Part shown: positions 1 to 64,000 of the stretch, piece after piece
How positions within the stretch are numbered: position 1 is the stretch's first letter
Layout: each line of letters opens with the position of its first letter
From: Maribellus sediminis
Lineage (GTDB): Bacteria; Bacteroidota; Bacteroidia; Bacteroidales; Prolixibacteraceae
Assembly: GCF_011799805.1 (NCBI RefSeq)
Contig: NZ_WXUB01000001.1
Span: 1,116,001-1,180,000, forward strand
Reading direction: 5' to 3'
Length of the DNA stretch: 64,000 nucleotides
Position numbers and translations under genes: made by a program
Notes under the pieces: model-generated
What the model was told of the DNA's origin: nothing
What the model saw: only the letters and a program-made list of their open reading frames with translations
Database searches by the model: none

Positions 1-1045
1 ACCGTGAATCTATCGAAATGTTAACATCGAATAATGTTCCTGCTGCTATTGTTGGACGAAACTTACCCTTTGGATAGGTATATCTGAATCCAAACGAAGG
101 TTCGAAAATGGTCTGAGATAGAAAGCTTTCAGAATAGGTTCGCCAAATGCCTGTGTTGTATTCATTGGAACCATGATAATTTACTTTAGTAAATGCAAGA
201 CCGAAGTCTAGTGAGATTTTTTCGTTTAGAGCCGGAGAATATAAATTCAGCATGATTCCTCCTTCTAATGCCGAAGTCGAGGGGTATTCCATAACTGGAT
301 AATCGCCGGATGAGACATTTAGCTTCCATACACCAAAACCTACCAGAGGACTTAGTTTTGCTCTTAAAGGAGGAAGCGGCTTTTCGAAAACAATGCATTC
401 CTGATCGGTACAAACATAATCATGGTAGTCTTTTGTAATTTTTAATAGCGATTTATGGCTGAGTCTGGCTTTGTCAATTTCGGGTTGAATTTCCATGCAG
501 TCTGCCATAGAGGTCTTTAACAATCCAATATAACGATTAGTATTCTGAATGGTCTTTCCTATTCCCGGCACCTCTTTTTCTATTTCCTCTTCCTGTAATC
601 TCAACATTTGCATGTTTTTATCTTCCAAAAAATACATGTAGGTATATGATGTGGCGTAAAAATACAGTTTAGTAATTCCATCAAGTATAAATTCCAGAAA
701 CACCTGTTTCGTACCATCTTCTGTCTCAATTGATTTAGAAATATAATACTTGCTGTTGGTAAAACGGTAAGCTTTTATATCCGATGGTTCAAACTTAATA
801 GGTTCAGCATCCTTGTTCGTTTTAAAAGCACAAAAGCTACTGTTTCGCACATTGCCTCTATAGTCCACCAGACCATGAACAGTATCGTTTTCCCAGGTAA
901 TGTAGTACCCAGGACGAAAATCGGTCTGACCAGATGCAGTTGTTGCAGTAAATAGTAAAATAATTAAAAGGAGTCGAATCGCTTTAAGCTGACTGGAATA
1001 AAAAATGTGCCTTCGAAAGGGGGAATAATTAGTAAACATCATCAT
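1..1045 (-). CDS. Outer-membrane beta-barrel-like protein, 3' end cut off by window edge
   Basis: The reading frame is open on the minus strand from a run of three ATG codons (1037-1045) to the window edge, so about 348 residues are visible and the C-terminus is missing. The N-terminus has a hydrophobic signal-peptide-like stretch (LLLIILLFTATTASGQ). The middle carries a conserved block (around KYYISKSIE and GITKLYFYA) that also occurs in the protein at 2959-4107 (YVSKKVEYNG, GPTKLYFLA), so the two are paralogues. The last visible part has alternating hydrophobic strands such as LVGFGVW and FGFRYTYPKG, typical of a small outer-membrane barrel. Precise function is unknown. The family resembles secreted Bacteroidota proteins with an N-terminal soluble part and a PorT-like barrel. 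Confidence is high that it is a gene, low on role. Confidence 0.75.
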   Translation of the reverse strand, partial: MMMFTNYSPFRRHIFYSSQLKAIRLLLIILLFTATTASGQTDFRPGYYITWENDTVHGLVDYRGNVRNSSFCAFKTNKDAEPIKFEPSDIKAYRFTNSKYYISKSIETEDGTKQVFLEFILDGITKLYFYATSYTYMYFLEDKNMQMLRLQEEEIEKEVPGIGKTIQNTNRYIGLLKTSMADCMEIQPEIDKARLSHKSLLKITKDYHDYVCTDQECIVFEKPLPPLRAKLSPLVGFGVWKLNVSSGDYPVMEYPSTSALEGGIMLNLYSPALNEKISLDFGLAFTKVNYHGSNEYNTGIWRTYSESFLSQTIFEPSFGFRYTYPKGKFRPTIAAGTLFDVNISIDSR

Positions 1046-1255
1046 AAAAGTTCGTCCATATTTGCTTATAAATATATAAATTTTATCACGCCATTAACAT
1101 TTTAAGAATTTGAAAATGATTTTGTTTTATTTTAACCAGTTCGCTTTTTGGGTGTGCAACTAGAAATAATTCACCGTCAACTATCATGTGGTTTATCCGA
1201 TTTTATTTCAAAAGTAACACTTTGCCAAAATCTAAAGAAGAGAGAAGTTTTATCC

Positions 1256-2956
1256 TTATTCGTGATCCTTGTAGGCGGCCATAAAGTCGTTGTTCTGGTT
1301 AATGTCTTCGAAATAAGCCATATCGTTTGATACAAAAACCGAAATCTCGGGGTGGTTCATCAATAAAAGAGGAACATATGCCGATTTTTTCCAAAAGTCT
1401 CTTTCTGCGTCATAGCGGTAAATGAAATTATAACGGGTGTCGTAAACATATCCGTTGTTGCGGTACGAGAAACCAACAGGAAATTGACTATAGCCTCCTG
1501 TTTCTATAGGATTTTGGTTTTTCTCAATCCATAAGTCGCCGTTTTCGATGTATTGATAAGTACGTTCAGCAACCATCATGTACATATTATTGTCGCTTTT
1601 GAATGCAAAACCAAATGCATATTCGAAATTCACCGGGAAATTACGCAGACGGGAATATTCTTCATTTTCAAAATCGCATAGCCAGTGTTCGCCCGTGTCG
1701 GTAATAACATGAGTACCGTTGGCAGTTTCGAAATAAGTTGCCGTTCTAAAACTGAATGGCAAATTGCCTTTTTGGGTCCAGGTTTTTCCTGGGATGTCGT
1801 ACACCCAAAGGTCGTTATAGGTTTCGCCCAGCCAGTCTTGCCCGCCAACCAGGTACAGGCTGTCATTGTTTGTAATGTACAAGGCTCCCTTGGTGTTATG
1901 TGGAAAATAGTCGCTGTCCTCAGTCTGCCAGCTGTCGTTTTCGGGATCGTAAATATGAACTACTGGCCGCCATATTTCGTGAATGTAAGCCCGGTTGTTG
2001 TACGTGAAAAACTGGTTTTGAGTGGCGCTGTAATCCAGGCTGCTTTTCCTGGTCCACGAGTGTTTGATCACAAAATCGCCGGAATGAGTCACCGATTTCA
2101 TGCCGCTTTGGTAGCGAATGCTCACGTTCATATCGTCGAAGAGCTGCTCTACGTAATACGTGGAAGGCACCAGGGCTTCAATTTTTGTATTGCTTAGCGA
2201 CAGAATTTCCGCTTCTTTATCGTCGAAGTACAGCGCATGATGATCGCCGTACAACATGAAATTTTGTCCGGTGATGGTGAGGTAATCACCTGCAAAACCT
2301 GAGTTGGATGACAAGTTCTCGATTTCGGGCCCCAGAATGCGGAGGTATGCCGACGAGGTGGTGGATTTCTCGCCCACCTGTAATTCTATTTTGGTTTCGC
2401 CGCTAAAGGCCATTTCGGGGATAGTACATACTATCGAATCGGCACCGGACCTTAGTACCGGCGCTATAGTTCCATTTAAATAAATAAGATTGTTGCTTAA
2501 TTTATGGCTGAAATTTGAACCGATGATCAGCAACTCAGCTCCTTCTGCAATTTCTTTTGGCGAAAAATCGGTAATAACCGGTTCCGCTGCTCCCTGGCTG
2601 GTAAAAGTAACAGTGGTGCCGTAAACCGTTTTTTCGGTAGTTCTTACATAGGCGCGGCATACAAACTGCTCGCCATTCTCCAGGTCGCTGCTGATTCTCA
2701 CTGCGAAATCGTCTTCATTTTTTAGCGAGAGGCTGAACTCGTTATATGGATTGCTCCAATAAAATCCCCTGTCAACAATGGTGAAATCGTCTGCATTGGG
2801 CACACTTGCCGAAAAGCTGACTCCTGTGGAATTGATATCAGCGACAGGATTGGTGATTACAAAAGGATACGTTTTTTCCTGAATTTCGGCGTCTTTTTCG
2901 CAGGCAAACAAAAAAATGACCAACACCAGTAATGAAATGATTGCTTTTGTTTTCAT
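1256..2956 (-). CDS. Lipoprotein with Fn3-like, two IPT/TIG and kelch-like propeller domains
   Basis: 566 residues. A lipoprotein signal ends in a lipobox with Cys19 (FLFAC). Residues about 30-120 look like the Fn3-like module common in Bacteroidota surface proteins (RGFYWS, RAYVRT, YGTTVTF). Residues about 126-207 and 210-295 are two IPT/TIG Ig-like domains (PVITDFSP, LLIIGSNF; then LTITGQNF). From about 310 to the end there are kelch-like blades with Tyr-Asp and Trp spacing (VHIYDPENDSW, DLWVYDIPGKTW, YRYDAERDFW). It is therefore likely an outer-surface or periplasmic binding protein for carbohydrate or protein. It lies 2 nt downstream of the beta-barrel gene at 2959-4107, so the two are very probably co-transcribed and may form a surface pair. 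Exact ligand unknown. Confidence 0.85.
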   Translation of the reverse strand: MKTKAIISLLVLVIFLFACEKDAEIQEKTYPFVITNPVADINSTGVSFSASVPNADDFTIVDRGFYWSNPYNEFSLSLKNEDDFAVRISSDLENGEQFVCRAYVRTTEKTVYGTTVTFTSQGAAEPVITDFSPKEIAEGAELLIIGSNFSHKLSNNLIYLNGTIAPVLRSGADSIVCTIPEMAFSGETKIELQVGEKSTTSSAYLRILGPEIENLSSNSGFAGDYLTITGQNFMLYGDHHALYFDDKEAEILSLSNTKIEALVPSTYYVEQLFDDMNVSIRYQSGMKSVTHSGDFVIKHSWTRKSSLDYSATQNQFFTYNNRAYIHEIWRPVVHIYDPENDSWQTEDSDYFPHNTKGALYITNNDSLYLVGGQDWLGETYNDLWVYDIPGKTWTQKGNLPFSFRTATYFETANGTHVITDTGEHWLCDFENEEYSRLRNFPVNFEYAFGFAFKSDNNMYMMVAERTYQYIENGDLWIEKNQNPIETGGYSQFPVGFSYRNNGYVYDTRYNFIYRYDAERDFWKKSAYVPLLLMNHPEISVFVSNDMAYFEDINQNNDFMAAYKDHE

Positions 2957-2958
2957 GG

Positions 2959-4107
2959 TTAAAAGTTTATGGAGGTGATCACTTGCAGGTCGGAATTATC
3001 AATGGTTTGGATCGATTCCTTTTTTAGGAATTTATTGTAGCGCAATTCAAGAAACAGTGAATGTCGTGCATTCAAATGATACTCGAGTCCGAGGCCGGCG
3101 GCAATTCCCGATTGAAAGTCGCTAAACAAGGATTGGTTGTAAGCCGTGTTTATTTTAACAATATCGTTGTTGAAGGAGGTAACATACGCATCGCCATTTT
3201 TTTTAAAGTTATACGCTAATACACCACCGGCGTTAACAAAGGGGCTTATTTTGCGCGTGACAAAGGTATAACGCAACAAAACCGGAATTTTTAAAGAAGT
3301 TATGTTCGCTACAAAGTCAATTCCCTTGCTGTCGGCTTCTTCGAAATAAGAAAAGGCATGTTTTACCAAAATGGCTTCGGTGTGCAGCGAAAAATAAGTG
3401 GTCATTATCGGGATATCGGCAAACAAACCCACCGCAAACGACGATTCCTGCTTGTCGTTCACCAGTTGATAGGCCGGTTCAATGTACTTTTCAGAAACGA
3501 TAAGCCTGGTATTTTCCCAGGCGGCCAAAGCACCGAAACGAATATGCGGGAAAGGGCGATCGAGACGCTGGTTGTAATCGTTAAAGAAACGGGTTAAAGC
3601 TGCCCGGTTGTAGTTCACGAAATTAATTTGATCCGCTATTTCGGGAAAATCAGATGTTATTTCGTGCAGTTGCTTTTTATAAATAACGGTTTTGCTGTCG
3701 TCGTTTTTTTTCAGCTCTACAAACAGCGTACTGTCGCGCTCCACAAAGTAAGTTTTCCCTGTTTTTGTGGCCAGAAAGTAGAGTTTTGTCGGGCCGTTTA
3801 TCAGTCGCTCAAGGAAGTAAGCTTGTTCTATTCCGTTGTATTCCACCTTTTTCGATACATAAATCTCTCCATTTTGTATGCCGTAGCTCCTAATTTCGTC
3901 GGGACTGAAAGTCAATAAAGAATCTCTTAAATCGATGGTACACTGCAAAGCGTTGGTGATTTTATTGCTCATATTAATCTTAATTCCGCTATAGAGGCTG
4001 GTATCGCGGGCATAAAAGCCACGTTGAGCCAGAGCAGAAGTATTCAGGAGCAGAATAAGTACAAATAAAGGCAGGATATGCCAAATGCGTTGGTTGTTGA
4101 CGTCCAT
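2959..4107 (-). CDS. Secreted beta-barrel protein, paralogue of the gene at the window start
   Basis: 382 residues with a signal peptide ending near Ala-Leu-Ala-Gln (residues about 14-28). The first half contains the block shared with the truncated protein at 1-1045 (FSPDEI, YVSKKVEYNG, GPTKLYFLA). The second half (about 195-382) alternates polar and apolar residues like an eight-stranded outer-membrane barrel and ends in LELRYNKFLKK...SINF, with a hydrophobic final Phe as expected for BAM-inserted barrels. It probably sits in the outer membrane. It is the first gene of a two-gene operon with the kelch lipoprotein. No enzymatic motif was found. An alternative upstream ATG in another frame gives only a short overlapping ORF and was ignored. 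Confidence 0.8.
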   Translation of the reverse strand: MDVNNQRIWHILPLFVLILLLNTSALAQRGFYARDTSLYSGIKINMSNKITNALQCTIDLRDSLLTFSPDEIRSYGIQNGEIYVSKKVEYNGIEQAYFLERLINGPTKLYFLATKTGKTYFVERDSTLFVELKKNDDSKTVIYKKQLHEITSDFPEIADQINFVNYNRAALTRFFNDYNQRLDRPFPHIRFGALAAWENTRLIVSEKYIEPAYQLVNDKQESSFAVGLFADIPIMTTYFSLHTEAILVKHAFSYFEEADSKGIDFVANITSLKIPVLLRYTFVTRKISPFVNAGGVLAYNFKKNGDAYVTSFNNDIVKINTAYNQSLFSDFQSGIAAGLGLEYHLNARHSLFLELRYNKFLKKESIQTIDNSDLQVITSINF

Positions 4108-4224
4108 AATGGTTTTGGTTTTTCAATATTGCTTCAAAAGCAAAGGAAGTATATTTATATGTAAAATATAAATTGCTAAGCAAACTATTTTCCGAAGTTA
4201 TTAAGAAGAAAATGTGGATAGAAG

Positions 4225-5268
4225 TCAGCGCATGATCTTCAAAACAACATGCTTAATTTTTCGGCGCTTGTAGGTGTAGGAAATGTGTACCAATCCATCT
4301 TTGGTTTGAATGATGTCGGGATAACTGAATTCACCTTCCGGCTCGTCCTCCAGTTGAAAAATATCCGTCCAGTTTTTACCGTCGGCGGAGTAGTACAGGT
4401 CGAGTTTGTTACGGCCCGTTTCCCACGAGTTGCCACTTTTCAAGGGATTATTTACCAGTAGTTTTTCGCCGGATTGCAATGTGGTGGCATCGATCCCGGA
4501 ATTGGGATGCCTGATGCCGGTTTGCTGAACGGCGCTCCAGCTCAGCCCTTCATCTTCCGACCAGCTTTCCATCACTACATTCTGATTACTTCGCATCAAC
4601 GCCTGAATTTTGTTACCCGGGTAAATGAGTAACGCCGGCTGTATAACTTTTACCGAGTCGGGCGAAGGAATGTCGATTTTCGTCCAGCTTTGTCCACCGT
4701 CCTCCGAACGCTCGATGTGCGATTTCCACAACTCATGCGTAGCTTCAGTGCTCGACGGACTTAAAATAACGCCTGACTCAAGCAGTATCGGTTGATTTCG
4801 TATCGGGCCAAGAATACCATCGGGCAATTTCTCAGGTTTCGACCAGGTTTGTCCTTCATCGGAGGAATGCATCACCATTCCCCACCAGTCGTTTGGGCTT
4901 GGTCCAACTTTGTAATACAACGAAATGCTATTGTCGGCACGTCGGAACAACACCGGATTCCATGTTGGATATCTGAGTGTGTCGTTAACAATTCCGTCGG
5001 CTACTTTTTCAGGTTTGCTCCAGCTGCCCTTCCGCAGGCGTGAAGTGTAAATGCTTACGTCGGGATGGCGTTCATAGGGTCCGGCAAACCAGGCCAGCAG
5101 CAGGCCATCATTTGTCTCTACCAGCGTAGAGGCATGACATTGTTCGAATTGCGTGGTATCATCTATCAATTCGGAAGTCAATACTTCTATTCCGGGAAGC
5201 GAATTGTCAGGAGTACTGCACGATCCCAGCACAATGAAAAGTAGTATCCAAATCGAATTTTTAATCAT
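4225..5268 (-). CDS. Sialidase-fold (BNR/Asp-box) lipoprotein, putative exo-glycosidase
   Basis: 347 residues with a lipoprotein signal and lipobox Cys17 (LGSC). Four Asp-box motifs (S-x-D-x-G-x-x-W) are visible at about 135-142 (SSDEGQTW), 188-195 (SEDGGQSW), 237-244 (SEDEGLSW) and 294-300 (SADGKNW), which define a six-bladed sialidase propeller. The strongly conserved HASTLVET...LLAWFAG segment near residues 45-62 marks the BNR_2-type family often annotated exo-alpha-sialidase. I do not see the RIP/FRIP arginine motif of classical GH33 sialidases, so activity on sialic acid is doubtful, and related clades act on other uronic acids or glycans. It ends 6 nt before the AGCS transporter start-side neighbour, so it could be co-transcribed with 5275-6954. 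Likely outer membrane or periplasm. Confidence 0.8.
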   Translation of the reverse strand: MIKNSIWILLFIVLGSCSTPDNSLPGIEVLTSELIDDTTQFEQCHASTLVETNDGLLLAWFAGPYERHPDVSIYTSRLRKGSWSKPEKVADGIVNDTLRYPTWNPVLFRRADNSISLYYKVGPSPNDWWGMVMHSSDEGQTWSKPEKLPDGILGPIRNQPILLESGVILSPSSTEATHELWKSHIERSEDGGQSWTKIDIPSPDSVKVIQPALLIYPGNKIQALMRSNQNVVMESWSEDEGLSWSAVQQTGIRHPNSGIDATTLQSGEKLLVNNPLKSGNSWETGRNKLDLYYSADGKNWTDIFQLEDEPEGEFSYPDIIQTKDGLVHISYTYKRRKIKHVVLKIMR

Positions 5269-5274
5269 TTAGGT

Positions 5275-6954
5275 TTAGCCTTTCGGTACTTTTTCTCCCG
5301 GATAGCGATCGGCATATTCTTTCCAGAAAGCTTTTACTTCCTGTTTCATTTCTTTCGACAAAGCCAGTATTCCGAACAGGTTAGGAATGGTCATCAACGC
5401 GATGGTGATCCCTGAAAGTGTCCAGATGATGGTGGTATCGGTAAACGATGCAAAGAAAAATCCGATCACATAAATAATGTGGTAGTAAATTACCTTTCCT
5501 GATCCGAAAAGGAAAGTGACTGCCCTGTCGCCATAATACGACCAGCTGATTGCAGTAGAGAAGGCAAACATCAGCAAGCCTACCGAAACGATGTATTTTC
5601 CCCAGTCGCCAAACCAGCTACGGGTAAAGGCAATGGTGGTAAGTGGTGCACTATGCATCAGCGATTTTCCGCTAAGTTTCAGCCCTTCGGTATTTACCAG
5701 TTTACCGTTATTAAACTGAATGTCGCCGGTGTACGGCTGGTTGTTCACAAAAACCTTTACATCTTCGGCTACTGAACGTGCATGAAGAATGGTTGGTTGA
5801 TCGGCGATAACACCATTAACTACGTGCAGGCTTCCGGTAAAAACAGGAAGATCTTCTTTACCTACCAGGTAGTCGTGTAGATGTATAACATCGCTTTCAC
5901 TTGCTTCAGAGTACGTTCCGTCGAGTACAACGAGGTCAGCTTCCTGGAACTGGTTCTCGTGTTTTTCGGTCCACACGCCTGATGACAACAACACCAAACC
6001 GGTAAGCGAACAAATAATGATGGTATCGATAAAAGGTTCGAGCAAGGCTACCAGACCTTCTGAAACGGGCTCGTGGGCGCGTGCAGCGGCGTGGGCAATT
6101 GGTGCCGATCCCTGTCCGGCCTCGTTCGAGAACAAGCCACGGTTTACACCGCGGTTAAAAGCAAAAGCGATGCTTCCGCCAAGGAAACCGCCGGCAGCTG
6201 CTGTTCCGGTAAATACATCGCCAAAAATAGCCTGTAGCGATGGAATAATATTTTCGAAGTTATACAGAATAACGGCCAGCGCACCAACAAAATAAATTAT
6301 GGCCATTAGGGGCACTAGTCGCGAGGTTACTTTTGCAATTCGTTTGATCCCGCCGATGATTACAAAACCCAGTAACAGCGCCAGAATTCCACCGGTAAGC
6401 ATGTGGTTAATGCCAAAGGTTTCGAACAGCGAATTGGAGATACTGTTGATCTGCGGCAAACTTCCGGTACCAAAAGACGACAGTACCGTGGCGATGGCAA
6501 AAATTACTGCCAGCCATTTCAGGTTCAATCTGTTTTTCATGTAGTACATCGGTCCACCGGCAATCGAACCGTCTTCGGCCACCTCGCGGTATTTGTGCGA
6601 GAGCGTTACCTCAACAAATTTGGTGGTCATACCCACGGCTGCTGTAACCAGCATCCAAAATAAAGCAGCAGGGCCACCCAGGTGGATGGCAAGTGCCACA
6701 CCGGCAATGTTACCGGTTCCTACAGTACCCGAAAGGGCAGTGGTAAGCGCCTGAAAGTGCGAGGTGTCTCCCTGGTCGCCTTCTTTATCAAATTTACCGC
6801 GTACAATACGAAACGAGTGTTTCAGGTAACGGAACTGTGGGAATTTCAGGTAAATGGTAAAAAAGATACCCGTTCCCAATAACAAAAATACAAACCATTG
6901 AGAGCCGCCGATGTAACCATCGATGAGTGAGAGAATGTCGTTAAGTTTATGCAT
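5275..6954 (-). CDS. AGCS-family alanine/glycine:cation symporter with an extra ~100-residue loop
   Basis: 559 residues, inner membrane. The family signatures are clear: the GTGNIAGVA segment, the [26 protein letters not shown] segment in two halves, and [17 protein letters not shown]. These identify the sodium (or proton)-coupled amino acid symporter family (TC 2.A.25). Usual members have about 450-490 residues. Here roughly residues 330-432, between LVLLSSGVW and [10 protein letters not shown], form a soluble beta-rich insertion ([20 protein letters not shown]) that would sit in one loop between transmembrane helices. Similar long AGCS proteins are, to my knowledge, common in Bacteroidota, but the loop function is unknown. 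It lies directly upstream of the sialidase-fold lipoprotein (6 nt). Substrate is inferred from the family only. Confidence 0.9.
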
Positions 6955-7194
6955 TGATTGTTGTCTTTTTTTCGGATGAAGTGCTAAAAATAGTAATCCT
7001 GTCCAAAATGTTAAAAAATGTGTGCTTTAAATTCCAATTTATTATGAACAGATTCAAAATTCGGTTAAAAAGATTTTTGGAAAAGGACTTGAGGTAGAAT
7101 TAACCGGGAATGTATTGCACCGTCCTTTAGGGCGGTGTTAAGAAGAGTGTATTTTCTAAGGAAAACATCAGCTTATATCTTCTCCCGTAAAAAA

Positions 7195-7228
7195 TTGAGC
7201 ATTAAAAATAAATTATGTTGTACCTTAG
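7195..7228 (+). promoter_or_regulatory. Candidate Bacteroidota promoter for the small acidic protein
   Basis: TTG at 7195-7197, then 23 nt, then TACCTTAG at 7221-7228, close to the Bacteroidota -33/-7 consensus TTG - TAnnTTTG (one mismatch in the -7 box). It would place the start site about 20 nt upstream of the ATG at 7255. This supports starting the gene there rather than at the earlier in-frame ATG at 7135. Confidence 0.35.
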
Positions 7229-7254
7229 CTTTACAATTAAAAAAACAATTAAGC

Positions 7255-7509
7255 ATGCTACCCAAGTTTTTATTAGCCGACAATTCACTTGAAACACCCG
7301 ACACTATTTTTGTGGTTCACACCGAAACTCCGCGTTTTATTGTTGAAGCCGACATCGAAGACTTCTGGAGCAACCAGGAAATTCACTGGATTGATGGCGA
7401 ACCCGGTGACGAGGATTTAATTTCGGAACTGATCGAGGCAGCCGAAGAGTTTTTGGAAAAAGAGTTCGAAAACGAAGAGTTACTTTCGGAAGAAGACGAC
7501 GAAGAATAA
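7255..7509 (+). CDS. Small acidic conserved hypothetical protein
   Basis: 84 residues from the ATG at 7255. An in-frame ATG exists at 7135, but the extra N-terminus is Lys/Arg-rich low-quality sequence and a promoter-like element lies between the two. The protein begins MLPKFLLADN and has a Phe/Trp-containing core (VHTETPRFIVEADIEDFW, IHWIDGEPG). It ends in a strongly acidic, coiled-coil-like tail rich in Glu and Asp (EEFLEKEFENEELLSEEDDEE). I recognise the type as a conserved Bacteroidota small protein without known function. It is followed after 3 nt by a PspC-domain protein, so the two are probably co-transcribed. Confidence 0.7.
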   Translation: MLPKFLLADNSLETPDTIFVVHTETPRFIVEADIEDFWSNQEIHWIDGEPGDEDLISELIEAAEEFLEKEFENEELLSEEDDEE

Positions 7510-7512
7510 GCA

Positions 7513-7725
7513 GTGGCTTCCGGAAAATTATACCGGTCGCGCAACAGAATGCTTGGTGGTGTTCTGGCGGGTATTGCTGAGCATCTGGATGTTGATGTGG
7601 TGCTTATTCGCCTGATTTATGTTTTGCTGTCACTATTCTCGGCAGGTTTTCCGGGCTTGTTGGTTTATATCATCCTTTGGGCGGTTATTCCCGATCAACC
7701 AAACGAAAATATTCCGTACACGTAG
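7513..7725 (+). CDS. PspC-domain small membrane protein, GTG start
   Basis: 70 residues. The PspC signature is complete: KLYRSRNRMLGGVLAGIAEHLDVD followed by an amphipathic and transmembrane segment (LIRLIYVLLSLFSAGFPG, LLVYIILWAVIP). It starts at GTG (7513), because the KLYRS motif that always opens this domain lies before the first ATG (7549). No Shine-Dalgarno is visible. PspC proteins sit in the inner membrane and are linked to envelope-stress control in enterobacteria. In Bacteroidota short free-standing versions are common and their role is unknown. It overlaps nothing and follows the acidic small protein by 3 nt. A bidirectional terminator hairpin follows. Confidence 0.85.
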   Translation: MASGKLYRSRNRMLGGVLAGIAEHLDVDVVLIRLIYVLLSLFSAGFPGLLVYIILWAVIPDQPNENIPYT

Positions 7726-7750
7726 CGAAGCTTTCCAAAGTTTTTAGAAT

Positions 7751-7783
7751 AGGGAACCGTTCTTTTCAAGAGAACGGTTCCTT
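7751..7783. terminator. Bidirectional hairpin terminator between convergent genes
   Basis: GGAACCGTTCT (7753-7763) pairs perfectly with AGAACGGTTCC (7771-7781) around a 7-nt loop, and flanking bases extend the stem. It lies between the ends of the PspC gene (+) and tex (-), the expected place for a shared terminator. The T-tract is weak on both sides. Confidence 0.6.
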
Positions 7784-7795
7784 ACTAATATTATG

Positions 7796-9931
7796 TTACT
7801 CTTGTTCCACTCCCTTCATCGAAAGCTGAATTCGTTTTCGCGGAATATCCACTTCTTTCACCCGAACTTTTACGTGTTCGTGCAGTTTCACAATTTCATT
7901 CGGATCGGAAACAAAACGGTCGGCCAGTTCTGAAATATGCACTAAGCCTGATTCCTTGATTCCCACATCAACAAAAGCCCCGAATTTGGTGATGTTGTTG
8001 ACAATACCGGGTAGTACCATGCCAACATGCAAATCTCCAATGGAGAAAATACCATCGGCAAATTCAAACACTTTGATTGGTTTACGCGGGTCGCGGCCGG
8101 GTTTCAGCAATTCGCTTTTAATGTCGTTCAGCGTTGGAAGTCCAACTTCGGCAGTGACGTATTTATTCCAGTCGATTTTTGATACCAGTTCCTCGTTTCG
8201 AATCAGCTCTTTGAGTTCACATTTCAGGTCTTTGGCAATTTTATTTATCAGTTTATACGATTCAGGGTGAACTCCCGAATTGTCCAGCGGATTTTCAGCA
8301 TCGGGAATGCGCAGGAAACCTGCGGCCTGTTCAAAAGCTTTTGGTCCCATTCGCGGCACTTTTTTCAGTGCATCGCGCGAAGCAAACATGCCATTTTCTT
8401 TTCTGTAATTGGTGATGTTTTCGGCCAGTTGAGGCCCTAAACCTGAAATGTAAGTTAGCAGGTGTTTGCTGGCGGTATTCAGGTTAACACCTACCGAGTT
8501 CACGCTCAATTCAACTACAGCATCGAGGCTGTCCTTTAATTTTTTCTGATCAATATCGTGTTGGTACTGTCCAACGCCAATGCTTTTCGGATCTATTTTT
8601 ACCAGTTCAGCCAGCGGGTCCATCAGGCGGCGGCCAATGGAAACGGCACCGCGCACGGTAACATCGTACTGTGGAAATTCCTGGCGCGCCACCGAAGAAG
8701 CTGAATATACCGAGGCGCCGTCTTCGCTGACCACGTAAACCCGTACTTCGCGGTTATAGCGTAGTTTTTTTATGAAAGCTTCGGTTTCGCGACTGGCAGT
8801 TCCGTTGCCAATGGCAATGGCATCGATTTTATACACTTCCACCATCGAGGAAATCTTTTTGGCAGCCATCTTTTTTTCGTCCTGTGGCTTGTGCGGGTAA
8901 ATAGTTTCGTTGTGCAGCAGGTTGCCCTGCTCGTCGAGACAAACCACTTTGCAACCGGTTCTGTATCCCGGATCGATGGCCAGCGTGCGTTTCTGTCCGA
9001 GTGGTGGCGCCAGTAAAAGTTGTTTCAGGTTTTCAGCAAAAACTTTTATGGCTTCGTCATCGGCCTTTTCTTTCGAGAGCTTGGCAAATTCCGTTTCAAT
9101 CGAAGGTTGAATCAGGCGTTTGTAACTGTCTTTTACAGCCAGTGCCACCTGTTCGGCACTTTCGTTGTTGCCTTTTACAAAAAAGCGATCGAGGTTCTCC
9201 AGAACCCTGTCATCATCAGGCGAAATGCTGACCCGCAAGAAACCTTCGTTCTCGCCACGTCGCATCGCCAGCAAACGGTGCGAAGGACATTTTTTCAAAG
9301 GCTCTTTCCAGTCGAAATAATCGCGGAATTTGGCGGCTTCTTCTTCCTTGCCCTTAACCACTTTAGAGCTTACTTCAGCACCCTGTTCAAAGCCGCGGCG
9401 GGCGATGTTTCGGGCGCGTTCGTTTTCACTTACCCATTCGGCAATAATATCGCGGGCACCTGCCAGTGCTTCTTCAACCGAACTAACTTCATCGTTTAAA
9501 AACTGATTGGCACGAAATTCAGGATCGCGTTCCACCTGCTTCATAATGATTTTGGCAAGCGGCTCCAAACCTTTCTCGCGGGCCATGGTCGCCTTGGTCC
9601 GGCGTTTGGGTTTGTAGGGCAGGTATATGTCTTCCAGTTCAACGGGATCGTAACAGTTTTCAATACGCGACTGAAGTTCAGGCGTCAGCTTTTCCTGCTC
9701 ATCAATGGTTTTCAGAATGGTTTCTTTCCGCTTCTCCAACTCTTTAAATTTCTCATTCTGCTCCTTGATTGCCAGTACCTGCACCTCGTCGAGGCTTCCG
9801 GTTCGTTCTTTCCGGTAGCGCGAAATAAATGGAACCGTGGCTCCTTCATCAAGCAGTGCGATGGTGTTGTTTACCTGGTTAGTTCTTACGCCCAGGTTTT
9901 GGGCAATTATTTCGATGATGGTTTGCTGCAT
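7796..9931 (-). CDS. tex: Tex-family RNA-binding protein with S1 domain
   Basis: 711 residues from the ATG at 9931. The order is typical of Tex: N-terminal helical domain (IARNLGV-like start, FISRYRKERTGSLDE at about 37-51), a long helical region, an RNase H-like YqgF domain (AIDPGYRTGCKVV), helix-hairpin-helix motifs (LNTASKHLL, RKENGMFASRDALKKVPRMGPKAFEQ in two halves) and a C-terminal S1 domain (GMVLPGIVNNITKFGAFVDVG). Tex binds nucleic acid and acts as a transcription accessory factor. A further ATG 12 codons upstream (9967) is less likely because a good -7 box lies at 9951-9958, between the two candidate starts. Length matches the family (about 710-780). Confidence 0.95.
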   Translation of the reverse strand: MQQTIIEIIAQNLGVRTNQVNNTIALLDEGATVPFISRYRKERTGSLDEVQVLAIKEQNEKFKELEKRKETILKTIDEQEKLTPELQSRIENCYDPVELEDIYLPYKPKRRTKATMAREKGLEPLAKIIMKQVERDPEFRANQFLNDEVSSVEEALAGARDIIAEWVSENERARNIARRGFEQGAEVSSKVVKGKEEEAAKFRDYFDWKEPLKKCPSHRLLAMRRGENEGFLRVSISPDDDRVLENLDRFFVKGNNESAEQVALAVKDSYKRLIQPSIETEFAKLSKEKADDEAIKVFAENLKQLLLAPPLGQKRTLAIDPGYRTGCKVVCLDEQGNLLHNETIYPHKPQDEKKMAAKKISSMVEVYKIDAIAIGNGTASRETEAFIKKLRYNREVRVYVVSEDGASVYSASSVARQEFPQYDVTVRGAVSIGRRLMDPLAELVKIDPKSIGVGQYQHDIDQKKLKDSLDAVVELSVNSVGVNLNTASKHLLTYISGLGPQLAENITNYRKENGMFASRDALKKVPRMGPKAFEQAAGFLRIPDAENPLDNSGVHPESYKLINKIAKDLKCELKELIRNEELVSKIDWNKYVTAEVGLPTLNDIKSELLKPGRDPRKPIKVFEFADGIFSIGDLHVGMVLPGIVNNITKFGAFVDVGIKESGLVHISELADRFVSDPNEIVKLHEHVKVRVKEVDIPRKRIQLSMKGVEQE

Positions 9932-9950
9932 GATTTGTTTTGTTGAGGTG

Positions 9951-9958
9951 CAAAGGTA
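9951..9958 (-). promoter_or_regulatory. -7 box of the tex promoter
   Basis: On the minus strand the sequence reads TACCTTTG followed by C, a perfect match to the Bacteroidota -7 element TAnnTTTG. No convincing -33 TTG at 19-21 nt was seen. Transcription would begin about 12 nt before the ATG at 9931, which fixes that start codon. Confidence 0.55.
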
Positions 9959-9992
9959 GTAAGCCAAAACTTATATTTTGTAAGTCTGGCGT

Positions 9993-10018
9993 ATAAAAAA
10001 GGCCCTGAAAGGGCCTTT
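9993..10018 (-). terminator. Intrinsic terminator of the 10040-10918 gene
   Basis: On the minus strand AAAGGCCC pairs with GGGCCTTT around a short loop, followed by a T-rich tract (TTTTTTATAC). It lies just downstream of the stop codon at 10040. Confidence 0.75.
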
Positions 10019-10039
10019 GTATTTTCTTTTAGCTAAGGT

Positions 10040-10918
10040 TTAAAACAAATAGAGTTGAATCCAGCCCTGGATGATCTCACCGGTTTCAGGATCGAGTTCC
10101 GAACCGTACATGCTATGCGGAATGGAATAGACCAACAGCATTACCACTGTTGCAACTACTGTATAAATAGGTCGTTCTTTGTTGCGGTTCATTCCGAATG
10201 CCAGTAACCAAAACAGGAATGCAATTAATGTTTTATTATCGGTAAGGTCCCAGGCAAACGGTACTCCTGCCCATGCTTCGCCAAAGGCATAAAGTTGCAC
10301 AATAGGGCCAAGGATCATTCCGCCTATAAAGAATGCGATGATGGTTAAGGTAGTATAAAACTTGTAGCGGTTGTGCTTGAAAATGGCCATAATTCCGGCC
10401 AGGTTACCCAATAACATCGCAAAAAACATAAAGAAAATGTGCGGTGTAAGTATCGATGGAGGAACTGCTCCTTTGAACCTTACTACAATGGGCTCATCTT
10501 TTAAATAGGTTTTAGTTCCGTTGCTATCAGTAATCTCGAAATAATACTGAATTTTTCCCGCTGCGGGTTGATCCGGAACATCGGCAAACCAACCTTTTTC
10601 TTCATTTATCCCGAAAATTTTGTTCATGATAAACGAATCAACCGGCTTGTTGGCGTAGGTAAAGGGCACAGAAGTGTACTCATCTTTTGTCAAATACCTT
10701 TTATAATAGAGCCTGGCTTCAATCGTTTCATCATCAATTGAAAGTTTAAACGGATCGTGGCTGCCAATTTCAATACTTCTGACCAGTTTCAGTTCGAAGG
10801 TTTTTCCGTTCACTTCAACATCAAACTTTTTATGATAGGTTGGCCCGGTCGTCCGCTGGTAGATTGCTGCTGTAAGGGTAACAATAATTGCGATTATCCA
10901 GTAAAAAAAAGTCTTCAT
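10040..10918 (-). CDS. Conserved integral membrane protein, unknown function
   Basis: 292 residues. One N-terminal membrane anchor (about 4-19) is followed by a soluble beta-rich domain of about 130 residues (VEVNGKTFELKLVRSIEIG, KIQYYFEITDSNGT, EPIVVRFKGAVP). Five hydrophobic helices then lie between about 158 and 275. The architecture, a periplasmic immunoglobulin-like region followed by a membrane bundle, resembles uncharacterised Bacteroidota proteins. No catalytic motif is visible. It is monocistronic, with its own promoter-like element upstream (10969-10998) and a strong terminator downstream. Function is not assigned. Confidence 0.8.
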   Translation of the reverse strand: MKTFFYWIIAIIVTLTAAIYQRTTGPTYHKKFDVEVNGKTFELKLVRSIEIGSHDPFKLSIDDETIEARLYYKRYLTKDEYTSVPFTYANKPVDSFIMNKIFGINEEKGWFADVPDQPAAGKIQYYFEITDSNGTKTYLKDEPIVVRFKGAVPPSILTPHIFFMFFAMLLGNLAGIMAIFKHNRYKFYTTLTIIAFFIGGMILGPIVQLYAFGEAWAGVPFAWDLTDNKTLIAFLFWLLAFGMNRNKERPIYTVVATVVMLLVYSIPHSMYGSELDPETGEIIQGWIQLYLF

Positions 10919-10968
10919 AAGAATTATTTAAGATCAATAATTAGGTCTTGCTATTAAGTTTTGAATAA

Positions 10969-10998
10969 CAAAAATATCAATTCAATGTTTTGAGCAAA
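10969..10998 (-). promoter_or_regulatory. Candidate promoter of the membrane-protein gene
   Basis: On the minus strand TTTG (10995-10998) is followed after 18 nt by TATTTTTG (10969-10976), matching the Bacteroidota -33/-7 pattern. The start site would lie about 45 nt before the ATG at 10918. A second -7-like box (TATGTTTG) overlaps the -33 at 10995-11002. The rest of the 295-nt gap to 11214 shows no gene or RNA. Confidence 0.4.
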
Positions 10999-11213
10999 CA
11001 TAATTGCCGAATATTATCGATTTTCAGACTGGTTTTTTGCACCTTCAAATTGAAAGCCCATAATTAACGATACTTTGTGAACAAAGATTCCCGGATGTTC
11101 CCGGCTAAAATTGTTTAATGCAGAACAGATTTTTACTTTTACGGAAATTTGAGAACTATTTTTCCGTACATTGACTTCCCTGTAAAATTACAGAAGGAAG
11201 AATTCTAAACAAT

Positions 11214-12446
11214 ATGGCACTGAATTACATCTTTATTTTCTTTTTCCTTGTTGCTTTTGTTATTGCTCTGGCACGTCTTATTTTCCTGGGCGATGCCGAA
11301 GTGTTTCCCCAAATGGTGCAGGCCACTTTCGACATGTCTAAAACAGGTTTCGAAATTTCGCTGGGACTTACCGGCGTTCTGACCCTTTGGATGGGAATTA
11401 TGAAAATAGGGGAGAAAGGCGGAATTGTTCATGTTTTCTCAAAGCTGATCGGGCCGTTTTTTAACAAGCTATTTCCTGAACTGGGAAAAGAACATCCGGC
11501 TCACGGATCGATCATGATGAACATTGCTGCTAACATGCTGAACCTGGATAATGCAGCCACGCCAATGGGTTTGCAGGCTATGAAAGAAATGCAGGAGACC
11601 AATCCGGATAAAAAAGTGGCATCGAATGCCCAGATCATGTTCCTGGTTTTGAATACATCTGGGCTAACCTTGTTGCCAATCAGTATTATGGTTTACCGTG
11701 CTCAACTTGGGGCAGTGAATCCTTCTGATATATTTATTCCCATTTTGCTGGCTACTTATTTTTCAACCATTGCCGGACTGATCTCAGTGGCCCTTTATCA
11801 GAAAATAAATCTTCTGGATAAAGTGGTGCTGGCCTATCTTGGAGGGCTGACTGCCATAATTGTTGGCTTGATCTGGTATTTCTCTACCCTGGATAAAGAT
11901 GCCATTACACAGGTTTCGAACATCGCCAGCAATACGATACTTTTTACGGTGATCGTGGCATTTATACTGATGGCATTTTTCAAAAAGGTAAATGTATACG
12001 AGGCTTTTATTGAAGGTGCAAAAGATGGGTTTAAAACTGCGGTGAAGATCATTCCGTACCTGGTAGCCATCTTGGTGGCCATTGGTGTTTTTCGGGCATC
12101 CGGTGCTATGGACTGGTTCGTGTCGGGGGTTACTTGGGTTTTTGAACAGATGGGAGTAAACACCGATTTTACAGCCGCTCTGCCTACTGCACTTATGAAA
12201 CCTTTAAGTGGAAGCGGCGCACGCGGAATGATGGTAGATGCCATGAATACCTACGGAGCCGATTCATTTGTGGGCCGGGTTGCCAGCACAGTTCAGGGAG
12301 CTACCGATACCACATTCTACATACTTGCAGTTTATTTTGGTGCGGTGGGCATTAAAAATACCCGTTATGCAGTTGTTTGTGGATTGATTGCTGATTTTGT
12401 TGGAATTATTGCAGCCATTTTAATGGCTTACCTGTTCTTTCATTAA
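11214..12446 (+). CDS. Nucleoside-recognition (Gate-domain) membrane protein, SpmA-SpmB fusion
   Basis: 410 residues, inner membrane. The N-terminal half matches SpmA (GFEISLGLTGVLTLWMGIMKIGEKGG in pieces, NMLNLDNAATPMGLQAMKEMQ). The C-terminal half matches SpmB (KIIPYLVAILVAIGVFRASGA, ALMKPLSGSGARGMM, FVGRVASTVQGATDTTFYILAVYFG). In spore formers SpmA and SpmB are separate spore-maturation proteins. In non-sporulating Bacteroidota the fused form belongs to the wider nucleoside-recognition transporter-like family and its substrate is unknown. It stands alone: divergent to the upstream gene and convergent to the Dabb gene 6 nt downstream. A weak -7-like TACATTGA lies at 11167-11174. Confidence 0.9.
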   Translation: MALNYIFIFFFLVAFVIALARLIFLGDAEVFPQMVQATFDMSKTGFEISLGLTGVLTLWMGIMKIGEKGGIVHVFSKLIGPFFNKLFPELGKEHPAHGSIMMNIAANMLNLDNAATPMGLQAMKEMQETNPDKKVASNAQIMFLVLNTSGLTLLPISIMVYRAQLGAVNPSDIFIPILLATYFSTIAGLISVALYQKINLLDKVVLAYLGGLTAIIVGLIWYFSTLDKDAITQVSNIASNTILFTVIVAFILMAFFKKVNVYEAFIEGAKDGFKTAVKIIPYLVAILVAIGVFRASGAMDWFVSGVTWVFEQMGVNTDFTAALPTALMKPLSGSGARGMMVDAMNTYGADSFVGRVASTVQGATDTTFYILAVYFGAVGIKNTRYAVVCGLIADFVGIIAAILMAYLFFH

Positions 12447-12452
12447 CAGCAA

Positions 12453-12872
12453 TTACAGATTGAAATCGGTGGAATCGTATACAATCACTTTATTCCAAAG
12501 GTGCTGATTTTCTTCAACAAATTTTAGATGGATCGGATCAACCTGGTAAGCATCCTGATCGGCCTGACTGTCGAACATGACCATGTACGAAACCGAATAG
12601 GAGTGATCTACTACATCACGGTTTTCGGTGCCTGCCGGCAAGCCAATGTGACTCAAACGGATCGTTTCCACTTTCAGCAGTTTTTCCAAAGCATCGAGCA
12701 GTTGTTTCAAATGCGTTTTATTATCCGGTTCTTTTAACCAGAAAAAAACATGATGAACCAAAGCACTTTCAAGCTTTATTTCGCCTGCGTTAGCTTTCCT
12801 GGTAAGTGGCGATAATCCGGCAAGGGCCATTCCTGCTGCCGCTTTCTTTAAAAACGATCGTCTGTTTTTCAT
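12453..12872 (-). CDS. Exported Dabb (stress-responsive A/B barrel) protein with Tat-type signal
   Basis: 139 residues. The N-terminus (MKNRRSFLKKAAAGMALAG) is a Tat signal with the twin-arginine pattern RRSFLK, followed by a cleavage-like AxA (KANAGE). The rest is a dimeric alpha-beta barrel (Dabb): HHVFFWLKEPDN at the start and VDHSYSVSYMVMFDSQADQDAYQVDPIHLKFVEE (given here only as a region, about 90-125). Dabb proteins are small ferredoxin-like folds of varied function. A Tat signal implies folding before export. It overlaps the upstream DinB gene by 4 nt (ATGA), so translation is probably coupled. Confidence 0.85.
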   Translation of the reverse strand: MKNRRSFLKKAAAGMALAGLSPLTRKANAGEIKLESALVHHVFFWLKEPDNKTHLKQLLDALEKLLKVETIRLSHIGLPAGTENRDVVDHSYSVSYMVMFDSQADQDAYQVDPIHLKFVEENQHLWNKVIVYDSTDFNL

Positions 12873-13348
12873 TTCGTATTAGTTATTAGTTGGTTTATTT
12901 CTGATAAATGTAACTGAAAATGGAGCGGAAAATCGAGCACCATTTCTTTTAGTGAAACAAATTCATTTTCGTCTGCTTTCCACTGCTGATTTAGTTTGTC
13001 CGGATCGATTGCGCCGACTACATGCAAAAAGTGCAGATGCGCGTATTTCCAAAGCTGAACCAGATCTTCCCAGTTTTCATGCTGATAGTTTTGAATCGCG
13101 ATCCAGCGATCGTTGTTGCCATAGGTGGCGTAGTTCGGAAAATCCACAGGCGACTCGCGATATTGTAAATGTACTATCCGGTGTGTATTGTTCGACGCAG
13201 AATCAACCATGTGCCCAACTATCTGACGAATGGAACGGTTCTGGCTGTTCTTTCGGTTTGAGCTAAGCTCATTATCCAGGCCGTTCAGCTTTTGCTCCCA
13301 GTCGTAAATTGCCGGTTTTAATGTATTGATGAGTTCTGCGAAGCTCAT
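12869..13348 (-). CDS. DinB / YfiT-like metal-dependent transferase-type protein
   Basis: 159 residues from the ATG at 13348, which lies 1 nt past the kdsA stop codon. An ATG 11 codons earlier (13381) would overlap kdsA by 32 nt and adds residues not typical of the family. The four-helix DinB fold is supported by the metal-site pattern: His in IVGHMVDSASNN, and the two spaced His near the end (FPLHFQLHLSEI). DinB-family proteins include bacillithiol- and mycothiol-dependent transferases, but the substrate here cannot be told. It is probably part of a kdsA-DinB-Dabb operon, with a 4-nt overlap to the Dabb gene. Confidence 0.85.
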   Translation of the reverse strand: MSFAELINTLKPAIYDWEQKLNGLDNELSSNRKNSQNRSIRQIVGHMVDSASNNTHRIVHLQYRESPVDFPNYATYGNNDRWIAIQNYQHENWEDLVQLWKYAHLHFLHVVGAIDPDKLNQQWKADENEFVSLKEMVLDFPLHFQLHLSEINQLITNTK

Positions 13349-13349
13349 T

Positions 13350-14168
13350 TTAAAATTGGCTGATGGTTTGTCGTATTGCAACCAATCTTTCCAGTAAACC
13401 TTCCAAAAGATCGAGTTTCAGCATATTGGCTCCATCTGATTTTGCCACGGATGGATCGGGATGCGTTTCGATAAAAATACCATCAGCACCAACGGCAATA
13501 CCTGCGCGGGCCACGGTCTCAATTAATGCCGGTTTGCCACCCGTAACACCACTTGTCTGGTTGGGTTGTTGAAGCGAGTGCGTGATATCGAGCACAACCG
13601 GAACATTAAATGCACGCATTTCGGGTATGCCGCGATAATCTACAACTAGGTCCTGGTAGCCAAAGGTTGTGCCGCGTTCAGTTAACACGATATTATTATT
13701 GCCGCTGTCGATCACTTTCTGAACCGCAAATTTCATAGCACCTGCCGAAAGAAATTGTCCTTTTTTGATGTTCACCACTTTACCAGTTTCCGCAGCTGCT
13801 ACCAAAAGGTCGGTCTGCCTGCAAAGAAATGCAGGGATCTGGAGAACATCAACATATTCGGCGGCCATGGAGGCTTCCTGTGCCGAATGAATATCGGTAA
13901 CCGTTGGAACATCAAAAGTCTCAGAAACCTTTCTCAGGATTTTTAATGCCTTTTCATCGCCAATGCCCGAAAAAGAATCGATCCTCGAGCGGTTTGCCTT
14001 GCGGTACGATCCTTTAAAAATGTAAGGTATTTTTAATTTGTCGCTTATAGCAACCACTTTTTCTGCGATTTCAAGTGCCATTTTTTCACTTTCAATAGCA
14101 CAAGGTCCGGCCATCAAAAAGAAATTATCAGAGCCGGCGTATTTCAATAGGTCCAAGGATGGAATCAT
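13350..14168 (-). CDS. kdsA: 3-deoxy-D-manno-octulosonate 8-phosphate synthase
   Basis: 272 residues, normal for the family. KdsA condenses phosphoenolpyruvate with arabinose 5-phosphate to Kdo-8-phosphate, the first committed step toward the Kdo of lipopolysaccharide. Signatures include FLMAGPCAIES at the start, IFKGSYRKANRSRIDSF (about 50-66), VLQIPAFLCRQTDLLVAA, NIKKGQFLSAGAMK, LTERGTTFGYQDLVVDYR and DITHSLQQPNQ. The Asn of FKGSYRKANR is present, and Cys near the start (GPCAIE) is consistent with a metal-dependent form; class assignment was not pursued. It is cytoplasmic. A -7-like box TATTTTTG lies at 14185-14192 on the minus strand. DinB and Dabb genes follow directly. Confidence 0.96.
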   Translation of the reverse strand: MIPSLDLLKYAGSDNFFLMAGPCAIESEKMALEIAEKVVAISDKLKIPYIFKGSYRKANRSRIDSFSGIGDEKALKILRKVSETFDVPTVTDIHSAQEASMAAEYVDVLQIPAFLCRQTDLLVAAAETGKVVNIKKGQFLSAGAMKFAVQKVIDSGNNNIVLTERGTTFGYQDLVVDYRGIPEMRAFNVPVVLDITHSLQQPNQTSGVTGGKPALIETVARAGIAVGADGIFIETHPDPSVAKSDGANMLKLDLLEGLLERLVAIRQTISQF

Positions 14169-14184
14169 AGTATAATTTATTGTC

Positions 14185-14192
14185 CAAAAATA
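14185..14192 (-). promoter_or_regulatory. -7-like box upstream of kdsA
   Basis: The minus strand reads TATTTTTG, matching TAnnTTTG, 17 nt before the kdsA start codon. The nearest TTG is 24 nt further upstream, slightly too far, so the promoter is only tentative. Confidence 0.35.
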
Positions 14193-14262
14193 GCAAGAAA
14201 ATAAGAATCAGAAAGCCAATTCAGAATTATAGAATGCTGCAATAATCAGCAAGCTTCCTATT

Positions 14263-14712
14263 TCACTGGTGCATCGATTTATAGGTGCTTCTATAAATGT
14301 TTTGTATGAGCGAATACATTAAAGCTGTCGACCAGCCAATAAGCATAATTCCATTAATTGCTTCGAATCCCGATAACATTCTCCATGGTGAACTTATGGT
14401 GAGATCTCCATATCCAAGTGTGGTAAAAGTAACCACCGAGTAATAAAACAAATCATTAGAGGTAGCAAAATCAATCTTTGTAGCAGGCAGAACGCCGATA
14501 AATACTGCCCAGATCAATGCGTGAATAAGGTGTAACAATGTCAGATAAAGGAAGGATAGGATCAATAAGGTTATGGCTCTTCTGGTAGTAATTTCATCGT
14601 GCCATTTTTCAACTGATGATGCAATCTTGCGGGTCCAATAGGTGCTGGCGATTGCCTGAAGTATAACATTTATCGCAATGACCGAAAAACCAATCAATAA
14701 CATTTTAATCAT
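14263..14712 (-). CDS. Two-TM potassium channel (Ion_trans_2)
   Basis: 149 residues, inner membrane. A first transmembrane helix (about 4-20) is followed by a second (LLILSFLYLTLLHLIHALIWAVFIG, about 50-74), a pore helix with selectivity filter TTLGYGD at about 97-103, and an inner helix (GIMLIGWSTALMYSLI). The filter identifies a K+-selective pore. There is no RCK/TrkA regulatory domain, so this is a minimal channel subunit that must tetramerise. A promoter-like TTG-N20-TAGCTTTA lies at 14777-14807 on the minus strand. The gene sits downstream of the putative structured RNA. Confidence 0.88.
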   Translation of the reverse strand: MIKMLLIGFSVIAINVILQAIASTYWTRKIASSVEKWHDEITTRRAITLLILSFLYLTLLHLIHALIWAVFIGVLPATKIDFATSNDLFYYSVVTFTTLGYGDLTISSPWRMLSGFEAINGIMLIGWSTALMYSLIQNIYRSTYKSMHQ

Positions 14713-14776
14713 ATTCTGAAAGTTTAGTCTGGTAAAGTTTTGAGGTGAATGTCACCAGATTGCTTAATCTTTTTGA

Positions 14777-14807
14777 TAAAGCTAGTAAAATCGGAAATAT
14801 GTTACAA
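14777..14807 (-). promoter_or_regulatory. Candidate promoter of the K+ channel gene
   Basis: On the minus strand TTG (14805-14807), a 20-nt spacer and TAGCTTTA (14777-14784) resemble the Bacteroidota promoter with one mismatch in the -7 box. It lies between the terminator-like hairpin at 14870-14897 and the channel start, as expected if the channel is transcribed separately from the upstream RNA. Confidence 0.35.
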
Positions 14808-14856
14808 TAGTTTTTATTGAAGGATGGATTATGAAGAACAGCAATAACAGGTTGTA

Positions 14857-14897
14857 TAAAAACACAAATGGGAACTATTCTTTGACAAATAGTTCCC
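14857..14897 (-). terminator. Strong hairpin with T-rich tail ending the putative RNA
   Basis: GGGAACTATT (14870-14879) pairs perfectly with AATAGTTCCC (14888-14897) around an 8-nt loop. On the minus strand it is followed by CATTTGTGTTTTTA, an imperfect T-tract, so termination is plausible in that direction. The plus strand has no T-tract. Confidence 0.55.
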
Positions 14898-15389
14898 ATC
14901 CACTTCCAAACAACCGAAGTTGTTTTTCGTGCCAGGCTACGGTTATTGCGACCGGCTTCTGATCGTTTTTTCAAACTTTCTTTGGCCCCTTGCTTTCCGA
15001 TTTGACTTTTTACAGCCAAACTTTCCGGCAGTTCATTTGGTATTCGCGTTTTTACCTTCCTGAACGAAGTGCCTCTCAGCGAACTTTTCAATTTCCTTGC
15101 GGTCCTTGCCAGTTTTCACCCACATTTCAGGTTTCCCCGATCTGTGGTGCAGTTTTGTTGCCGGGGCCGAAACCCTTTTAACATCCTGCCTGGAGACTTC
15201 ACCTTGTAAAGAACTTCTGGATTTTCTTTTAGATGATTAATTGAACCTTCGACCTTCCAGATGATCTTGGTTCAAACTTCGGCTTTTCCGTCGTGCCTTC
15301 CCGAAGGTTGGTTTGAATTGGTTCCGGTTTCAACTAAGAAACTTTTCCCTTTTCCACGATTTCCAAGCGGTCCTTTATGGCTCACCTGA
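14857..15389 (-). ncRNA. Putative structured noncoding RNA of about 530 nt
   Basis: This stretch has no protein gene I can support, yet it is framed on the minus strand by a textbook Bacteroidota promoter (15395-15424) and a strong hairpin followed by a T-rich tract (14857-14897). The presumed transcript is purine-rich, with many GGAA and AAAA segments, as in long structured RNAs. Perfect stems include AAACAAC/GTTGTTT closing a UUCG tetraloop (14908-14925), TTGAACC/GGTTCAA (15241-15275) with an inner GATC/GGTC pair, and GTTTC/GAAAC (15327-15342). Only short Lys/Arg-rich frames occur, one of 128 residues (14705-15091) that runs through the terminator hairpin. It does not resemble the conserved cores of RNase P RNA, tmRNA, 6S or SRP RNA as I know them. 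Family unknown. Confidence 0.5.
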
Positions 15390-15394
15390 TGATT

Positions 15395-15424
15395 CAAATG
15401 TAGTTCGAAATTCCGAAAAAGCAA
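15395..15424 (-). promoter_or_regulatory. Consensus Bacteroidota promoter facing the gene-free region
   Basis: On the minus strand TTG (15422-15424), a 19-nt spacer and TACATTTG (15395-15402) match the primary-sigma consensus exactly in both boxes and in spacing. It is among the best promoters in the window, and it points into the 14.86-15.39 kb region rather than to a nearby ORF. The intervening 15403-15514 holds the 3' flank of the fucosidase gene. Confidence 0.6.
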
Positions 15425-15514
15425 GTGATTTTCAATGGTTTATATTCACCTTGAATCAACCGCAGTTATTAACAATTGTTGATAAGCTGTTTGAGGGCTC
15501 AATTCACAGTCCAA

Positions 15515-17302
15515 CTATTTTATCCACATCCATTGAAAATTCACACTTTCGTTTTTGGCAGGCTCAATGCTGAGTTCTATATCGTACATACCGGCTTCAG
15601 GAAAATGGATGGTGCCGAGGTTTTTCGATTTGAAATTTTCGATGTGCCAGTTCTCGTTTGGTTCGCCAACTGTTAACCCGGTTTCGCTAATATCACCCGT
15701 TAGTTCAGCTTTAAAAATCCGAACGGTGAATTTCCCTGAATTTGCCTTTCCCTGGAAACTGTAGGAAACATCCACTTTTTTGTCTCCCGGTTCATTGATG
15801 AAAACTTTCCACTTAAAAGTTTGCTCGTTTTCAACTACAACATGTGCCGGTACGGTGCCATAGTTTGAAGCCGGTGTCACCGAAATATTTTTAAGTCTGC
15901 TTATTTGATTGTGAGGTTTCAAAGCGTAACCACCATCGGTGGTCTTGGCGGCAATGTCGTCAACAATAGTGGGACGTTTGCTGTACTCAAGAACTACCAC
16001 CGAAACATACGGATCGGGCTGATCGGACGGAAGGTCAATAGACGTGAATGTGCTGATATGTTCGAATTGCAGCTGCGTTTTTTCTTTGTCGGACAGTAGA
16101 TAAATCTTTTCTGGAATTTCGTTGACTCCGGTAAGAAATAGCTTTTTATTCAGCGGCCAGTTGTATACGTGCAGGTATAATTTAAAGCTGTTTTCGTCCG
16201 GTTTGCAGGTAATCTTTCCCCAGTCGTGCTGGTCGGCGTGCAAATCGAAAGCCTCGCTGCCGTAAACCGATTCGCCGTTTACTTTTAGCCATTCTCCCAT
16301 TTCAAGCAAACGCTGTGAAATTTCGAAAGGTACATCGCCATTGGCTCGCGGTCCGATATTCAGCATGAAGTTTCCGTTGAGGCTGGCATTTCCGATCAAC
16401 GATTTCAACAGGGCAGAAGTCGATTTCCATTGGGTATCCGACGAATGAAAGCCCCATGAATGTGCAACAGTTGCCGGCGATTGCCAAGGGAAATCCTCTT
16501 TTTTGCTACCCAGCTGGTTGTCGCCCAAAGTTTTAAAATCGATATCGGGATCTTCCTCAATTGAAAGTCCGAGACGAGAGTTCACCAAACAGTTGGGTTG
16601 CAGTTCGCGGATCATGTTTTTAAGCTGAAGAAGCTGATCTTTGGAAACAACTGCATCCTTGTGGTTGATCCACATGTCGAACCACATCAGTGCGATTTCG
16701 CCGTAATTGGTAAGCAGCTCGCGAACCTGTGGTATCACCTTTTCCTGCCAGTATTGGTCGTATTCTTCGGGAGTGATGCCATAGATTTCGCGTTCGTGAT
16801 TCCAACCGTACAGATGTTCCCAGTCGACCCAATGTGAATAATACAGCCCCAGTTTCAACCCATGTTTTTTACAGGCTTCGGCCATTTCCTTAATAATGTC
16901 GCGGTCGGTGTAATTTCCAAGGTCGTAATCGCTCACTTTACTGTCCCAAAGTGCAAAACCATCGTGGTGTTTGGCCGTGATGGTCACATATTTCATGCCT
17001 GCTTTTTTAGCCAGAATCACCCATTCCTCAGGATCGATGTCTTCCCAGTTGAAACGATCGAGCAAGCCCACATATTCATCCTTTTCAATTTGATTTCGGT
17101 AGTAGATCCATTCTGCATAATCGTTGTTGTTGCGCAGTTTTTCGCCTTTCCAGTAACCTTCAGCGGCACTGTACAAGCCCCAGTGAATAAACATGCCAAA
17201 GCGCGCATCGGTAAACCATTCCGCACGTTCATTCGTATTTTTTTGAGCAAAAATCTGAACGGAGAGGAACAGTAATAAAAAAGCAGGTATGGATTTCTTC
17301 AT
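15515..17302 (-). CDS. GH29 alpha-L-fucosidase, secreted
   Basis: 595 residues with a signal peptide (MKKSIPAFLLLFLSVQIFAQ). The GH29 barrel follows with ARFGMFIHWGLYS, AKKAGMKYVTITAKHHDGFALWDS, GLKLGLYYSHWVDW and the nucleophile region ALMWFDMW, in which Asp209 is the expected nucleophile. The C-terminal part (about 360-595) contains beta-sandwich modules. The enzyme releases terminal alpha-linked fucose by a retaining mechanism. The acid/base residue varies between GH29 subfamilies and was not assigned. It acts in the periplasm or outside. It lies 9 nt downstream of nspC but is functionally unrelated, so co-transcription would be incidental. Confidence 0.93.
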   Translation of the reverse strand: MKKSIPAFLLLFLSVQIFAQKNTNERAEWFTDARFGMFIHWGLYSAAEGYWKGEKLRNNNDYAEWIYYRNQIEKDEYVGLLDRFNWEDIDPEEWVILAKKAGMKYVTITAKHHDGFALWDSKVSDYDLGNYTDRDIIKEMAEACKKHGLKLGLYYSHWVDWEHLYGWNHEREIYGITPEEYDQYWQEKVIPQVRELLTNYGEIALMWFDMWINHKDAVVSKDQLLQLKNMIRELQPNCLVNSRLGLSIEEDPDIDFKTLGDNQLGSKKEDFPWQSPATVAHSWGFHSSDTQWKSTSALLKSLIGNASLNGNFMLNIGPRANGDVPFEISQRLLEMGEWLKVNGESVYGSEAFDLHADQHDWGKITCKPDENSFKLYLHVYNWPLNKKLFLTGVNEIPEKIYLLSDKEKTQLQFEHISTFTSIDLPSDQPDPYVSVVVLEYSKRPTIVDDIAAKTTDGGYALKPHNQISRLKNISVTPASNYGTVPAHVVVENEQTFKWKVFINEPGDKKVDVSYSFQGKANSGKFTVRIFKAELTGDISETGLTVGEPNENWHIENFKSKNLGTIHFPEAGMYDIELSIEPAKNESVNFQWMWIK

Positions 17303-17311
17303 TTTATTGAA

Positions 17312-18448
17312 TCAGGAAAGTCGGTTTTTGAAATCGTTGTACGAGAATTCCCGCACGATTTTAAGTTGATCATTTTCGGTCCAAATGGCAATAGCCGGAT
17401 GGTTGACCCCGTTGAACATGGTGGTTTTTACCATCGTGTAATGGATCATATCGAGGAAAACGATTTGCTCGCCGATTTGGAGTTCGTGACCAAAATCGTA
17501 AGGTGCCATAAAATCGCCTGCCAGGCAACTACCACCGCCTAAACGATAAAGGTATTTACTTTCGTCGGTTGGTTCGCTTGCTCCAATAATTTTGGGGCGA
17601 TACGGCATTTCCAGTGTGTCGGGCATGTGGGCCGTAAACGAAACATCGAGAATGGCTGTTTTTATACCACGGTGCTCAACAATATCCTGAACAGACGCAA
17701 GCAAAACACCGGTTTCCCATGCAATAGCACTTCCCGGTTCCAGAATGACTTTAATGTTGTATTTCTCCCTGAAGCGTTTCAGTAATTGAATGAGGTGATC
17801 GTGGTCGTAACCTTTGCGGGTCATTAAATGTCCGCCGCCCATGTTTACCCATTTTACCTGACTGAGGTATTTACCAAAGTTCGCCTCAAATTTCTCCAAC
17901 ACCTTTTCAAGGCTGTACGAATCTGATTCGCACAGTACGTGAAAATGGATACCTTCAATTCCTTCCGGAAGTTGATCGGGCATTTCTTCAATTCCAACTC
18001 CAAGTCGCGAACCGGCAGCACTTGGATTGTACAGGTCGGTTTCTACATCCGAGAATTCTGGATTAACGCGTATGCCACATGAAATGTGATGATCAGCCGA
18101 TTTTGTTCGTTCGTAAGATTTATTGAACTGATTAAACGAATTGAATACGATGTGGCTGCTGTATTCCATCAGTTCGTCGAATTCATTTTCGAGATAAACC
18201 GGTGAATAGGTGTGCGCCCGTGTTTGCATTTCCTCGTAACAAAGCCGGGCTTCATTAAGCGAACTGGCGGTTGCACCTTTCAGGTACTCGCGCACCAGCG
18301 GAAATGCGCTCCACATGGCAAAACCTTTAAAAGCCAGGATGATCTCGATGTCGGCATCCTTCTGAACACGGTTGATCAATTCCAGGTTCTTTCGAAGCAG
18401 CTTTTCATCCAGAACAAAAGCCGGAGACGGAATTTCTTTATAGTTCAA
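17312..18448 (-). CDS. nspC: Carboxynorspermidine/carboxyspermidine decarboxylase
   Basis: 378 residues, alanine-racemase-fold PLP decarboxylase. The PLP lysine is expected at Lys41 (IILAFKGFAMWS). Other family marks are HFHVLCESDSYSLE, WVNMGGGHLMTRKGYD, EPGSAIAWETG and the catalytic-cysteine segment GGSCLAGDFMAPYDFG. It decarboxylates carboxyspermidine (or carboxynorspermidine) to spermidine (or norspermidine), the last step of the S-adenosylmethionine-independent polyamine pathway. It sits downstream of the matching dehydrogenase at 18527-19720, separated by 78 nt that contain a GAGGGCA direct repeat. In Bacteroidota the physiological product is expected to be spermidine. Confidence 0.95.
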   Translation of the reverse strand: MNYKEIPSPAFVLDEKLLRKNLELINRVQKDADIEIILAFKGFAMWSAFPLVREYLKGATASSLNEARLCYEEMQTRAHTYSPVYLENEFDELMEYSSHIVFNSFNQFNKSYERTKSADHHISCGIRVNPEFSDVETDLYNPSAAGSRLGVGIEEMPDQLPEGIEGIHFHVLCESDSYSLEKVLEKFEANFGKYLSQVKWVNMGGGHLMTRKGYDHDHLIQLLKRFREKYNIKVILEPGSAIAWETGVLLASVQDIVEHRGIKTAILDVSFTAHMPDTLEMPYRPKIIGASEPTDESKYLYRLGGGSCLAGDFMAPYDFGHELQIGEQIVFLDMIHYTMVKTTMFNGVNHPAIAIWTENDQLKIVREFSYNDFKNRLS

Positions 18449-18526
18449 TGCTAATAATTTGGGCAGAGGGCACGGAGCAGAGGGCAGAGTGTTTCACTTC
18501 GCCCTTTGCTCGCTGCACTTTGCAAT

Positions 18527-19720
18527 TTATACTTCTAAGTCGCCGTTAATTTCTTCCTGCCATGGCAAACCAAATTCGCCAATGCGTTCCATAAACGGAT
18601 CGGGATCAAATTCTTCAACGTTGAAAACGCCTTCGCCTTTCCATTTTCCGGTAAGTACCATCATGGCGCCCAACATAGCCGGTACGCCGGTAGTGTAGGA
18701 AACACCCTGAGTTCCGGTTTCTTCGTAAGCTTGCTGGTGCCGACAGTTGTTCCAAACGTAGTAAGTTTTTTCTTGTCCGTCTTTTATTCCTTTAATTCTG
18801 CACCCAATCGATGTTTCACCGGTATAGTTTTCGCCAAGGTCGCCAGGATTTGGCAAAACAGCTTTAAGGAATTCGAGCGGTATAACATCTACTCCTTTGT
18901 ATTTTACAGGATCGATGCGGCTCATACCAATATTTTGAATCACACGCAGGTGAGTCAGGTATTCATCACCAAAAGTCATCCAGAAACGTGCACGTTTCAG
19001 GCTTGGATAGTTTTTGGTAAGCGACTCCAGCTCTTCGTGGTACAATACATACGAATTACGCGGGCCAATATTTGGGTAAGTCAAGGCCTGTTTTATTTCA
19101 AAGGGTTTTGTTTCCACCCACTGGCCATTTTCCCAGTAACGTCCGTTTTGTGTGATTTCGCGAATATTAATTTCAGGGTTGAAATTGGTGGCAAATGCTT
19201 TTCCATGATCGCCGCCGTTACAGTCAACAATATCGAGGTAATGCATTTCATCGAAATGATGTTTGGCTGCATAAGCCGTGTAAATGCTGGTTACACCCGG
19301 ATCGAAACCACAGCCCAGAACTGCCATAATTCCTTTTTCCTTGAAGCGGTCGTGGTAAGCCCATTGCCAGCTGTATTCGAATTTAGCTTCGTCTTTGGGT
19401 TCGTAATTGGCAGTATCGAGGTAATTCACACCGGTTTCCAAACAGGCATCCATAATAGGCAGATCCTGGTATGGAAGTGCAACATTGATTACCAGTTCGG
19501 GTTGAAACGATTTAATCAGTGCTACCGTCTCAGCAACATTATCGGCGTCGAGTTGAGCGGTTTGTATGCGGCCCTTTCCAACCTCTTTTGCAATTACATC
19601 GCACTTGGCTTTGGTACGGCTGGCCAGCAGAATTTCAGAAAAAACATCCGGATTGTCGGCACATTTGCTGGCAACAACACGTCCAACACCTCCGGCTCCG
19701 ATTATTAAAACTTTACTCAT
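18527..19720 (-). CDS. Carboxynorspermidine/carboxyspermidine dehydrogenase (saccharopine dehydrogenase family)
   Basis: 397 residues. The N-terminal Rossmann motif (IIGAGGVGRVVASKCADN) and the segment CGFDPGVTSIYTAYAAKHHFDE are typical of the carboxynorspermidine dehydrogenase branch of the saccharopine dehydrogenase superfamily. It makes carboxyspermidine from putrescine and aspartate semialdehyde with NAD(P)H by reductive condensation. Its neighbour nspC completes the pathway, and the divergently transcribed arginine decarboxylase at 20042 supplies the agmatine/putrescine branch. It is cytoplasmic. A promoter-like TTG-N22-TAAGTTTG lies just upstream. It should not be mistaken for the lysine-related saccharopine dehydrogenases at 26773 and 35888. 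Confidence 0.93.
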   Translation of the reverse strand: MSKVLIIGAGGVGRVVASKCADNPDVFSEILLASRTKAKCDVIAKEVGKGRIQTAQLDADNVAETVALIKSFQPELVINVALPYQDLPIMDACLETGVNYLDTANYEPKDEAKFEYSWQWAYHDRFKEKGIMAVLGCGFDPGVTSIYTAYAAKHHFDEMHYLDIVDCNGGDHGKAFATNFNPEINIREITQNGRYWENGQWVETKPFEIKQALTYPNIGPRNSYVLYHEELESLTKNYPSLKRARFWMTFGDEYLTHLRVIQNIGMSRIDPVKYKGVDVIPLEFLKAVLPNPGDLGENYTGETSIGCRIKGIKDGQEKTYYVWNNCRHQQAYEETGTQGVSYTTGVPAMLGAMMVLTGKWKGEGVFNVEEFDPDPFMERIGEFGLPWQEEINGDLEV

Positions 19721-19745
19721 TTTATCTACTCATTTAAATATTATT

Positions 19746-19778
19746 CAAACTTAAAAATCTTTCAAGGATTACATGCAA
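19746..19778 (-). promoter_or_regulatory. Candidate promoter of the polyamine operon
   Basis: On the minus strand TTG (19776-19778), 22 nt and TAAGTTTG (19746-19753) match the Bacteroidota pattern, with about 20 nt of leader before the ATG at 19720. The remainder of the 321-nt divergent gap up to 20041 is AT-rich; I see no clear promoter for the arginine decarboxylase, no RNA and no small gene in it. Confidence 0.45.
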
Positions 19779-20041
19779 TAATATGTACATCTCATGAATA
19801 AAAATAAGAAATTATCGTATTTTTTGCTGACTGTATGACCCGAAAAAAGCGGATAATGGATTGAAATAGCTTAATTTAGCATTTAATAATAAAGTGACTT
19901 CTGTAACTTGCTTTATTTGAGCATGTCAGATAAAACTTGCTTTCGTTTTAATTTTTAAGAAATGCGCCGAACATTTTGAGAAAATTTGATTTTATTTGCG
20001 ATGGAAAATAATCAGCGAACAACATTACATTTATGGTTTAG

Positions 20042-21457
20042 ATGAAAAACAGTTATTTTGATTTGATTGAGCAGAGCTACTACTTTCCGCAGGAAGGCTT
20101 TGATTTGAGAGACAACTACCTGACGTTTCACGGTATTTCACTCATGTACCTGATAAAGAAGTACGGAACTCCGTTCAGGTTTATATACCTTCCGAAGATT
20201 GGCGATCAGATCAAAAAATCGAGAAACCTGTTTAACAAGGCCATAAAAAAGAGCAACTACGAGGGTAAATACTACTATTGTTACTGCACCAAGTGTAACC
20301 ACTTTTCGCATGTAATTAACGAGGCGCTAAAACACAATGTGAACCTCGAAACTTCTTCGTCGTACGATATCGATCTCATTCTGCATTTATACAAGGATAA
20401 AAAGCTGGATAAAAACCGGATCATCGTTCACAACGGTTATAAAACGGAAGAGTACCTGAGCAAGATCATTTCGATGCAGCGTTTGGGTTTCAAGAATAAT
20501 ATTATTGTTCTTGACAGTATGAACGAACTGGATCGTTTGGAGAAACTGGCGAACGGCGATAAGCTGAAGCTGGGTATCCGGATGGCGATTAATGAAGAAT
20601 CGCAGTCGGCTTATTATACTTCCCGACTGGGAATCCGACACACGCAAATCCTTGATTTTTACGAGAAGAAAATAAAAGGGAAGAAAAACCTGGAGCTGAA
20701 AATGCTGCATTTCTTTGTCGATTCAGGAATTAAGGACAGTTTGTACTACTGGGGCGAGTTTCAGAAAGCAATCAAACTGTATATCGACCTGAAAAAGCAA
20801 TGTACATCGCTCGATGCTTTTAACCTTGGCGGAGGGTTCCCGATTCGTAACCACCTGGGTTTTGAGTACGATTACGAGTACATGATCAAAGAGATCGTTT
20901 CGAACATAAAAACAGCTTGTGCAGCCGAAAACCTGCCCGATCCTGATATTTTTACCGAATTTGGCAAATACACGGTGGGCGAAAGCGGTGCCATCATTTT
21001 TGAGGTGCTGGAGCAAAAGCAGCAGAATGATACTGAAAGCTGGTACATTATTAATAACAGTTTGATGAATACGATCCCGGATTCGTGGTCGATATTCGAG
21101 AAATTTATTCTTCTGCCAATCAACAAATGGAACAACGAGTACCGGCGTGCGAACATTGGCGGTATCAGTTGCGATCATTCGGATTATTACAACTCGGAAG
21201 ACTTTAACCAGGAAGTGCTGTTGCCATCGTATTCCGATGACGACAAGGAACCGCTTTACCTTGGATTTTTTCATACCGGTGCTTATCAGGATGCAATAAG
21301 CGGTTACGGCGGAATTAAGCACTGCCTGATCCCGTCGCCAAAACATGTAATTATCGATCGCGACGAAAAAGGAAACTTTATCGATTACGTGTACCGTAAC
21401 GAGCAGTCGGCCGACGATATGTTCAAAATTCTGGGTTATAATAAAGAGGAAGAGTAA
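20042..21457 (+). CDS. Arginine decarboxylase (alanine-racemase-fold PLP enzyme)
   Basis: 471 residues. The overall match is to the short Bacteroidota arginine decarboxylases: YFPQEGFDLRDNYLTFHG, KYGTPFRFIYLPKIGDQIKKS, YYYCYCTKCNHFSHVINEALKHNVNLETSSSYDIDL (as a region, about 78-115) and FNLGGGFPIRNHLGF. The PLP lysine is probably that of CYCTKCNHF (about residue 83). A C-terminal Asp-rich active-site loop (ISCDHSDYY) and LGFFHTGAYQDAISGYGG are also present. It converts arginine to agmatine, which yields putrescine via agmatine deiminase and N-carbamoylputrescine amidase; these two are not in the window. It is divergent from the carboxyspermidine operon, so the intergenic region may coordinate both. 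Confidence 0.88.
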   Translation: MKNSYFDLIEQSYYFPQEGFDLRDNYLTFHGISLMYLIKKYGTPFRFIYLPKIGDQIKKSRNLFNKAIKKSNYEGKYYYCYCTKCNHFSHVINEALKHNVNLETSSSYDIDLILHLYKDKKLDKNRIIVHNGYKTEEYLSKIISMQRLGFKNNIIVLDSMNELDRLEKLANGDKLKLGIRMAINEESQSAYYTSRLGIRHTQILDFYEKKIKGKKNLELKMLHFFVDSGIKDSLYYWGEFQKAIKLYIDLKKQCTSLDAFNLGGGFPIRNHLGFEYDYEYMIKEIVSNIKTACAAENLPDPDIFTEFGKYTVGESGAIIFEVLEQKQQNDTESWYIINNSLMNTIPDSWSIFEKFILLPINKWNNEYRRANIGGISCDHSDYYNSEDFNQEVLLPSYSDDDKEPLYLGFFHTGAYQDAISGYGGIKHCLIPSPKHVIIDRDEKGNFIDYVYRNEQSADDMFKILGYNKEEE

Positions 21458-21579
21458 ATCGCGGGTTTAGACCCACTTCTTTTTTTGGCTATCCCCGGGT
21501 TTAATTTCGATCAATAAGATTCAAACTTTTCTGTGAGAATCGTGTTTTTCTTTAGCAACTGACTTTTAAAAAAGAAAAC

Positions 21580-22143
21580 ATGTCGATTTCAGAAATAATC
21601 AAAAACAGGAGAGCAACGCCTCCGCGCTTTTTAACCGGGAAAGGAATTGCGCGCGAGACCATAGAAACACTTCTCGAGAATGCGTCGTGGGCGCCAAATC
21701 ATAAAAAAACAGAACCCTGGCGTTTTCAGGTATTCACCGGCGATGCCAAACAAGAACTGGCGCAAAAGTGTGAGACCATACTTCGTGAGAAACAGGCTGA
21801 AGGTTATGAAATAGCCAGCGAAAAGATTGAGAAATTTACAGCCAACCTAAAGGGCGTTCCTGTGGCCATTGTTACTATTTTGCAGGTTGATTCTGCGCAT
21901 CGTTTGCCCGAGTGGGAAGAGCTGGCTGCCGTTTCAATGGCGGTTCAGAACATGTGGCTGACGGCCACCGAAATGGGACTGGGAGCCTTTTGGGCAACAC
22001 CCGGCTTTATGAATTTATTTGATGAAATTCTTGGTATCGGTGAAGGACAAAAAGCGTTGGGATTCTTCTATGTTGGCGAAGTGCTGATGGATTATCCATC
22101 GCCGGGAAGAGGCGATCAGGCACAAAAAATACTTTGGAAATAG
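21580..22143 (+). CDS. Nitroreductase-family flavoprotein (YdjA-like)
   Basis: 187 residues, typical of the short YdjA-like group. FMN-binding Arg pair is at the start (IKNRRATPPRF), with ASWAPNHKKTEPWRF (about 36-50), AAVSMAVQNMWLTATEMGLGAFWATP (about 128-153) and FFYVGEVLMDYPSPGR near the end. Such enzymes are NAD(P)H-dependent FMN oxidoreductases acting on nitro-compounds or quinone-like substrates; the natural substrate is unknown. It stands alone, 122 nt after the arginine decarboxylase. Confidence 0.9.
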   Translation: MSISEIIKNRRATPPRFLTGKGIARETIETLLENASWAPNHKKTEPWRFQVFTGDAKQELAQKCETILREKQAEGYEIASEKIEKFTANLKGVPVAIVTILQVDSAHRLPEWEELAAVSMAVQNMWLTATEMGLGAFWATPGFMNLFDEILGIGEGQKALGFFYVGEVLMDYPSPGRGDQAQKILWK

Positions 22144-22249
22144 TCTGGAAAGAATTTTAAGTACCCTTAACTTATAAGTGGTGGTTAAAGGCTTGTACTA
22201 TTTTGTTAACTTTCGGGAAATTGTGTAAGAAAAATGTCAAATCTGAACA

Positions 22250-23443
22250 ATGAAAAAACTGGTTGCATACTTTGTTTTTCTGATTATAACCCATTTCTCA
22301 TTTGCCCAAAGTTTAAGTTCGGTAAATTATCATACACATCGTGAGGCGCTGCGAAATTCATTTCTAAAGTTTCAAAACGAAAAGAAGGGAAGAGTTGCCT
22401 TTCTTGGCGGCTCTATTACCTACAATCAGGGATGGCGAGATTCAGTTTGTAACTACCTGCAACAGAAATTCCCTGAAACGGAGTTCGATTTTATTGCTGC
22501 TGGAATCCCATCGATGGGATCTACGCCAGGGGCATTTCGTTTCAGGCGCGATATTGCAAACAATGGTTTGGTGGATTTGCTTTTTGAGGAAGCCGCGGTA
22601 AACGACAATTTAAATGAAAGAACTCCCGAAGAAATTATTCGGGGAATGGAAGGCATTGTACGCCACGCAAAAAGGACTAATCCTAAATGTGATGTAGTAA
22701 TTCTGCATTTTGTCGATCCTGATAAAATGATGGATTACCGTTCTGGAAAGGTTCCTGAAGCGATTCAATTGCACGAAAAGGTTGCAACGCACTATAATGT
22801 TTCAACGATAAACCTGGCAAAAGAAGTTACAGAACGGATTGATGCAGGTGAATTTGATTGGGAAAATGATTTTAAGGATCTCCATCCTTCTCCTTTCGGA
22901 CAGGGAATTTATGCACGTTCAATTATCCGTTTTTTAGAAGATGAATTCAGTCAGAATTTTACCGAGGACGATGGTGCTGAATTCCAGTTTCCTGAGCCAT
23001 TGGATCCATTCTGTTTTGATAATGGTAAACTTGTGCCTCCCAATCCTCCGAAACCTGCAAAAGGCTGGATAATGGATGAAAACTGGAATCCGGGGAACGG
23101 AAATGCCACAAGATGGAATTATGTGGATGTACCCATGTTGGTTGGCGAATTTCCATCTAAAATTATAAAATTTGAATTTAGAGGAAATGCAGTTGGAATT
23201 GCTGTCGCTGCCGGACCTGATGCCGGGATTATTGAATATAGTGTGGACAATCAGCCCTGGAAAAAGCAGGATTTATATACCAAATGGAGCAAAAATCTGT
23301 ACTTACCCTGGTATTATACCTTAGAGAGTGGTTTGAAAAACCGGAAACATATGCTTCAGATTCGCATGGCCCCTGAAAGAAATCCCGAAAGCTCTGGGAA
23401 TAAATGTGTACTAAGGTATTTCTATTTTAACGAGAAATACTGA
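22250..23443 (+). CDS. Secreted SGNH/GDSL hydrolase with C-terminal accessory domain
   Basis: 397 residues with a signal peptide ending near FAQSLS. The SGNH fold begins at VAFLGGSITYNQGW, where the nucleophile Ser lies in GGSIT, followed by AAGIPSMGSTPGAFRF, a FEEAAVND segment giving the Asn block, and DLHPSPFGQ giving the catalytic Asp/His pair (about residue 210). Residues about 265-397 form a beta-sandwich like those seen in carbohydrate or pectin esterases. It probably deacetylates or hydrolyses esters on polysaccharides in the periplasm. It is monocistronic and its specific substrate is unknown. Confidence 0.85.
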   Translation: MKKLVAYFVFLIITHFSFAQSLSSVNYHTHREALRNSFLKFQNEKKGRVAFLGGSITYNQGWRDSVCNYLQQKFPETEFDFIAAGIPSMGSTPGAFRFRRDIANNGLVDLLFEEAAVNDNLNERTPEEIIRGMEGIVRHAKRTNPKCDVVILHFVDPDKMMDYRSGKVPEAIQLHEKVATHYNVSTINLAKEVTERIDAGEFDWENDFKDLHPSPFGQGIYARSIIRFLEDEFSQNFTEDDGAEFQFPEPLDPFCFDNGKLVPPNPPKPAKGWIMDENWNPGNGNATRWNYVDVPMLVGEFPSKIIKFEFRGNAVGIAVAAGPDAGIIEYSVDNQPWKKQDLYTKWSKNLYLPWYYTLESGLKNRKHMLQIRMAPERNPESSGNKCVLRYFYFNEKY

Positions 23444-23508
23444 AGTTAATCCAGTTTCGTATTGCCTTTCAGCTCTATATCCTATTTACGAATACTTCGG
23501 ATTAGAAA

Positions 23509-24969
23509 CTATTTGATATTCTCCAGAACATCCACCAAATGCTTCCAGAATTTTTCGGTGGCTCCAATATCAAGTCGTTCGTCGGGCGAGTGTGCTCCAC
23601 GAATGGTGGGGCCAAACGAAACCATATCGAGATGCGGGTATTTTTCAAGGAAAAGGCCACATTCCAAACCGGCATGGATGGAGCGAACGACCGGCTCGTC
23701 GCCAAATAATTTTTTATAGGAATCTACCGTGGTTTTTAACACTGCTGAATTCGGATTAGGCGCCCAGCCCGGGTAGCCATCGGAATGTACAACCTTTGCT
23801 GCGGCCAGTTTAAAAACTGCTTCCACGCTGTTGGCTGCAAAATGTTTACGGCTTTCCAGTTCGCTTCGCTGGCTGGTGGTTACCAGAATTTTGTGAGCAC
23901 TAATTATTTTCACAGAAGCCAGGTTGGTCGATGTTTCCACCATACCTTCCATCCGGGTGCTCATTTCCAGAACTCCGTGCGGACAGGCGTAAATTGCATT
24001 CAGTAGTTTTGTTTGTGTGTCGCTGTCGATTACAGTTTTCGGCAGATCAGTTTCTTCGCAAACAAGTTGAAGTTTCGTTTCCGAAAATTCAAATTCCGTT
24101 TTTATTTCAGCTGCCAGTTTTTCAAATGCATTGATTACTTCTTTCTTCGATTCTGTTGGAACGGTTACTATGCCAAACGCCTCCCGGGCAATGGCATTTC
24201 GCAGGTTGCCTCCGTTAAAATCTGCCAGTTGTGCATTAAAATCGTTACTGAATTTCCAGAGAAAACGGTTTAGAATTTTGTTGGCATTACCACGGTTTTT
24301 GTTGATGTCGTCGCCTGAATGTCCGCCTAAAAGCCCGGATACTGTAATTTTTAAAGCAACGGAATTTTCAGGAACATCTTCAGTATGATAATCGAACCAG
24401 GCGAGTGTATCAATCCCGCCGGCACAACCGATAAAAATCTCTCCTTCGTCTTCCGAATCGAGGTTGAGCAAAATATCGCCACTCAGCGTACCTTTTTCTA
24501 ACGCAAAAGCTCCTGTTAATCCTGTTTCTTCATCCACCGTGATCAGGCATTCCAGCGGACCGTGTTTTATTTCAGTAGAAGTGAGTACCGCCAGTTGAGC
24601 AGCAATTCCAATTCCGCAGTCGGCACCCAAGGTTGTGCCGTTGGCTTTTACCCAGCCATCCACAATCACCGGTTCAATCGGATCTTTATCAAAATCGAAA
24701 ACCTTGTCTGAATTCTTTTCGCAAACCATGTCCATGTGTGTTTGCAGGATCACGGTAGGCGCATCTTCCATTCCGGAAGTTGCCGGTTTCAGAATCACTA
24801 CGTTGCCGGCTTTATCGGTCTTGTTTTGCAGTCCATTTTTGTCAGCAAAATCAAGTAGAAATTTTCGGATCTGTTCTTCCTTTTTTGATGGACGTGGAAC
24901 CTGGCAAATGTCTTCGAAATAGTTAAAAAGCGGCTGGGGTTGAAGTGCGGATAAAGTTCTTGTTTTCAT
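23509..24969 (-). CDS. pepD: Aminoacyl-histidine dipeptidase (peptidase D, M20)
   Basis: 486 residues, the usual length for PepD. Dizinc M20 motifs are present: LQTHMDMVCEKN with a metal His, GADCGIGIA with the bridging Asp, TVDEETGLTGAF with the general-base Glu pair, LNLDSEDEGEIFIGCAGG, GLLGGHSGDDINKNRGNA, and SIHAGLECGLF near the C-terminus for the last metal ligand. It hydrolyses Xaa-His and other dipeptides in the cytoplasm. It is transcribed alone on the minus strand, convergent with the SGNH hydrolase. Confidence 0.95.
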   Translation of the reverse strand: MKTRTLSALQPQPLFNYFEDICQVPRPSKKEEQIRKFLLDFADKNGLQNKTDKAGNVVILKPATSGMEDAPTVILQTHMDMVCEKNSDKVFDFDKDPIEPVIVDGWVKANGTTLGADCGIGIAAQLAVLTSTEIKHGPLECLITVDEETGLTGAFALEKGTLSGDILLNLDSEDEGEIFIGCAGGIDTLAWFDYHTEDVPENSVALKITVSGLLGGHSGDDINKNRGNANKILNRFLWKFSNDFNAQLADFNGGNLRNAIAREAFGIVTVPTESKKEVINAFEKLAAEIKTEFEFSETKLQLVCEETDLPKTVIDSDTQTKLLNAIYACPHGVLEMSTRMEGMVETSTNLASVKIISAHKILVTTSQRSELESRKHFAANSVEAVFKLAAAKVVHSDGYPGWAPNPNSAVLKTTVDSYKKLFGDEPVVRSIHAGLECGLFLEKYPHLDMVSFGPTIRGAHSPDERLDIGATEKFWKHLVDVLENIK

Positions 24970-25031
24970 ACCTGCGAAGATGTTAAAAAGCTTTAGGGCC
25001 TGAAACGATTATTGTCAGTTTTCGTTCGGAT

Positions 25032-25631
25032 TTAGTAGGAATGTTTTCCTGTGGTCCAGCCTTTTTTGTTCAGGTATTTTTCTCCCGATTCAATAGCGCC
25101 GCTTTCCATTTCTGTACCCATCGAATCGTTCCAGCGGTTGAGGTAGCCAAACAAAGCCACTACTCCGGTAATTTCCACTATTTCACCTTCATCCCAATAT
25201 TTTCGAAGGTTTTCGGCAATGGCATCGTCCACTGAGTTTGGAATAATTGAAGCTGCAAATGCGAAATCGAGCGCTGCGCGTTCGGCTTCTGAAAATGCCG
25301 GATGTGTCTTATAATCCCAAATGCTATCAAGTTTTTCCTGTTCGGCACCGTAACGTTCGGCGGCGCGAATTGCATGAGCCTGGCAATAACGGCAACCTGC
25401 TGCATTGCTGCTGATGTAGGCGATCATCCGTTTCAAAGCACTTGTTACCCGCCCGTGATTGGCCATTACCGCTTTATTCATTTCAATAAAGGCATAAGCA
25501 ATGTGTGGCCGGTGGTGCATCGTACGCACACTATTCGGGCAAAAGCCCAGCGTTTCATTGTAAAACTCAATCAATTTTTGAAGCTCAGGATCAGTATCTC
25601 CTGATTTTGGAATAACAAGCGGTTGTTTCAT
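25032..25631 (-). CDS. Carboxymuconolactone decarboxylase / AhpD-like peroxidase-related protein
   Basis: 199 residues. The AhpD-type active-site segment CRYCQAHAIRAAERYG supplies two redox cysteines (CxxC) and a following His, as in peroxidase-related members of the CMD family. Upstream HRPHIAYAFIEMNKAVMANHGRV and downstream FAFAASIIPNSVDD fit the all-helical fold. It is likely a thiol-dependent hydroperoxide reductase or a carboxymuconolactone-decarboxylase-like protein. The name alone does not imply aromatic degradation, and no other protocatechuate-branch genes lie here. It is followed by the AI-2E family membrane protein in the same direction upstream, with 26 nt between them. Confidence 0.85.
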   Translation of the reverse strand: MKQPLVIPKSGDTDPELQKLIEFYNETLGFCPNSVRTMHHRPHIAYAFIEMNKAVMANHGRVTSALKRMIAYISSNAAGCRYCQAHAIRAAERYGAEQEKLDSIWDYKTHPAFSEAERAALDFAFAASIIPNSVDDAIAENLRKYWDEGEIVEITGVVALFGYLNRWNDSMGTEMESGAIESGEKYLNKKGWTTGKHSY

Positions 25632-25657
25632 TTATTACTTTTTTGAAATAGGAATGA

Positions 25658-26701
25658 TCAGTCGTTCTGTTCATTATTAATATTTCCCTGCTGACTCAAG
25701 AGGATAGCAAAGGGTCTTGTCCCCGGAAATTCGGACATGATCAGAATCAGAATAACTGTGATGGGTACACTCAGTAACATCCCCGAAATTCCCCAGATAA
25801 CTCCCCAGATTGCGAGTGTAAGGAAAACCACCAGCGGACTGATGTTGAGCGAATTTCCCATAAGGCGTGGTTCTACCACATTTCCGATGATCATCTGAAT
25901 AGAGCCGACTATCGCAAGTACCAAAATGCCGGGTGTAAATTCGCCAAACTGAAGAATCGCAAACATAGCCGGGAATACAGTCGCAATAAGCGAACCAATT
26001 GTCGGAATAAAATTCAATACAAATATGAGGAAAGCCCAGAAAACAGGAGCGTCGATGCCAATAAACAGAAGCGTAAAATAACTCAGAAATCCAGTCATCA
26101 GACTGGTAAGCGTTTTTAGGGCCACATAATTACCAATGCTGTGATCGATTTTGTTAACCACATCGGTAACGTGTTTGTGCTTTTTATCATCGGGGTACAT
26201 GGCACGCAGTTTTTTCTGAAAAGTGGGTTCCTCCAATAACAAAAATACCAGGTAAAGTAACACTGTAAATGCATTTCCGAAAAGCCCGGTAAGTGTTGAC
26301 AATAATGAGCTAAGCAGGCTTCCGAACTTAATGTTCTTGCTAAAGTCGCCAAGCAGGTTCATCACATCGATATTAAAACGTTCGTTAATCGTTTGCGTCA
26401 TTTTATGTACGTTGGCTTCGTATTTGGGCATGGCTTTCGAAAGTTCAGCAATGTTATTCGAAATCATACTGACTGCCAATACCAGGAATCCGAGAAGCAA
26501 AAGGGTAGAAAATAAAGTCAACAACCAGCGTGGTAAACCACTGATAAATTTAACTTTCGATAATACTTTTTTGATTACACGAATGAGAAACCAAAAGAGA
26601 ATGGCCAAAACAAAAGGGAGTATGATCGACTGCGCATAAATGCAAACCACAACGGTAGTAATGACGATCAGAAAAACATAAATTTTTTTGCTGTTTTCCA
26701 T
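25658..26701 (-). CDS. AI-2E family transporter (TerC/YdiK-type permease)
   Basis: 347 residues from the ATG at 26701 (MENSKKIYVFLIVIT). The ATG 17 codons further upstream adds an implausible N-terminus. Eight hydrophobic helices in the AI-2E order are visible: two at the N-terminus, one at about 60-80, a long amphipathic region (about 90-135), then five. FWAFLIFVLNFIPTIGSLIATVFPA, VEPRLMGNSLNISPLVVFLTLAIWGVIWG (in pieces) and GMLLSVPITV identify the family. Some members export autoinducer-2 and others transport ions, and the substrate cannot be told. It lies in the inner membrane. Confidence 0.9.
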   Translation of the reverse strand: MENSKKIYVFLIVITTVVVCIYAQSIILPFVLAILFWFLIRVIKKVLSKVKFISGLPRWLLTLFSTLLLLGFLVLAVSMISNNIAELSKAMPKYEANVHKMTQTINERFNIDVMNLLGDFSKNIKFGSLLSSLLSTLTGLFGNAFTVLLYLVFLLLEEPTFQKKLRAMYPDDKKHKHVTDVVNKIDHSIGNYVALKTLTSLMTGFLSYFTLLFIGIDAPVFWAFLIFVLNFIPTIGSLIATVFPAMFAILQFGEFTPGILVLAIVGSIQMIIGNVVEPRLMGNSLNISPLVVFLTLAIWGVIWGISGMLLSVPITVILILIMSEFPGTRPFAILLSQQGNINNEQND

Positions 26702-26772
26702 AACATTGGGTTTAAAGGCTACAAAATACAAATCATTTGGAGAACTACCCAAAGCATTTCACGAACAATAAA

Positions 26773-28104
26773 TTAACCCAATTTTTCCGATTCAGGCAAT
26801 CCCCATTCTTCTTTCATGGCAATCCCTAAGGTCTCCAATTCATTCAAAACCGGTTCGTAAATTGTTTTTGTATTTGGAATTTGAACTCCCGTATCGCTGA
26901 TTTTTCCTTCGAGGATCATTTTAACCGCTATTGCGGCCGGTAATGCAACTGTCCGGGCAATTGAAGTATCTTCTTTTGTGGCAAAATCAATCAGGTGTGA
27001 TTTTACAACTTCTTTCGATCCATCACTGTTTTGAACCAGAAAAGAGTGCATCATAATCACCATATCACGCGCGCCTTCGGGCAGCATCATTTTTTTCTGC
27101 ATCCGTTCAGTAGTCAGGTCGAAAGTGGAACCTTCGCTCATTTTTACCAGGTCGTCGCTAAACAAACCAAGCCATTCCATGGCAATAATTGCCGGGCTGT
27201 TGATCGATAAGTTCAGTCGCTCAGCAACTTTTTCCTTCATGTTAGCCGGGTATACATCAAGCTGGCGCGCCATGACTTTTTTGTAGGTTTTACCTTCAAA
27301 GCTTTTGCGGTCGTAACTCAACATGCCAATTGCTTTAAGGGCGTCCATAATTTCGCACCAGTTTTTGTAACGGAAAGTTCCACGGTACATGGTATCAATC
27401 TCCTTTAGATTGTAGAGATCGATGTACATCAGCGAATCGCGATTCGGGTAAACTTCCATTTGCCCAACTTCCGGGAAATTGATTTGCAGCGGACGCTTAA
27501 AAAGGTCTTCTGTTGGAATTTCAACGATTTCGCCATTCTTTAAGTACCGGGCACTGTTGTTTCCGGCCATGATAACACCACGAGGCGACCACGAGAATTT
27601 ATAGCGGAACGGGTTATTCGCTTCTTCAGGAGCAGCCAGTGCACCGCATAACGAATAGAATTCTTTTACTTTTCCACCCTGATCGTGCACTTTGTCGATG
27701 ATGCGCATGGCTGTCATGTGATCGAAGCCAGGATCAACCCCGATTTCGTTCAGAATAATGATGCCTGCTTTTTTAGCCGCCGAATCGAGCGCCTTCATTT
27801 TTTCGGACACATACGAAGTGGTAAGCATGTTTTTGCCATGCTTAATACACAGTTTCGCAACTGCAACGTGGTAGATATAGGGCAATAAGCTAACAACCAG
27901 ATTATTATCCCTGACCAAGTCTTCCAGCTTCTTCATGTCTTCCATGGTCCACGACACCGCTTTACCGTTGGCTTTGTTTTGCAGTAGCTTTTCTGCTTTT
28001 TCAATGGTGCGGCTGGCAACGGTAAGTTCTATATTGTGGTTGAGTAAGTATTCTGTAATGGGTTTGGTAACCATCCCGGCGCCAAGTAAAAGTACCTTTT
28101 TCAT
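26773..28104 (-). CDS. Saccharopine dehydrogenase, Lys9/SDH type (copy A)
   Basis: 443 residues. It closely follows fungal saccharopine reductase (glutamate-forming): LLGAGMVTKPITEYLL, LVVSLLPYIYHVAVAKL, LTTSYVSEKMKALDSAAKKAGI, NEIGVDPGFDHMTAM, CGALAAPEEANNPFRYKFSWSPRGVIMAG and a C-terminal Sacchrp_dh_C domain. The end of beta-2 reads VASRTIEKAE; Ser-Arg in place of an acidic residue suggests NADP(H). In the lysine direction it would split saccharopine to glutamate and 2-aminoadipate semialdehyde. It is divergent from the aminomutase operon and has a diverged paralogue at 35888-37240, so the two flank the cluster. Role in lysine catabolism is inferred from context. Confidence 0.9.
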   Translation of the reverse strand: MKKVLLLGAGMVTKPITEYLLNHNIELTVASRTIEKAEKLLQNKANGKAVSWTMEDMKKLEDLVRDNNLVVSLLPYIYHVAVAKLCIKHGKNMLTTSYVSEKMKALDSAAKKAGIIILNEIGVDPGFDHMTAMRIIDKVHDQGGKVKEFYSLCGALAAPEEANNPFRYKFSWSPRGVIMAGNNSARYLKNGEIVEIPTEDLFKRPLQINFPEVGQMEVYPNRDSLMYIDLYNLKEIDTMYRGTFRYKNWCEIMDALKAIGMLSYDRKSFEGKTYKKVMARQLDVYPANMKEKVAERLNLSINSPAIIAMEWLGLFSDDLVKMSEGSTFDLTTERMQKKMMLPEGARDMVIMMHSFLVQNSDGSKEVVKSHLIDFATKEDTSIARTVALPAAIAVKMILEGKISDTGVQIPNTKTIYEPVLNELETLGIAMKEEWGLPESEKLG

Positions 28105-28240
28105 TTTCTAAATTACCTTAAAAACTTCCTGAATCTTAACGTGTTAAAAACGTGGAAGTCAATTTTCTGTTTTCTTTTAAATGCTATGTAAAGGTGGTGA
28201 AATTTTATCAGCTTGTGCTTCAGATGTTGTAAAAAATATC

Positions 28241-28494
28241 TTAAATAAAATATCTCTTATAAAGTTTGCTTAACTTAAGGCCATGATTCAATCGTATCAA
28301 TGTCCGATTTTCTTCTACGTTGGGATGCCCGAGTGTCTCGATGAGGATACGGTTTCTCATTAGCTGCCTGCGCAGCTTCTCCATTAGAACGATTTTCCCG
28401 CATCAGGATGTGAATTCAGGTGCCTTCTAATTGCATTTTTATAAACCTTTTCAGGCTGACCTGAATCACTAACGACGGGAGTCGATTCCGATTT
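28241..28494 (-). other. Unrecognised open frame, possible small or truncated gene
   Basis: On the minus strand an open frame of about 84 codons runs from just below a stop at 28495-28497 to a TAA at 28241. Its composition looks coding: a basic, helix-rich sequence with LRRQLMRNRILIETLGHPN and HGLKLSKLYKRYFI near the end. The only ATG lies at 28384, which would give 47 residues. It occupies the 448-nt divergent gap between the two lysine-related operons, and the rest of the gap is described at 28450-28528. It may be a decayed gene, a small protein with an unusual start, or chance. I do not recognise it. Confidence 0.25.
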
Positions 28495-28528
28495 TTATGT
28501 GATGTTGTACAACGCTGCTTGTGCGTTG
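28450..28528. promoter_or_regulatory. Cluster of dyad repeats upstream of the aminomutase operon
   Basis: Three perfect inverted repeats lie 25-103 nt before the operon start: TTCAGG-N4-CCTGAA (28450-28465), GTTGTACAAC (28504-28513) and CAACGC-N7-GCGTTG (28510-28528). They resemble operators for a dimeric regulator, but no regulator gene is near. No clear -7/-33 pair was found, so the promoter itself is unassigned. Confidence 0.35.
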
Positions 28529-28552
28529 ATCGTAAAACAAAAAAAACAGGTC

Positions 28553-30139
28553 ATGAATTCTCACGAGTATATCAAAAACCTTGAAATGTCTGATGTTCTT
28601 CGTATGCTTGAACGCTATCAGCTAAATTTTGAAACCATCCAAACCATTCAACAGGAAAATCTTCTGCCTCCCGGACTTATAAAGCGTTTGCACAATGCTT
28701 ATCCGCAACATTCCGGATTTTTCTACGACGATAAAATTATTTTTAATGAAAAGTCGCGTTACTCAGGCTTAAAGGGGTTTCGCGAAATTGTTCAAAAACT
28801 GAAAGACCACGGAATTTTGATTGATCGGATGAACGATCGCGAATTTTTTATTGAAGTGTACCGATTTATGGTCACCGGATTTGTGTTGAATACCATCGAC
28901 TGGAAAAATTTAGAGCACGATTCAAATTACCAGCTGGTATTTCCGCAACCCGGAATGATGCCGGCCAAGGCTGTGAAAAAGTATGCCGAAGCCAAAACTG
29001 ATGAGGAAAGGCAAAAAGTGGTGGATGAATATATGCTTAAAACCAATCCGCACGACGGCAAACAAAAACTGAATAAACCCTGGTACATTAACGACGAAGG
29101 TCAGCTGGAAATTCTGGAAGGGAGCCAGCACAAATACCCGCCGATTAAACTGATCCTCGACCAAACCACGCAAACCTGCTTTTCTTTCTGCACCTACTGT
29201 TTCAGGCACGCACAAGTGCGTGGTGATGAGGATATGTTTGTTCAGCGCGAAGTTTCGCAGGTGCACGAGTACCTTAAACGACACAAGGAAGTGAGCGATA
29301 TTCTCATTACCGGCGGCGACGGTGCGTTTATCCCTTACGAGCGCCTGTTGGAATATGTCGATCCGCTGATCGAAGATCCGGAACTGATGCACATCAGGAC
29401 TGTTCGAATAGGATCGCGGGCTATTAATTTTCAGCCCGAACTGATCTTGAGCGACCAATTCAAGGCGAATCTCGAATTGCTTAAAAAACTGATCGATCAT
29501 GGCATTCAGGCCATTTGGGTGGCTCATATTTCTACTCCTCACGAAATCCTGAATCCGGCTTCTGTGGCCGCAATCCGAAGGTTGAAGAAATACGGGATCA
29601 CTGTAAAAAGCCAAAGCCCGATCATGAATCACATCAGCCTGTTTTACGATGAAAACGGGAAGGTTGACATCGATCGTTCGGCTCAAAACTGGATCGATCT
29701 TGGAAATGTGTTGGGGATGCTGGGTATCGGATTTCATTCGATGTACTGTGCACGGCCAACCGGCGAACACCATTATTTTACAGCTCCTTTGGCTGATATC
29801 TCAAAGATCTTCAACAAAGTATACCGAACTCTCTCTTCTGTGAATCGCCCCTCGCGTTACATCACAATGACCTCCTCGGCCGGGAAAACCTCCTTGTTGG
29901 GAACTACCGAAATAAAAGGCGAGAAAGTGTTTGTACTCAAGTTTAACGAGGCACGAAACATGGAATGGATGGACACCACTTTCTTTGCTAAATACGATGA
30001 AACTGAGAACACCATTGAAAAACTGATCCCTTTCGATGGCGATAATTATTTCTACGAAGAAGAGCTGGAGGCAATAGAATCCAGGCTTTCCGAGGCACTT
30101 GAAAAAGAAATGAAAATAGCCGAAAATCATGATCAATAA
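28553..30139 (+). CDS. KamA-like radical SAM aminomutase, probable 2-aminoadipate 2,3-aminomutase
   Basis: 528 residues from the ATG at 28553; the 18 residues before it look non-coding. The radical SAM motif is Cys209-x3-Cys213-x2-Cys216 (TCFSFCTYCF), and the PLP lysine is expected at Lys445 (SSAGKTS). KamA of Clostridium has about 416 residues, so there is an extra N-terminal region of roughly 110. In lysine 2,3-aminomutase two Asp residues bind the lysine side-chain amine. In my hand alignment these become Arg401 (MYCARPTG) and Met439 (YITMTSSA), with spacing 38 against 37. An Arg there suits a substrate with a distal carboxylate such as 2-aminoadipate. First gene of an operon; overlaps the next by 11 nt. 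Substrate is inferred. Confidence 0.85.
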   Translation: MNSHEYIKNLEMSDVLRMLERYQLNFETIQTIQQENLLPPGLIKRLHNAYPQHSGFFYDDKIIFNEKSRYSGLKGFREIVQKLKDHGILIDRMNDREFFIEVYRFMVTGFVLNTIDWKNLEHDSNYQLVFPQPGMMPAKAVKKYAEAKTDEERQKVVDEYMLKTNPHDGKQKLNKPWYINDEGQLEILEGSQHKYPPIKLILDQTTQTCFSFCTYCFRHAQVRGDEDMFVQREVSQVHEYLKRHKEVSDILITGGDGAFIPYERLLEYVDPLIEDPELMHIRTVRIGSRAINFQPELILSDQFKANLELLKKLIDHGIQAIWVAHISTPHEILNPASVAAIRRLKKYGITVKSQSPIMNHISLFYDENGKVDIDRSAQNWIDLGNVLGMLGIGFHSMYCARPTGEHHYFTAPLADISKIFNKVYRTLSSVNRPSRYITMTSSAGKTSLLGTTEIKGEKVFVLKFNEARNMEWMDTTFFAKYDETENTIEKLIPFDGDNYFYEEELEAIESRLSEALEKEMKIAENHDQ

Positions 30140-30845
30140 AATTGTATCAACAGTAAATGAAGCTGTGGCTGATGTATTTGATGGCGCCACAGTTCTGATC
30201 AGCGGATTTGGTGAAGCCGGAAGTCCGGTGGAACTCATCCATGCTTTGGTTGATCAGGGAGCAAAAAACCTAACCGTGGTGAGTAATAATGCAGGTAGTG
30301 GACATGTTGGGCTGGCGGCGCTCATCGAAAACCGGCAGGTTCGCAAGATCATCTGTTCCTTTCCGCGTACTTCTATTTCCGTGGTTTTTCCTGAGTTATA
30401 CCGAAAAGGCGAAATAGAACTGGAGTTGGTTCCGCAAGGGACTTTGGCCGAGCGAATTCGTGCCGGAGGTGCAGGAATCCCGGCATTTTTTACTCCGGCA
30501 TCTGTAAATACTCCTTTGGCTGAAGGTAAGGAAGTAAGGACATTCGGTAAGCGTGATTTTGTGTTGGAATATGCTATTAAAGCTGATTTTGCCCTGGTAA
30601 AATGCAGTAAAGCCGATAAATACGGGAACCTGGTTTACAACAAAACAGCGCGGAATTTTGGCCCGGTAATGTGCACTGCAGCCAAAACTACCATTGTTCA
30701 GGCTAAACAAATCGTGGAAGTTGGCCAGCTTGATCCTGAATGTGTGATTACGCCGGGGAATTTTGTCCATCGTGTGGTGGAAGTTGCCAATCCTGCCGAC
30801 GAATCAAAATTGGTTGCCGAAGAAAGGAGGTATCCGTGGAACTAA
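30129..30845 (+). CDS. 3-oxoadipate CoA-transferase subunit A (PcaI-like)
   Basis: 238 residues. The subunit is very close to Pseudomonas PcaI as I remember it: SNNAGSGHVGLAAL, VRKIICSFPRTS, VFPELYRKGEIELELVPQG, LAERIRAGGAGIPAFFTP, ADFALVKCSKADKYGNLVYNKTARNFGP, GQLDPECVITPGNFVHRVV. It transfers CoA from succinyl-CoA to 3-oxoadipate together with the beta subunit that follows. The start overlaps the aminomutase stop by 11 nt, which argues for translational coupling. No dioxygenase, cycloisomerase or other ring-cleavage gene is nearby, so 3-oxoadipate must come from elsewhere, and here from the lysine side (inferred). Confidence 0.9.
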   Translation: MINKIVSTVNEAVADVFDGATVLISGFGEAGSPVELIHALVDQGAKNLTVVSNNAGSGHVGLAALIENRQVRKIICSFPRTSISVVFPELYRKGEIELELVPQGTLAERIRAGGAGIPAFFTPASVNTPLAEGKEVRTFGKRDFVLEYAIKADFALVKCSKADKYGNLVYNKTARNFGPVMCTAAKTTIVQAKQIVEVGQLDPECVITPGNFVHRVVEVANPADESKLVAEERRYPWN

Positions 30846-31495
30846 GCAAAGGCTGGAACCTGGCACAAATGGCTCAAAATGTTGCCAATGATATTCCTGA
30901 TGGTGCTTATGTAAATCTTGGAATCGGTATGCCCGAGTTGGTAGCCGGTTTTATCCCCGAAGGTCGCGAGGTGATCTATCATACTGAAAATGGTTTGCTT
31001 GGAATGGGAGAAGTTGCCGAAGTCGGTTACGAAGATCCTGAGCTGGTAAATGCAGGTAAAAAATACGTGACTGCCATTCCGGGTGCTGCCTATTTTCACC
31101 ATGCCGACAGCTTTGCAATGATCCGTGGCGGCCACATCGATATTTGTGTTTTGGGAGCCTACCAGATTTCGGAAGAAGGTGATCTGGCCAACTGGTCAAC
31201 GGGCGATGAAGATGCAATTCCCGCTGTTGGAGGAGCGATGGATCTGGTGGCCGGTGTAGAGAACATTTTTGTGATTACAAAACATTGCACTAAAAGTGGT
31301 GAATCAAAAATTGTTAAACACTGCACATATCCCTTGACCGGCAAAAATGTGGTCAGCAGAATTTATACTGATCTTGCCATTATCGATGTAGTAGATAAAA
31401 AACTGGAAGTCCGGGAGCTTGCTCCGGGTATCAGTTTCGAAGAACTTCAGGAGCTTACCGCGGCAGAACTTTACATGTCAAACTATTCAATCTGA
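30836..31495 (+). CDS. 3-oxoadipate CoA-transferase subunit B (PcaJ-like), GTG start
   Basis: 219 residues from the GTG at 30836, close to the family length of about 213. The start is fixed by a perfect Shine-Dalgarno AAAGGAGG at 30823-30830, 5 nt before it, which is rare in this window, and by alignment to PcaJ, which begins at the same point; an earlier ATG at 30740 gives a nonsense Cys-rich extension. Features: GAYVNLGIGMPELV, the catalytic Glu51 in HTENGLLGMG, HHADSFAMIRGGHIDICVLGA, DLANWSTGDEDAIPAVGGAMDLVAG. It overlaps subunit A by 10 nt. The active-site Glu forms the glutamyl-CoA intermediate. It is cytoplasmic. Confidence 0.9.
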   Translation: MELSKGWNLAQMAQNVANDIPDGAYVNLGIGMPELVAGFIPEGREVIYHTENGLLGMGEVAEVGYEDPELVNAGKKYVTAIPGAAYFHHADSFAMIRGGHIDICVLGAYQISEEGDLANWSTGDEDAIPAVGGAMDLVAGVENIFVITKHCTKSGESKIVKHCTYPLTGKNVVSRIYTDLAIIDVVDKKLEVRELAPGISFEELQELTAAELYMSNYSI

Positions 31496-31500
31496 ACGCC

Positions 31501-32829
31501 ATGACCAAGACCAGTAACAGCGAAAAATTATACAAAAAGGCCGAAAAAGTGCTTGCTGGCGGAGTGAGTCGGAATACTGTATTCCGACAACCTTATCCGA
31601 ATTATGCCAACACGGCCTCGGGGTGTTACATCAGCGATATTGAAGGAATTACGCGAATTGATTTTGCCAATAATATGGCGGCGTTGATTCACGGGCATTC
31701 ATTTCCTCCGATTGTTGAGGCGGTGATCGAACAATTAAGAAAAGGAACCGCTTTTACGCTGGCATCAGAAATTGAAGTGGCCTTTGCACAGCACCTGATC
31801 AAACGAGTAAAAAGTTTCGAACGAATTCGATTCGTAAACTCGGGAACCGAGGCGGTAATGGCGATGATAAAAGCTTCTCGAGCCTTTACAGGCCGGCCAA
31901 AAATTGCCAAAGCCGAGGGTGCCTATCACGGAACTTACGATTTTGCGGAAGTCAGTCAAACAGCAAATCCATCCAACTGGGGTCGGATTGATCGGCCGGC
32001 CAGTGTTCCGCTGGCTCACGGCACACCTCCAAATGTGCGGAAAGATGTGATCATTTATCCTTATAACGACATCGAGAGAACCTTGAATATTCTCGATCGC
32101 TATGCCGATGAGATCGCCTGTGTGATCATTGATCCGGTTCCGCACCGCGTTGGTTTAATGCCGGGGACTGATGAATTTATTGAAGCCATTTACAACTGGA
32201 CGCGAAAAAATGACGCGCTCATGGTTTTTGATGAAGTAATTACGTTCAGGGTGAATTATGGCGGAACCCAGGAAAACTACAAAGTTCAACCTGATCTGAC
32301 ATCGCTGGGTAAAATTATCGGCGGCGGTTTTCCGGTTGGTGCTGTAGCAGGTCGTGCCGACGTAATGAAGGTGTTCGATCCGCACGAGAAAAACCTGTTG
32401 TTGCCACACTCAGGAACATTTTCAGCCAATCCGATTACCATGACTGCCGGTTTCAAGGCCATGGAATATTTCGATCGGAAGGCTGTTAAAGAATTAAACG
32501 CCCTGACCCAAAAAGCCATTCATCAAATTCAGGAAGCGATCAAGCTGGAAGATGTACCGGTTTCGATAACTGGTGCAGGTTCCATGTTCAGGATGCATTT
32601 ACGCGCAACTCCGCCTGCCACTTACCGCGAGGCCTGGCAGAATCCCGAAGAAAGTGCTGTGATTAAAGAGCTCCTGGAATACATGTACACAAAAGAAAAT
32701 ATTCTGATGATCAACACTTTTTCGTGCATGCTTTCAACTGTAATGACTCAGAATGAAATCGATAAGCTCACGGAAGGTTTGCAACGCGCCTTCCGGGCGT
32801 TAAAACCAAAAATTGGTAAGTTGAAATAA
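31501..32829 (+). CDS. Class III (GSAM-type) aminotransferase, probable 3-aminoadipate transaminase
   Basis: 442 residues, fold-type I PLP enzyme. The lysine expected to hold PLP is Lys271 (SLGKIIGGGFPVGA) with Asp244 in FDEVITFR. The N-terminal VLAGGVSRNTVFR, IDFANNMAALIHGHSFPPIVEAV, RFVNSGTEAVMAMIKASRAFTGRPKIAKAEGAYHG resemble glutamate-1-semialdehyde aminomutase and especially the beta-amino-acid aminotransferases of that clade (beta-phenylalanine aminotransferases of Mesorhizobium and Variovorax), as far as I recall them. The operon position, between the aminomutase/CoA-transferase and the thiolase, suits conversion of 3-aminoadipate to 3-oxoadipate. hemL itself is unlikely, since this is not beside haem genes and the family match is to the beta-amino-acid branch. 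Confidence 0.85.
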   Translation: MTKTSNSEKLYKKAEKVLAGGVSRNTVFRQPYPNYANTASGCYISDIEGITRIDFANNMAALIHGHSFPPIVEAVIEQLRKGTAFTLASEIEVAFAQHLIKRVKSFERIRFVNSGTEAVMAMIKASRAFTGRPKIAKAEGAYHGTYDFAEVSQTANPSNWGRIDRPASVPLAHGTPPNVRKDVIIYPYNDIERTLNILDRYADEIACVIIDPVPHRVGLMPGTDEFIEAIYNWTRKNDALMVFDEVITFRVNYGGTQENYKVQPDLTSLGKIIGGGFPVGAVAGRADVMKVFDPHEKNLLLPHSGTFSANPITMTAGFKAMEYFDRKAVKELNALTQKAIHQIQEAIKLEDVPVSITGAGSMFRMHLRATPPATYREAWQNPEESAVIKELLEYMYTKENILMINTFSCMLSTVMTQNEIDKLTEGLQRAFRALKPKIGKLK

Positions 32830-32884
32830 GTAAAATGATTAATCAAGCTCGAAGCTAATCGCTCGAAGCTCAAAGCTATAAGAG

Positions 32885-34087
32885 ATGAAAGAAGTATTTA
32901 TATGTGATGCCATTCGAACTCCGGTAGGAAAATACGGAGGATCGCTTTCCTCGGTTCGCCCTGATGATCTGGCCGCGATTCCTTTGAGAGCCATTCTTGA
33001 ACGAAATCCCGGAATTGATGCAACCGAAATCGACGATGTAATTTTTGGGTGCGCTAACCAGGCAGGTGAAGATAACCGCAATGTAGCGCGAATGGGGCTT
33101 TTGCTCGCCGGATATCCTGAATCGGTACCGGGGGTTACGGTGAATCGCCTTTGCGCATCGGGGATGGAAGCGGTGGCCATGGCAGCACGAACCATACGCA
33201 GTGGTGAGGCAGAGTTGATCATTGCAGGAGGAGTGGAAAGCATGTCGCGTTCACCTTTTGTAATGCCAAAACATACGACTGCGTTTTCACGTGAGGCTGA
33301 AATTTACGACACTACCATTGGCTGGCGCTTTGTTAATCCAGAATTTTTGAATCGTTTTGGCACCGATCCGCTGATTGCAACTGCCGAGAATATCGCTGAA
33401 GAATACAATATCAGCCGCGAGGATCAGGATCGTTTTGCGCATCATAGTCAGGAAAAAGCAGCTGTAGCACAGAAAAATGGTCTGCTGGCCCGGGAAATTG
33501 TTCCGGTGACTATTCCGCAGCGAAAAGGCGACCCTGTGCTTGTTGAAGTTGATGAACATCCCCGACTGACATCGCTTGAGAAACTGGCCTCTCTGAAACC
33601 TGCTTTTCAAAAAGACGGAACCGTTACTGCAGGGAATGCTTCTGGAATTAACGATGGTGCAGCAGCACTTGTCGTTGCTTCTGCTGAAGCTGTAAAACTT
33701 TTTAACCTGGTTCCGAAAGTGAAGATTTTGGGAACTCAGGCTGCAGGTGTTCCACCGCGAATAATGGGAATCGGACCTGTTCCGGCCACAAAGAAAGTGC
33801 TGAGTCTACTCGGAATGTCACTTGAGCAGATGGATATTATTGAGTTGAACGAAGCCTTTGCTTCGCAGTCATTGGCGTGTATCCGCGAATTTGGACTCGA
33901 TGACTTTGATCCACGAATAAATCCACTGGGTGGTGCCATTGCTTTGGGCCATCCGCTTGGAATGTCGGGAGCACGTTTGCTGACCACCGCTTTTCATCAG
34001 ATGAGCAATACCGAATCAAAATATGCCCTATGTACCATGTGCATTGGTGTTGGTCAGGGGCTTTCAATGGTACTCGAAAAAATTTAA
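32885..34087 (+). CDS. 3-oxoadipyl-CoA thiolase (PcaF/PaaJ-like)
   Basis: 400 residues, the standard thiolase length. The catalytic residues are Cys90 (NRLCASGM), His356 (LGHPLGMSG) and Cys386 (TMCIGVGQG). The stretches CANQAGEDNRNVARMGLLLAGYPES, GGVESMSRSPFVMPK and especially DTTIGWRFVNP are marks of 3-oxoadipyl-CoA thiolases and set it apart from ordinary acetoacetyl-CoA thiolases. It would cleave 3-oxoadipyl-CoA to succinyl-CoA and acetyl-CoA. The substrate is inferred from these motifs and from PcaI/PcaJ upstream. A 55-nt gap separates it from the aminotransferase. It is cytoplasmic. Confidence 0.92.
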   Translation: MKEVFICDAIRTPVGKYGGSLSSVRPDDLAAIPLRAILERNPGIDATEIDDVIFGCANQAGEDNRNVARMGLLLAGYPESVPGVTVNRLCASGMEAVAMAARTIRSGEAELIIAGGVESMSRSPFVMPKHTTAFSREAEIYDTTIGWRFVNPEFLNRFGTDPLIATAENIAEEYNISREDQDRFAHHSQEKAAVAQKNGLLAREIVPVTIPQRKGDPVLVEVDEHPRLTSLEKLASLKPAFQKDGTVTAGNASGINDGAAALVVASAEAVKLFNLVPKVKILGTQAAGVPPRIMGIGPVPATKKVLSLLGMSLEQMDIIELNEAFASQSLACIREFGLDDFDPRINPLGGAIALGHPLGMSGARLLTTAFHQMSNTESKYALCTMCIGVGQGLSMVLEKI

Positions 34088-34104
34088 TTCTAAAAAATAT
34101 TCAA

Positions 34105-35661
34105 ATGATTGACACAATGAAAGAAATAGATTTCAAACCTATTTTAAAAGAACTCCACCTCGAAGCAAAAAATCCTGGTGTATGTACCGGAACAGAATGG
34201 AAATACACTACCGGTAAATTCATCGAATCGTTTTCGCCATCCGACGGAAAATTGATAGCAGGAGTTCAGCAATGCGGCGTTGAAGACTACCATGAAGTAA
34301 TTGAAACCGCCAAAGAAGCTTTTAAAAGTTGGAGAATGGTGCCGGCACCAAAACGTGGCGAGGTTGTCCGCCAGATCGGACTTGAACTGCGAAAATACAA
34401 AGAACCTCTCGGTAAACTGGTTTCCTATGAAATGGGAAAGATTTACCAGGAAGGTTTGGGCGAAGTGCAGGAAATGATTGATATCTGCGATTTTGCAGTG
34501 GGGCAGTCGCGCCAGTTATATGGTTTTACCATGCATTCCGAACGTGCTAAACACCGCATGTACGATCAGTATCATCCGCTGGGAATTGTCGGAGTGGTTT
34601 CGGCGTTTAACTTTCCGGTAGCCGTTTGGGCGTGGAATGCCATGATTGCACTGGTGGCCGGCGACGTTGTGGTTTGGAAACCGTCGTCGAAAGTGTATCT
34701 CTGCGCAGTTGCGGTGCACAAAATTGTTGCAAAGGTTTTAAAGGAAAATAGTGTTCCTGAAGGTGTGTTGAACCTCGTTGCTGCCGATTCAAAAGTGCTG
34801 GGCGACACACTGTTTTCTGATAAAAACATCCCATTGGTTTCATTTACCGGATCCACAAGAATTGGCAAAAAAGTAGGACGGCTGGTTGGCGAGCGTTTGG
34901 GACGCTCCATCCTTGAACTTGGGGGTAATAACGCCATCATTATCACTCCAAATGCCGATTTGGAAATGGCATTGCGGGCGGTTGTTTTTGGCGCCGTTGG
35001 TACCTGCGGACAGCGTTGTACCTCCACCCGCCGGATTATCATGCACGAATCGGTTTACGAAACGTTCAAACAAAAACTGGTGGCTGTTTACGAAAAGTTG
35101 CCCATCGGTCATGCTTTGGATGAAACTACACTGGTCGGACCACTTGTCGATAATTGGGCAGTGCAGGATTTCCGGAATGCCATTGAACGTGTGAAAAAGG
35201 AAGGTGGAAATATAATCACCGGTGGCAAAGTTTTGGAAGGGGAGGATTACAGTTCGGGTACTTATGTTCGCCCGTGTATTGCTGAAGTTGAGAATCACTA
35301 CGATATCGTTCAGGAAGAAACCTTTGCCCCGATTTTGTACCTCATAAAATATAAAACGCTGGAAGAAGCTATTCAGATCCATAACGATGTGCCGCAAGGA
35401 TTGTCGTCGGCCCTGTTTTCAACCAACATGCTCGAAACGGAAACTTTCCTCTCGCATGAAGGTTCAGATTGCGGTATTGCGAACATTAATATAGGTACAT
35501 CGGGAGCAGAAATCGGTGGTGCTTTTGGCGGTGAGAAAGAAACCGGTGGCGGTCGCGAATCGGGCTCCGATGCCTGGAAAGCCTACATGCGCAGGCAAAC
35601 AAATACCATCAATTTTAGTACCGAATTGCCACTTGCACAAGGTATTGAGTTTAGTGTGTGA
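34105..35661 (+). CDS. ALDH7-type aldehyde dehydrogenase, probable 2-aminoadipate semialdehyde dehydrogenase
   Basis: 518 residues from the ATG at 34105 (another in-frame ATG is at 34117). It overlaps nothing but begins 17 nt after the thiolase. The catalytic Cys is at about residue 305 (TCGQRCTSTRR) and the general base Glu at about 271 (LELGGNNAII). The C-terminal GGAFGGEKETGGGRESGSD, WKAYMRRQTNTINFS and LPLAQGIEF are marks of the antiquitin (ALDH7) group, whose animal and bacterial members oxidise 2-aminoadipate semialdehyde (in equilibrium with piperideine-6-carboxylate) to 2-aminoadipate using NAD+. That matches the saccharopine dehydrogenases on both sides of the operon. Confidence 0.92.
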   Translation: MIDTMKEIDFKPILKELHLEAKNPGVCTGTEWKYTTGKFIESFSPSDGKLIAGVQQCGVEDYHEVIETAKEAFKSWRMVPAPKRGEVVRQIGLELRKYKEPLGKLVSYEMGKIYQEGLGEVQEMIDICDFAVGQSRQLYGFTMHSERAKHRMYDQYHPLGIVGVVSAFNFPVAVWAWNAMIALVAGDVVVWKPSSKVYLCAVAVHKIVAKVLKENSVPEGVLNLVAADSKVLGDTLFSDKNIPLVSFTGSTRIGKKVGRLVGERLGRSILELGGNNAIIITPNADLEMALRAVVFGAVGTCGQRCTSTRRIIMHESVYETFKQKLVAVYEKLPIGHALDETTLVGPLVDNWAVQDFRNAIERVKKEGGNIITGGKVLEGEDYSSGTYVRPCIAEVENHYDIVQEETFAPILYLIKYKTLEEAIQIHNDVPQGLSSALFSTNMLETETFLSHEGSDCGIANINIGTSGAEIGGAFGGEKETGGGRESGSDAWKAYMRRQTNTINFSTELPLAQGIEFSV

Positions 35662-35724
35662 AGTTTAAAGTTTAGGGTTCAGAGTTCAAAGTAGAAGAAC
35701 CGAAAACGAGTTGATCAACGCATG

Positions 35725-35825
35725 AAAAACCCTGAAAGGGTTTGATTATAATGGCCCCGGGTTTTAACCCGGGGTTCGGCGCACGGGAAAAGGCGGATTG
35801 AAAATCCGACCAATCCTGCGCCGAA
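35725..35825. repeat. Array of hairpins between the ALDH7 and saccharopine dehydrogenase genes
   Basis: Three palindromic units follow one another: AAACCC/GGGTTT (35727-35743), CCCCGGGTTTTAACCCGGGG (35755-35774) and TTCGGCGCA/TGCGCCGAA (35775-35825) enclosing CGGATT/AATCCG (35794-35808). All have long perfect stems. It looks like a REP/MITE-like intergenic element of Bacteroidota, though the first hairpin may also act as a terminator for the operon. The flanking 35662-35724 and 35826-35887 show no gene. Confidence 0.65.
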
Positions 35826-35887
35826 AAGAGCAGAAGTAGATCAGTATGAGGAAAATAGAAACCAGAGATAAAGTTTAGAATTTACCT

Positions 35888-37240
35888 ATGAAGAACATAT
35901 TAATATTCGGTGCCGGACGATCCAGTAAATATTTGATTGAATACCTGGTTGAACATGCCCGTTTGTATAACTGTAAAATACGCATAGCAGATTTGCAGCT
36001 TGATGAAAAACGGTCAACTCCGGAAGTTGAGTATTCCGTATTAAATGTCAGGGATGAATTTGCCCGCGATGCTGAGGTAAAAATTGCCGATCTGGTGATA
36101 TCGATGTTACCGGCCCGTTTTCATAAACTGGTTGCTCAATCGTGCTTGAAATTCTCGAAAAATCTGCTGACTGCCTCTTACGAAACAAACGAACTAAAAG
36201 CTTTCGAAGAAGAGGTAAACGAAAAAGGACTTTTCTTTCTGAACGAATGCGGACTCGATCCCGGTCTCGATCATATGTCGGCCATGAAAATGATCGATGA
36301 AATAAAGAGTAGCGGAAATGAAATGCTTTCTTTCGAGTCGTTTACGGGCGGTTTGGTAGCTCCCGAATCAGATAATAATCCCTGGAACTATAAGTTCAGC
36401 TGGAATCCGCGAAACGTGGTATTGGCCGGTCAGGGCGGTCCGGCACAGTTTATTCAGAACGGAAAAATAAAGTACATTCCATATAATCGCCTGTTTCGTC
36501 GCACAGAAATGATCGACCTTGGCAAATATGGTATGTTTGAAGGATATGCCAACCGCGATTCGTTAAAATACCTCGATCGGTATAGTTTACAAGGTATTCC
36601 AACAATTTTCAGGGGAACGCTTCGCAGGCCCGGTTTCAGCAAAGCATGGAATGTGTTCGTTCAGCTGGGTGCCACCGACGATTCGTATGTAATGGAAGGC
36701 ACTGAAAACATGACTTACCGCGAGTTTATCAATTCTTTCCTGCCATACCACCCAAGCGATTCGGTGGAGCTGAAACTGTTTCACTACCTGAATATTCCCC
36801 AGGATTCTGAAATCGTATACAAGTTGAAATGGCTGGGAATCTTTGAAAACACGCCCATCGGTTTGAAGCGTGCAACGCCTGCACAGGTGCTCGAACATAT
36901 TCTGAAACAAAAATGGCAGTTGCGCTCCGAAGATAAGGACATGATTGTGATGTGGCATAAATTCATTTTCAGAAACAAGCACACCGGGCAAACATTAAAA
37001 AAGACAAGTTCATTGGTAGTAACAGGCGAAAACAGTGATGATACAGCAATGGCACTTACAGTTGGTTTACCACTGGCGGTGGCTGCAAAACTGGTGCTCA
37101 CTGATCAGCTGAAACTAAAAGGCATGTTTATTCCCAACAGAAAAGAAATTTACGAGCCCATTTTGGATGAACTCGAGAATTATGGGATAACCTTTTACGA
37201 ATCCGAAGTTGTTGAGGAAGAGACGTCGGTGTGTTATTGA
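35888..37240 (+). CDS. Diverged saccharopine dehydrogenase paralogue (copy B)
   Basis: 450 residues, same fold as the copy at 26773-28104: FGAGRSSKYLIEYLV, LVISMLPARFHKLVAQSC, LTASYETNELKAFEEEV, NECGLDPGLDHMSAMKMID, GGLVAPESDNNPWNYKFSWNPRNVVLAG. It is clearly diverged: the beta-2 end reads IADLQLDEK with an Asp, which suggests NAD(H), unlike the Ser-Arg of copy A. Candidate roles are lysine-2-oxoglutarate reductase or a second saccharopine-splitting enzyme, since no Lys1/LKR-type gene is in the window. It is separated from the operon by a hairpin array (227 nt), so it may be transcribed separately or by read-through. Confidence 0.88.
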   Translation: MKNILIFGAGRSSKYLIEYLVEHARLYNCKIRIADLQLDEKRSTPEVEYSVLNVRDEFARDAEVKIADLVISMLPARFHKLVAQSCLKFSKNLLTASYETNELKAFEEEVNEKGLFFLNECGLDPGLDHMSAMKMIDEIKSSGNEMLSFESFTGGLVAPESDNNPWNYKFSWNPRNVVLAGQGGPAQFIQNGKIKYIPYNRLFRRTEMIDLGKYGMFEGYANRDSLKYLDRYSLQGIPTIFRGTLRRPGFSKAWNVFVQLGATDDSYVMEGTENMTYREFINSFLPYHPSDSVELKLFHYLNIPQDSEIVYKLKWLGIFENTPIGLKRATPAQVLEHILKQKWQLRSEDKDMIVMWHKFIFRNKHTGQTLKKTSSLVVTGENSDDTAMALTVGLPLAVAAKLVLTDQLKLKGMFIPNRKEIYEPILDELENYGITFYESEVVEEETSVCY

Positions 37241-37242
37241 CT

Positions 37243-38040
37243 CTATTTCTTCAGTTTTAGCACACTCAATACAGCGCAGTGATCCGAGGCAACAGCATCA
37301 CAAATCTCCCGGCTTTCAATAAGCTCCCAACGTTGAGCAGGGCGAAACAGGATGTAATCAATTTTCCGATCCGGCTCGTCTGACGGAAAAGTCAGAAATG
37401 ATTTTCCCTTTGAACTGTCCGTCCATACTGTCTTTAAAATTGATATGGCCTCACTCTCAGGAGTGTCGTTTAAATCGCCGGCAAGAATCCCCGGATAGTC
37501 ATCGTCTCCAAAAACAGCATTGATCTTTTTCACCTGATCGGTTCTGTCAGTACTGTTTTCCTGATGTTCGAGGTGTGTGGCAATAAAACGAATGGTATCG
37601 CCTGATTCGAGTTGAACCAAAACAGACAAAGCCGCACGAGGTTCGTTACCGGGAGAATGAGGAAGTGCTACATTTTCACTTTTCAGTATCGGCATTTTTG
37701 TAAGAATTCCTTCGCCATATGCTCCACCGTCGTAAGGCATGGCAATACCAAACAAGGGTGCCATTTTGGTCCGTAGCCCCAGTTCGGTGGCAAGATCATA
37801 ATTCTGAGCACGTCGGGTTTTAAAATCCACTTCCTGCATGGCAACAAGATCTGGATTTGCATCTTTGATTACCGCAGCAATTTTATCGAGATCGAAATCA
37901 CCCTGAGTCGTGGCACCATGTAATATATTGAATGTTAGAATTCGAAGCGTTGTTTCTTTTTGACCGTAATCCTGAGTGTAACCGGAATAACCAAGAAAAA
38001 GCAACATAAAAAGTACGAAAGTGGTAGTAATAGTTTTCAA
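37243..38040 (-). CDS. Secreted endonuclease/exonuclease/phosphatase-family protein
   Basis: 265 residues with a signal peptide (TFVLFMLLFLGYSGYTQ). The EEP fold is complete: LTFNILHGATTQ, AMQEVDFKTRR (metal Glu), GDLNDTPES (catalytic Asp-Asn), DRKIDYILF and ASDHCAVLSV (terminal His). Such proteins may be phosphodiesterases, sphingomyelinase-like enzymes or nucleases; the substrate is unknown. It is divergent from the PQQ-like lipoprotein gene at 38166, and shares a palindromic control region with it. A promoter-like TTTG-N22-TACATTTG lies at 38064-38097 on the minus strand. Confidence 0.9.
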   Translation of the reverse strand: MKTITTTFVLFMLLFLGYSGYTQDYGQKETTLRILTFNILHGATTQGDFDLDKIAAVIKDANPDLVAMQEVDFKTRRAQNYDLATELGLRTKMAPLFGIAMPYDGGAYGEGILTKMPILKSENVALPHSPGNEPRAALSVLVQLESGDTIRFIATHLEHQENSTDRTDQVKKINAVFGDDDYPGILAGDLNDTPESEAISILKTVWTDSSKGKSFLTFPSDEPDRKIDYILFRPAQRWELIESREICDAVASDHCAVLSVLKLKK

Positions 38041-38063
38041 AACTTCTGTTTTTTAATGAGCAC

Positions 38064-38140
38064 CAAATGTAGCGAATTCATACTTCTTATGAACAAAAGG
38101 ATGTCATCTTTCAAAAAGATGACATCCTTTACTATATTTG
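38064..38140. promoter_or_regulatory. Divergent promoters around a 16-bp perfect palindrome (operator candidate)
   Basis: AAAGGATGTCATCTTT (38096-38111) and AAAGATGACATCCTTT (38115-38130) form a perfect inverted repeat with a 3-nt loop. On the minus strand, TACATTTG (38064-38071) with TTTG at 38094-38097 (N22) fits a promoter for the exonuclease-family gene; on the plus strand TATATTTG (38133-38140) fits a -7 box for the lipoprotein gene, its -33 region falling in the palindrome. Because both genes point away from it, a terminator is unlikely and an operator is the better reading. Confidence 0.55.
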
Positions 38141-38165
38141 GTAGTAAGAATAAAAACCAACTACC

Positions 38166-39434
38166 ATGAATTCTAAACTTTCAATCCTGATTTTTCTGCT
38201 CACCTTTGTTGTTGCAGCTTGTCAAAACAAAACTGCTAACTGGACTCATTTTCGCGGCTCTAACATGGACGGACATGCTGAAGTGGAAAAAGCTCCGCTA
38301 CACTGGAGCGAGGCCGATAATGTGGTGTGGAAAGTAGCGGTGAAAGGACAGGGATGGTCGTCGCCGGTAGTTTTCGGCAATCAGATTTGGTTAACTTCAG
38401 CTGAAGAAGACGGCACGCAATTTTATGTGTGCTGTTACAATCTTGACTCCGGTGAATTGCTGCTGGAAAAGACGCTTTTCACCGCGGAAGAACCACAGCG
38501 TATTCACAGTACAAATTCGTACGCCACACCAACGCCATGTATCGAACAAGGAAAGGTTTATGTGCATTACGGAACTTTCGGAACGGCCTGTATCGATACC
38601 AAAAGCTTTGATGTACTCTGGAAGCGTGAAGACCTGAAATGCGATCACATGCAGGGGCCGGCATCGTCGCCGATTTTATATAAAAATATGCTTATCGTGC
38701 ACCTCGAAGGCACCAAAGATCCGTATGTGGTGGCATTGGATAGGAACACGGGTGAAACCATCTGGAAGAGCGTGCGGCCCAAAGAAATTTATGATCCGCT
38801 GGAGCCGGTGTACCGGAAATCGTACCAGACGCCGATTGTAATTAATGTGAACGGGAAGGAGCTCCTGATCAGCAATTCGGCCTACATGTGTTTTGCACAT
38901 GATGTAAACACCGGCGAAGTAATCTGGACGATCACTTATGGTTTCGATTCCACCGTCAGCCAGCCGTTGTACTGGAACGGGCTTGTATTTGTAAATTCGG
39001 GCTGGATATTCGAAGATAACAAACCCTATTTTACACGCCAATACGCTATTGATCCGACAGGAACCGGAGATGTGACTGAGACACATGTAAAATGGATGTA
39101 CGAAGACGAAGTCCCGCAAATTCCAACTCCGGTAATTGTAGATGGAAAAATGTACATGGCGCACGACCGTGGAATGGTGACGTGTCTGGAAACCATGACC
39201 GGAAACCCGGTTTGGAAAGAGGAGCTTAAAGGCAACTTCAACGCTTCGCCGATTTATGCAGCAGGAAATATTTATTTCATGAGTGTGAAAGGCGAATGTA
39301 CCATCATTAAACCTGGTGATACGTTTCAGAAAGTGGCCGAAAACGATTTGGATGAAATCGTAAAAGCAACTCCGGCTTTTGTTGGCGATAAAATGATTAT
39401 TCGTTCGGATAAAAACCTGTATTTAATAAAATAA
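38166..39434 (+). CDS. PQQ-like beta-propeller lipoprotein
   Basis: 422 residues with a lipoprotein signal ending in a Cys at about 20 (VVAACQN). Repeated propeller blades with a tryptophan-docking pattern (DNVVWKVAVKGQGWSSPVV, LDRNTGETIWKS, DVNTGEVIWTITYG, LETMTGNPVWKEEL) mark a PQQ_2-type eight-bladed fold. Such proteins in Bacteroidota are usually secreted or outer-membrane proteins of unknown substrate, often near glycan or sugar-alcohol genes. The quinoprotein motifs for bound PQQ were not confirmed, so no dehydrogenase activity is claimed. It resembles the tandem pair at 61574 and 62894 in architecture. Confidence 0.85.
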   Translation: MNSKLSILIFLLTFVVAACQNKTANWTHFRGSNMDGHAEVEKAPLHWSEADNVVWKVAVKGQGWSSPVVFGNQIWLTSAEEDGTQFYVCCYNLDSGELLLEKTLFTAEEPQRIHSTNSYATPTPCIEQGKVYVHYGTFGTACIDTKSFDVLWKREDLKCDHMQGPASSPILYKNMLIVHLEGTKDPYVVALDRNTGETIWKSVRPKEIYDPLEPVYRKSYQTPIVINVNGKELLISNSAYMCFAHDVNTGEVIWTITYGFDSTVSQPLYWNGLVFVNSGWIFEDNKPYFTRQYAIDPTGTGDVTETHVKWMYEDEVPQIPTPVIVDGKMYMAHDRGMVTCLETMTGNPVWKEELKGNFNASPIYAAGNIYFMSVKGECTIIKPGDTFQKVAENDLDEIVKATPAFVGDKMIIRSDKNLYLIK

Positions 39435-39490
39435 TCCCTGTATTTCTTTAGATAAATTCCTTTATTTTGAAATAAAAACTATAATCATAG

Positions 39491-39518
39491 TATTAAATTT
39501 AATAATTTGATATATTTG
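39491..39518 (+). promoter_or_regulatory. -7 box and 14-bp palindrome upstream of blaI-type gene
   Basis: TATATTTG (39511-39518) is a perfect -7 match about 31 nt before the ATG at 39549. Immediately upstream the 14-bp palindrome TATTAAATTTAATA (39491-39504) covers the -33 position, a fitting site for autoregulation by the dimeric BlaI-family repressor. The palindrome is AT-rich and could arise by chance. Confidence 0.45.
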
Positions 39519-39548
39519 ATTCGAAGTTGAAATTAATACAGTGTAGTT

Positions 39549-39923
39549 ATGCAGGAAATAACCAAAGCTCAGGAAGAAATCTTAAAGGCGCTCTGGACAA
39601 TAGAAAGAGGTGCCGTGAGTGACATTCTTAATGCACTGCCCGATCCCAAACCGGCATACAACACGGTTGCGACAGTTATTAAAGTGCTGGAGAAAAAGAA
39701 ATACGTTTCCTATAATAAATACGGAAAAACTTTTGTGTACTATCCGTTAATCAGTCAAAAAGAGTACGGGAAACAAATTTTTACCAGTACGCTAAAAAAC
39801 CTTTACAACAATTCACTCACCCAAATGGTATCTCATTTTATGAAAAGCAAAAAGGTGAGTCTCGATGAATTGGAAGCCCTGAAAGCTTCGATTGAAGATG
39901 AAATCAAAAAACAAAAACCGTAA
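39549..39923 (+). CDS. BlaI/MecI/CopY-family winged-helix repressor
   Basis: 124 residues. The winged-helix segment (EITKAQEEILKALWTIERGAVSDILNALPD in pieces, PAYNTVATVIKVLEKKKYVSYNKYGKTFVYYPLISQKEYG) is typical of the MecI/BlaI repressors of beta-lactamase and stress operons, including the ALWTI and YNTV sites. The C-terminal helix (VSLDELEALKASIEDEIKKQ) should give the dimer. It lies 3 nt upstream of a BlaR1-type M56 protein, and the two are the expected repressor-sensor pair. Target and ligand are unknown, and no beta-lactamase lies nearby. Confidence 0.92.
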   Translation: MQEITKAQEEILKALWTIERGAVSDILNALPDPKPAYNTVATVIKVLEKKKYVSYNKYGKTFVYYPLISQKEYGKQIFTSTLKNLYNNSLTQMVSHFMKSKKVSLDELEALKASIEDEIKKQKP

Positions 39924-39926
39924 ACG

Positions 39927-42900
39927 ATGGGCACCCCAACTAATTACCTGATCGCAACGTCAGTCTGTCTGGCATTTACCTATCTCATTTATCTTCTTTT
40001 TTTCAGAAAGGAAACCAATTTCAGACAGCGCCGCTTCTTTCTTATTTTTGCTGCAGTTTTTTCCTTGCTTCTCCCAACGGGTAGCTACTACATTCTACTG
40101 CCTTTAACTAAAAATGCAGAAACACAAACAGAAGTCTTTGCTCCTCCTCCGGTTTGGGAAAGACCAGCTCTACAAACTACTCCAACCGATTTTTATCCTG
40201 TTAACCCGGTTTCCGTTCCCGATGCAGAACCGGTAAAAAAGAGAAATTCAATCAATTGGTTGCAGGCTTTACAATACCTGTATTTTGCCGGACTTGCTGT
40301 TTTGTTGCTGCGTTTTATTGCACAGCTTGTAACCATTAATGTTTGGTACTACAAGTCGCGAAAAGTAAAACAGCCACTATTTACGCTGTTGTTTCACGAA
40401 CGGTTTTCCACGACCTTTTCCTTTTTTAGCTGGATTTTTTTGACAGAGAAAAGGATGCCGGAAGCCGATCTGGACAAGATTATTGCACACGAAAGCGTAC
40501 ACGTAAAACAAAGGCACTCATTCGACGCCGTATTTTTTGAGTTGCTCTGCATTTTTATGTGGTTCAACCCGATTGTTTGGATGATGCGCCGCTCCATAAA
40601 TCTTACACACGAATTTCTGGCCGACGAAGGCGCCATTCAGTCGGGCATTGACAGTTTGCATTACCAGGCCTTGATGGTTAACCAGGTGGCTGAAGGAAAC
40701 ATTGTGAGCATAGCTTCCAATTTTAATAAATCGATGTTAAGCCGGCGTATAAAAATGATTGCCGACAGTCGCTTGTATAAAAAGGCGAAGTACAAGATCC
40801 TGGTGTTGGCTCCTGTGGCGCTGGTTTTGTTTTTATTTATTGCCGGCGTTAATGGCCTGAACCAGCGAAAGGTTCTGTACCGGAATCTCAAAAAGGATCC
40901 TGTAATCAGTAAAGTATTTTCAAAAGACGAAATAAAAGATTTGGTAGAACTGAGGTTGATGACCGATGAAATGGTGATTAATACAACCGGCGAGTCTGAC
41001 ACAAAGATTGCCTATCAGAAGTTTAATGAATTGCTGTCGTCGAAAAACACAGGGGAAGAAGTTGAGGGGATTATAACCGTGCCTCATGATTCATTGGTAA
41101 CTGTGGTGAAATCGCATCCTGCCTTGTTGGAAATCTATGATGTATCGAATAGTAATTATATGAGTTTTAGCATTAACCGACAGGGAAAGGTAATGGAATT
41201 TCTACAAGAATTATCAAAACAAAATGGCGTATACAAAAACGTTCTTGAACGTATTGAAATTGCCGGGGATATTTCTCCTTCAAATATTTCGTCGTTTATA
41301 AAGGAGCCGGAAAAATACAATATGGAAAGCGAGGCAGAACGATTGTATGCATCAATTATTTATGGATTTTTGAGTAATGAAATAATATTGAAGGGAAAGT
41401 CACAAAATAGAAAGGTTTTGGAAAATGAACTTTACCAAAATATGTTGAAAGATCTGGTAATCAGTAAAGTATTCTCAAAAGATGAAATAAAAGGTTTAGT
41501 TGACTTACGATTGATGAATGATGAGATGGTGGTTAATGTAACCGGCGAATCAGACACGAAGATTGCTTATCAAAAATTTAATGAACTTTTAATTCAAAAA
41601 GAAACAACAGACGAACTTGAAAGCATGATCATTTTGTCTCCCGATGTTTTTAAAAATGTAGTGAGATCACATCCTGTTTTTGATGAAATATGGCATGTTT
41701 CGGGTGTTGGTTCCTGGGATTTTACTTTTAGAATTTTCGGAAAGTTTATGCAGTTTTTAAAAGCCATGAGCAAACAAAACGATGTATATTATGGCCTTGC
41801 TTATACGCTTGAACTTGCCGGGGATGTCTCACCAGGCTTGATTTCTCCATTTTTTCAGAATCCCGAAAAATACAAGATGGAGACTGAAGCAGAAAAACTT
41901 TATGCGTCTTTTATTTACGGTATTTTGGCGAATGGTAAGATCGTGAATCAGGATAAAACGAGTAACGATGATGAGCAAGAAGAATGCGGATGTTATAGTG
42001 GAATCGGTTCTTCCGAAACAGATAAACCAAGTATGGTGGTTGAATTCAGCAATCGAGTCAGTGTTTCGGTTTGTGGTTTTGAGAAAGAAAAGATATCAGA
42101 TACGGAGGTTGTTGTATCGGAATTCAATGTTTTTGATTGCAAAACAGGAAAATCGTTGCTTGAATATGGTGCTGTAAACACCTGCAATGTAAAATTTGCA
42201 GATGGGAAGTTATATATTACTGAATTGGAGTATTTGCCAGCCGGGGAAAACTGGAAATGGGAATCAATTCCGATGATGCAGGAATACTTATTTGTGAATG
42301 GGGATAATTTATCAAAGTCACCACGGAAATTTGTTTACCAGAAGATTAATATCCCGCAAACCAGGGTTGACAGGTTTATGCAAGAAGTAAGGAACCTTAA
42401 AGGAAAAGGCTATAATAAGGATTTTGAAACGATTTTGGGTAGATTAGCTTTATTAGCACTAAATGGCAATATGGAAGCGAAAAATATCCTTTCGAATTTT
42501 GAAACATACTTCAATAGCAGCCCGGATGGATCGGTTGCAGAATTATTAAACAGATGGACATCATTGATTTCCTATTGGAAGGATTATCAGGATACAAGGA
42601 TCGACTTTAAGGTAAATAATTCGGAAGTAATAATTCATGACGAGGACAACTATTCAACAAATTTTATGGCCGGTTTATTTAGTTTGCCGCCAGAGTATAA
42701 AAAGATAGAACTAAGAGGAAGTACACTCATTTTAAATGATATGGTTTTCGAACCGTTGCCTGATTATCTTGGTTTGGGTAAAACATATAAAATGGAAGCG
42801 ACTGACGACAACATACATGTAGAGCTTTCATTTACCCAGAATACATACACTAGTATTGATTATGTTGTTCAGGTAAGTCAAAATGGTGAGCCTCAGAAAC

Positions 42901-44174
42901 AATATGCAGGTGTGGCAGAATTGCAAGCTTCTTTTTTCTTTGGAACAGAGATAGTTTTGGATGATCTGAAAAATGAAATTTTCGATGCCGACCAGTTTAT
43001 TGACAGTCAAGGGCAGTGGATCAATATTAAAATTGGAAAAGACGGACTCTACCAATTAAGATGCCTGGTAGAAAATAATGACTTCAAAAGTCCTGTTTTA
43101 CGATCGAAAAACATTGAAATGCCCAATCAACCACGGCTAGGTCCAAATCATGTTGGCGATTTGCGTAAAATGAATGTACAAACGCTTTTCGCCCGCCTGC
43201 GTTTTAAATCAACGGTAAATTTTATGGCCGATCCGGATGAAGAAAAATTTATTGTTTACGGTGAAGCTTACGGTACTGATGTAAGTGGTACACGACTTGA
43301 TGTTCGGAACTGGTTATCGTACGACGATCTGAAATTTTTAATGGATAACCTGGAGTCGCAGGAGGTTTGTAAGAATATGATGAGTGTATTTTCTTCTCAT
43401 ATCCCATACGATATGAAAAGTACTATTGGAGGATTTGCTGCACTGTTTCTGAATTTATACCGAAATAATCGTTCGTTTAGTGCTTTGGAGGCTACTCCGG
43501 CCACCACCCCCGAAATGGTTAAGGAACTTAAAGAATGGTGGAAAAATTACAAAAACGAAAATACCCGGTATTTTGAGATTGGCGATGTAACAGTAAAAGT
43601 TTACCAGTTAAATAACTCCGACTCGAGAATGGGTAATGATTTCCTCTGCCGTGGCAAACTAATAAGTTCCAAAAATAACCTGCCTGTTGATAGTTTAATT
43701 TTTAACGATATGGAGGCTGTAGGCGACCGCTATGGATTGAATTTTAATTCGCAACCGGTTAAGGGAATGGTAATTGGTACAAAGTTTGGCGATTACGATG
43801 GCCGTTTGATCCTGATCGACGAAACGGGTAAAATTCAAAACTTTCGGGGAGGTTTCTTTTTTATAAGCAAAGATCAGCGTTACATTGTTTCGCCTTGGCA
43901 TTCAGATATGGCAGGGATTACTATTTACGATTTGAAAGACAGAAAAGTGAAAATGGACGAGGAGACTCGAATTTATCCGGCATTCTGGTATTATTTTGAT
44001 GGAGAATACTACATCTCAAGATTTCAGTCTCAACCTGAAAGAATAGAAACCGATGAAATTTACCGGCTGGATTTAGAAAAAGGGAAGCTGGAAAAATCGG
44101 AAATTACCTTAAGCGAACTCCAAAATGGGGAGAAGGTTCAAATGTTCAATTCAGAACATTGTGAATGTAACTAA
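39927..44174 (+). CDS. Giant M56/BlaR1-type sensor with tandemly duplicated C-terminal region
   Basis: 1415 residues, far longer than the about 600 of typical BlaR1. The N-terminus has four hydrophobic segments (about 8-24, 33-55, 112-140, 287-305) and the zinc motif His188-Glu-Ser-Val-His192 with Glu/Asp ligands in EFLADEGA. This is the cytoplasm-facing M56 peptidase of BlaR1-like sensors. The last helix places the remaining ~1,100 residues outside. There residues about 324-500 and 509-680 are a direct duplication with an exact 185-residue period (both start K-D-x-VISKVFSKDEIK and share GESDTKIAYQKFNELL). The rest, to a C-terminal ECN, has no recognisable domain. It pairs with the repressor at 39549 (3-nt gap); its ligand is unknown. 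Confidence 0.85.
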   Translation: MGTPTNYLIATSVCLAFTYLIYLLFFRKETNFRQRRFFLIFAAVFSLLLPTGSYYILLPLTKNAETQTEVFAPPPVWERPALQTTPTDFYPVNPVSVPDAEPVKKRNSINWLQALQYLYFAGLAVLLLRFIAQLVTINVWYYKSRKVKQPLFTLLFHERFSTTFSFFSWIFLTEKRMPEADLDKIIAHESVHVKQRHSFDAVFFELLCIFMWFNPIVWMMRRSINLTHEFLADEGAIQSGIDSLHYQALMVNQVAEGNIVSIASNFNKSMLSRRIKMIADSRLYKKAKYKILVLAPVALVLFLFIAGVNGLNQRKVLYRNLKKDPVISKVFSKDEIKDLVELRLMTDEMVINTTGESDTKIAYQKFNELLSSKNTGEEVEGIITVPHDSLVTVVKSHPALLEIYDVSNSNYMSFSINRQGKVMEFLQELSKQNGVYKNVLERIEIAGDISPSNISSFIKEPEKYNMESEAERLYASIIYGFLSNEIILKGKSQNRKVLENELYQNMLKDLVISKVFSKDEIKGLVDLRLMNDEMVVNVTGESDTKIAYQKFNELLIQKETTDELESMIILSPDVFKNVVRSHPVFDEIWHVSGVGSWDFTFRIFGKFMQFLKAMSKQNDVYYGLAYTLELAGDVSPGLISPFFQNPEKYKMETEAEKLYASFIYGILANGKIVNQDKTSNDDEQEECGCYSGIGSSETDKPSMVVEFSNRVSVSVCGFEKEKISDTEVVVSEFNVFDCKTGKSLLEYGAVNTCNVKFADGKLYITELEYLPAGENWKWESIPMMQEYLFVNGDNLSKSPRKFVYQKINIPQTRVDRFMQEVRNLKGKGYNKDFETILGRLALLALNGNMEAKNILSNFETYFNSSPDGSVAELLNRWTSLISYWKDYQDTRIDFKVNNSEVIIHDEDNYSTNFMAGLFSLPPEYKKIELRGSTLILNDMVFEPLPDYLGLGKTYKMEATDDNIHVELSFTQNTYTSIDYVVQVSQNGEPQKQYAGVAELQASFFFGTEIVLDDLKNEIFDADQFIDSQGQWINIKIGKDGLYQLRCLVENNDFKSPVLRSKNIEMPNQPRLGPNHVGDLRKMNVQTLFARLRFKSTVNFMADPDEEKFIVYGEAYGTDVSGTRLDVRNWLSYDDLKFLMDNLESQEVCKNMMSVFSSHIPYDMKSTIGGFAALFLNLYRNNRSFSALEATPATTPEMVKELKEWWKNYKNENTRYFEIGDVTVKVYQLNNSDSRMGNDFLCRGKLISSKNNLPVDSLIFNDMEAVGDRYGLNFNSQPVKGMVIGTKFGDYDGRLILIDETGKIQNFRGGFFFISKDQRYIVSPWHSDMAGITIYDLKDRKVKMDEETRIYPAFWYYFDGEYYISRFQSQPERIETDEIYRLDLEKGKLEKSEITLSELQNGEKVQMFNSEHCECN

Positions 44175-44190
44175 CCTGCTGAAACATGAG

Positions 44191-44221
44191 AGGAACCATT
44201 CTTTTGTGAAAAATGGTTCCT
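44191..44221. terminator. Hairpin between convergent M56 and DUF4252 genes
   Basis: AGGAACCATT (44191-44200) pairs with AATGGTTCCT (44212-44221) around an 11-nt loop, in the 70-nt gap between two convergent genes. It is followed by TTATGTTATG, a weak T-tract. A shared terminator is likely. Confidence 0.55.
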
Positions 44222-44244
44222 TATGTTATGAGGTTGATTGATAA

Positions 44245-44730
44245 TTACATATCAAACGCACTTCCGGCAATTTCCATTACCTGCTGAAATTCTCCTATCG
44301 ATTTCAGATCGAGCGTTCCCGTTATATAAATGATCATATCGGAGCTAACCAGTAAAAACTCATTTTCGTTTTTACCTTCTTTTTTGTAAAAATGAAGCAC
44401 TTCGTGATTGTCGCGCCTCGTCATTAAACGCGTGTAGCTCTGTAAGTCAGTGTTTTCCAGGAATGTCTTCACGATTATTTCACCGTGATTGCTGGCCGTT
44501 CTGCCGGGTTGGATCATCTTAAGTTTGTGCAGCTGTTTTATGTAGTTTACATACTCAGGACTAACGCCTTTTGACTCAGACAACATCGTAAACATGTCTT
44601 TGGTTACTTCAAAATACGAGTCACCTGGCGTAATGATCTTGTCCATTGCTTTTTCGATCGATAAACTGCCGTTTTGTGCTGCTCCAAGCAAGCTAAGTGA
44701 TAATAGGAATAGAATTAATTTTGTTTTCAT
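44245..44730 (-). CDS. DUF4252-domain secreted protein
   Basis: 161 residues from the ATG at 44730 (MKTKLILFLLSLSLLGAAQ signal). A longer frame to 44799 exists, but a GTCCCGA/TCGGGAC hairpin (44773-44790) and lack of protein-like sequence argue against it. The mature part follows the DUF4252 pattern found in the Bacteroidota three-gene sigma operons (FLLVSSDMIIYITGTLDLKSIGEFQQ near the end). It is the third gene of the set sigma (45268), anti-sigma (44796), DUF4252, transcribed in that order on the minus strand. It is probably a cell-envelope or periplasmic sensing protein; biochemical role unknown. Confidence 0.85.
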   Translation of the reverse strand: MKTKLILFLLSLSLLGAAQNGSLSIEKAMDKIITPGDSYFEVTKDMFTMLSESKGVSPEYVNYIKQLHKLKMIQPGRTASNHGEIIVKTFLENTDLQSYTRLMTRRDNHEVLHFYKKEGKNENEFLLVSSDMIIYITGTLDLKSIGEFQQVMEIAGSAFDM

Positions 44731-44795
44731 ATTATTAGAATTGTTTGTTTTCAACGGTATAATATGGAACTCGTCCCGATAATTCGGGACTCGTT

Positions 44796-45281
44796 TCATA
44801 ACTGATTGAAATTGATGTTTTTAAATGGATTGTTCTTGTTGATATTTACATTTTTTAGTGCCTGCATACTGGCTACAGGTTCTCCCATCTTTTTTTGGGC
44901 ATCTTCCAGCTGGGTCAGGCATACATTCAGCTCTTTTGAAAAATAGAGCAGTGCCTGTGTTGTGTTTTTTTGAATTTCAGCAATCTCCCGCTTATGGACT
45001 TTTCTGGTAGAATAGTTTTGGTAAGCAAAAAACAGGCTTACCGCAACTACAACCGATGCAGCATAAGAAAGTACACGTTTAACGGTAAGTACGCGTTTCT
45101 TTTGTTCTTCTTTTAGTTTGGCAAAAGGATCAAACTCCGCTTTTCGAGCTTGTTCACCGCGAATCATTTCATCGTATAAACGATTAAATTCGCCTTCTTC
45201 CTGTGTATTTGTTGGAATGTGGTCAGTATTTCCCAAGTCAGGTTCTTCTTCCCAAAACAGATGTGAATTATTGGTACGCAT
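44796..45281 (-). CDS. Putative anti-sigma factor with single membrane helix
   Basis: 161 residues. A soluble N-terminal segment (about 1-64) is followed by a transmembrane helix (about 70-87, VLSYAASVVVAVSLFFAY), then a periplasmic part ending in an Asn-rich tail (NKNNPFKNINFNQL). It overlaps the sigma factor gene by 14 nt at its start. That arrangement, sigma then membrane protein then DUF4252, is the ECF sigma/anti-sigma set of Bacteroidota. No zinc-binding HisxxxCysxxCys motif is visible, so the anti-sigma role rests on context and topology. Confidence 0.75.
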   Translation of the reverse strand: MRTNNSHLFWEEEPDLGNTDHIPTNTQEEGEFNRLYDEMIRGEQARKAEFDPFAKLKEEQKKRVLTVKRVLSYAASVVVAVSLFFAYQNYSTRKVHKREIAEIQKNTTQALLYFSKELNVCLTQLEDAQKKMGEPVASMQALKNVNINKNNPFKNINFNQL

Positions 45282-45768
45282 CTTTCAATTCCTCCTTAAA
45301 TAGTTCGTATAATTTTTTTCTTCCCCTCGAAACATTCACGCGTATGGTTTCAATATTGTGTCCCAGAATTTCGCTGATTTCAGCATAATCGAAACCTTCA
45401 ATATCTTTAAGGCTAACCGCCAGTCGTTGTTGATCGGGCAGTCGGTACAGTTCCTGTTTTAGCTTTTCAACCAGATCGACCTGATCAATTGCAGGTTCGG
45501 TGGTGGCTTCTATTAAAATGTTCTGTTCGTAATTCTGCTGCTGTTTTTGTTTCCGTAGTACATCAAAACAATAATTCTTTAGCGCATTCAAACAATAGCT
45601 TTCCAGGTTTTTCGCCCGGTCAAGTGAACTTCTGTTCTTCCATAGTTTTAGCACAACTTCCTGAACAGCATCCTGTGCATCAGCTCCGTTTTTCAGGATA
45701 CTGAACGCAAACCTGAATAGCTTGTCCTTGTGTTGAAAAATAAGTTGTTCAAATTCGCGATTGGTCAT
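45268..45768 (-). CDS. ECF RNA polymerase sigma factor
   Basis: 166 residues. Region 2 is seen near the N-terminus (KDKLFRFAFSILKNGADAQDAVQEVVLKLWKNR), with the usual DAxDAVQE and LKLW positions. Region 4 is the HTH (PDQQRLAVSLKDIEGFDYAEISEILGHNIETIRVNVSRGRKKL in two halves). It directs RNA polymerase to stress or surface-signal promoters. It is the first gene of the sigma / anti-sigma / DUF4252 operon, with the anti-sigma start overlapping its end by 14 nt. Target genes cannot be told. The region upstream (45769-45882) holds a terminator hairpin of the preceding RDD gene and no consensus promoter. Confidence 0.95.
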   Translation of the reverse strand: MTNREFEQLIFQHKDKLFRFAFSILKNGADAQDAVQEVVLKLWKNRSSLDRAKNLESYCLNALKNYCFDVLRKQKQQQNYEQNILIEATTEPAIDQVDLVEKLKQELYRLPDQQRLAVSLKDIEGFDYAEISEILGHNIETIRVNVSRGRKKLYELFKEELKDAYQ

Positions 45769-45847
45769 CCGTTTGATATTGCTTTTATGGAATACGTTTG
45801 TGCAACCGATTCATAACATCAGCAGGAAAATTAAATGAAATTTTGTT

Positions 45848-45864
45848 AAAAGTCGAGGACTTTT
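45848..45864 (-). terminator. Short hairpin after the RDD gene
   Basis: AAAAGTC (45848-45854) pairs perfectly with GACTTTT (45858-45864) around a 3-nt loop, 19 nt past the RDD gene stop on the minus strand, followed by AACAAAATTTC. The stem is short and the T-tract poor. Confidence 0.4.
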
Positions 45865-45882
45865 CCGGCAAACGAAACAGGT

Positions 45883-46596
45883 TTAGGAATAAATAAGGTA
45901 ATAGTCGTCAAGCAGTTGTTCCAGAAACTTCACCGGAATCATATCTGATTCAATGTGCAGCTTCTTTTTTAGTGAGTTGCTGGTTTGTTTCAGCATTGTT
46001 GCCGCGGTGCCATAATATCCGGCTTCTTTTCCAAAGGCTAACACCTCGCGAATAAGCTCAATGTCTTTGTCTTCGAGCAGGTTCGCCTGGCTGAATACTA
46101 CCTTTTTCCCTTCTTCCGGTTTCTTTGCATACCGAAGTTCCTGAAGTTTCTGTGAAGCCTCCTTCCTGATTACAAGGGTATTTGCAGCAATATCTCCAAC
46201 CCGTTGTCCTTTTTTGCTCAGCAAAATTGAAACAACACCAACACTGGCAAAGAGCATCCAGATATCGACCAAACGCAATATCCATCGCAGAAGATAAGAA
46301 GTAAAAGGAACATTTTCCCCTTCGCCATGAACCACCTTAATTTTCATGACCATTTTCCCGAATGTTTGCCCGTTAAACAATAATTCGAGCAGCAGGGTGT
46401 AGAAATAAGCCGGGATCAGGAATATAGTGATAAACAAATAATCCTGAGAAAAAAGATTCGACAGAAAGATCCCTATCAATGCGTATGCGCCAATAACCAT
46501 GGCATCAAGTACCGATGCAATCATTCGTTCACCAAGACTGGCTTTAGTTTGGTAGAGTAGTGTGTTTTGCGCTGTTTGTATTTTAATTGCGGTCAT
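45883..46596 (-). CDS. RDD-family membrane protein
   Basis: 237 residues, inner membrane. The RDD pattern is visible as the Arg of LGERMIASVLDAM near residue 20-32 and the RWILRLVDIWML segment with Arg and Asp in the third hydrophobic stretch. Three transmembrane segments lie at about 32-55, 56-76 and 110-132, and the C-terminal third (VIRKEASQ...) is soluble and helical. RDD proteins are thought to transport small solutes, with a recent link to Na+/H+ exchange. It is divergent from the SpoIIM-like operon at 46748, suggesting association with that gene set. Confidence 0.88.
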   Translation of the reverse strand: MTAIKIQTAQNTLLYQTKASLGERMIASVLDAMVIGAYALIGIFLSNLFSQDYLFITIFLIPAYFYTLLLELLFNGQTFGKMVMKIKVVHGEGENVPFTSYLLRWILRLVDIWMLFASVGVVSILLSKKGQRVGDIAANTLVIRKEASQKLQELRYAKKPEEGKKVVFSQANLLEDKDIELIREVLAFGKEAGYYGTAATMLKQTSNSLKKKLHIESDMIPVKFLEQLLDDYYLIYS

Positions 46597-46747
46597 AGTT
46601 AGTTTTATTGCGGTGTCTTCGGAGAACTAATTTGTATTTTGTTATTTTAGCCTTGAAATTAACATATTCTTTTATTGAGAGCCGTTAATCAGAAAAAAAT
46701 CTAATAAAAAACCAAACAGCTAACAAAACTGTTTTCCAAATCGAAGC

Positions 46748-47707
46748 ATGAAGGAAGTCGTTTTTGTAAAACGAAATTCGGAAAAGTGGGGCCAGGTCGA
46801 AAAACTATTAAATGAGAACCTCCAGGTAAATCCCGACGAACTTTACAACATGTATGTAGGGCTGAACGATGATTTATCGTATGCTGCTACTTTTTATCCG
46901 CGCAGCGAAACGCTGGTCTACCTGAATAATCTTACAATTCTGCTTCACCAGAAAATTTATATCAACAAAAAGGTCAGTCGGAACCGTTTTGTCGAATTCT
47001 GGAAGACGGATTACCCTCTTTTGTTTTGGGAGAACAGAAAATATTTTTGGTATGCTTTTACCGTTTTTATTGTTAGCGCACTGATTGGTGCGTTTTCAAC
47101 GGCAGTTGATGTCGATTTTCCGAGGCTTATCCTGGGCGATCATTATGTGAACATGACGCTTGAAAATATCTCGAACGGCGACCCATTGGCGGTTTATAAA
47201 CAAGCCAACGAAATGAATATGTTTCTGGGTATAACAATTAATAATATCAGGGTTGCTTTTTTTGCCTTCGTGGCCGGAGTGTTCTTCTCGTTCGGCTCCG
47301 GATATATTTTACTTCGAAACGGAATAATGCTCGGTTGCTTTCAATATTTCTTTTACGACTATAATTTGCTGAGAGAGTCGGTATTAACAATTTATATACA
47401 TGGAACTTTAGAGCTTTTCTCAATTATTGTAGCCGGTGCAGCCGGAATGGCAATTGGCAACAGCATCCTTTTTCCGGGGACTTTACCGCGCACTTTGTCG
47501 TTTCAGAAAGGAGCAGCTACCGGGCTTAAAATCGTGTCAGGCGTAATTCCACTGTTTCTGGTAGCCGGTTTTTTCGAAGGCTTTGTAACCCGGCACACCG
47601 AATTGCCTGATGTGGTCAGAGGCGGAATTATTGTGCTGTCGCTGGCATTTATTATCGCTTACTTCTTTTTATACCCGAAATATTTAAAACAAAAATCAAT
47701 ACCCTAA
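46748..47707 (+). CDS. SpoIIM-like (stage II sporulation protein M) membrane protein
   Basis: 319 residues. An N-terminal cytoplasmic helical part (about 1-95) precedes five hydrophobic segments. The SpoIIM/DUF95 signature includes FFAFVAGVFFSFGSGYILLRNGIMLGCF and HGTLELFSIIVAGAAGMAIG. In sporulators SpoIIM joins peptidoglycan-remodelling complexes; in Bacteroidota these proteins occur with MoxR, DUF58 and DUF4129 genes and their role is unknown. It is the first gene of that operon, with its stop 3 nt before the next start. Confidence 0.9.
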   Translation: MKEVVFVKRNSEKWGQVEKLLNENLQVNPDELYNMYVGLNDDLSYAATFYPRSETLVYLNNLTILLHQKIYINKKVSRNRFVEFWKTDYPLLFWENRKYFWYAFTVFIVSALIGAFSTAVDVDFPRLILGDHYVNMTLENISNGDPLAVYKQANEMNMFLGITINNIRVAFFAFVAGVFFSFGSGYILLRNGIMLGCFQYFFYDYNLLRESVLTIYIHGTLELFSIIVAGAAGMAIGNSILFPGTLPRTLSFQKGAATGLKIVSGVIPLFLVAGFFEGFVTRHTELPDVVRGGIIVLSLAFIIAYFFLYPKYLKQKSIP

Positions 47708-47710
47708 ATT

Positions 47711-48565
47711 ATGGAACAACATTTTGAATTTAGAAAAATCCGCGATTTCGGAACAGTTATGAACGATTCGTTCGATTTTATCCGTCTGGAATTCAAACGG
47801 CTTGGGAAAACGATTCTAATCTACATTTTACCGTTTTTTGTTTTTACCGGTATTCTGCTGGCCTATTCGCAAATAAGAATGTACGGATCAATTCTGGATG
47901 GTTCTGCCATGGATTCGGTTTCAAGTCTGTACATACGAATGATCCCGAGTTATATCGTTATGCTTTTGAATTATACCGTATTAACCACAGTACTTTATCA
48001 ATACATTAATCTGCACCGTACAACAAAAGGCAATTTTGAACCTGAAGATCTTTGGCCGGGGCTGCTCACCGTTGGGCTGAAAATGCTGGCCGTTTATTTT
48101 GTAACTTTTTTTATTGTTGTGATTGCCAGTATTTTTCTGTTAGTACCGGGTATTTATCTCGGGATAGTATTTAGCTTCTTTCCCGCGGTGATTATTTTCG
48201 AAGAATTAAGTTTTGGTACTGCAATGAACCGTTGTTTTGCCGTTATTAAAGAAAACTGGTGGCAAACTTTTGGTATCATTATCGTTGGTGGACTAATTGT
48301 ATATATCTTCAGCATTATAATGTCGGTTCCGTTAATTATTGCCACTGCTTTAAAAGTTTTCCATGCGGCCTCGAATAAAACTGAACCCCAGATTTTTTCA
48401 ACCGGTTACATAATTGCATCAACAGTAATTTCCATGTTTCAAAATTTAGGCTATAGTCTGGTTTTGATTTTTGTTGCTATTCAATATTTCAGTTTAGTGG
48501 AAAAAAAGGAACGACCTACATTGCAAGCAAAAATTGATAGGTTGGTCGAGGAAACAAATGAGTAG
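47711..48565 (+). CDS. Membrane protein of the MoxR/DUF58 operon, unknown
   Basis: 284 residues with six hydrophobic segments, about 38-55, 92-112, 130-156, 163-178, 190-218 and 240-262. The segment (LVPGIYLGIVFSFFPAVIIFEELSFG) resembles the DUF7544/glycerophosphodiester-phosphodiesterase membrane-domain type. An N-terminal cytoplasmic helix is EQHFEFRKIRDFGTVMNDSFDFI. It overlaps the DUF4129 gene by 8 nt. It is likely an inner-membrane component of the complex encoded by the operon; no enzymatic motif seen. Confidence 0.8.
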   Translation: MEQHFEFRKIRDFGTVMNDSFDFIRLEFKRLGKTILIYILPFFVFTGILLAYSQIRMYGSILDGSAMDSVSSLYIRMIPSYIVMLLNYTVLTTVLYQYINLHRTTKGNFEPEDLWPGLLTVGLKMLAVYFVTFFIVVIASIFLLVPGIYLGIVFSFFPAVIIFEELSFGTAMNRCFAVIKENWWQTFGIIIVGGLIVYIFSIIMSVPLIIATALKVFHAASNKTEPQIFSTGYIIASTVISMFQNLGYSLVLIFVAIQYFSLVEKKERPTLQAKIDRLVEETNE

Positions 48566-49262
48566 ATTGTTACCCAAAATAGTTGTTTTTATAGTGCTGT
48601 TCCTTTGCCTCGGAGCAAGAGGTGGTTTTGCATTTGCCGCTGACAGTGAAACCGGCGAAAGACAATTTAGCGAGACTAAGCTCGAAGAATTCCGGGCAGA
48701 TAAAGATTTTCAGTATGATAGTGTTACGTACCGCCAAATTACAATTTGGGATAAAGTGCGTTATTATTTTTATCAATTGCTGAAATTCATGTTTGGTGAA
48801 GAAGGAGCTGCTCCCGTAATTCGCTATGTGTTTTTAGTGGCGGTTATACTGTTTGTTGTATTGCAGCTCACCGGCGCAAAAGTGCAATGGTTTTTAGGAA
48901 AAGGGAAACAGGCCGCGAAAGGGATTGTGAGTATTCCGGATGAAGATATTTCCAATATTGATTTACAGGAATTAGCCGATAAAGCGTTGTCGGAAGGCAA
49001 CCTGAGACTTTGTATTCGTTACCATTATTTGCATTTGCTGAAAGTGCTCGATGAAAAGGCACATATAAGTTGGCACAAAGACAAAACCAATCGCGATTAT
49101 CTGGCCGAAATAAAGGAACCTGAAATACGCAAGCAGTTTCGGCAGCAAACTTTGGTATTCGATTACGTTTGGTACGGTAATTTTAAGCTCAGCGATGAGC
49201 AGTTTGCGTGGGTGAATTCAGGTTTTCAGCAGTTAGTAAACAAACTTCAATCGCAAGAGTAG
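48558..49262 (+). CDS. DUF4129-domain membrane protein
   Basis: 234 residues from the ATG at 48558, which overlaps the previous stop (48565); the longer frame starting at 48534 is unnatural. A signal/TM segment is at about 5-25 (PKIVVFIVLFLCLGARGGFAFA) and a second TM at about 88-105 (VIRYVFLVAVILFVVLQL). The soluble C-terminus carries the DUF4129 pattern (ADKALSEGNLRLCIRYHYLHLLKVLDE, then HKTNRDYLAEI, FDYVWYG). DUF4129 is found with MoxR-DUF58 operons in many phyla. Role unknown. Confidence 0.88.
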   Translation: MSRLLPKIVVFIVLFLCLGARGGFAFAADSETGERQFSETKLEEFRADKDFQYDSVTYRQITIWDKVRYYFYQLLKFMFGEEGAAPVIRYVFLVAVILFVVLQLTGAKVQWFLGKGKQAAKGIVSIPDEDISNIDLQELADKALSEGNLRLCIRYHYLHLLKVLDEKAHISWHKDKTNRDYLAEIKEPEIRKQFRQQTLVFDYVWYGNFKLSDEQFAWVNSGFQQLVNKLQSQE

Positions 49263-49264
49263 AA

Positions 49265-50455
49265 ATGAAGGGATACTTCAAATATATTATTCTGATAGTT
49301 GCCCTTTTTGCGGTTCTGGTTTACTTGGAAGTAATTTCGCCGAAAGACGTGGATTGGCGGCAAACTTTTTCAGCCCGCGATAAAATACCTTTTGGGACCT
49401 GGGTGTTGCACGATGAGCTTAAATCGCTTTACCCCGCTACCGAAGTGAAAGATCTTACAAGCAGTTTTTATGAATACCAGAATCTAAGCGAAAACGTAAA
49501 TAACAGCATCGTAATTATTACAAAAAACTTTGGGCCTGATTCACTGGATATGGACTTTTTGTTTCGGAAAGCCAAAGCAGGAGCCGATGTATTCATTTCA
49601 GCCAATTATTTCGATGATGTGCTGACCGATTCTCTCCGTATTCAAATAAAACAAAAAATGGGTGTGCTCCCCGATTCTGTTACCAACCTTCGGGTATGGA
49701 ACGGGCAGGGGTGGGGCGATCATTTTCGTTTGAATAAGAGCGTTCAACCTACCTGGTTCGTTCTATCAGACAGTAGCCGGGTAATACCTTTGGGACTAGG
49801 AAACGACAGCATAAATTTTGTGAAGATTCCCTATGGCGATGGAAACTTTCTGTTACACTCGGCACCACTTGTTTTTACCAATTATCATTTGCTTTACAGC
49901 GATCACCAGTACCAGGAACAGTTGTTGAGTTGGTTTTCGGTACCTACCGGTACCTTGGAGTGGGATGAATATTACAAACCATTTCGGGTAGAAAATCGGT
50001 CGCCAATAAAAATGATATTAACAAACCGAAGTCTGCGTGCAGCATACTGGACTTCTTTAATCGGGCTCTTAGTTTATGTATTCACGAATATGTTGCGGCG
50101 GCAGCGAATAATTCCGGTTCTAAAAGCAAAAAACAACATGTCGCTCGATTTTGTGAGGACAATTGGCTTGCTGTATTACAACCGGAAAGACCATAAAGAT
50201 TTGCTTATAAAGATTTTTACGGGATTCTCGGAAACTATCACTACGAGGTATTTCCTGCGTTTTGAATACAGCGAAGATTTTTATAAAAAACTGGCATTAA
50301 AATCAGGGGTAAGCGAAAAAATTACCCGGATGATTTTTTCCCGATACCGAATACTATCAGATAAAAAGCAGGTTTATGAAGATGAGCTTTTGCAGTTTAA
50401 CGATTTGGTTGAACAGTTTTACCGCGAGAGTAAACAGACTTCTTCTACGAGATAA
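49265..50455 (+). CDS. DUF4350-domain membrane protein
   Basis: 396 residues from the ATG at 49265, 2 nt after the DUF4129 stop; the frame opens further upstream but overlaps the DUF4129 gene. One N-terminal TM (YFKYIILIVALFAVLVYLEV) is followed by an extracytoplasmic DUF4350 domain (about 30-260; VLHDELKSLYP, VIITKNFGPDSLDMDFLFRKAKAGADVFISANYF as two stretches). A second TM at about 262-280 (AAYWTSLIGLLVYVFT) precedes a helical cytoplasmic tail. Conserved partner of MoxR and DUF58 proteins; function not known. Confidence 0.88.
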   Translation: MKGYFKYIILIVALFAVLVYLEVISPKDVDWRQTFSARDKIPFGTWVLHDELKSLYPATEVKDLTSSFYEYQNLSENVNNSIVIITKNFGPDSLDMDFLFRKAKAGADVFISANYFDDVLTDSLRIQIKQKMGVLPDSVTNLRVWNGQGWGDHFRLNKSVQPTWFVLSDSSRVIPLGLGNDSINFVKIPYGDGNFLLHSAPLVFTNYHLLYSDHQYQEQLLSWFSVPTGTLEWDEYYKPFRVENRSPIKMILTNRSLRAAYWTSLIGLLVYVFTNMLRRQRIIPVLKAKNNMSLDFVRTIGLLYYNRKDHKDLLIKIFTGFSETITTRYFLRFEYSEDFYKKLALKSGVSEKITRMIFSRYRILSDKKQVYEDELLQFNDLVEQFYRESKQTSSTR

Positions 50456-50457
50456 AA

Positions 50458-51462
50458 ATGGAACAACAAAAAGGAATAGATATGGATGAAAATAATTTGT
50501 TTGAAACACGTATTGATTTTACGGCACTTAGCGAAGCCGTTGAAAAGATCAGGGCTGAATTGGCCAAAGTGATTGTCGGGCAGGGTCAAATGATCGACCT
50601 GTTGCTGATAGCTTTGTTAACCGGCGGGCATACCTTAATTGAAGGAGTTCCCGGGGTGGCAAAAACTTTGGTGGCAAAGTTGCTCGCCAAATCAATTGAA
50701 GCCGATTTTTCGAGGATTCAGTTTACGCCCGATCTTATGCCGTCGGATGTTATTGGCACCACGGTTTACAATATGGGAAAGGGTGAATTTCAATTTAAAC
50801 AAGGGCCTGTTTTTTCAAACCTGGTGTTGATCGACGAAATCAACCGTGCACCCGCAAAAACACAATCTGCGCTGTTCGAAGTAATGGAAGAAAGACAGAT
50901 CTCGGTTGATGGGATTACTTACCAAATGCCCTTGCCATTTTTGGTTTTCGCCACACAAAATCCGATTGAACACGAAGGAACTTATCGTTTGCCCGAGGCT
51001 CAGCTCGATCGTTTCCTGTTTAAAGTAATTGTCAACTATCCATCAGTTGGGGAAGACGAACAAATTCTTGATATTCACGATAAAGCCAAAGGGCAGTTGC
51101 AAACTGAGGCTATTTCTCCGGTATTGTCGGCCGGTCAGTTGGTCGAATTTCAAAAGCAGATTTTTGAGGTGACCATTGAGGACAGTCTTAAAAATTACAT
51201 TGCCCGAATTGTTTCGGCCACCCGAAATCATAAAGATATTTATCTGGGGGCATCACCTCGCGCCGGTATTCACATTATGAATGCCGCTAAGGCTGTTGCT
51301 GCAATCAGTGGTCGCGATTTTGTTACGCCCAGCGACATTAAAGAGATTACCGGCGCCGTTTTGTGCCACCGCATTGTTCTGTCGCCCGACAAAGAAATGG
51401 AAGGAATCCGGCCTGAGGAAATGATAAAGCTACTGGTACAATCAATCGAAGTTCCGCGCTAG
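50458..51462 (+). CDS. MoxR-family AAA+ ATPase
   Basis: 334 residues (an internal ATG at 50482 is also possible). Walker A is GVPGVAKTLVAK (about 64-75), Walker B is LVLIDEINRAPAKTQSAL, and the MoxR sensor segments FATQNPIEHEGTYRLPEAQLDRFLFK and SPRAGIHIMNAAKA are present. MoxR ATPases act as chaperones for the maturation of von Willebrand/DUF58-type proteins or metal cofactor sites. It lies 2 nt after the DUF4350 gene and 23 nt before the DUF58 gene, so it is the ATPase of this operon. It is cytoplasmic. Confidence 0.95.
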   Translation: MEQQKGIDMDENNLFETRIDFTALSEAVEKIRAELAKVIVGQGQMIDLLLIALLTGGHTLIEGVPGVAKTLVAKLLAKSIEADFSRIQFTPDLMPSDVIGTTVYNMGKGEFQFKQGPVFSNLVLIDEINRAPAKTQSALFEVMEERQISVDGITYQMPLPFLVFATQNPIEHEGTYRLPEAQLDRFLFKVIVNYPSVGEDEQILDIHDKAKGQLQTEAISPVLSAGQLVEFQKQIFEVTIEDSLKNYIARIVSATRNHKDIYLGASPRAGIHIMNAAKAVAAISGRDFVTPSDIKEITGAVLCHRIVLSPDKEMEGIRPEEMIKLLVQSIEVPR

Positions 51463-51485
51463 CTAAAGGCGAAAGCAATAAGATT

Positions 51486-52820
51486 ATGAGCAAAATAAGG
51501 AACCACATTTATTTGTCAAAACGTTTTTTTATCAGCTTGCTGCTGGTAGTTGCCCTGTTTATTCTGGGCTATTCTTTTGCGTGGTTCTATTTTGCAGGCA
51601 GATTAACTCTGTTGGTTTTTATCGTACTCACAGTAAGCGACTTTTCCTGGCTGTTTTTCAATCGCGAAAGACTGACAATTCAGCGAAAACTTCCGGCGCG
51701 CCTTTCGCTTGGCGACGATAACCCGATACTTGTTTCAATCCGTAGTGATTTTCCGATGAAGATCAGTTATGAGGTGATAGAAGAATTGCCTCCCCAGTTT
51801 CAGAAACGTGATTTTTTGGTAAAAGGACAATTGTTACCGGGCGAAAGTTATCAACTCGATTACCTGTTGAAACCCTTGACGCGCGGGGAGTATAATTTTG
51901 GATACACCAACGTATATGTTTCAAGTGTTTTGGGTTTCATTCAGCATCGCATAAAAGGAAGTGAGCCGGAAACGGTTGCGGTTTATCCGTCGTTCATAAG
52001 CATGCGAAAACTCGAGCTAATGGCTATTTCCAACCGTTTGGAAGATGTAGGTGTTAAACGTATCCGAAAAGTGGGGCTGCATTCTGAGTTCGACCAGATT
52101 CGCGAATATGTTCCGGGTGACGATTCGCGCACATTAAACTGGAAAGCAACGGCACGGCGTGCAACGCTAATGGTAAATCAATACCAGGATGAACGTTCGC
52201 AACAGGTGGTTTCGCTAATCGATATGGGGCGTGTAATGGAAATGCCGTTTAACGGAATGGCTTTGCTTGATTATGCCATAAATGCCAGTTTAATTATTTC
52301 GAATACCGCCATGTTTAAACACGACAGGGCAGGGCTGATCACCTTTTCCGATCAGATTCATTCGCTCGTTGCCCCCGATCGTAAAGGCGGGCATCTGCAG
52401 CGTATTTTGGAGGTGCTTTACAAACAGCAAGCCGATTTTAATGAGTCGTCTTATGAAAAATTGTATGCTACTGTTTCTTCCAAAATCAGGCAACGATCCT
52501 TACTCATTTTATACACAAATTTCGAAGGAATGCCTTCGATGAGAAGGCAGCTTCCGTATTTAAAAAAGCTCGCCGGCAAACACTTGCTTCTTGTTGTATT
52601 CTTCGAAAATACTGAAGTTCAGCAATTGGCTGACGCGCGTTCCAGAAGTCTTGAGGAGGTGTATGTGCACAATATTGCACGTAAATTTATTCACGATAAA
52701 AAGCTAATGGTAAGGGAGATGAAACGGGCAGGGATAATGGCTTTGTTAACACCTCCTGAAAGCCTGTCGGTAAACCTGATTAACAAATACCTGGAGATTA
52801 AGGCCCGGGAATTGATTTAA
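51486..52820 (+). CDS. DUF58-domain protein
   Basis: 444 residues. Two N-terminal TM segments at about 12-45 (FISLLLVVALFILGYSFAWFYF, LTLLVFIVLTVSDFSWLFF) are followed by an Ig-like part (about 60-190) and the DUF58 block (EFDQIREYVPGDDSRTLNWKATARRATLMVNQYQDE in halves) with a vWA-like domain (VVSLIDMGRVM). DUF58 proteins are usual substrates or partners of MoxR. It ends the operon that begins with the SpoIIM-like gene. Role in Bacteroidota cell-envelope physiology is presumed. Confidence 0.93.
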   Translation: MSKIRNHIYLSKRFFISLLLVVALFILGYSFAWFYFAGRLTLLVFIVLTVSDFSWLFFNRERLTIQRKLPARLSLGDDNPILVSIRSDFPMKISYEVIEELPPQFQKRDFLVKGQLLPGESYQLDYLLKPLTRGEYNFGYTNVYVSSVLGFIQHRIKGSEPETVAVYPSFISMRKLELMAISNRLEDVGVKRIRKVGLHSEFDQIREYVPGDDSRTLNWKATARRATLMVNQYQDERSQQVVSLIDMGRVMEMPFNGMALLDYAINASLIISNTAMFKHDRAGLITFSDQIHSLVAPDRKGGHLQRILEVLYKQQADFNESSYEKLYATVSSKIRQRSLLILYTNFEGMPSMRRQLPYLKKLAGKHLLLVVFFENTEVQQLADARSRSLEEVYVHNIARKFIHDKKLMVREMKRAGIMALLTPPESLSVNLINKYLEIKARELI

Positions 52821-52913
52821 ACACCCGGTCCGGAACGGAGCAAAGTCATATTAAATTTCTACCAAACTCACCCTAATTTCTTCATTAATGTGTAAGGCAC
52901 TGCAAATCTTTCG

Positions 52914-52921
52914 TACATTTG
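52914..52921 (+). promoter_or_regulatory. -7 box of the typA promoter
   Basis: TACATTTG followed by GC is a perfect TAnnTTTG match, preceded by TTTCG as often seen in strong Bacteroidota promoters; no TTG at the -33 distance was seen. It gives an about 185-nt leader before the typA ATG at 53114. The leader (52930-53113) has no open frame or clear riboswitch. Confidence 0.45.
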
Positions 52922-53113
52922 CGCGCCGATTTCAGGGAAGGTCATAGTTGTGTAATCGATTGATTGTGAAACGAACATGTAATCCGCCCATAGTGGAACA
53001 CACAAATTATCCATTAAAAGCGAGTTACATCATACCCTTGGGAATTTACAATTATTTGAAATGAAAACAATTCAGGCTTTCGGCTGTTGGCTAAATGGAT
53101 TGGAAAAAAGAAA

Positions 53114-54925
53114 ATGACAGAAATTAGAAATATTGCCATTATTGCGCACGTCGACCATGGTAAGACCACATTGGTTGACCGCATTCTGCACCAGGTAAAA
53201 TTATTCCGCGACAACCAGGAAGTGCAGGAGCTTTTGCTCGATAACAACGAACTGGAACGCGAACGCGGAATTACCATTCTTTCAAAGAACGTATCGGTAC
53301 GTTACAAAGACACTAAAATCAACATCATCGATACTCCCGGTCACAGCGACTTCGGAGGCGAAGTTGAACGTGTTTTGAACATGGCCGACGGCGTGTTGCT
53401 CATCGTTGATGCTTTTGAAGGCCCGATGCCGCAAACACGTTTTGTGTTGCAAAAAGCCATCGAACTGGGATTGAAACCCATTGTGGTGGTAAACAAAGTG
53501 GATAAAGAGAACTGTACCCCTGATATTGCTCAGGAAAAGGTTTTCGACCTGATGTTCAGCCTTGATGCTACCGAAGAACAGCTGGACTTTCCAACTGTTT
53601 ATGGTTCGGCAAAAGCTGGCTGGATGGGCCCCGACTGGAAAACACCCACCGAAGACGTAATTTACTTACTTGATACAATAGTAGAACATATTCCGGCAGC
53701 TACGCACAAGGAAGGAACCCTTCAAATGCGTATTACTTCGCTGGATTATTCTTCGTACACCGGACGTATTGCCGTGGGCAAAGTATCGCGTGGTCAGTTG
53801 GTTCCGGGAACACCGGTTTCGCTGGTAAAACGCGACGGAAAAATTGTAAAGGCAGTGGCAAAAGAATGTTACCTGTTTGAAGGACTGGGAAAAGAAAAAA
53901 CAAAAGATCCGGTGCCATCGGGTGAGATTTGTGCAGTTCTTGGCCTGGAAGGTTTTGATATTGGCGACACGGTTGCCGACGCTGAAGAACCGGAAGGACT
54001 CAAGCCGGTGCAGGTTGATGAACCAACAATGAGCATGACTTTTGTGGCCAATAACTCTCCGTTTTTCGGAAAAGATGGAAAATTCGTTACTTCCCGTCAG
54101 TTGCGCGACCGTTTATTCAAAGAAACCGAGAAGAACCTGGCGCTGCGTGTGGAAGAAACCAATTCGGCCGATGCTTTCCTTGTATACGGACGCGGTATTC
54201 TGCACCTTTCAATCCTGATTGAAACCATGCGTCGCGAGGGATTCGAACTTCAGGTTGGTCAGCCAAAGGTATTGATCAAAGAAATTGATGGTGTAAAACA
54301 CGAACCCATCGAGGCCCTGACTGTACATGTTCCTGAAATTTTTTCGGGAAAAGTAATCGAACTCGTAACTCAGCGAAAAGGCGACATTGCCAACATTGAA
54401 GTAAAAGACGATCGGGCACACCTCGACTTCCTGATACCTGCACGTGGATTGATTGGTTTAAGAAACCAAATGCTTACGGCCACTGAAGGAGAAGCCATCA
54501 TGGCTCACCGGTTTTATGGTTACGAACCCTGGAAAGGTGAACTGGGAGTTCGCAGAAACGGAGCTTTAATTTCATTGGAGACCGGTACTGCCATTGCCTA
54601 TTCGATTGATAAAATGCAGGATCGCGGTCGTTTCTTTGTAAATCCGGGAGAAGATGTATACATGGGGCAGGTGATTGGCGAAAACACGCGTATGGATGAT
54701 TTAACGCTGAATATTGTTAAATCGAAGAAACTGACCAACATGCGTGCTTCGGGTTCCGATGAAAAAACAAGCATTGCTCCGGCCATTAAATTTTCGTTGG
54801 AAGAAGCGATGGAGTACATCCGTAACGATGAGTACATCGAAATTACGCCAAATTTTATGCGTATTCGTAAAATTTATTTGAACGAACACGACCGGAAGCG
54901 CATGGCAAAAACAATTTCAGAATAA
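53114..54925 (+). CDS. typA: Translational GTPase TypA/BipA
   Basis: 603 residues from the ATG at 53114 ([23 protein letters not shown]). Another ATG 9 codons upstream is possible but unlike the family. GTPase motifs: G1 [10 protein letters not shown]2/effector near [12 protein letters not shown]3 [12 protein letters not shown]4 NKVDKEN. Then EF-G-like domains II, III, V and the TypA-specific C-terminal domain ([25 protein letters not shown] in part) follow. It binds ribosomes and helps 50S assembly, cold and stress growth. It has its own promoter and terminator. Confidence 0.97.
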
Positions 54926-54947
54926 GACTGAATACTATAAATTCTTA

Positions 54948-54977
54948 AAAGCTTCATCGAAAGATGAGGCTTTTTTT
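54948..54977 (+). terminator. Intrinsic terminator of typA
   Basis: AAAGCTTCATC (54948-54958) pairs with GATGAGGCTTT (54963-54973), one T-G wobble, around a GAAA tetraloop, followed by a run of seven T (54971-54977). It lies 22 nt past the typA stop. Confidence 0.85.
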
Positions 54978-55080
54978 GTTCTCGCAAGTTCAGTATTCAT
55001 AGTCCTTTTCATCGGTTTTAATCCATTATTTAAACTCGTTATTTTTAGTTTGGGCAGAATTTCATTTAATTCGCCTTGCT

Positions 55081-55845
55081 ATGAAGAAGAATTGTGTTAT
55101 CTATTGTAATTGCGGAGCGAATATTATTTCGAAGGAAAAACAAGCTCAAATTTCCTCAGTCATGGGGGAATTGAAAACTGATGTAATAGAATTACACGAT
55201 TTATGTGCCTACTCGGTACACGAAAAAGAAGTACTGAGTGAAATCAGTTCCAGGTACGAAAAGAAATGGGTGGTGGCCTGTTATCCGCGGGCTATTGATA
55301 ATATGTTCCGCCAGAACAACATTACTTTTGACAACTACGAGGTGCTGAATTTTCGTTTGATTTCGGCCGGCCAGATCAAAACCGAACTGGACGGAAAGCT
55401 GGAACCAAAGTCAGAAGATACGGTTTACGAGGTGAAAAAGACCAGCCTCGACGTTCCGGCATGGTATCCAATAATCGATGAAGAGCGCTGCATTTATTGT
55501 GGCAAATGTGCACGTTTTTGTGTGTTCGGAGTTTACAAATTCAGCAAGAAAAGTCTGGAGGTGGTTGAGCCACTAAACTGTAAAAATAACTGCCCGGCCT
55601 GTGGTCGTACCTGTCCGACTTCGGCCATAATTTTTCCACGTTTACCCGAAAATTCAGCCCTGTCGGGTGCCGAACCCGGAAGCGGTGAACAGGTAGTTGC
55701 CTCAGCACCAAAAGACGGTTTGTTTGTGATGTTGAACGAACGCAACAAGACCCGCAGAAGCATTTTTAAAAACGATATGATGCAATTGGCCGAAGACGAA
55801 AAACGCAAGGCCATTGAAGAACTGAAAAAAAGAGCCAAAGAGTAA
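55081..55845 (+). CDS. 4Fe-4S ferredoxin-like protein, first gene of the isoprenoid cluster
   Basis: 254 residues. Two clusters: CIYCGKCARFC (about 138-148) followed by CKNNCPACGRTCP (about 167-179), eight cysteines plus CNCGANI near the N-terminus and a Cys in ACYPRAIDN. The C-terminal helical region is charged (DEKRKAIEELKKRAKE). It is probably an electron carrier or scaffold for the radical SAM protein whose gene begins 2 nt downstream. The operon to 59424 shares no homologous electron-transfer neighbours that would fix its partner; the link is by location. Confidence 0.88.
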   Translation: MKKNCVIYCNCGANIISKEKQAQISSVMGELKTDVIELHDLCAYSVHEKEVLSEISSRYEKKWVVACYPRAIDNMFRQNNITFDNYEVLNFRLISAGQIKTELDGKLEPKSEDTVYEVKKTSLDVPAWYPIIDEERCIYCGKCARFCVFGVYKFSKKSLEVVEPLNCKNNCPACGRTCPTSAIIFPRLPENSALSGAEPGSGEQVVASAPKDGLFVMLNERNKTRRSIFKNDMMQLAEDEKRKAIEELKKRAKE

Positions 55846-55847
55846 GC

Positions 55848-57023
55848 ATGATCAAACAGGTACTTTTCCATACCGATAAAAAATGCCTTTATAAGTTCTC
55901 CTACAACATGGGCGTTAAAGGAGCGATTGGCCTGAGTCGTTTTAAGAAACGATTGAAAAAGGGCGATTTTTATCCTGCCTTTCATTTTATATCGGTTACC
56001 GACGATTGCAACCTGAATTGCCAGGGCTGCTGGGTAACCGGCAAAAAGAAAAATGCACGTATGTCGCCGGCAATGCTCGACAAGATCATTACCGAATCCA
56101 AAGCCAAAGGCTCTTACTTTTTTGGTATTCTGGGTGGCGAACCACTGATGTACAAACCTTTATTTGAGGTTTTCAGAAAGCATTCCGACTGCTATTTTCA
56201 GCTATTTACGAATGGAACTTTGCTTACGGAATCGGTTGCCGAAGAATTGCGAAAGCTGGCCAATGTTACACCGCTTATTAGTTTTGAAGGTGATGAAGAA
56301 GTGGCCGATGTGCGCCGCGGAGGTTTAAATGTATACGAGAAGGCACAGGCTGCCATCGATCATTCCACGAAAGCCGGATTGATTACCGGTGTGGCAATGA
56401 GTGTTTGTAAATCGAACCTCGAACTGGCCTTTTCCGAAGAGTTCATTAACTCGCTGATAAAAAGGGGAGTGCTTTATTTGTGGTACTACATTTACCGCCC
56501 AGTTGGGAAAGATGCAACGGTTGAACTGGCTTTGTCGAAGGCTGAAATCCAGCAGCTTCGTAATTTTCTGGTTGAAGCACGTACTAAATATAAAATCGCG
56601 ATCATCGACGCGTACTGGGATCAAAACGGCGACGGACTTTGTCCGGCAGCTTCAGGTTTGAGCCATCATATAAACGCTTCCGGCGATATCGAACCTTGTC
56701 CTGTGATTCAGTTTGCAGCAAATAATGTGGCCGACGGACCGCTCGAAGAAATCTATCGTAATTCGGAATTTCTGGCAGAATTTAAATCCGAAATTCCTAC
56801 GCTAACAAAAGGCTGTGTGGTAATGGATAATCCGCAGTGGCTGGTAAATAAGGTTCAGAAACACGTTGCCAGAGATTCTTCGGGACGTGGCAACGAGCTG
56901 GAACGATTAGAGGAAATGGAGCAGGTTCCCAGTCATGGAGGTGTTGAACCGGTGCGCGAGAGAAAGTGGATTTACCGTTTTGCCAAGAAACACGCTTTCT
57001 TTGGTTTGGGCGCTTATGGATAA
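55848..57023 (+). CDS. Radical SAM protein
   Basis: 391 residues. The radical SAM cysteines are Cys54-x3-Cys58-x2-Cys61 (DDCNLNCQGCW). Later marks are ILGGEPLMYKPLFEVF (SAM Gly motif), YFQLFTNGTLLT and ISFEGDEEV, and a C-terminal cysteine-bearing region (CPAASG, IEPCPVIQF, KGCVVMDN) like an incomplete SPASM/twitch domain for an extra Fe-S cluster. It likely modifies an isoprenoid, or makes a cofactor for it, given its place between the ferredoxin and the DUF116-polyprenyl synthase. HpnH and other hopanoid radical SAM enzymes are a possible comparison but no direct match can be claimed. Confidence 0.88.
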   Translation: MIKQVLFHTDKKCLYKFSYNMGVKGAIGLSRFKKRLKKGDFYPAFHFISVTDDCNLNCQGCWVTGKKKNARMSPAMLDKIITESKAKGSYFFGILGGEPLMYKPLFEVFRKHSDCYFQLFTNGTLLTESVAEELRKLANVTPLISFEGDEEVADVRRGGLNVYEKAQAAIDHSTKAGLITGVAMSVCKSNLELAFSEEFINSLIKRGVLYLWYYIYRPVGKDATVELALSKAEIQQLRNFLVEARTKYKIAIIDAYWDQNGDGLCPAASGLSHHINASGDIEPCPVIQFAANNVADGPLEEIYRNSEFLAEFKSEIPTLTKGCVVMDNPQWLVNKVQKHVARDSSGRGNELERLEEMEQVPSHGGVEPVRERKWIYRFAKKHAFFGLGAYG

Positions 57024-57026
57024 CGA

Positions 57027-58589
57027 ATGAACAAGAAGAAACGCATATTGAAAGTTCCAAAGGAGTCGTTCCTGCGTAACAAATTGCGCAAAGAAACGCA
57101 TCAGCTCATCAGCGAGATCGGGCTGCGACCTCCTGCACCGTTTACGGTAATGGAACAACTTGCGATTGACTTGTTGCAACGACTTGAAATTTCAGAGGAA
57201 TACATCGATTTTACCATCGTGCTGATTGGCAATGAAACCTGGAGAAAAACTGTAGAAGCCACACCGTTTCACCGCCGCTTGTTGTTGTTGCCACAGTGCC
57301 TGAAGGACAATAACTCGTGCCAGGGTGTTTTCGATGAGCTGGGTTTGAATTGTGCCGGCTGTAAAAGCTGTCCTATCGATGATATTTTAATCGAAGCCGA
57401 AAATTTGGGCTACTCAACACTGGTTGCCGAAGGCACAACTGTTGCCATTGGTTTGGTGGAAGAAGGCGCGATCGATGCGGTTATTGGTGTAAGTTGTATG
57501 CCGGTGCTACAGCGTTCGTTCGAGGCCGTTACAAAAGCAGCTGTCCCGGTCATCGGTTTGCCACTGATGTATGATGGTTGCGTAAATACCAAAATCGACC
57601 TGAAATGGTTATACGATGAGATTTGTACTGAAATAGAAGATAAAGGATCGAATCCGATTTCTATCAGCGGACTGAATTTACAACTTAACGAGTTTTTTGG
57701 TAACGGTACACTCGATAAATTCTTCGGCAAAAAAAGTGAAACAGAAAGGCTGGCAAAAGAGTTTCTCCAGGTTGGGGGACAACGAATGCGGCCTTTGATA
57801 ACAGCTTTAAGTTATAAAGCTTATTCGCAGCAGGAGAACGACGATGTGCTTTATCCACTTTCACTGATTATCGAGTGTTTTCATAAAGCCTCGCTGATTC
57901 ATGATGATATAGAAGACGAAACAGCTATTCGCTACGATACTGATACCGTTCATAAAAAGCATGGCATTCCGCATGCCATTAATGCCGGCGATTTCCTGAT
58001 TGGGAAAGGTTACGAATTGCTGGCACAGCTTCCGGTTGAAGGGGCTGTAATTGCAAAAGCGTTACAAAAAGTTGCGCAGTCGCACACACAACTTACCCGC
58101 GGTCAGGGAGCAGATATTCAGTTTAATTCAGGAAAATACGTTCCGGGGCTTGAAGAGACTCTGGAGATATTTCAGCATAAAACCGGCGAAGCCATAAAAG
58201 TGGCGCTGGTTATGGGTGCCATTGTTGGCGGTGCATCCAACGATGAAATAACTATTCTGGAAAACTTTGCCGACTATTTTGGCATTGCTTACCAGGTTCG
58301 CGACGATCTGAATGAGTTTGAAGAGCAAAGAAGCGATGAGAAAATTGCCGATTTTCCACTTTTGGTAGCTTTACTGCGGGAGCATTCTTCCGAACCTCGG
58401 CTGACCGATGTAGTCACTTTCAAACGACAAATTAAAGAACTGAAACTGGATGAAAAGGCTCACTCAATTTTGAACAGTTATGTGGCGAAGTGTTATGCAG
58501 AACTCGACAAACTTGAAAATGACAGATTGCGTTTGAGTTTATACGGCGTTTTGGGAAAGATCTTTAAACCGCTCGTGGCAAATGAATAA
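57027..58589 (+). CDS. DUF116 - polyprenyl diphosphate synthase fusion
   Basis: 520 residues. The N-terminal half (about 60-200) is DUF116: CAGCKSCPIDDILIEAENLGY with four cysteines, VAEGTTVAIGLVEEGAIDAVIGVSCMPVL. The C-terminal half (about 230-520) is a trans-isoprenyl synthase: Asp-rich motif Asp293-Asp294-Ile-Glu-Asp297 (LIHDDIEDE), KHGIPHAINAGDFLIGKGY, and the second motif Asp426-Asp427-Leu-Asn-Glu430 (YQVRDDLNEFEE). It would extend isoprenoid diphosphates to a C15-C40 chain. A DUF116 fusion to such a synthase is unusual. It begins 3 nt after the radical SAM gene and overlaps the next gene by 8 nt, so it belongs to that operon. Confidence 0.9.
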   Translation: MNKKKRILKVPKESFLRNKLRKETHQLISEIGLRPPAPFTVMEQLAIDLLQRLEISEEYIDFTIVLIGNETWRKTVEATPFHRRLLLLPQCLKDNNSCQGVFDELGLNCAGCKSCPIDDILIEAENLGYSTLVAEGTTVAIGLVEEGAIDAVIGVSCMPVLQRSFEAVTKAAVPVIGLPLMYDGCVNTKIDLKWLYDEICTEIEDKGSNPISISGLNLQLNEFFGNGTLDKFFGKKSETERLAKEFLQVGGQRMRPLITALSYKAYSQQENDDVLYPLSLIIECFHKASLIHDDIEDETAIRYDTDTVHKKHGIPHAINAGDFLIGKGYELLAQLPVEGAVIAKALQKVAQSHTQLTRGQGADIQFNSGKYVPGLEETLEIFQHKTGEAIKVALVMGAIVGGASNDEITILENFADYFGIAYQVRDDLNEFEEQRSDEKIADFPLLVALLREHSSEPRLTDVVTFKRQIKELKLDEKAHSILNSYVAKCYAELDKLENDRLRLSLYGVLGKIFKPLVANE

Positions 58590-59424
58590 ATCGAATACTG
58601 TTCCGGTTTATCAGTTATTGGTCGAATATCTGAAAAAGGGATTCAGTGTACTCGATGCCAATATTCAGCAGGAAATAATCACTTTCGTTCGTAGTCAGCA
58701 AAATCAAAACGGTGGGTTTAGCGATCGTGCCGGAAATCCCGATTTATACTATTCATTGTTCGGACTTTGGCTCTGCCTGGCTACCGGACAGGATGAATCA
58801 CTTTCTAAACTCAAAAAATATTGTTCAGGCATCGAGCTGCAAGGTCAGGGGCCGGTGGAGCAAATGGCGCTAGTTTTGACAAAAGCCGCACTAGAGCCCA
58901 AAACCAAAAAGCGATCGGTACTTTCTTTGCTTCGAATGTTGAATCAGCAGGGAAAAAATATCAGTCTATCGTACCGCTTTTTTTTGTTTGCCTTGCTGGT
59001 TGATGCCGCCGGAAAAAACAAGACAGTGTACTATTTGCTGGCCAGGATCTACCTCTTATTTTATCACCCAAAACCTGACTTCCCGTGTAGTTTGGTGGCT
59101 GCATTTACTTATGCCCGAAAAATGCTGGGATTGAAGGTTCATAAGTTCCAGGAACTCGTGATGAATTATTACGTAGAAGGCGGAGGATTTAAAGCATTCG
59201 ATACAACTTCTAATAGCGATATGTTATCAACCGCAGTTGCACTTTTTGTATTGAAAGAAATTGATGCCGACCTTCGCTTGATACGTCCGGCAACGCTTGA
59301 ATTTGTGCAAAATAATTATTTTGAAGGCGCATTTTTGTCGGGCGATGGCGATGAGACCAAAGATTTGGAATATACTTTTTACGGCTTGCTGGCTCTGGGT
59401 AGCCTGGTAAATAATGAAAAATGA
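58582..59424 (+). CDS. Prenyltransferase/squalene-oxidase-repeat protein (alpha/alpha barrel)
   Basis: 280 residues. Repeats with the QW-like signature Q-x-G-G-F are seen at about 38-46 (QQNQNGGFSD) and VEGGGFKAF, DGDETKDLEYTFYGLLALG near the end, the toroid pattern of prenyltransferase beta subunits and oxidosqualene-cyclase-like folds. It is too short for a full class II cyclase and lacks an evident DxDD motif; a subunit or terpenoid-binding partner of the larger cyclase at 59603 is possible. It overlaps the DUF116-synthase gene by 8 nt. Confidence 0.8.
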   Translation: MNKSNTVPVYQLLVEYLKKGFSVLDANIQQEIITFVRSQQNQNGGFSDRAGNPDLYYSLFGLWLCLATGQDESLSKLKKYCSGIELQGQGPVEQMALVLTKAALEPKTKKRSVLSLLRMLNQQGKNISLSYRFFLFALLVDAAGKNKTVYYLLARIYLLFYHPKPDFPCSLVAAFTYARKMLGLKVHKFQELVMNYYVEGGGFKAFDTTSNSDMLSTAVALFVLKEIDADLRLIRPATLEFVQNNYFEGAFLSGDGDETKDLEYTFYGLLALGSLVNNEK

Positions 59425-59458
59425 ACGAATGCTGAATGCTTATAATTTTTTGTCAAGA

Positions 59459-59553
59459 ACCACAAAGTCGCTCTAAGTCCGGCTCAAGGTCTCACGAAGT
59501 TAATAGTAAAAACTTTGCGGTTCTTCGTGAAAGACTCCGTGCTACTTTGTGGT
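59459..59553. repeat. Nested inverted repeat between the two cyclase-like genes
   Basis: ACCACAAAG (59459-59467) and CTTTGTGGT (59545-59553) enclose TCACGAAG (59492-59499) and CTTCGTGA (59523-59530), all perfect pairs. It lies in the 178-nt gap before the cyclase gene and looks like a Bacteroidota REP-like palindromic element rather than an operator. Confidence 0.55.
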
Positions 59554-59602
59554 AAAAGTTAAGAATCGACAGGACTTTGGGAACATAAAAAGTATGCAGT
59601 GA

Positions 59603-61402
59603 ATGAAAAATATGACTGATCTTGAAATACGGTTTAAGGAGCTAAGCGAAATACTTCTCTCAGAAATGAATGAAGACGGTTTCTGGTCGGGGCAATTATC
59701 GTCGAGTGCCCTGGGAGTTGCTGTGGCTGTTGCAGCACTTCATTTTTACGATTCCGAAGAGAATGCTGCGCAAATTAAGGCCGGATTAAGCTGGTTAACA
59801 AGCAACTTAAATACCGACGGAAGTTATGGCGACACTCCGGAAAGTCCGGGGAATATTTCAACTACTTTACTGGTTTATGCAGCTTTGAATCTCTATTCAA
59901 ATGAAGATGAAAATATTGCTGCTGTTCAGAAACAATCGGAGGACTGGTTGCTTGCGCAAAACATTAATCTGCGAACCGGCGATGTAGCAACAGCAATTCT
60001 TGCTCATTATAAAACCGATTATACTTTTTCTGTTCCGATACTTACCATGTGTGCCTTGTGTGGAATTCCCGAGAAAGATGGTTTTCAACGTATTCCGCAA
60101 TTGCCTTTCGAGCTGGCATTGATGCCACAGAAATTCTACCGTATGTTGAATTTAAGCGTGGTGAGTTACGCGATTCCGGCGCTAATCGCAGTGGGAATTG
60201 TAATCCTGAAAAAGAAAAGATCAGGCAAAATTGGCAAATGGATAAGAGGCGGAGCCGAAAAGAAAGCTTTGAAAATTTTACAGAAATCGATGCCCGAGAG
60301 CGGAGGTTTCCTTGAAGCCATTCCACTAACTGCTTTTGTCGCTTTAAGCCTGATCCACGCCGGTTATCGTGATTTGGATGTGGTGGAAAAAGGAATTGCT
60401 TTTCTGAAACGTACTCAACGCGAAGACGGTGGCTGGCCAATCGATATCGATCTTTCAACCTGGGTCACCACGTTAAGCATCAAAGCGCTGGGAAACAGAA
60501 AGGATGAAGTGCTGGCAGAACAACAGCAAAATAAACTGACAAAACATTTAAAATCGGTTCAGAATAAAATCGTTCATCCTTTTAACGGCACTTCGCCGGG
60601 TGGTTGGGGCTGGACCAACTATTCAGGCTCGGTGCCGGATTGCGATGATACACCGGGGGCGATCCTTGCCCTGCTTCGATTGAATGCTCCTGAGAATGTG
60701 AAACATGAAGTGATTGCTGGTGTTGAATGGCTTTTTGAACTGCAGAATTCGGATGGAGGTTTTCCGACCTTTACAAAAGGTTGGGGGAAATTGCCTTTCG
60801 ACCAGAGTTGTGCCGACTTAACCGGGCATTGTTTACTGGCCCTGGCTACCGCCAGGTCGGTATATAAAAGCGAAATGCCGGCTGATTTTGTTTTAAGGCT
60901 GAACAATGCACTTCGCAATGCTTTTGAATACCTGCGAAAACATCAGCAGAAAAACGGAGCCTGGCTGCCACTTTGGTTCGGAAATCAGTGGGAAAGGGCC
61001 CACCAGAATCCGGTTTACGGAACTGCCCGTGTATTGGCGTATTTAAAGGAAGCGCTTTTGGCCGAGGAGGATGATCTGGCATTTCAGGAAGAACTGGCAA
61101 CATTAATACCTTCAGCCGAAAGATTCCTGGTTGAGGTTCAGAATGAAGACGGTAGTTGGGGAGGAGCCAAAAGCATTAACGGCACTATTGAGGAAACAGC
61201 ACTGAGCGTTACTGCACTTGCCGACAGTAAGCATAAGAATGCCTGCGAGGAAGGCCTGAAATGGCTGGACGAAACCTTCAGACAAAACGGATTGAAGTCA
61301 GCTCCAGTCGGCTTATATTTTGCTTCATTGTGGTACGACGAAAAATTATACCCGCTGACTGCTTATCTCGAGGCGATCACAAAAAGCTTACAAACCAAAT
61401 AG
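59603..61402 (+). CDS. Squalene/hopene-cyclase-like terpene cyclase
   Basis: 599 residues, close to squalene-hopene cyclase (about 630). QW-type repeats recur: QREDGGWPID, QNSDGGFPTF, QQKNGAWLPLW, QNEDGSWGG. The class II acid motif DxDD reads Asp346-Cys-Asp348-Asp349 (VPDCDDTPGA), with Asp348 the expected proton donor. A hydrophobic stretch near 188-206 (PALIAVGIVILKKKR) could anchor it in the membrane. The Trp/Tyr aromatic cavity was not checked residue by residue, so the product is unknown: a hopanoid or another cyclised isoprenoid. It follows the polyprenyl synthase operon after a 178-nt gap. A second ATG lies 9 nt downstream. Confidence 0.9.
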   Translation: MKNMTDLEIRFKELSEILLSEMNEDGFWSGQLSSSALGVAVAVAALHFYDSEENAAQIKAGLSWLTSNLNTDGSYGDTPESPGNISTTLLVYAALNLYSNEDENIAAVQKQSEDWLLAQNINLRTGDVATAILAHYKTDYTFSVPILTMCALCGIPEKDGFQRIPQLPFELALMPQKFYRMLNLSVVSYAIPALIAVGIVILKKKRSGKIGKWIRGGAEKKALKILQKSMPESGGFLEAIPLTAFVALSLIHAGYRDLDVVEKGIAFLKRTQREDGGWPIDIDLSTWVTTLSIKALGNRKDEVLAEQQQNKLTKHLKSVQNKIVHPFNGTSPGGWGWTNYSGSVPDCDDTPGAILALLRLNAPENVKHEVIAGVEWLFELQNSDGGFPTFTKGWGKLPFDQSCADLTGHCLLALATARSVYKSEMPADFVLRLNNALRNAFEYLRKHQQKNGAWLPLWFGNQWERAHQNPVYGTARVLAYLKEALLAEEDDLAFQEELATLIPSAERFLVEVQNEDGSWGGAKSINGTIEETALSVTALADSKHKNACEEGLKWLDETFRQNGLKSAPVGLYFASLWYDEKLYPLTAYLEAITKSLQTK

Positions 61403-61517
61403 TCTTATTCTTTCTGTACTACTACTCACTGATTTCCTAAATTCTTTTTCGCCGATTCCTCATTATTTTGATGTCAGAAAGTCATAATTTAGATAGATAC
61501 TAAATTATCGTAAACCA

Positions 61518-61548
61518 TTGGTCAAATGAGAGATTGATTCTATTTTTA
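61518..61548 (+). promoter_or_regulatory. Candidate promoter of the PQQ-like pair
   Basis: TTG (61518-61520), 20 nt, TATTTTTA (61541-61548): a Bacteroidota-type promoter with one mismatch in the -7 box, about 25 nt before the ATG at 61574. The rest of the 171-nt gap shows nothing else. Confidence 0.4.
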
Positions 61549-61573
61549 GGGGCTTATCACAATAACCTAAGTC

Positions 61574-62785
61574 ATGAGAAAGAAGACAATTTTATCCTTA
61601 TTTTTTATACTGATTTTTACCTCGGCATCACTGGCTCAAAAACCAACCGTTTGGCGGGGAGGAAACAATGGTGTTTATGCCGAAACTGGCTTATTACAAG
61701 CCTGGCCTGAAAACGGCCCCGAAATTCTGTGGTCGTATGAAGAACTGGGAGAAGGTCATTCCTCTCCTGTTTTTGCCAACGACAAAATTTATCTTACCGG
61801 AATGGTGGATGGCGAAGGTTTCATTTTTGTGCTGTCACAGGATGGAAAGCTCTTGTGGAAAAAGTCGTATGGCAAGGAATTTACAGATAGTTATCCGGGT
61901 GCACGTTCATCGGTTGTAGTGGATGGCGACCTCATGTATGTATACAGCGGCTATGGTGTTTTAAGCTGCATGGACTCCGGTAACGGGGATGTGAAATGGA
62001 CAAAAAATGCATTTGAAGATTTTGACGGTGCAAATATTACCTGGGGAGTTACTGAGACAGTAGTAATCGATGGTGATATACTTTATTTTACTCCCGGTGG
62101 AAAGAAGAACAACGTAGTGGCTCTGAACCGTTTTAATGGAGACCTTATCTGGACTTCAGCAGGAAAAGGCGAGCTTTCTGCATACTGCACTCCTCTGTTG
62201 GTTGAACTTCCGGCGAGAAAACTTTTGGTTACACACACTGCCGATCATATCCTCGGACTTGATGCAAAAACAGGGCAGTTGCTTTGGGATTTTCCGCATA
62301 CCAACCGCTGGAAGGTACATGCCAATACTCCGATATTCTACAACGGTGGTTTGTTTTGTTTTAGCGGATACGGTCAGGGTGGCGTAAAACTCAATTTAAG
62401 TGTGGACGGAAGCAGCATAACAAAAGCCTGGACAAAAACCGAACTCGACAGCCGAATGGGAGGAATGGTGGTTGTTGACGGTTACCTCTACGGATCGGGC
62501 GACAATGCCCGCGAGTGGCGTTGCGTAAACTGGGAAACCGGTGAAGAAACCTACGCTGCCAAAGACATTGCCAAAGGCGTCACCATTTATGCCGATGGAA
62601 TGTTGTATTGCTACAGCGAGCGCGGTGAACTGGCACTGGTGAAAGCCGATCCGAAAGCTTTCGAAATTGTTAGCAAAACTAAGGTTGAGCTGGGAAGTGC
62701 TCAACACTGGGCGCATCCTGTCATCAATAACGGACGCCTGTTCGTTCACCACGGCAATGCTTTGATTGCCTATAAAATTAAATAA
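61574..62785 (+). CDS. Secreted PQQ-like beta-propeller protein
   Basis: 403 residues with a signal peptide ending near SLAQKPT. Propeller blades with Trp-docking repeats are seen (FVLSQDGKLLWKKSYG, MDSGNGDVKWTK, LNRFNGDLIWTS, LDAKTGQLLWDF, NWETGEETYAAK). It is a PQQ_2-type propeller without confirmed PQQ-binding residues. It is followed after 108 nt by a paralogue at 62894; conserved WRG and GLLQAWPENGP segments are shared by both. A periplasmic or surface role in sugar handling is presumed. Confidence 0.85.
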   Translation: MRKKTILSLFFILIFTSASLAQKPTVWRGGNNGVYAETGLLQAWPENGPEILWSYEELGEGHSSPVFANDKIYLTGMVDGEGFIFVLSQDGKLLWKKSYGKEFTDSYPGARSSVVVDGDLMYVYSGYGVLSCMDSGNGDVKWTKNAFEDFDGANITWGVTETVVIDGDILYFTPGGKKNNVVALNRFNGDLIWTSAGKGELSAYCTPLLVELPARKLLVTHTADHILGLDAKTGQLLWDFPHTNRWKVHANTPIFYNGGLFCFSGYGQGGVKLNLSVDGSSITKAWTKTELDSRMGGMVVVDGYLYGSGDNAREWRCVNWETGEETYAAKDIAKGVTIYADGMLYCYSERGELALVKADPKAFEIVSKTKVELGSAQHWAHPVINNGRLFVHHGNALIAYKIK

Positions 62786-62893
62786 CAGTCAAACTGCTCA
62801 ACTTCGCTTTGAAGCTGGTATTTAACTCAGTAATTTGAATATTGAGCAGACTTAAAATAAGTTTGAACGTACATTTAACCAAAACCATAAACC

Positions 62894-64000
62894 ATGAAGT
62901 ATTTATTAACCACAGCATTACTGATTTTCTTAGGAGCCGGTATCAAAGCTCAGGTCGTTCAGTGGCGGGGGCCTGCCCGCGACGGTCAATTCACCGAAAC
63001 CGGGTTGTTAAAGCAGTGGCCTGAAGATGGTCCCGCGCAAGTACTCGAAGTAGAAGGAATTGGGAAAGGTTATTCTTCTGCCATTTTCGAGAATGGAATG
63101 ATCTATACTTCAGGAATGATCGATACAATGGACTATCTGACTGCCATCAATCCCGATGGTTCTTTTAAGTGGCAGGTAGCTTACGGACGGTCGTGGAATA
63201 AGTCGTTTCCCGATACCCGCAGTACTCCTGTTATTGAAGAAAACCGCATTTATGTGCAGAGTGGTACAGGCCAGGTTTCCTGTATCGACAAAGAAACCGG
63301 AAAGGCCATCTGGGAAGTTGATGTTGACAAAGATTTTAACGGAGAATATCATATCTGGGGAAATTCAGAAACGGTGTTATTGTGCGACGACAAAGTGATT
63401 GTTTCTCCCGGAGGACAGGAAACCAGCATTGTGGCACTGGATAAAATGACCGGCAAAGAAATCTGGCAAACCAAATCGTTGGGTGGCCCGCGTGCATACG
63501 CTTCGGCTACCATCTACGAATGGAACGGATTGCGTTACATCCTTGCAGTAATTGGAACCGATTTAATGGCTATTGTTCCCGAAACTGGGGAGATTGCCTG
63601 GAGCTACCGGTACTGGGATTCAGAAAAATGGGATCAGAACGGATTGATCTGGACCAACACTCCTACATTCAGCAACAACACTATTTTCCTGACCATGGGT
63701 TACGATTATCCGGCGGTGATGCTGGAAATGGACTCAACCGGAACCTCGGTTTCAGAAAAATTTGTCGACCATACTTTCGATAACCACCATCACGGTGTAA
63801 TTCTCAATGACGGTTATTTGTATGGTTCGAACTGGTTCGATAATAAACGTGGCCGCTGGGTATGCATGAAATGGGATACCGGCGAAATAAAATACGTTAC
63901 CGATTGGGATACAAAAGGAGCCATGGTGATGGCCGATGGATTATTGTATTGCTACAACGAGCGCGGAAGTGTTGGCTTGGTGAAACCCGATCCGGATGGT
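62894..64000 (+). CDS. PQQ-like beta-propeller protein, 3' end beyond the window
   Basis: The ATG at 62894 opens a frame of 369 codons that runs off the window. It has a signal peptide (MKYLLTTALLIFLGAGIKAQ) and the same pattern as 61574-62785: VVQWRGPARDGQFTETGLLKQWPEDGP, then IDKETGKAIWEV, LDKMTGKEIWQT, VPETGEIAWSYR. It is a tandem paralogue. No stop is visible, so the true length is unknown. Function presumed as for its neighbour. Confidence 0.85.
   Translation, partial: MKYLLTTALLIFLGAGIKAQVVQWRGPARDGQFTETGLLKQWPEDGPAQVLEVEGIGKGYSSAIFENGMIYTSGMIDTMDYLTAINPDGSFKWQVAYGRSWNKSFPDTRSTPVIEENRIYVQSGTGQVSCIDKETGKAIWEVDVDKDFNGEYHIWGNSETVLLCDDKVIVSPGGQETSIVALDKMTGKEIWQTKSLGGPRAYASATIYEWNGLRYILAVIGTDLMAIVPETGEIAWSYRYWDSEKWDQNGLIWTNTPTFSNNTIFLTMGYDYPAVMLEMDSTGTSVSEKFVDHTFDNHHHGVILNDGYLYGSNWFDNKRGRWVCMKWDTGEIKYVTDWDTKGAMVMADGLLYCYNERGSVGLVKPDPDG

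What the first reader, a model, noticed from the sequence alone, without database searches (positions are those of the whole stretch)
26773..37240. Gene set for a possible new lysine route through 3-aminoadipate and 3-oxoadipate to succinyl-CoA and acetyl-CoA
One cluster holds saccharopine dehydrogenases (26773, 35888), ALDH7 (34105), a KamA-like aminomutase (28553), a beta-amino-acid-type aminotransferase (31501), PcaI/PcaJ-type CoA-transferase (30129, 30836) and a PcaF-type thiolase (32885), with no ring-cleavage genes. Read in order they close a balanced carbon path: lysine to 2-aminoadipate via saccharopine and the semialdehyde, shift of the amino group to C3, transamination to 3-oxoadipate, CoA activation, and cleavage to succinyl-CoA + acetyl-CoA with all six carbons kept. 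I know of no described pathway that uses 3-aminoadipate this way; the family assignments are motif-based, the pathway is inferred.
Basis: partly seen in the sequence, partly recalled or inferred. Interest (0 to 1): 0.95.

Follow-up and report, generated by a model that had tools for sequence, protein, structure and literature searches.

The report
Possible new bacterial lysine breakdown route
A conserved block of five genes in Bacteroidota bacteria looks like an undescribed way to finish breaking down the amino acid lysine, shifting its last amino group with a radical enzyme and splitting the product into two central metabolites without losing carbon; no enzyme has been assayed.

Summary
The genes are real and correctly placed. 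Curated models confirm a PcaF-type thiolase, PcaI/J-type CoA-transferase and piperideine-6-carboxylate dehydrogenase (ALDH7); the KamA-like protein is below every curated cut-off. The conserved unit is five genes (KamA-like, two CoA-transferase subunits, class-III aminotransferase, thiolase), in one order and strand in 25 of 31 distinct other loci; five of the other six run off their contigs. ALDH7 is linked only in close relatives of the host. The KamA-like protein keeps the Fe-S cysteines and PLP lysine of lysine 2,3-aminomutase, but the two aspartates for lysine's side-chain amine are replaced (Arg; Thr/Ser) in 31 of 31 sequences, and the host has a separate lysine 2,3-aminomutase. Saccharopine dehydrogenase occurs in 18 of 19 genomes with the KamA-like gene against 142 of 276 without. 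The host has a lysine-ketoglutarate-reductase homologue; no intradiol dioxygenase or glutaryl-CoA dehydrogenase was found there. Likeliest reading: 2-aminoadipate to 3-aminoadipate to 3-oxoadipate to succinyl-CoA plus acetyl-CoA. Against: ALDH7 is over cut-off in only 8 of 21 such genomes; at least three have glutaryl-CoA dehydrogenase; nothing is tested biochemically.

The parts
26773..28104 (-). SDH_a: Lys9-like saccharopine dehydrogenase (saccharopine to 2-aminoadipate 6-semialdehyde + glutamate), divergent from the operon
   Evidence: Pfam PF16653/PF03435; best PDB hit saccharopine reductase 1e5l, E 1.2e-91; next to the KamA-like gene in L003, L004, L005, L007
28553..30139 (+). KamAL: KamA-like radical SAM protein, proposed 2-aminoadipate 2,3-aminomutase (528 aa)
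   Evidence: TIGR00238 E 2.1e-22, below cut-off; only PDB hit 2a5h; Fe-S Cys, Arg134 and Lys337 kept, D293 to Arg and D330 to Thr/Ser in 31 of 31 sequences, one contig twice
30129..30845 (+). CtA: 3-oxoacid CoA-transferase subunit A (PcaI/ScoA type)
   Evidence: TIGR02429 349 bits against 128.5; overlaps KamAL by 11 bases
30836..31495 (+). CtB: 3-oxoacid CoA-transferase subunit B (PcaJ/ScoB type), GTG start
   Evidence: TIGR02428 298.5 bits against 243.55; overlaps CtA by 10 bases
31501..32829 (+). AT3: class-III aminotransferase, proposed 3-aminoadipate aminotransferase
   Evidence: PF00202; best PDB hit 6k8h, E 1e-110; Arg24 aligns with 6k8h Arg36 and is Arg in 28 of 28 loci where it aligned, of 32 searched, one contig twice
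32885..34087 (+). PcaF-type 3-oxoadipyl-CoA thiolase
   Evidence: TIGR02430 and NF006551 over cut-off
34105..35661 (+). ALDH7: L-piperideine-6-carboxylate / 2-aminoadipate semialdehyde dehydrogenase
   Evidence: NF050084 804 bits against 730
35888..37240 (+). SDH_b: second Lys9-like saccharopine dehydrogenase
   Evidence: PF16653; best PDB hit AASS 5l78, E 2.9e-66; its relative follows ALDH7 and an LKR-like gene in G465 and G658

Best explanation
The five-gene operon KamAL-CtA-CtB-AT3-PcaF is the lower half of a lysine-degradation pathway. Lysine is turned to 2-aminoadipate by the saccharopine route (LKR, elsewhere in the genome; SDH; ALDH7). KamAL, a radical SAM and PLP enzyme, moves the amino group from C2 to C3. 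AT3 transaminates 3-aminoadipate to 3-oxoadipate, the CoA-transferase makes 3-oxoadipyl-CoA from succinyl-CoA, and the PcaF thiolase cleaves it to succinyl-CoA and acetyl-CoA. All six carbons are kept, and no oxoacid dehydrogenase or acyl-CoA dehydrogenase is needed. Shown: gene families, operon conservation, active-site replacements, co-occurrence with saccharopine genes. Inferred: the substrates of KamAL and AT3, the CoA-transferase specificity, and the direction of flow.
For: Thiolase and ALDH7 over curated cut-offs. Five core genes in one order and strand in 25 of 31 distinct other loci. KamAL keeps C125, C129, C132, R134, Q258 and K337 but has R for D293 (31 of 31) and T (28) or S (3) for D330; the 31 include one contig twice. 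The host's own AblA-type lysine 2,3-aminomutase keeps both aspartates and lies beside ablB. AT3's nearest solved structure is a transaminase active on beta-amino acids whose proposed carboxylate-binding Arg36 is kept. Saccharopine dehydrogenase in 18 of 19 KamAL genomes against 142 of 276 others in one order draw, Fisher p 1.6e-4, ancestry not corrected for. LKR-like gene in 19 of 20 KamAL genomes searched, by my reading of score and frame length (the only 4 genomes without KamAL in that search, chosen because they have ALDH7, have one too), within 2 kb of the saccharopine dehydrogenase in 12 of the 20. The exception, G349, has lysine 6-transaminase and ALDH7, both over cut-off, 2.4 kb apart, giving the same intermediate. 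The host has only two matches to the acyl-CoA dehydrogenase model, neither nearest to glutaryl-CoA dehydrogenase, and no intradiol dioxygenase match.
Against: ALDH7 is over cut-off in only 8 of 21 KamAL genomes against 4 of 21 others (p 0.31); in the other 13 the semialdehyde oxidation is unassigned. ALDH7 and SDH are linked to the operon only in close relatives of the host. Saccharopine dehydrogenase is common without KamAL (142 of 276). At least three KamAL genomes, G349, G550 and G070, also have a glutaryl-CoA dehydrogenase (G349, G550, G070 by 76% identity to G349's), so 2-aminoadipate may have another outlet there; the other KamAL genomes' acyl-CoA dehydrogenases were listed but not typed. 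All three intradiol dioxygenase matches in 42 genomes (two over cut-off) fall in KamAL genomes. The host has a match to the HGLS model in a 309-residue frame, so a 2-oxoadipate outlet cannot be excluded. The Arg at 293 also occurs in 7 of 7 sampled proteins of a different KamA-like group, so it suggests an acidic side chain at most, not its length. No substrate has been tested.
Confidence: 0.72

Rival explanations
1. KamAL is a lysine 2,3-aminomutase and the operon degrades beta-lysine: transamination to 6-amino-3-oxohexanoate, CoA transfer, thiolysis to 4-aminobutyryl-CoA and acetyl-CoA.
For: KamA superfamily membership; the later enzyme types would also fit a beta-lysine chain.
Against: Both aspartates that bind the side-chain amine (role recalled) are replaced, one by Arg, in 31 of 31 sequences; the genome has a separate AblA lysine 2,3-aminomutase beside ablB; KamAL genomes carry saccharopine or lysine 6-transaminase genes, which remove that amine first; the thiolase is over the 3-oxoadipyl-CoA cut-off.
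Confidence: 0.08
2. KamAL is a glutamate 2,3-aminomutase; the operon makes or degrades 3-aminoglutarate (beta-glutamate).
For: Arg at position 293 suits any acidic side chain (inference); radical SAM glutamate 2,3-aminomutase is known (cited in PMC11284099, passages seen).
Against: Scores 55.2 against the glutamate 2,3-aminomutase cut-off of 650; a thiolase over the 3-oxoadipyl-CoA cut-off and a CoA-transferase fit a six-carbon diacid; association with saccharopine genes.
Confidence: 0.1
3. CoA-transferase and thiolase serve the ordinary beta-ketoadipate pathway of aromatic compounds; KamAL and AT3 are unrelated neighbours.
For: Family identity of thiolase and transferase; the only intradiol dioxygenase matches among 42 genomes, two weak ones over cut-off and one under, are in KamAL genomes.
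Against: No intradiol dioxygenase match in the host and in 18 of 21 KamAL genomes; the carboxymuconolactone-decarboxylase-family neighbour at 25032-25631 scores best as a peroxidase-related enzyme, just below cut-off; KamAL and AT3 are kept with these genes in 25 of 31 other loci.
Confidence: 0.03
4. 2-Aminoadipate is degraded by the known 2-oxoadipate route (glutaryl-CoA or HglS) and the five genes have another substrate.
For: Glutaryl-CoA dehydrogenase in at least three KamAL genomes; an HGLS-model match in the host and, over cut-off, in 8 of 21 KamAL genomes, host included; ALDH7 not over cut-off in 13 of 21 KamAL genomes.
Against: No glutaryl-CoA dehydrogenase found in the host; the HGLS match lies in a 309-residue frame on another contig; a 2,3-aminomutase starts from an alpha-amino acid, and the saccharopine association points to 2-aminoadipate.
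Confidence: 0.07

Closest known systems
Lysine 2,3-aminomutase (KamA/AblA, PDB 2a5h)
   Same: Radical SAM cysteines, Arg134, Gln258, PLP Lys337
   Different: About 19% identity to the host's AblA over the alignment; D293 and D330 replaced; far below TIGR03820 (63.8 against 525.4); not beside ablB
Glutamate 2,3-aminomutase (TIGR04368)
   Same: Same superfamily, proposed acidic substrate
   Different: 55.2 against a cut-off of 650; its side-chain residues could not be compared here because I had no reference sequence and the paper is not held
Saccharopine pathway (LKR, SDH, ALDH7) to 2-aminoadipate
   Same: All three enzyme types are in the host
   Different: The known continuation (2-oxoadipate, glutaryl-CoA, crotonyl-CoA; recalled) lacks its acyl-CoA dehydrogenase in the host as far as searched
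Beta-ketoadipate pathway, last two steps (PcaIJ, PcaF)
   Same: Transferase and thiolase families
   Different: 3-Oxoadipate would come from an amino acid, not from an aromatic ring; no intradiol dioxygenase match in the host
Omega-transaminase of Sphaerobacter thermophilus (6k8h)
   Same: Nearest solved relative, proposed carboxylate-binding Arg36 kept; it takes several beta-amino acids and a gamma-amino acid (passages)
   Different: Its physiological substrate is not given in the passages I saw

Membership tests
Lysine 2,3-aminomutase (TIGR03820) | Score over curated cut-off 525.4 | tested here: not met
   63.8 bits
Lysine 2,3-aminomutase (TIGR03820) | Asp293 and Asp330 that bind the side-chain amine (role recalled; positions counted from the alignment) | tested here: not met
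   R in 31 of 31 and T/S in 31 of 31
KamA-type radical SAM, PLP-dependent aminomutases | CxxxCxxC, Arg134 and PLP lysine 337 (roles recalled) | tested here: met
   31 of 31
KamA-type radical SAM, PLP-dependent aminomutases | Subfamily model TIGR00238 over cut-off 199.2 | tested here: not met
   79.5 bits
Glutamate 2,3-aminomutase (TIGR04368) | Score over cut-off 650 | tested here: not met
   55.2 bits
3-Oxoadipyl-CoA thiolase (PcaF) | Score over curated equivalog cut-off | tested here: met
   660.9 against 597
3-Oxoadipate CoA-transferase (PcaIJ) | Subfamily models over cut-off | tested here: met
   TIGR02429 and TIGR02428
3-Oxoadipate CoA-transferase (PcaIJ) | Preference for 3-oxoadipate over acetoacetate | not testable with these tools
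   The models cover both; needs an assay
L-piperideine-6-carboxylate dehydrogenase (ALDH7) | Score over cut-off 730 | tested here: met
   804 bits
Saccharopine pathway | LKR plus saccharopine dehydrogenase in the genome | tested here: met
   LKR homologue, best PDB hit AASS 8dda, E 4.7e-42; SDH
Beta-ketoadipate pathway of aromatics | Intradiol ring-cleavage dioxygenase | tested here: not met
   No PF00775 match in the host; other pca genes not searched
Beta-amino-acid transaminases | Conserved Arg for the substrate carboxylate | tested here: met
   28 of 28 loci where it aligned, of 32 searched
Beta-amino-acid transaminases | Activity on a beta-amino acid | not testable with these tools
   Needs an assay
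Glutaryl-CoA route of lysine | Glutaryl-CoA dehydrogenase | tested here: not met
   Host has two PF00441 matches, both nearest to other acyl-CoA dehydrogenases; but present in G349, G550 and G070
Clostridial lysine fermentation (KamDE, Kdd, Kce, Kal) | Those genes with a lysine 2,3-aminomutase | not tested
   Only nine genes around and including the host's AblA were typed; ablB follows it

The most novel reading that the evidence does not exclude
KamAL is the founding member of a 2-aminoadipate 2,3-aminomutase family, and the five-gene operon is a carbon-conserving lysine catabolic pathway through 3-aminoadipate and 3-oxoadipate, found in at least 14 family-level groups of Bacteroidota by the tool's labels, that replaces the decarboxylating glutaryl-CoA route.
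Probability: 0.68. Interest if true: 0.87.

Novelty: new variant of a known kind. Interest (0 to 1): 0.8.

Why it matters
If true it adds a natural metabolite, 3-aminoadipate, and an enzyme activity, 2-aminoadipate 2,3-aminomutase, to amino-acid metabolism. It would explain how Bacteroidota such as the host, with saccharopine genes and no glutaryl-CoA dehydrogenase found, could use lysine, and would keep all six carbons as succinyl-CoA and acetyl-CoA. It would correct annotations that read such genes as aromatic degradation or 'lysine 2,3-aminomutase'. It may also interest those who make adipate-type products from lysine (my inference); [quoted passage not shown]

Tried and rejected
Lysine as KamAL substrate: rejected on active-site residues and the separate AblA. 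Aromatic degradation: rejected for the host on PF00775; over the 42 genomes of that call the three matches are all in KamAL genomes, which I report against myself. The carboxymuconolactone-decarboxylase-family gene at 25032-25631 as an aromatic gene: best NCBIfam match is peroxidase-related, 75.6 against a cut-off of 81.8. HGLS as a complement of KamAL: no pattern; over cut-off in 8 of 21 KamAL genomes, 7 of 20 with SDH but without KamAL, 0 of 10 with neither. ALDH7 as a universal partner: not so (the 21 genomes without KamAL were picked by hand from the tool's lists, not at random). Glutamate 2,3-aminomutase residues: no reference sequence or paper to compare. Ten neighbouring proteins of KamAL loci outside the host's kin were typed, in L008, L010 and L013 only: CCA tRNA nucleotidyltransferase, MiaA, carbonic anhydrase, arginine decarboxylase, release factor 3, HipA-like, beta-CASP nuclease, a regulator and others; none of an aromatic pathway.

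Paper searches for the idea: '3-aminoadipate' with 'lysine' 0 papers; 'beta-aminoadipate' with 'aminomutase' 0; 'aminoadipate', 'aminomutase', 'radical SAM' 1, a genome paper seen as a listing only; six names of 3-aminoadipate 2 papers: a meteorite study seen as a listing, and PMC9854754, where the name stands in a reference title and looks like a slip for alpha-aminoadipic acid (passages). One search gave 2 papers, passages seen, none describing this route there. Searches (6 papers; 20 of 29 listed) were seen as listings only; no title is on this route. The library holds open-licence papers only, so this is not proof of absence.


Full report
Observation. HMM scans give family assignments in place of motifs: thiolase over the 3-oxoadipyl-CoA thiolase cut-offs, both CoA-transferase subunits over the PcaI/ScoA and PcaJ/ScoB cut-offs, ALDH over the L-piperidine-6-carboxylate dehydrogenase cut-off, two Lys9-like saccharopine dehydrogenases. 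The KamA-like protein (here KamAL) is under every KamA-family cut-off and its only PDB relative at E 0.001 is lysine 2,3-aminomutase 2a5h. The class-III aminotransferase (AT3) is under the HemL cut-off; its nearest solved relative is 6k8h. Six genes from 28553 to 35661 have gaps of -11, -10, 5, 55 and 17 bases; SDH_b follows after 226.

Host. The window lies in a 5.6-Mb genome, 99.96% complete by the tool's figure. The best named relatives of KamAL are in Maribellus and Draconibacterium records (78-79% identity). The host is therefore most likely one of the Prolixibacteraceae (inference).

The conserved unit. I compared the cluster with 32 other loci, 31 distinct because L006 and L136 are one contig (best tblastn hit per gene, identity 35% or more). 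All five genes KamAL-CtA-CtB-AT3-PcaF are found in one order and strand in 25 of the 31. Of the other six, L004, L009, L013, L138 and L155 run off their contig, and in L152 a different 174-residue frame follows AT3 before the contig ends. L150 has about 4.5 kb between CtB and AT3. L014 has broken frames and 37% identity in KamAL. ALDH7 is linked in four of these loci (L003, L005, L006, L007) and a saccharopine dehydrogenase in five (L003-L007), all close relatives of the host; the flanks seen of the others vary and some are short. The saccharopine and ALDH7 genes thus look like a local addition to a more widely shared five-gene operon.

Active site. An alignment with the host's own AblA, itself aligned to 2a5h, places the residues. 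In 31 of 31 KamAL sequences (one contig twice) C125, C129, C132, R134, Q258 and K337 are kept; D293 is Arg in 31, and D330 is Thr in 28 and Ser in 3. That D293 and D330 bind lysine's side-chain amine, R134 its carboxylate and K337 the PLP is recalled from the 2a5h work. The loss of both aspartates, with Arg at one, fits a side chain ending in a carboxylate. The same Arg and a Ser occur in 7 of 7 sampled members of another KamA-like group, 31-34% identical, so the residue alone does not tell glutamate from 2-aminoadipate.

The host's lysine 2,3-aminomutase lies on another contig, over the AblA cut-off (764 against 525.4), followed by beta-lysine N-acetyltransferase ablB, also over cut-off (301.5 against 205.1). 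Lysine to beta-lysine is thus accounted for, presumably in osmolyte synthesis (inference).

Aminotransferase. Arg36 of 6k8h, which the authors suggest may hold the substrate carboxylate (PMC10589169, passages), aligns with AT3 Arg24, which is Arg in 28 of 28 loci where it could be aligned, of 32 searched. That paper reports activity of the 6k8h enzyme on several beta-amino acids and a gamma-amino acid.

Where the substrate comes from. In a draw of 295 genomes of the order, 19 have KamAL at E <= 1e-100 and 160 have a saccharopine dehydrogenase at E <= 1e-45 (same settings and handles, taken to be the same draw); 18 of 19 against 142 of 276, Fisher p 1.6e-4. This ignores shared ancestry. The exception, G454, is 70% complete with a fragmented KamAL. 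The host has an LKR homologue at G000:C5:914231-915439, outside the window, 60% identical to the gene between ALDH7 and SDH in G465; its best PDB hits are AASS entries (the LKR half, recalled) and, weaker, Lys1-type saccharopine dehydrogenase. By score and frame length, 19 of 20 KamAL genomes searched have such a gene (G454 not searched); in 12 it lies within 2 kb of the saccharopine dehydrogenase. The four genomes without KamAL in that search, chosen for their ALDH7, have one too, so holds no negative control. The KamAL genome without it, G349, has lysine 6-transaminase (635.2 against 520.8) and ALDH7 (789.8 against 730) 2.4 kb apart and no saccharopine dehydrogenase match. Two different upper pathways thus meet at 2-aminoadipate.

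Competing outlets. The host has two matches to the acyl-CoA dehydrogenase model, in proteins of 570 and 515 residues, nearest to other acyl-CoA dehydrogenases and not to glutaryl-CoA dehydrogenase. Against a general claim, at least three KamAL genomes have one: G349 and G550 by best PDB hits, G070 by 76% identity to G349's. G349 holds it on the same contig as its lysine 6-transaminase. An HGLS-model match in a 309-residue frame exists in the host. Intradiol dioxygenase: none in the host; among 42 genomes two weak matches over cut-off (G550, G607) and one under (G479), all three in KamAL genomes.

What does not fit. ALDH7 is over cut-off in 8 of 21 KamAL genomes and 4 of 21 others (p 0.31). In 13 KamAL genomes, one of them 70% complete, the semialdehyde oxidation has no assigned enzyme; other aldehyde dehydrogenases match in 12 of those 13, but I did not assign one. 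About half of the order's genomes without KamAL have a saccharopine dehydrogenase, so many of these bacteria do something else with the intermediate.

Mechanism. Lysine + 2-oxoglutarate to saccharopine (LKR); saccharopine to 2-aminoadipate semialdehyde + glutamate (SDH); oxidation (ALDH7); 2,3-amino shift (KamAL); transamination to 3-oxoadipate (AT3); CoA transfer from succinyl-CoA (CtA/CtB); thiolysis to succinyl-CoA + acetyl-CoA (PcaF). Carbon balances: six in, four plus two out. The chemistry from 3-oxoadipate on is that of the known beta-ketoadipate pathway (recalled). The amino shift of 2-aminoadipate is the new, inferred step.

Novelty. No paper found in the open library by these searches describes this route (mostly listings); most subscription papers are not held. 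The parts belong to known families except that KamAL is an unnamed subfamily; the combination and the proposed activity are new to me. I rate it a new variant of a known kind, lysine catabolism, with one new enzyme activity.

Noticed in passing
G000:C6, L125:14115-16379: The host carries ablA and ablB for N-acetyl-beta-lysine, both over cut-off, with a symporter-like gene, a trehalose-phosphate synthase/phosphatase (over cut-off) and a trehalase-like gene nearby: perhaps an osmolyte island.
   Followed up: partly
L017-L043 and others: A second KamA-like group of about 450 residues, 31-38% identical to KamAL, is common in Bacteroidota: of the 43 of 395 genomes matching KamAL at E <= 1e-30, all but G000, G349 and G070 match only at this level, and G070 has both. 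It also has Arg at 293 and Ser at 330 (7 of 7 sampled). Function unknown.
   Followed up: partly
L156, L159: KamA-like genes annotated 'lysine 2,3-aminomutase' on actinobacterial plasmids lie in apparent biosynthetic clusters: Rhodococcus pDK3 with FMN-dependent and SidA-family monooxygenases, a saccharopine-dehydrogenase-like gene and a class I tRNA ligase family gene; Streptomyces next to an NRPS.
   Followed up: no
L160: The CoA-transferase subunit A most like the window's on plasmids (68%, Tistrella mobilis pTM2) lies near an aldehyde dehydrogenase and a DUF1338 gene.
   Followed up: no
order draw: 142 of 276 genomes without KamAL have a Lys9-like saccharopine dehydrogenase; what they do with 2-aminoadipate semialdehyde is not known here.
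   Followed up: no
G426, G442, G464, G479, G488, G509, G533, G538, G566, G579, G607, G642, G454: KamAL genomes without an over-cut-off ALDH7; the oxidation of 2-aminoadipate semialdehyde is unassigned.
   Followed up: no
window 39549-44174: A penicillinase-repressor-family gene followed by a 1415-residue protein with an M56 (BlaR1-type) peptidase domain.
   Followed up: no
window 20042-21457: A 471-residue decarboxylase with matches to arginine and diaminopimelate decarboxylase models, well below all cut-offs.
   Followed up: no
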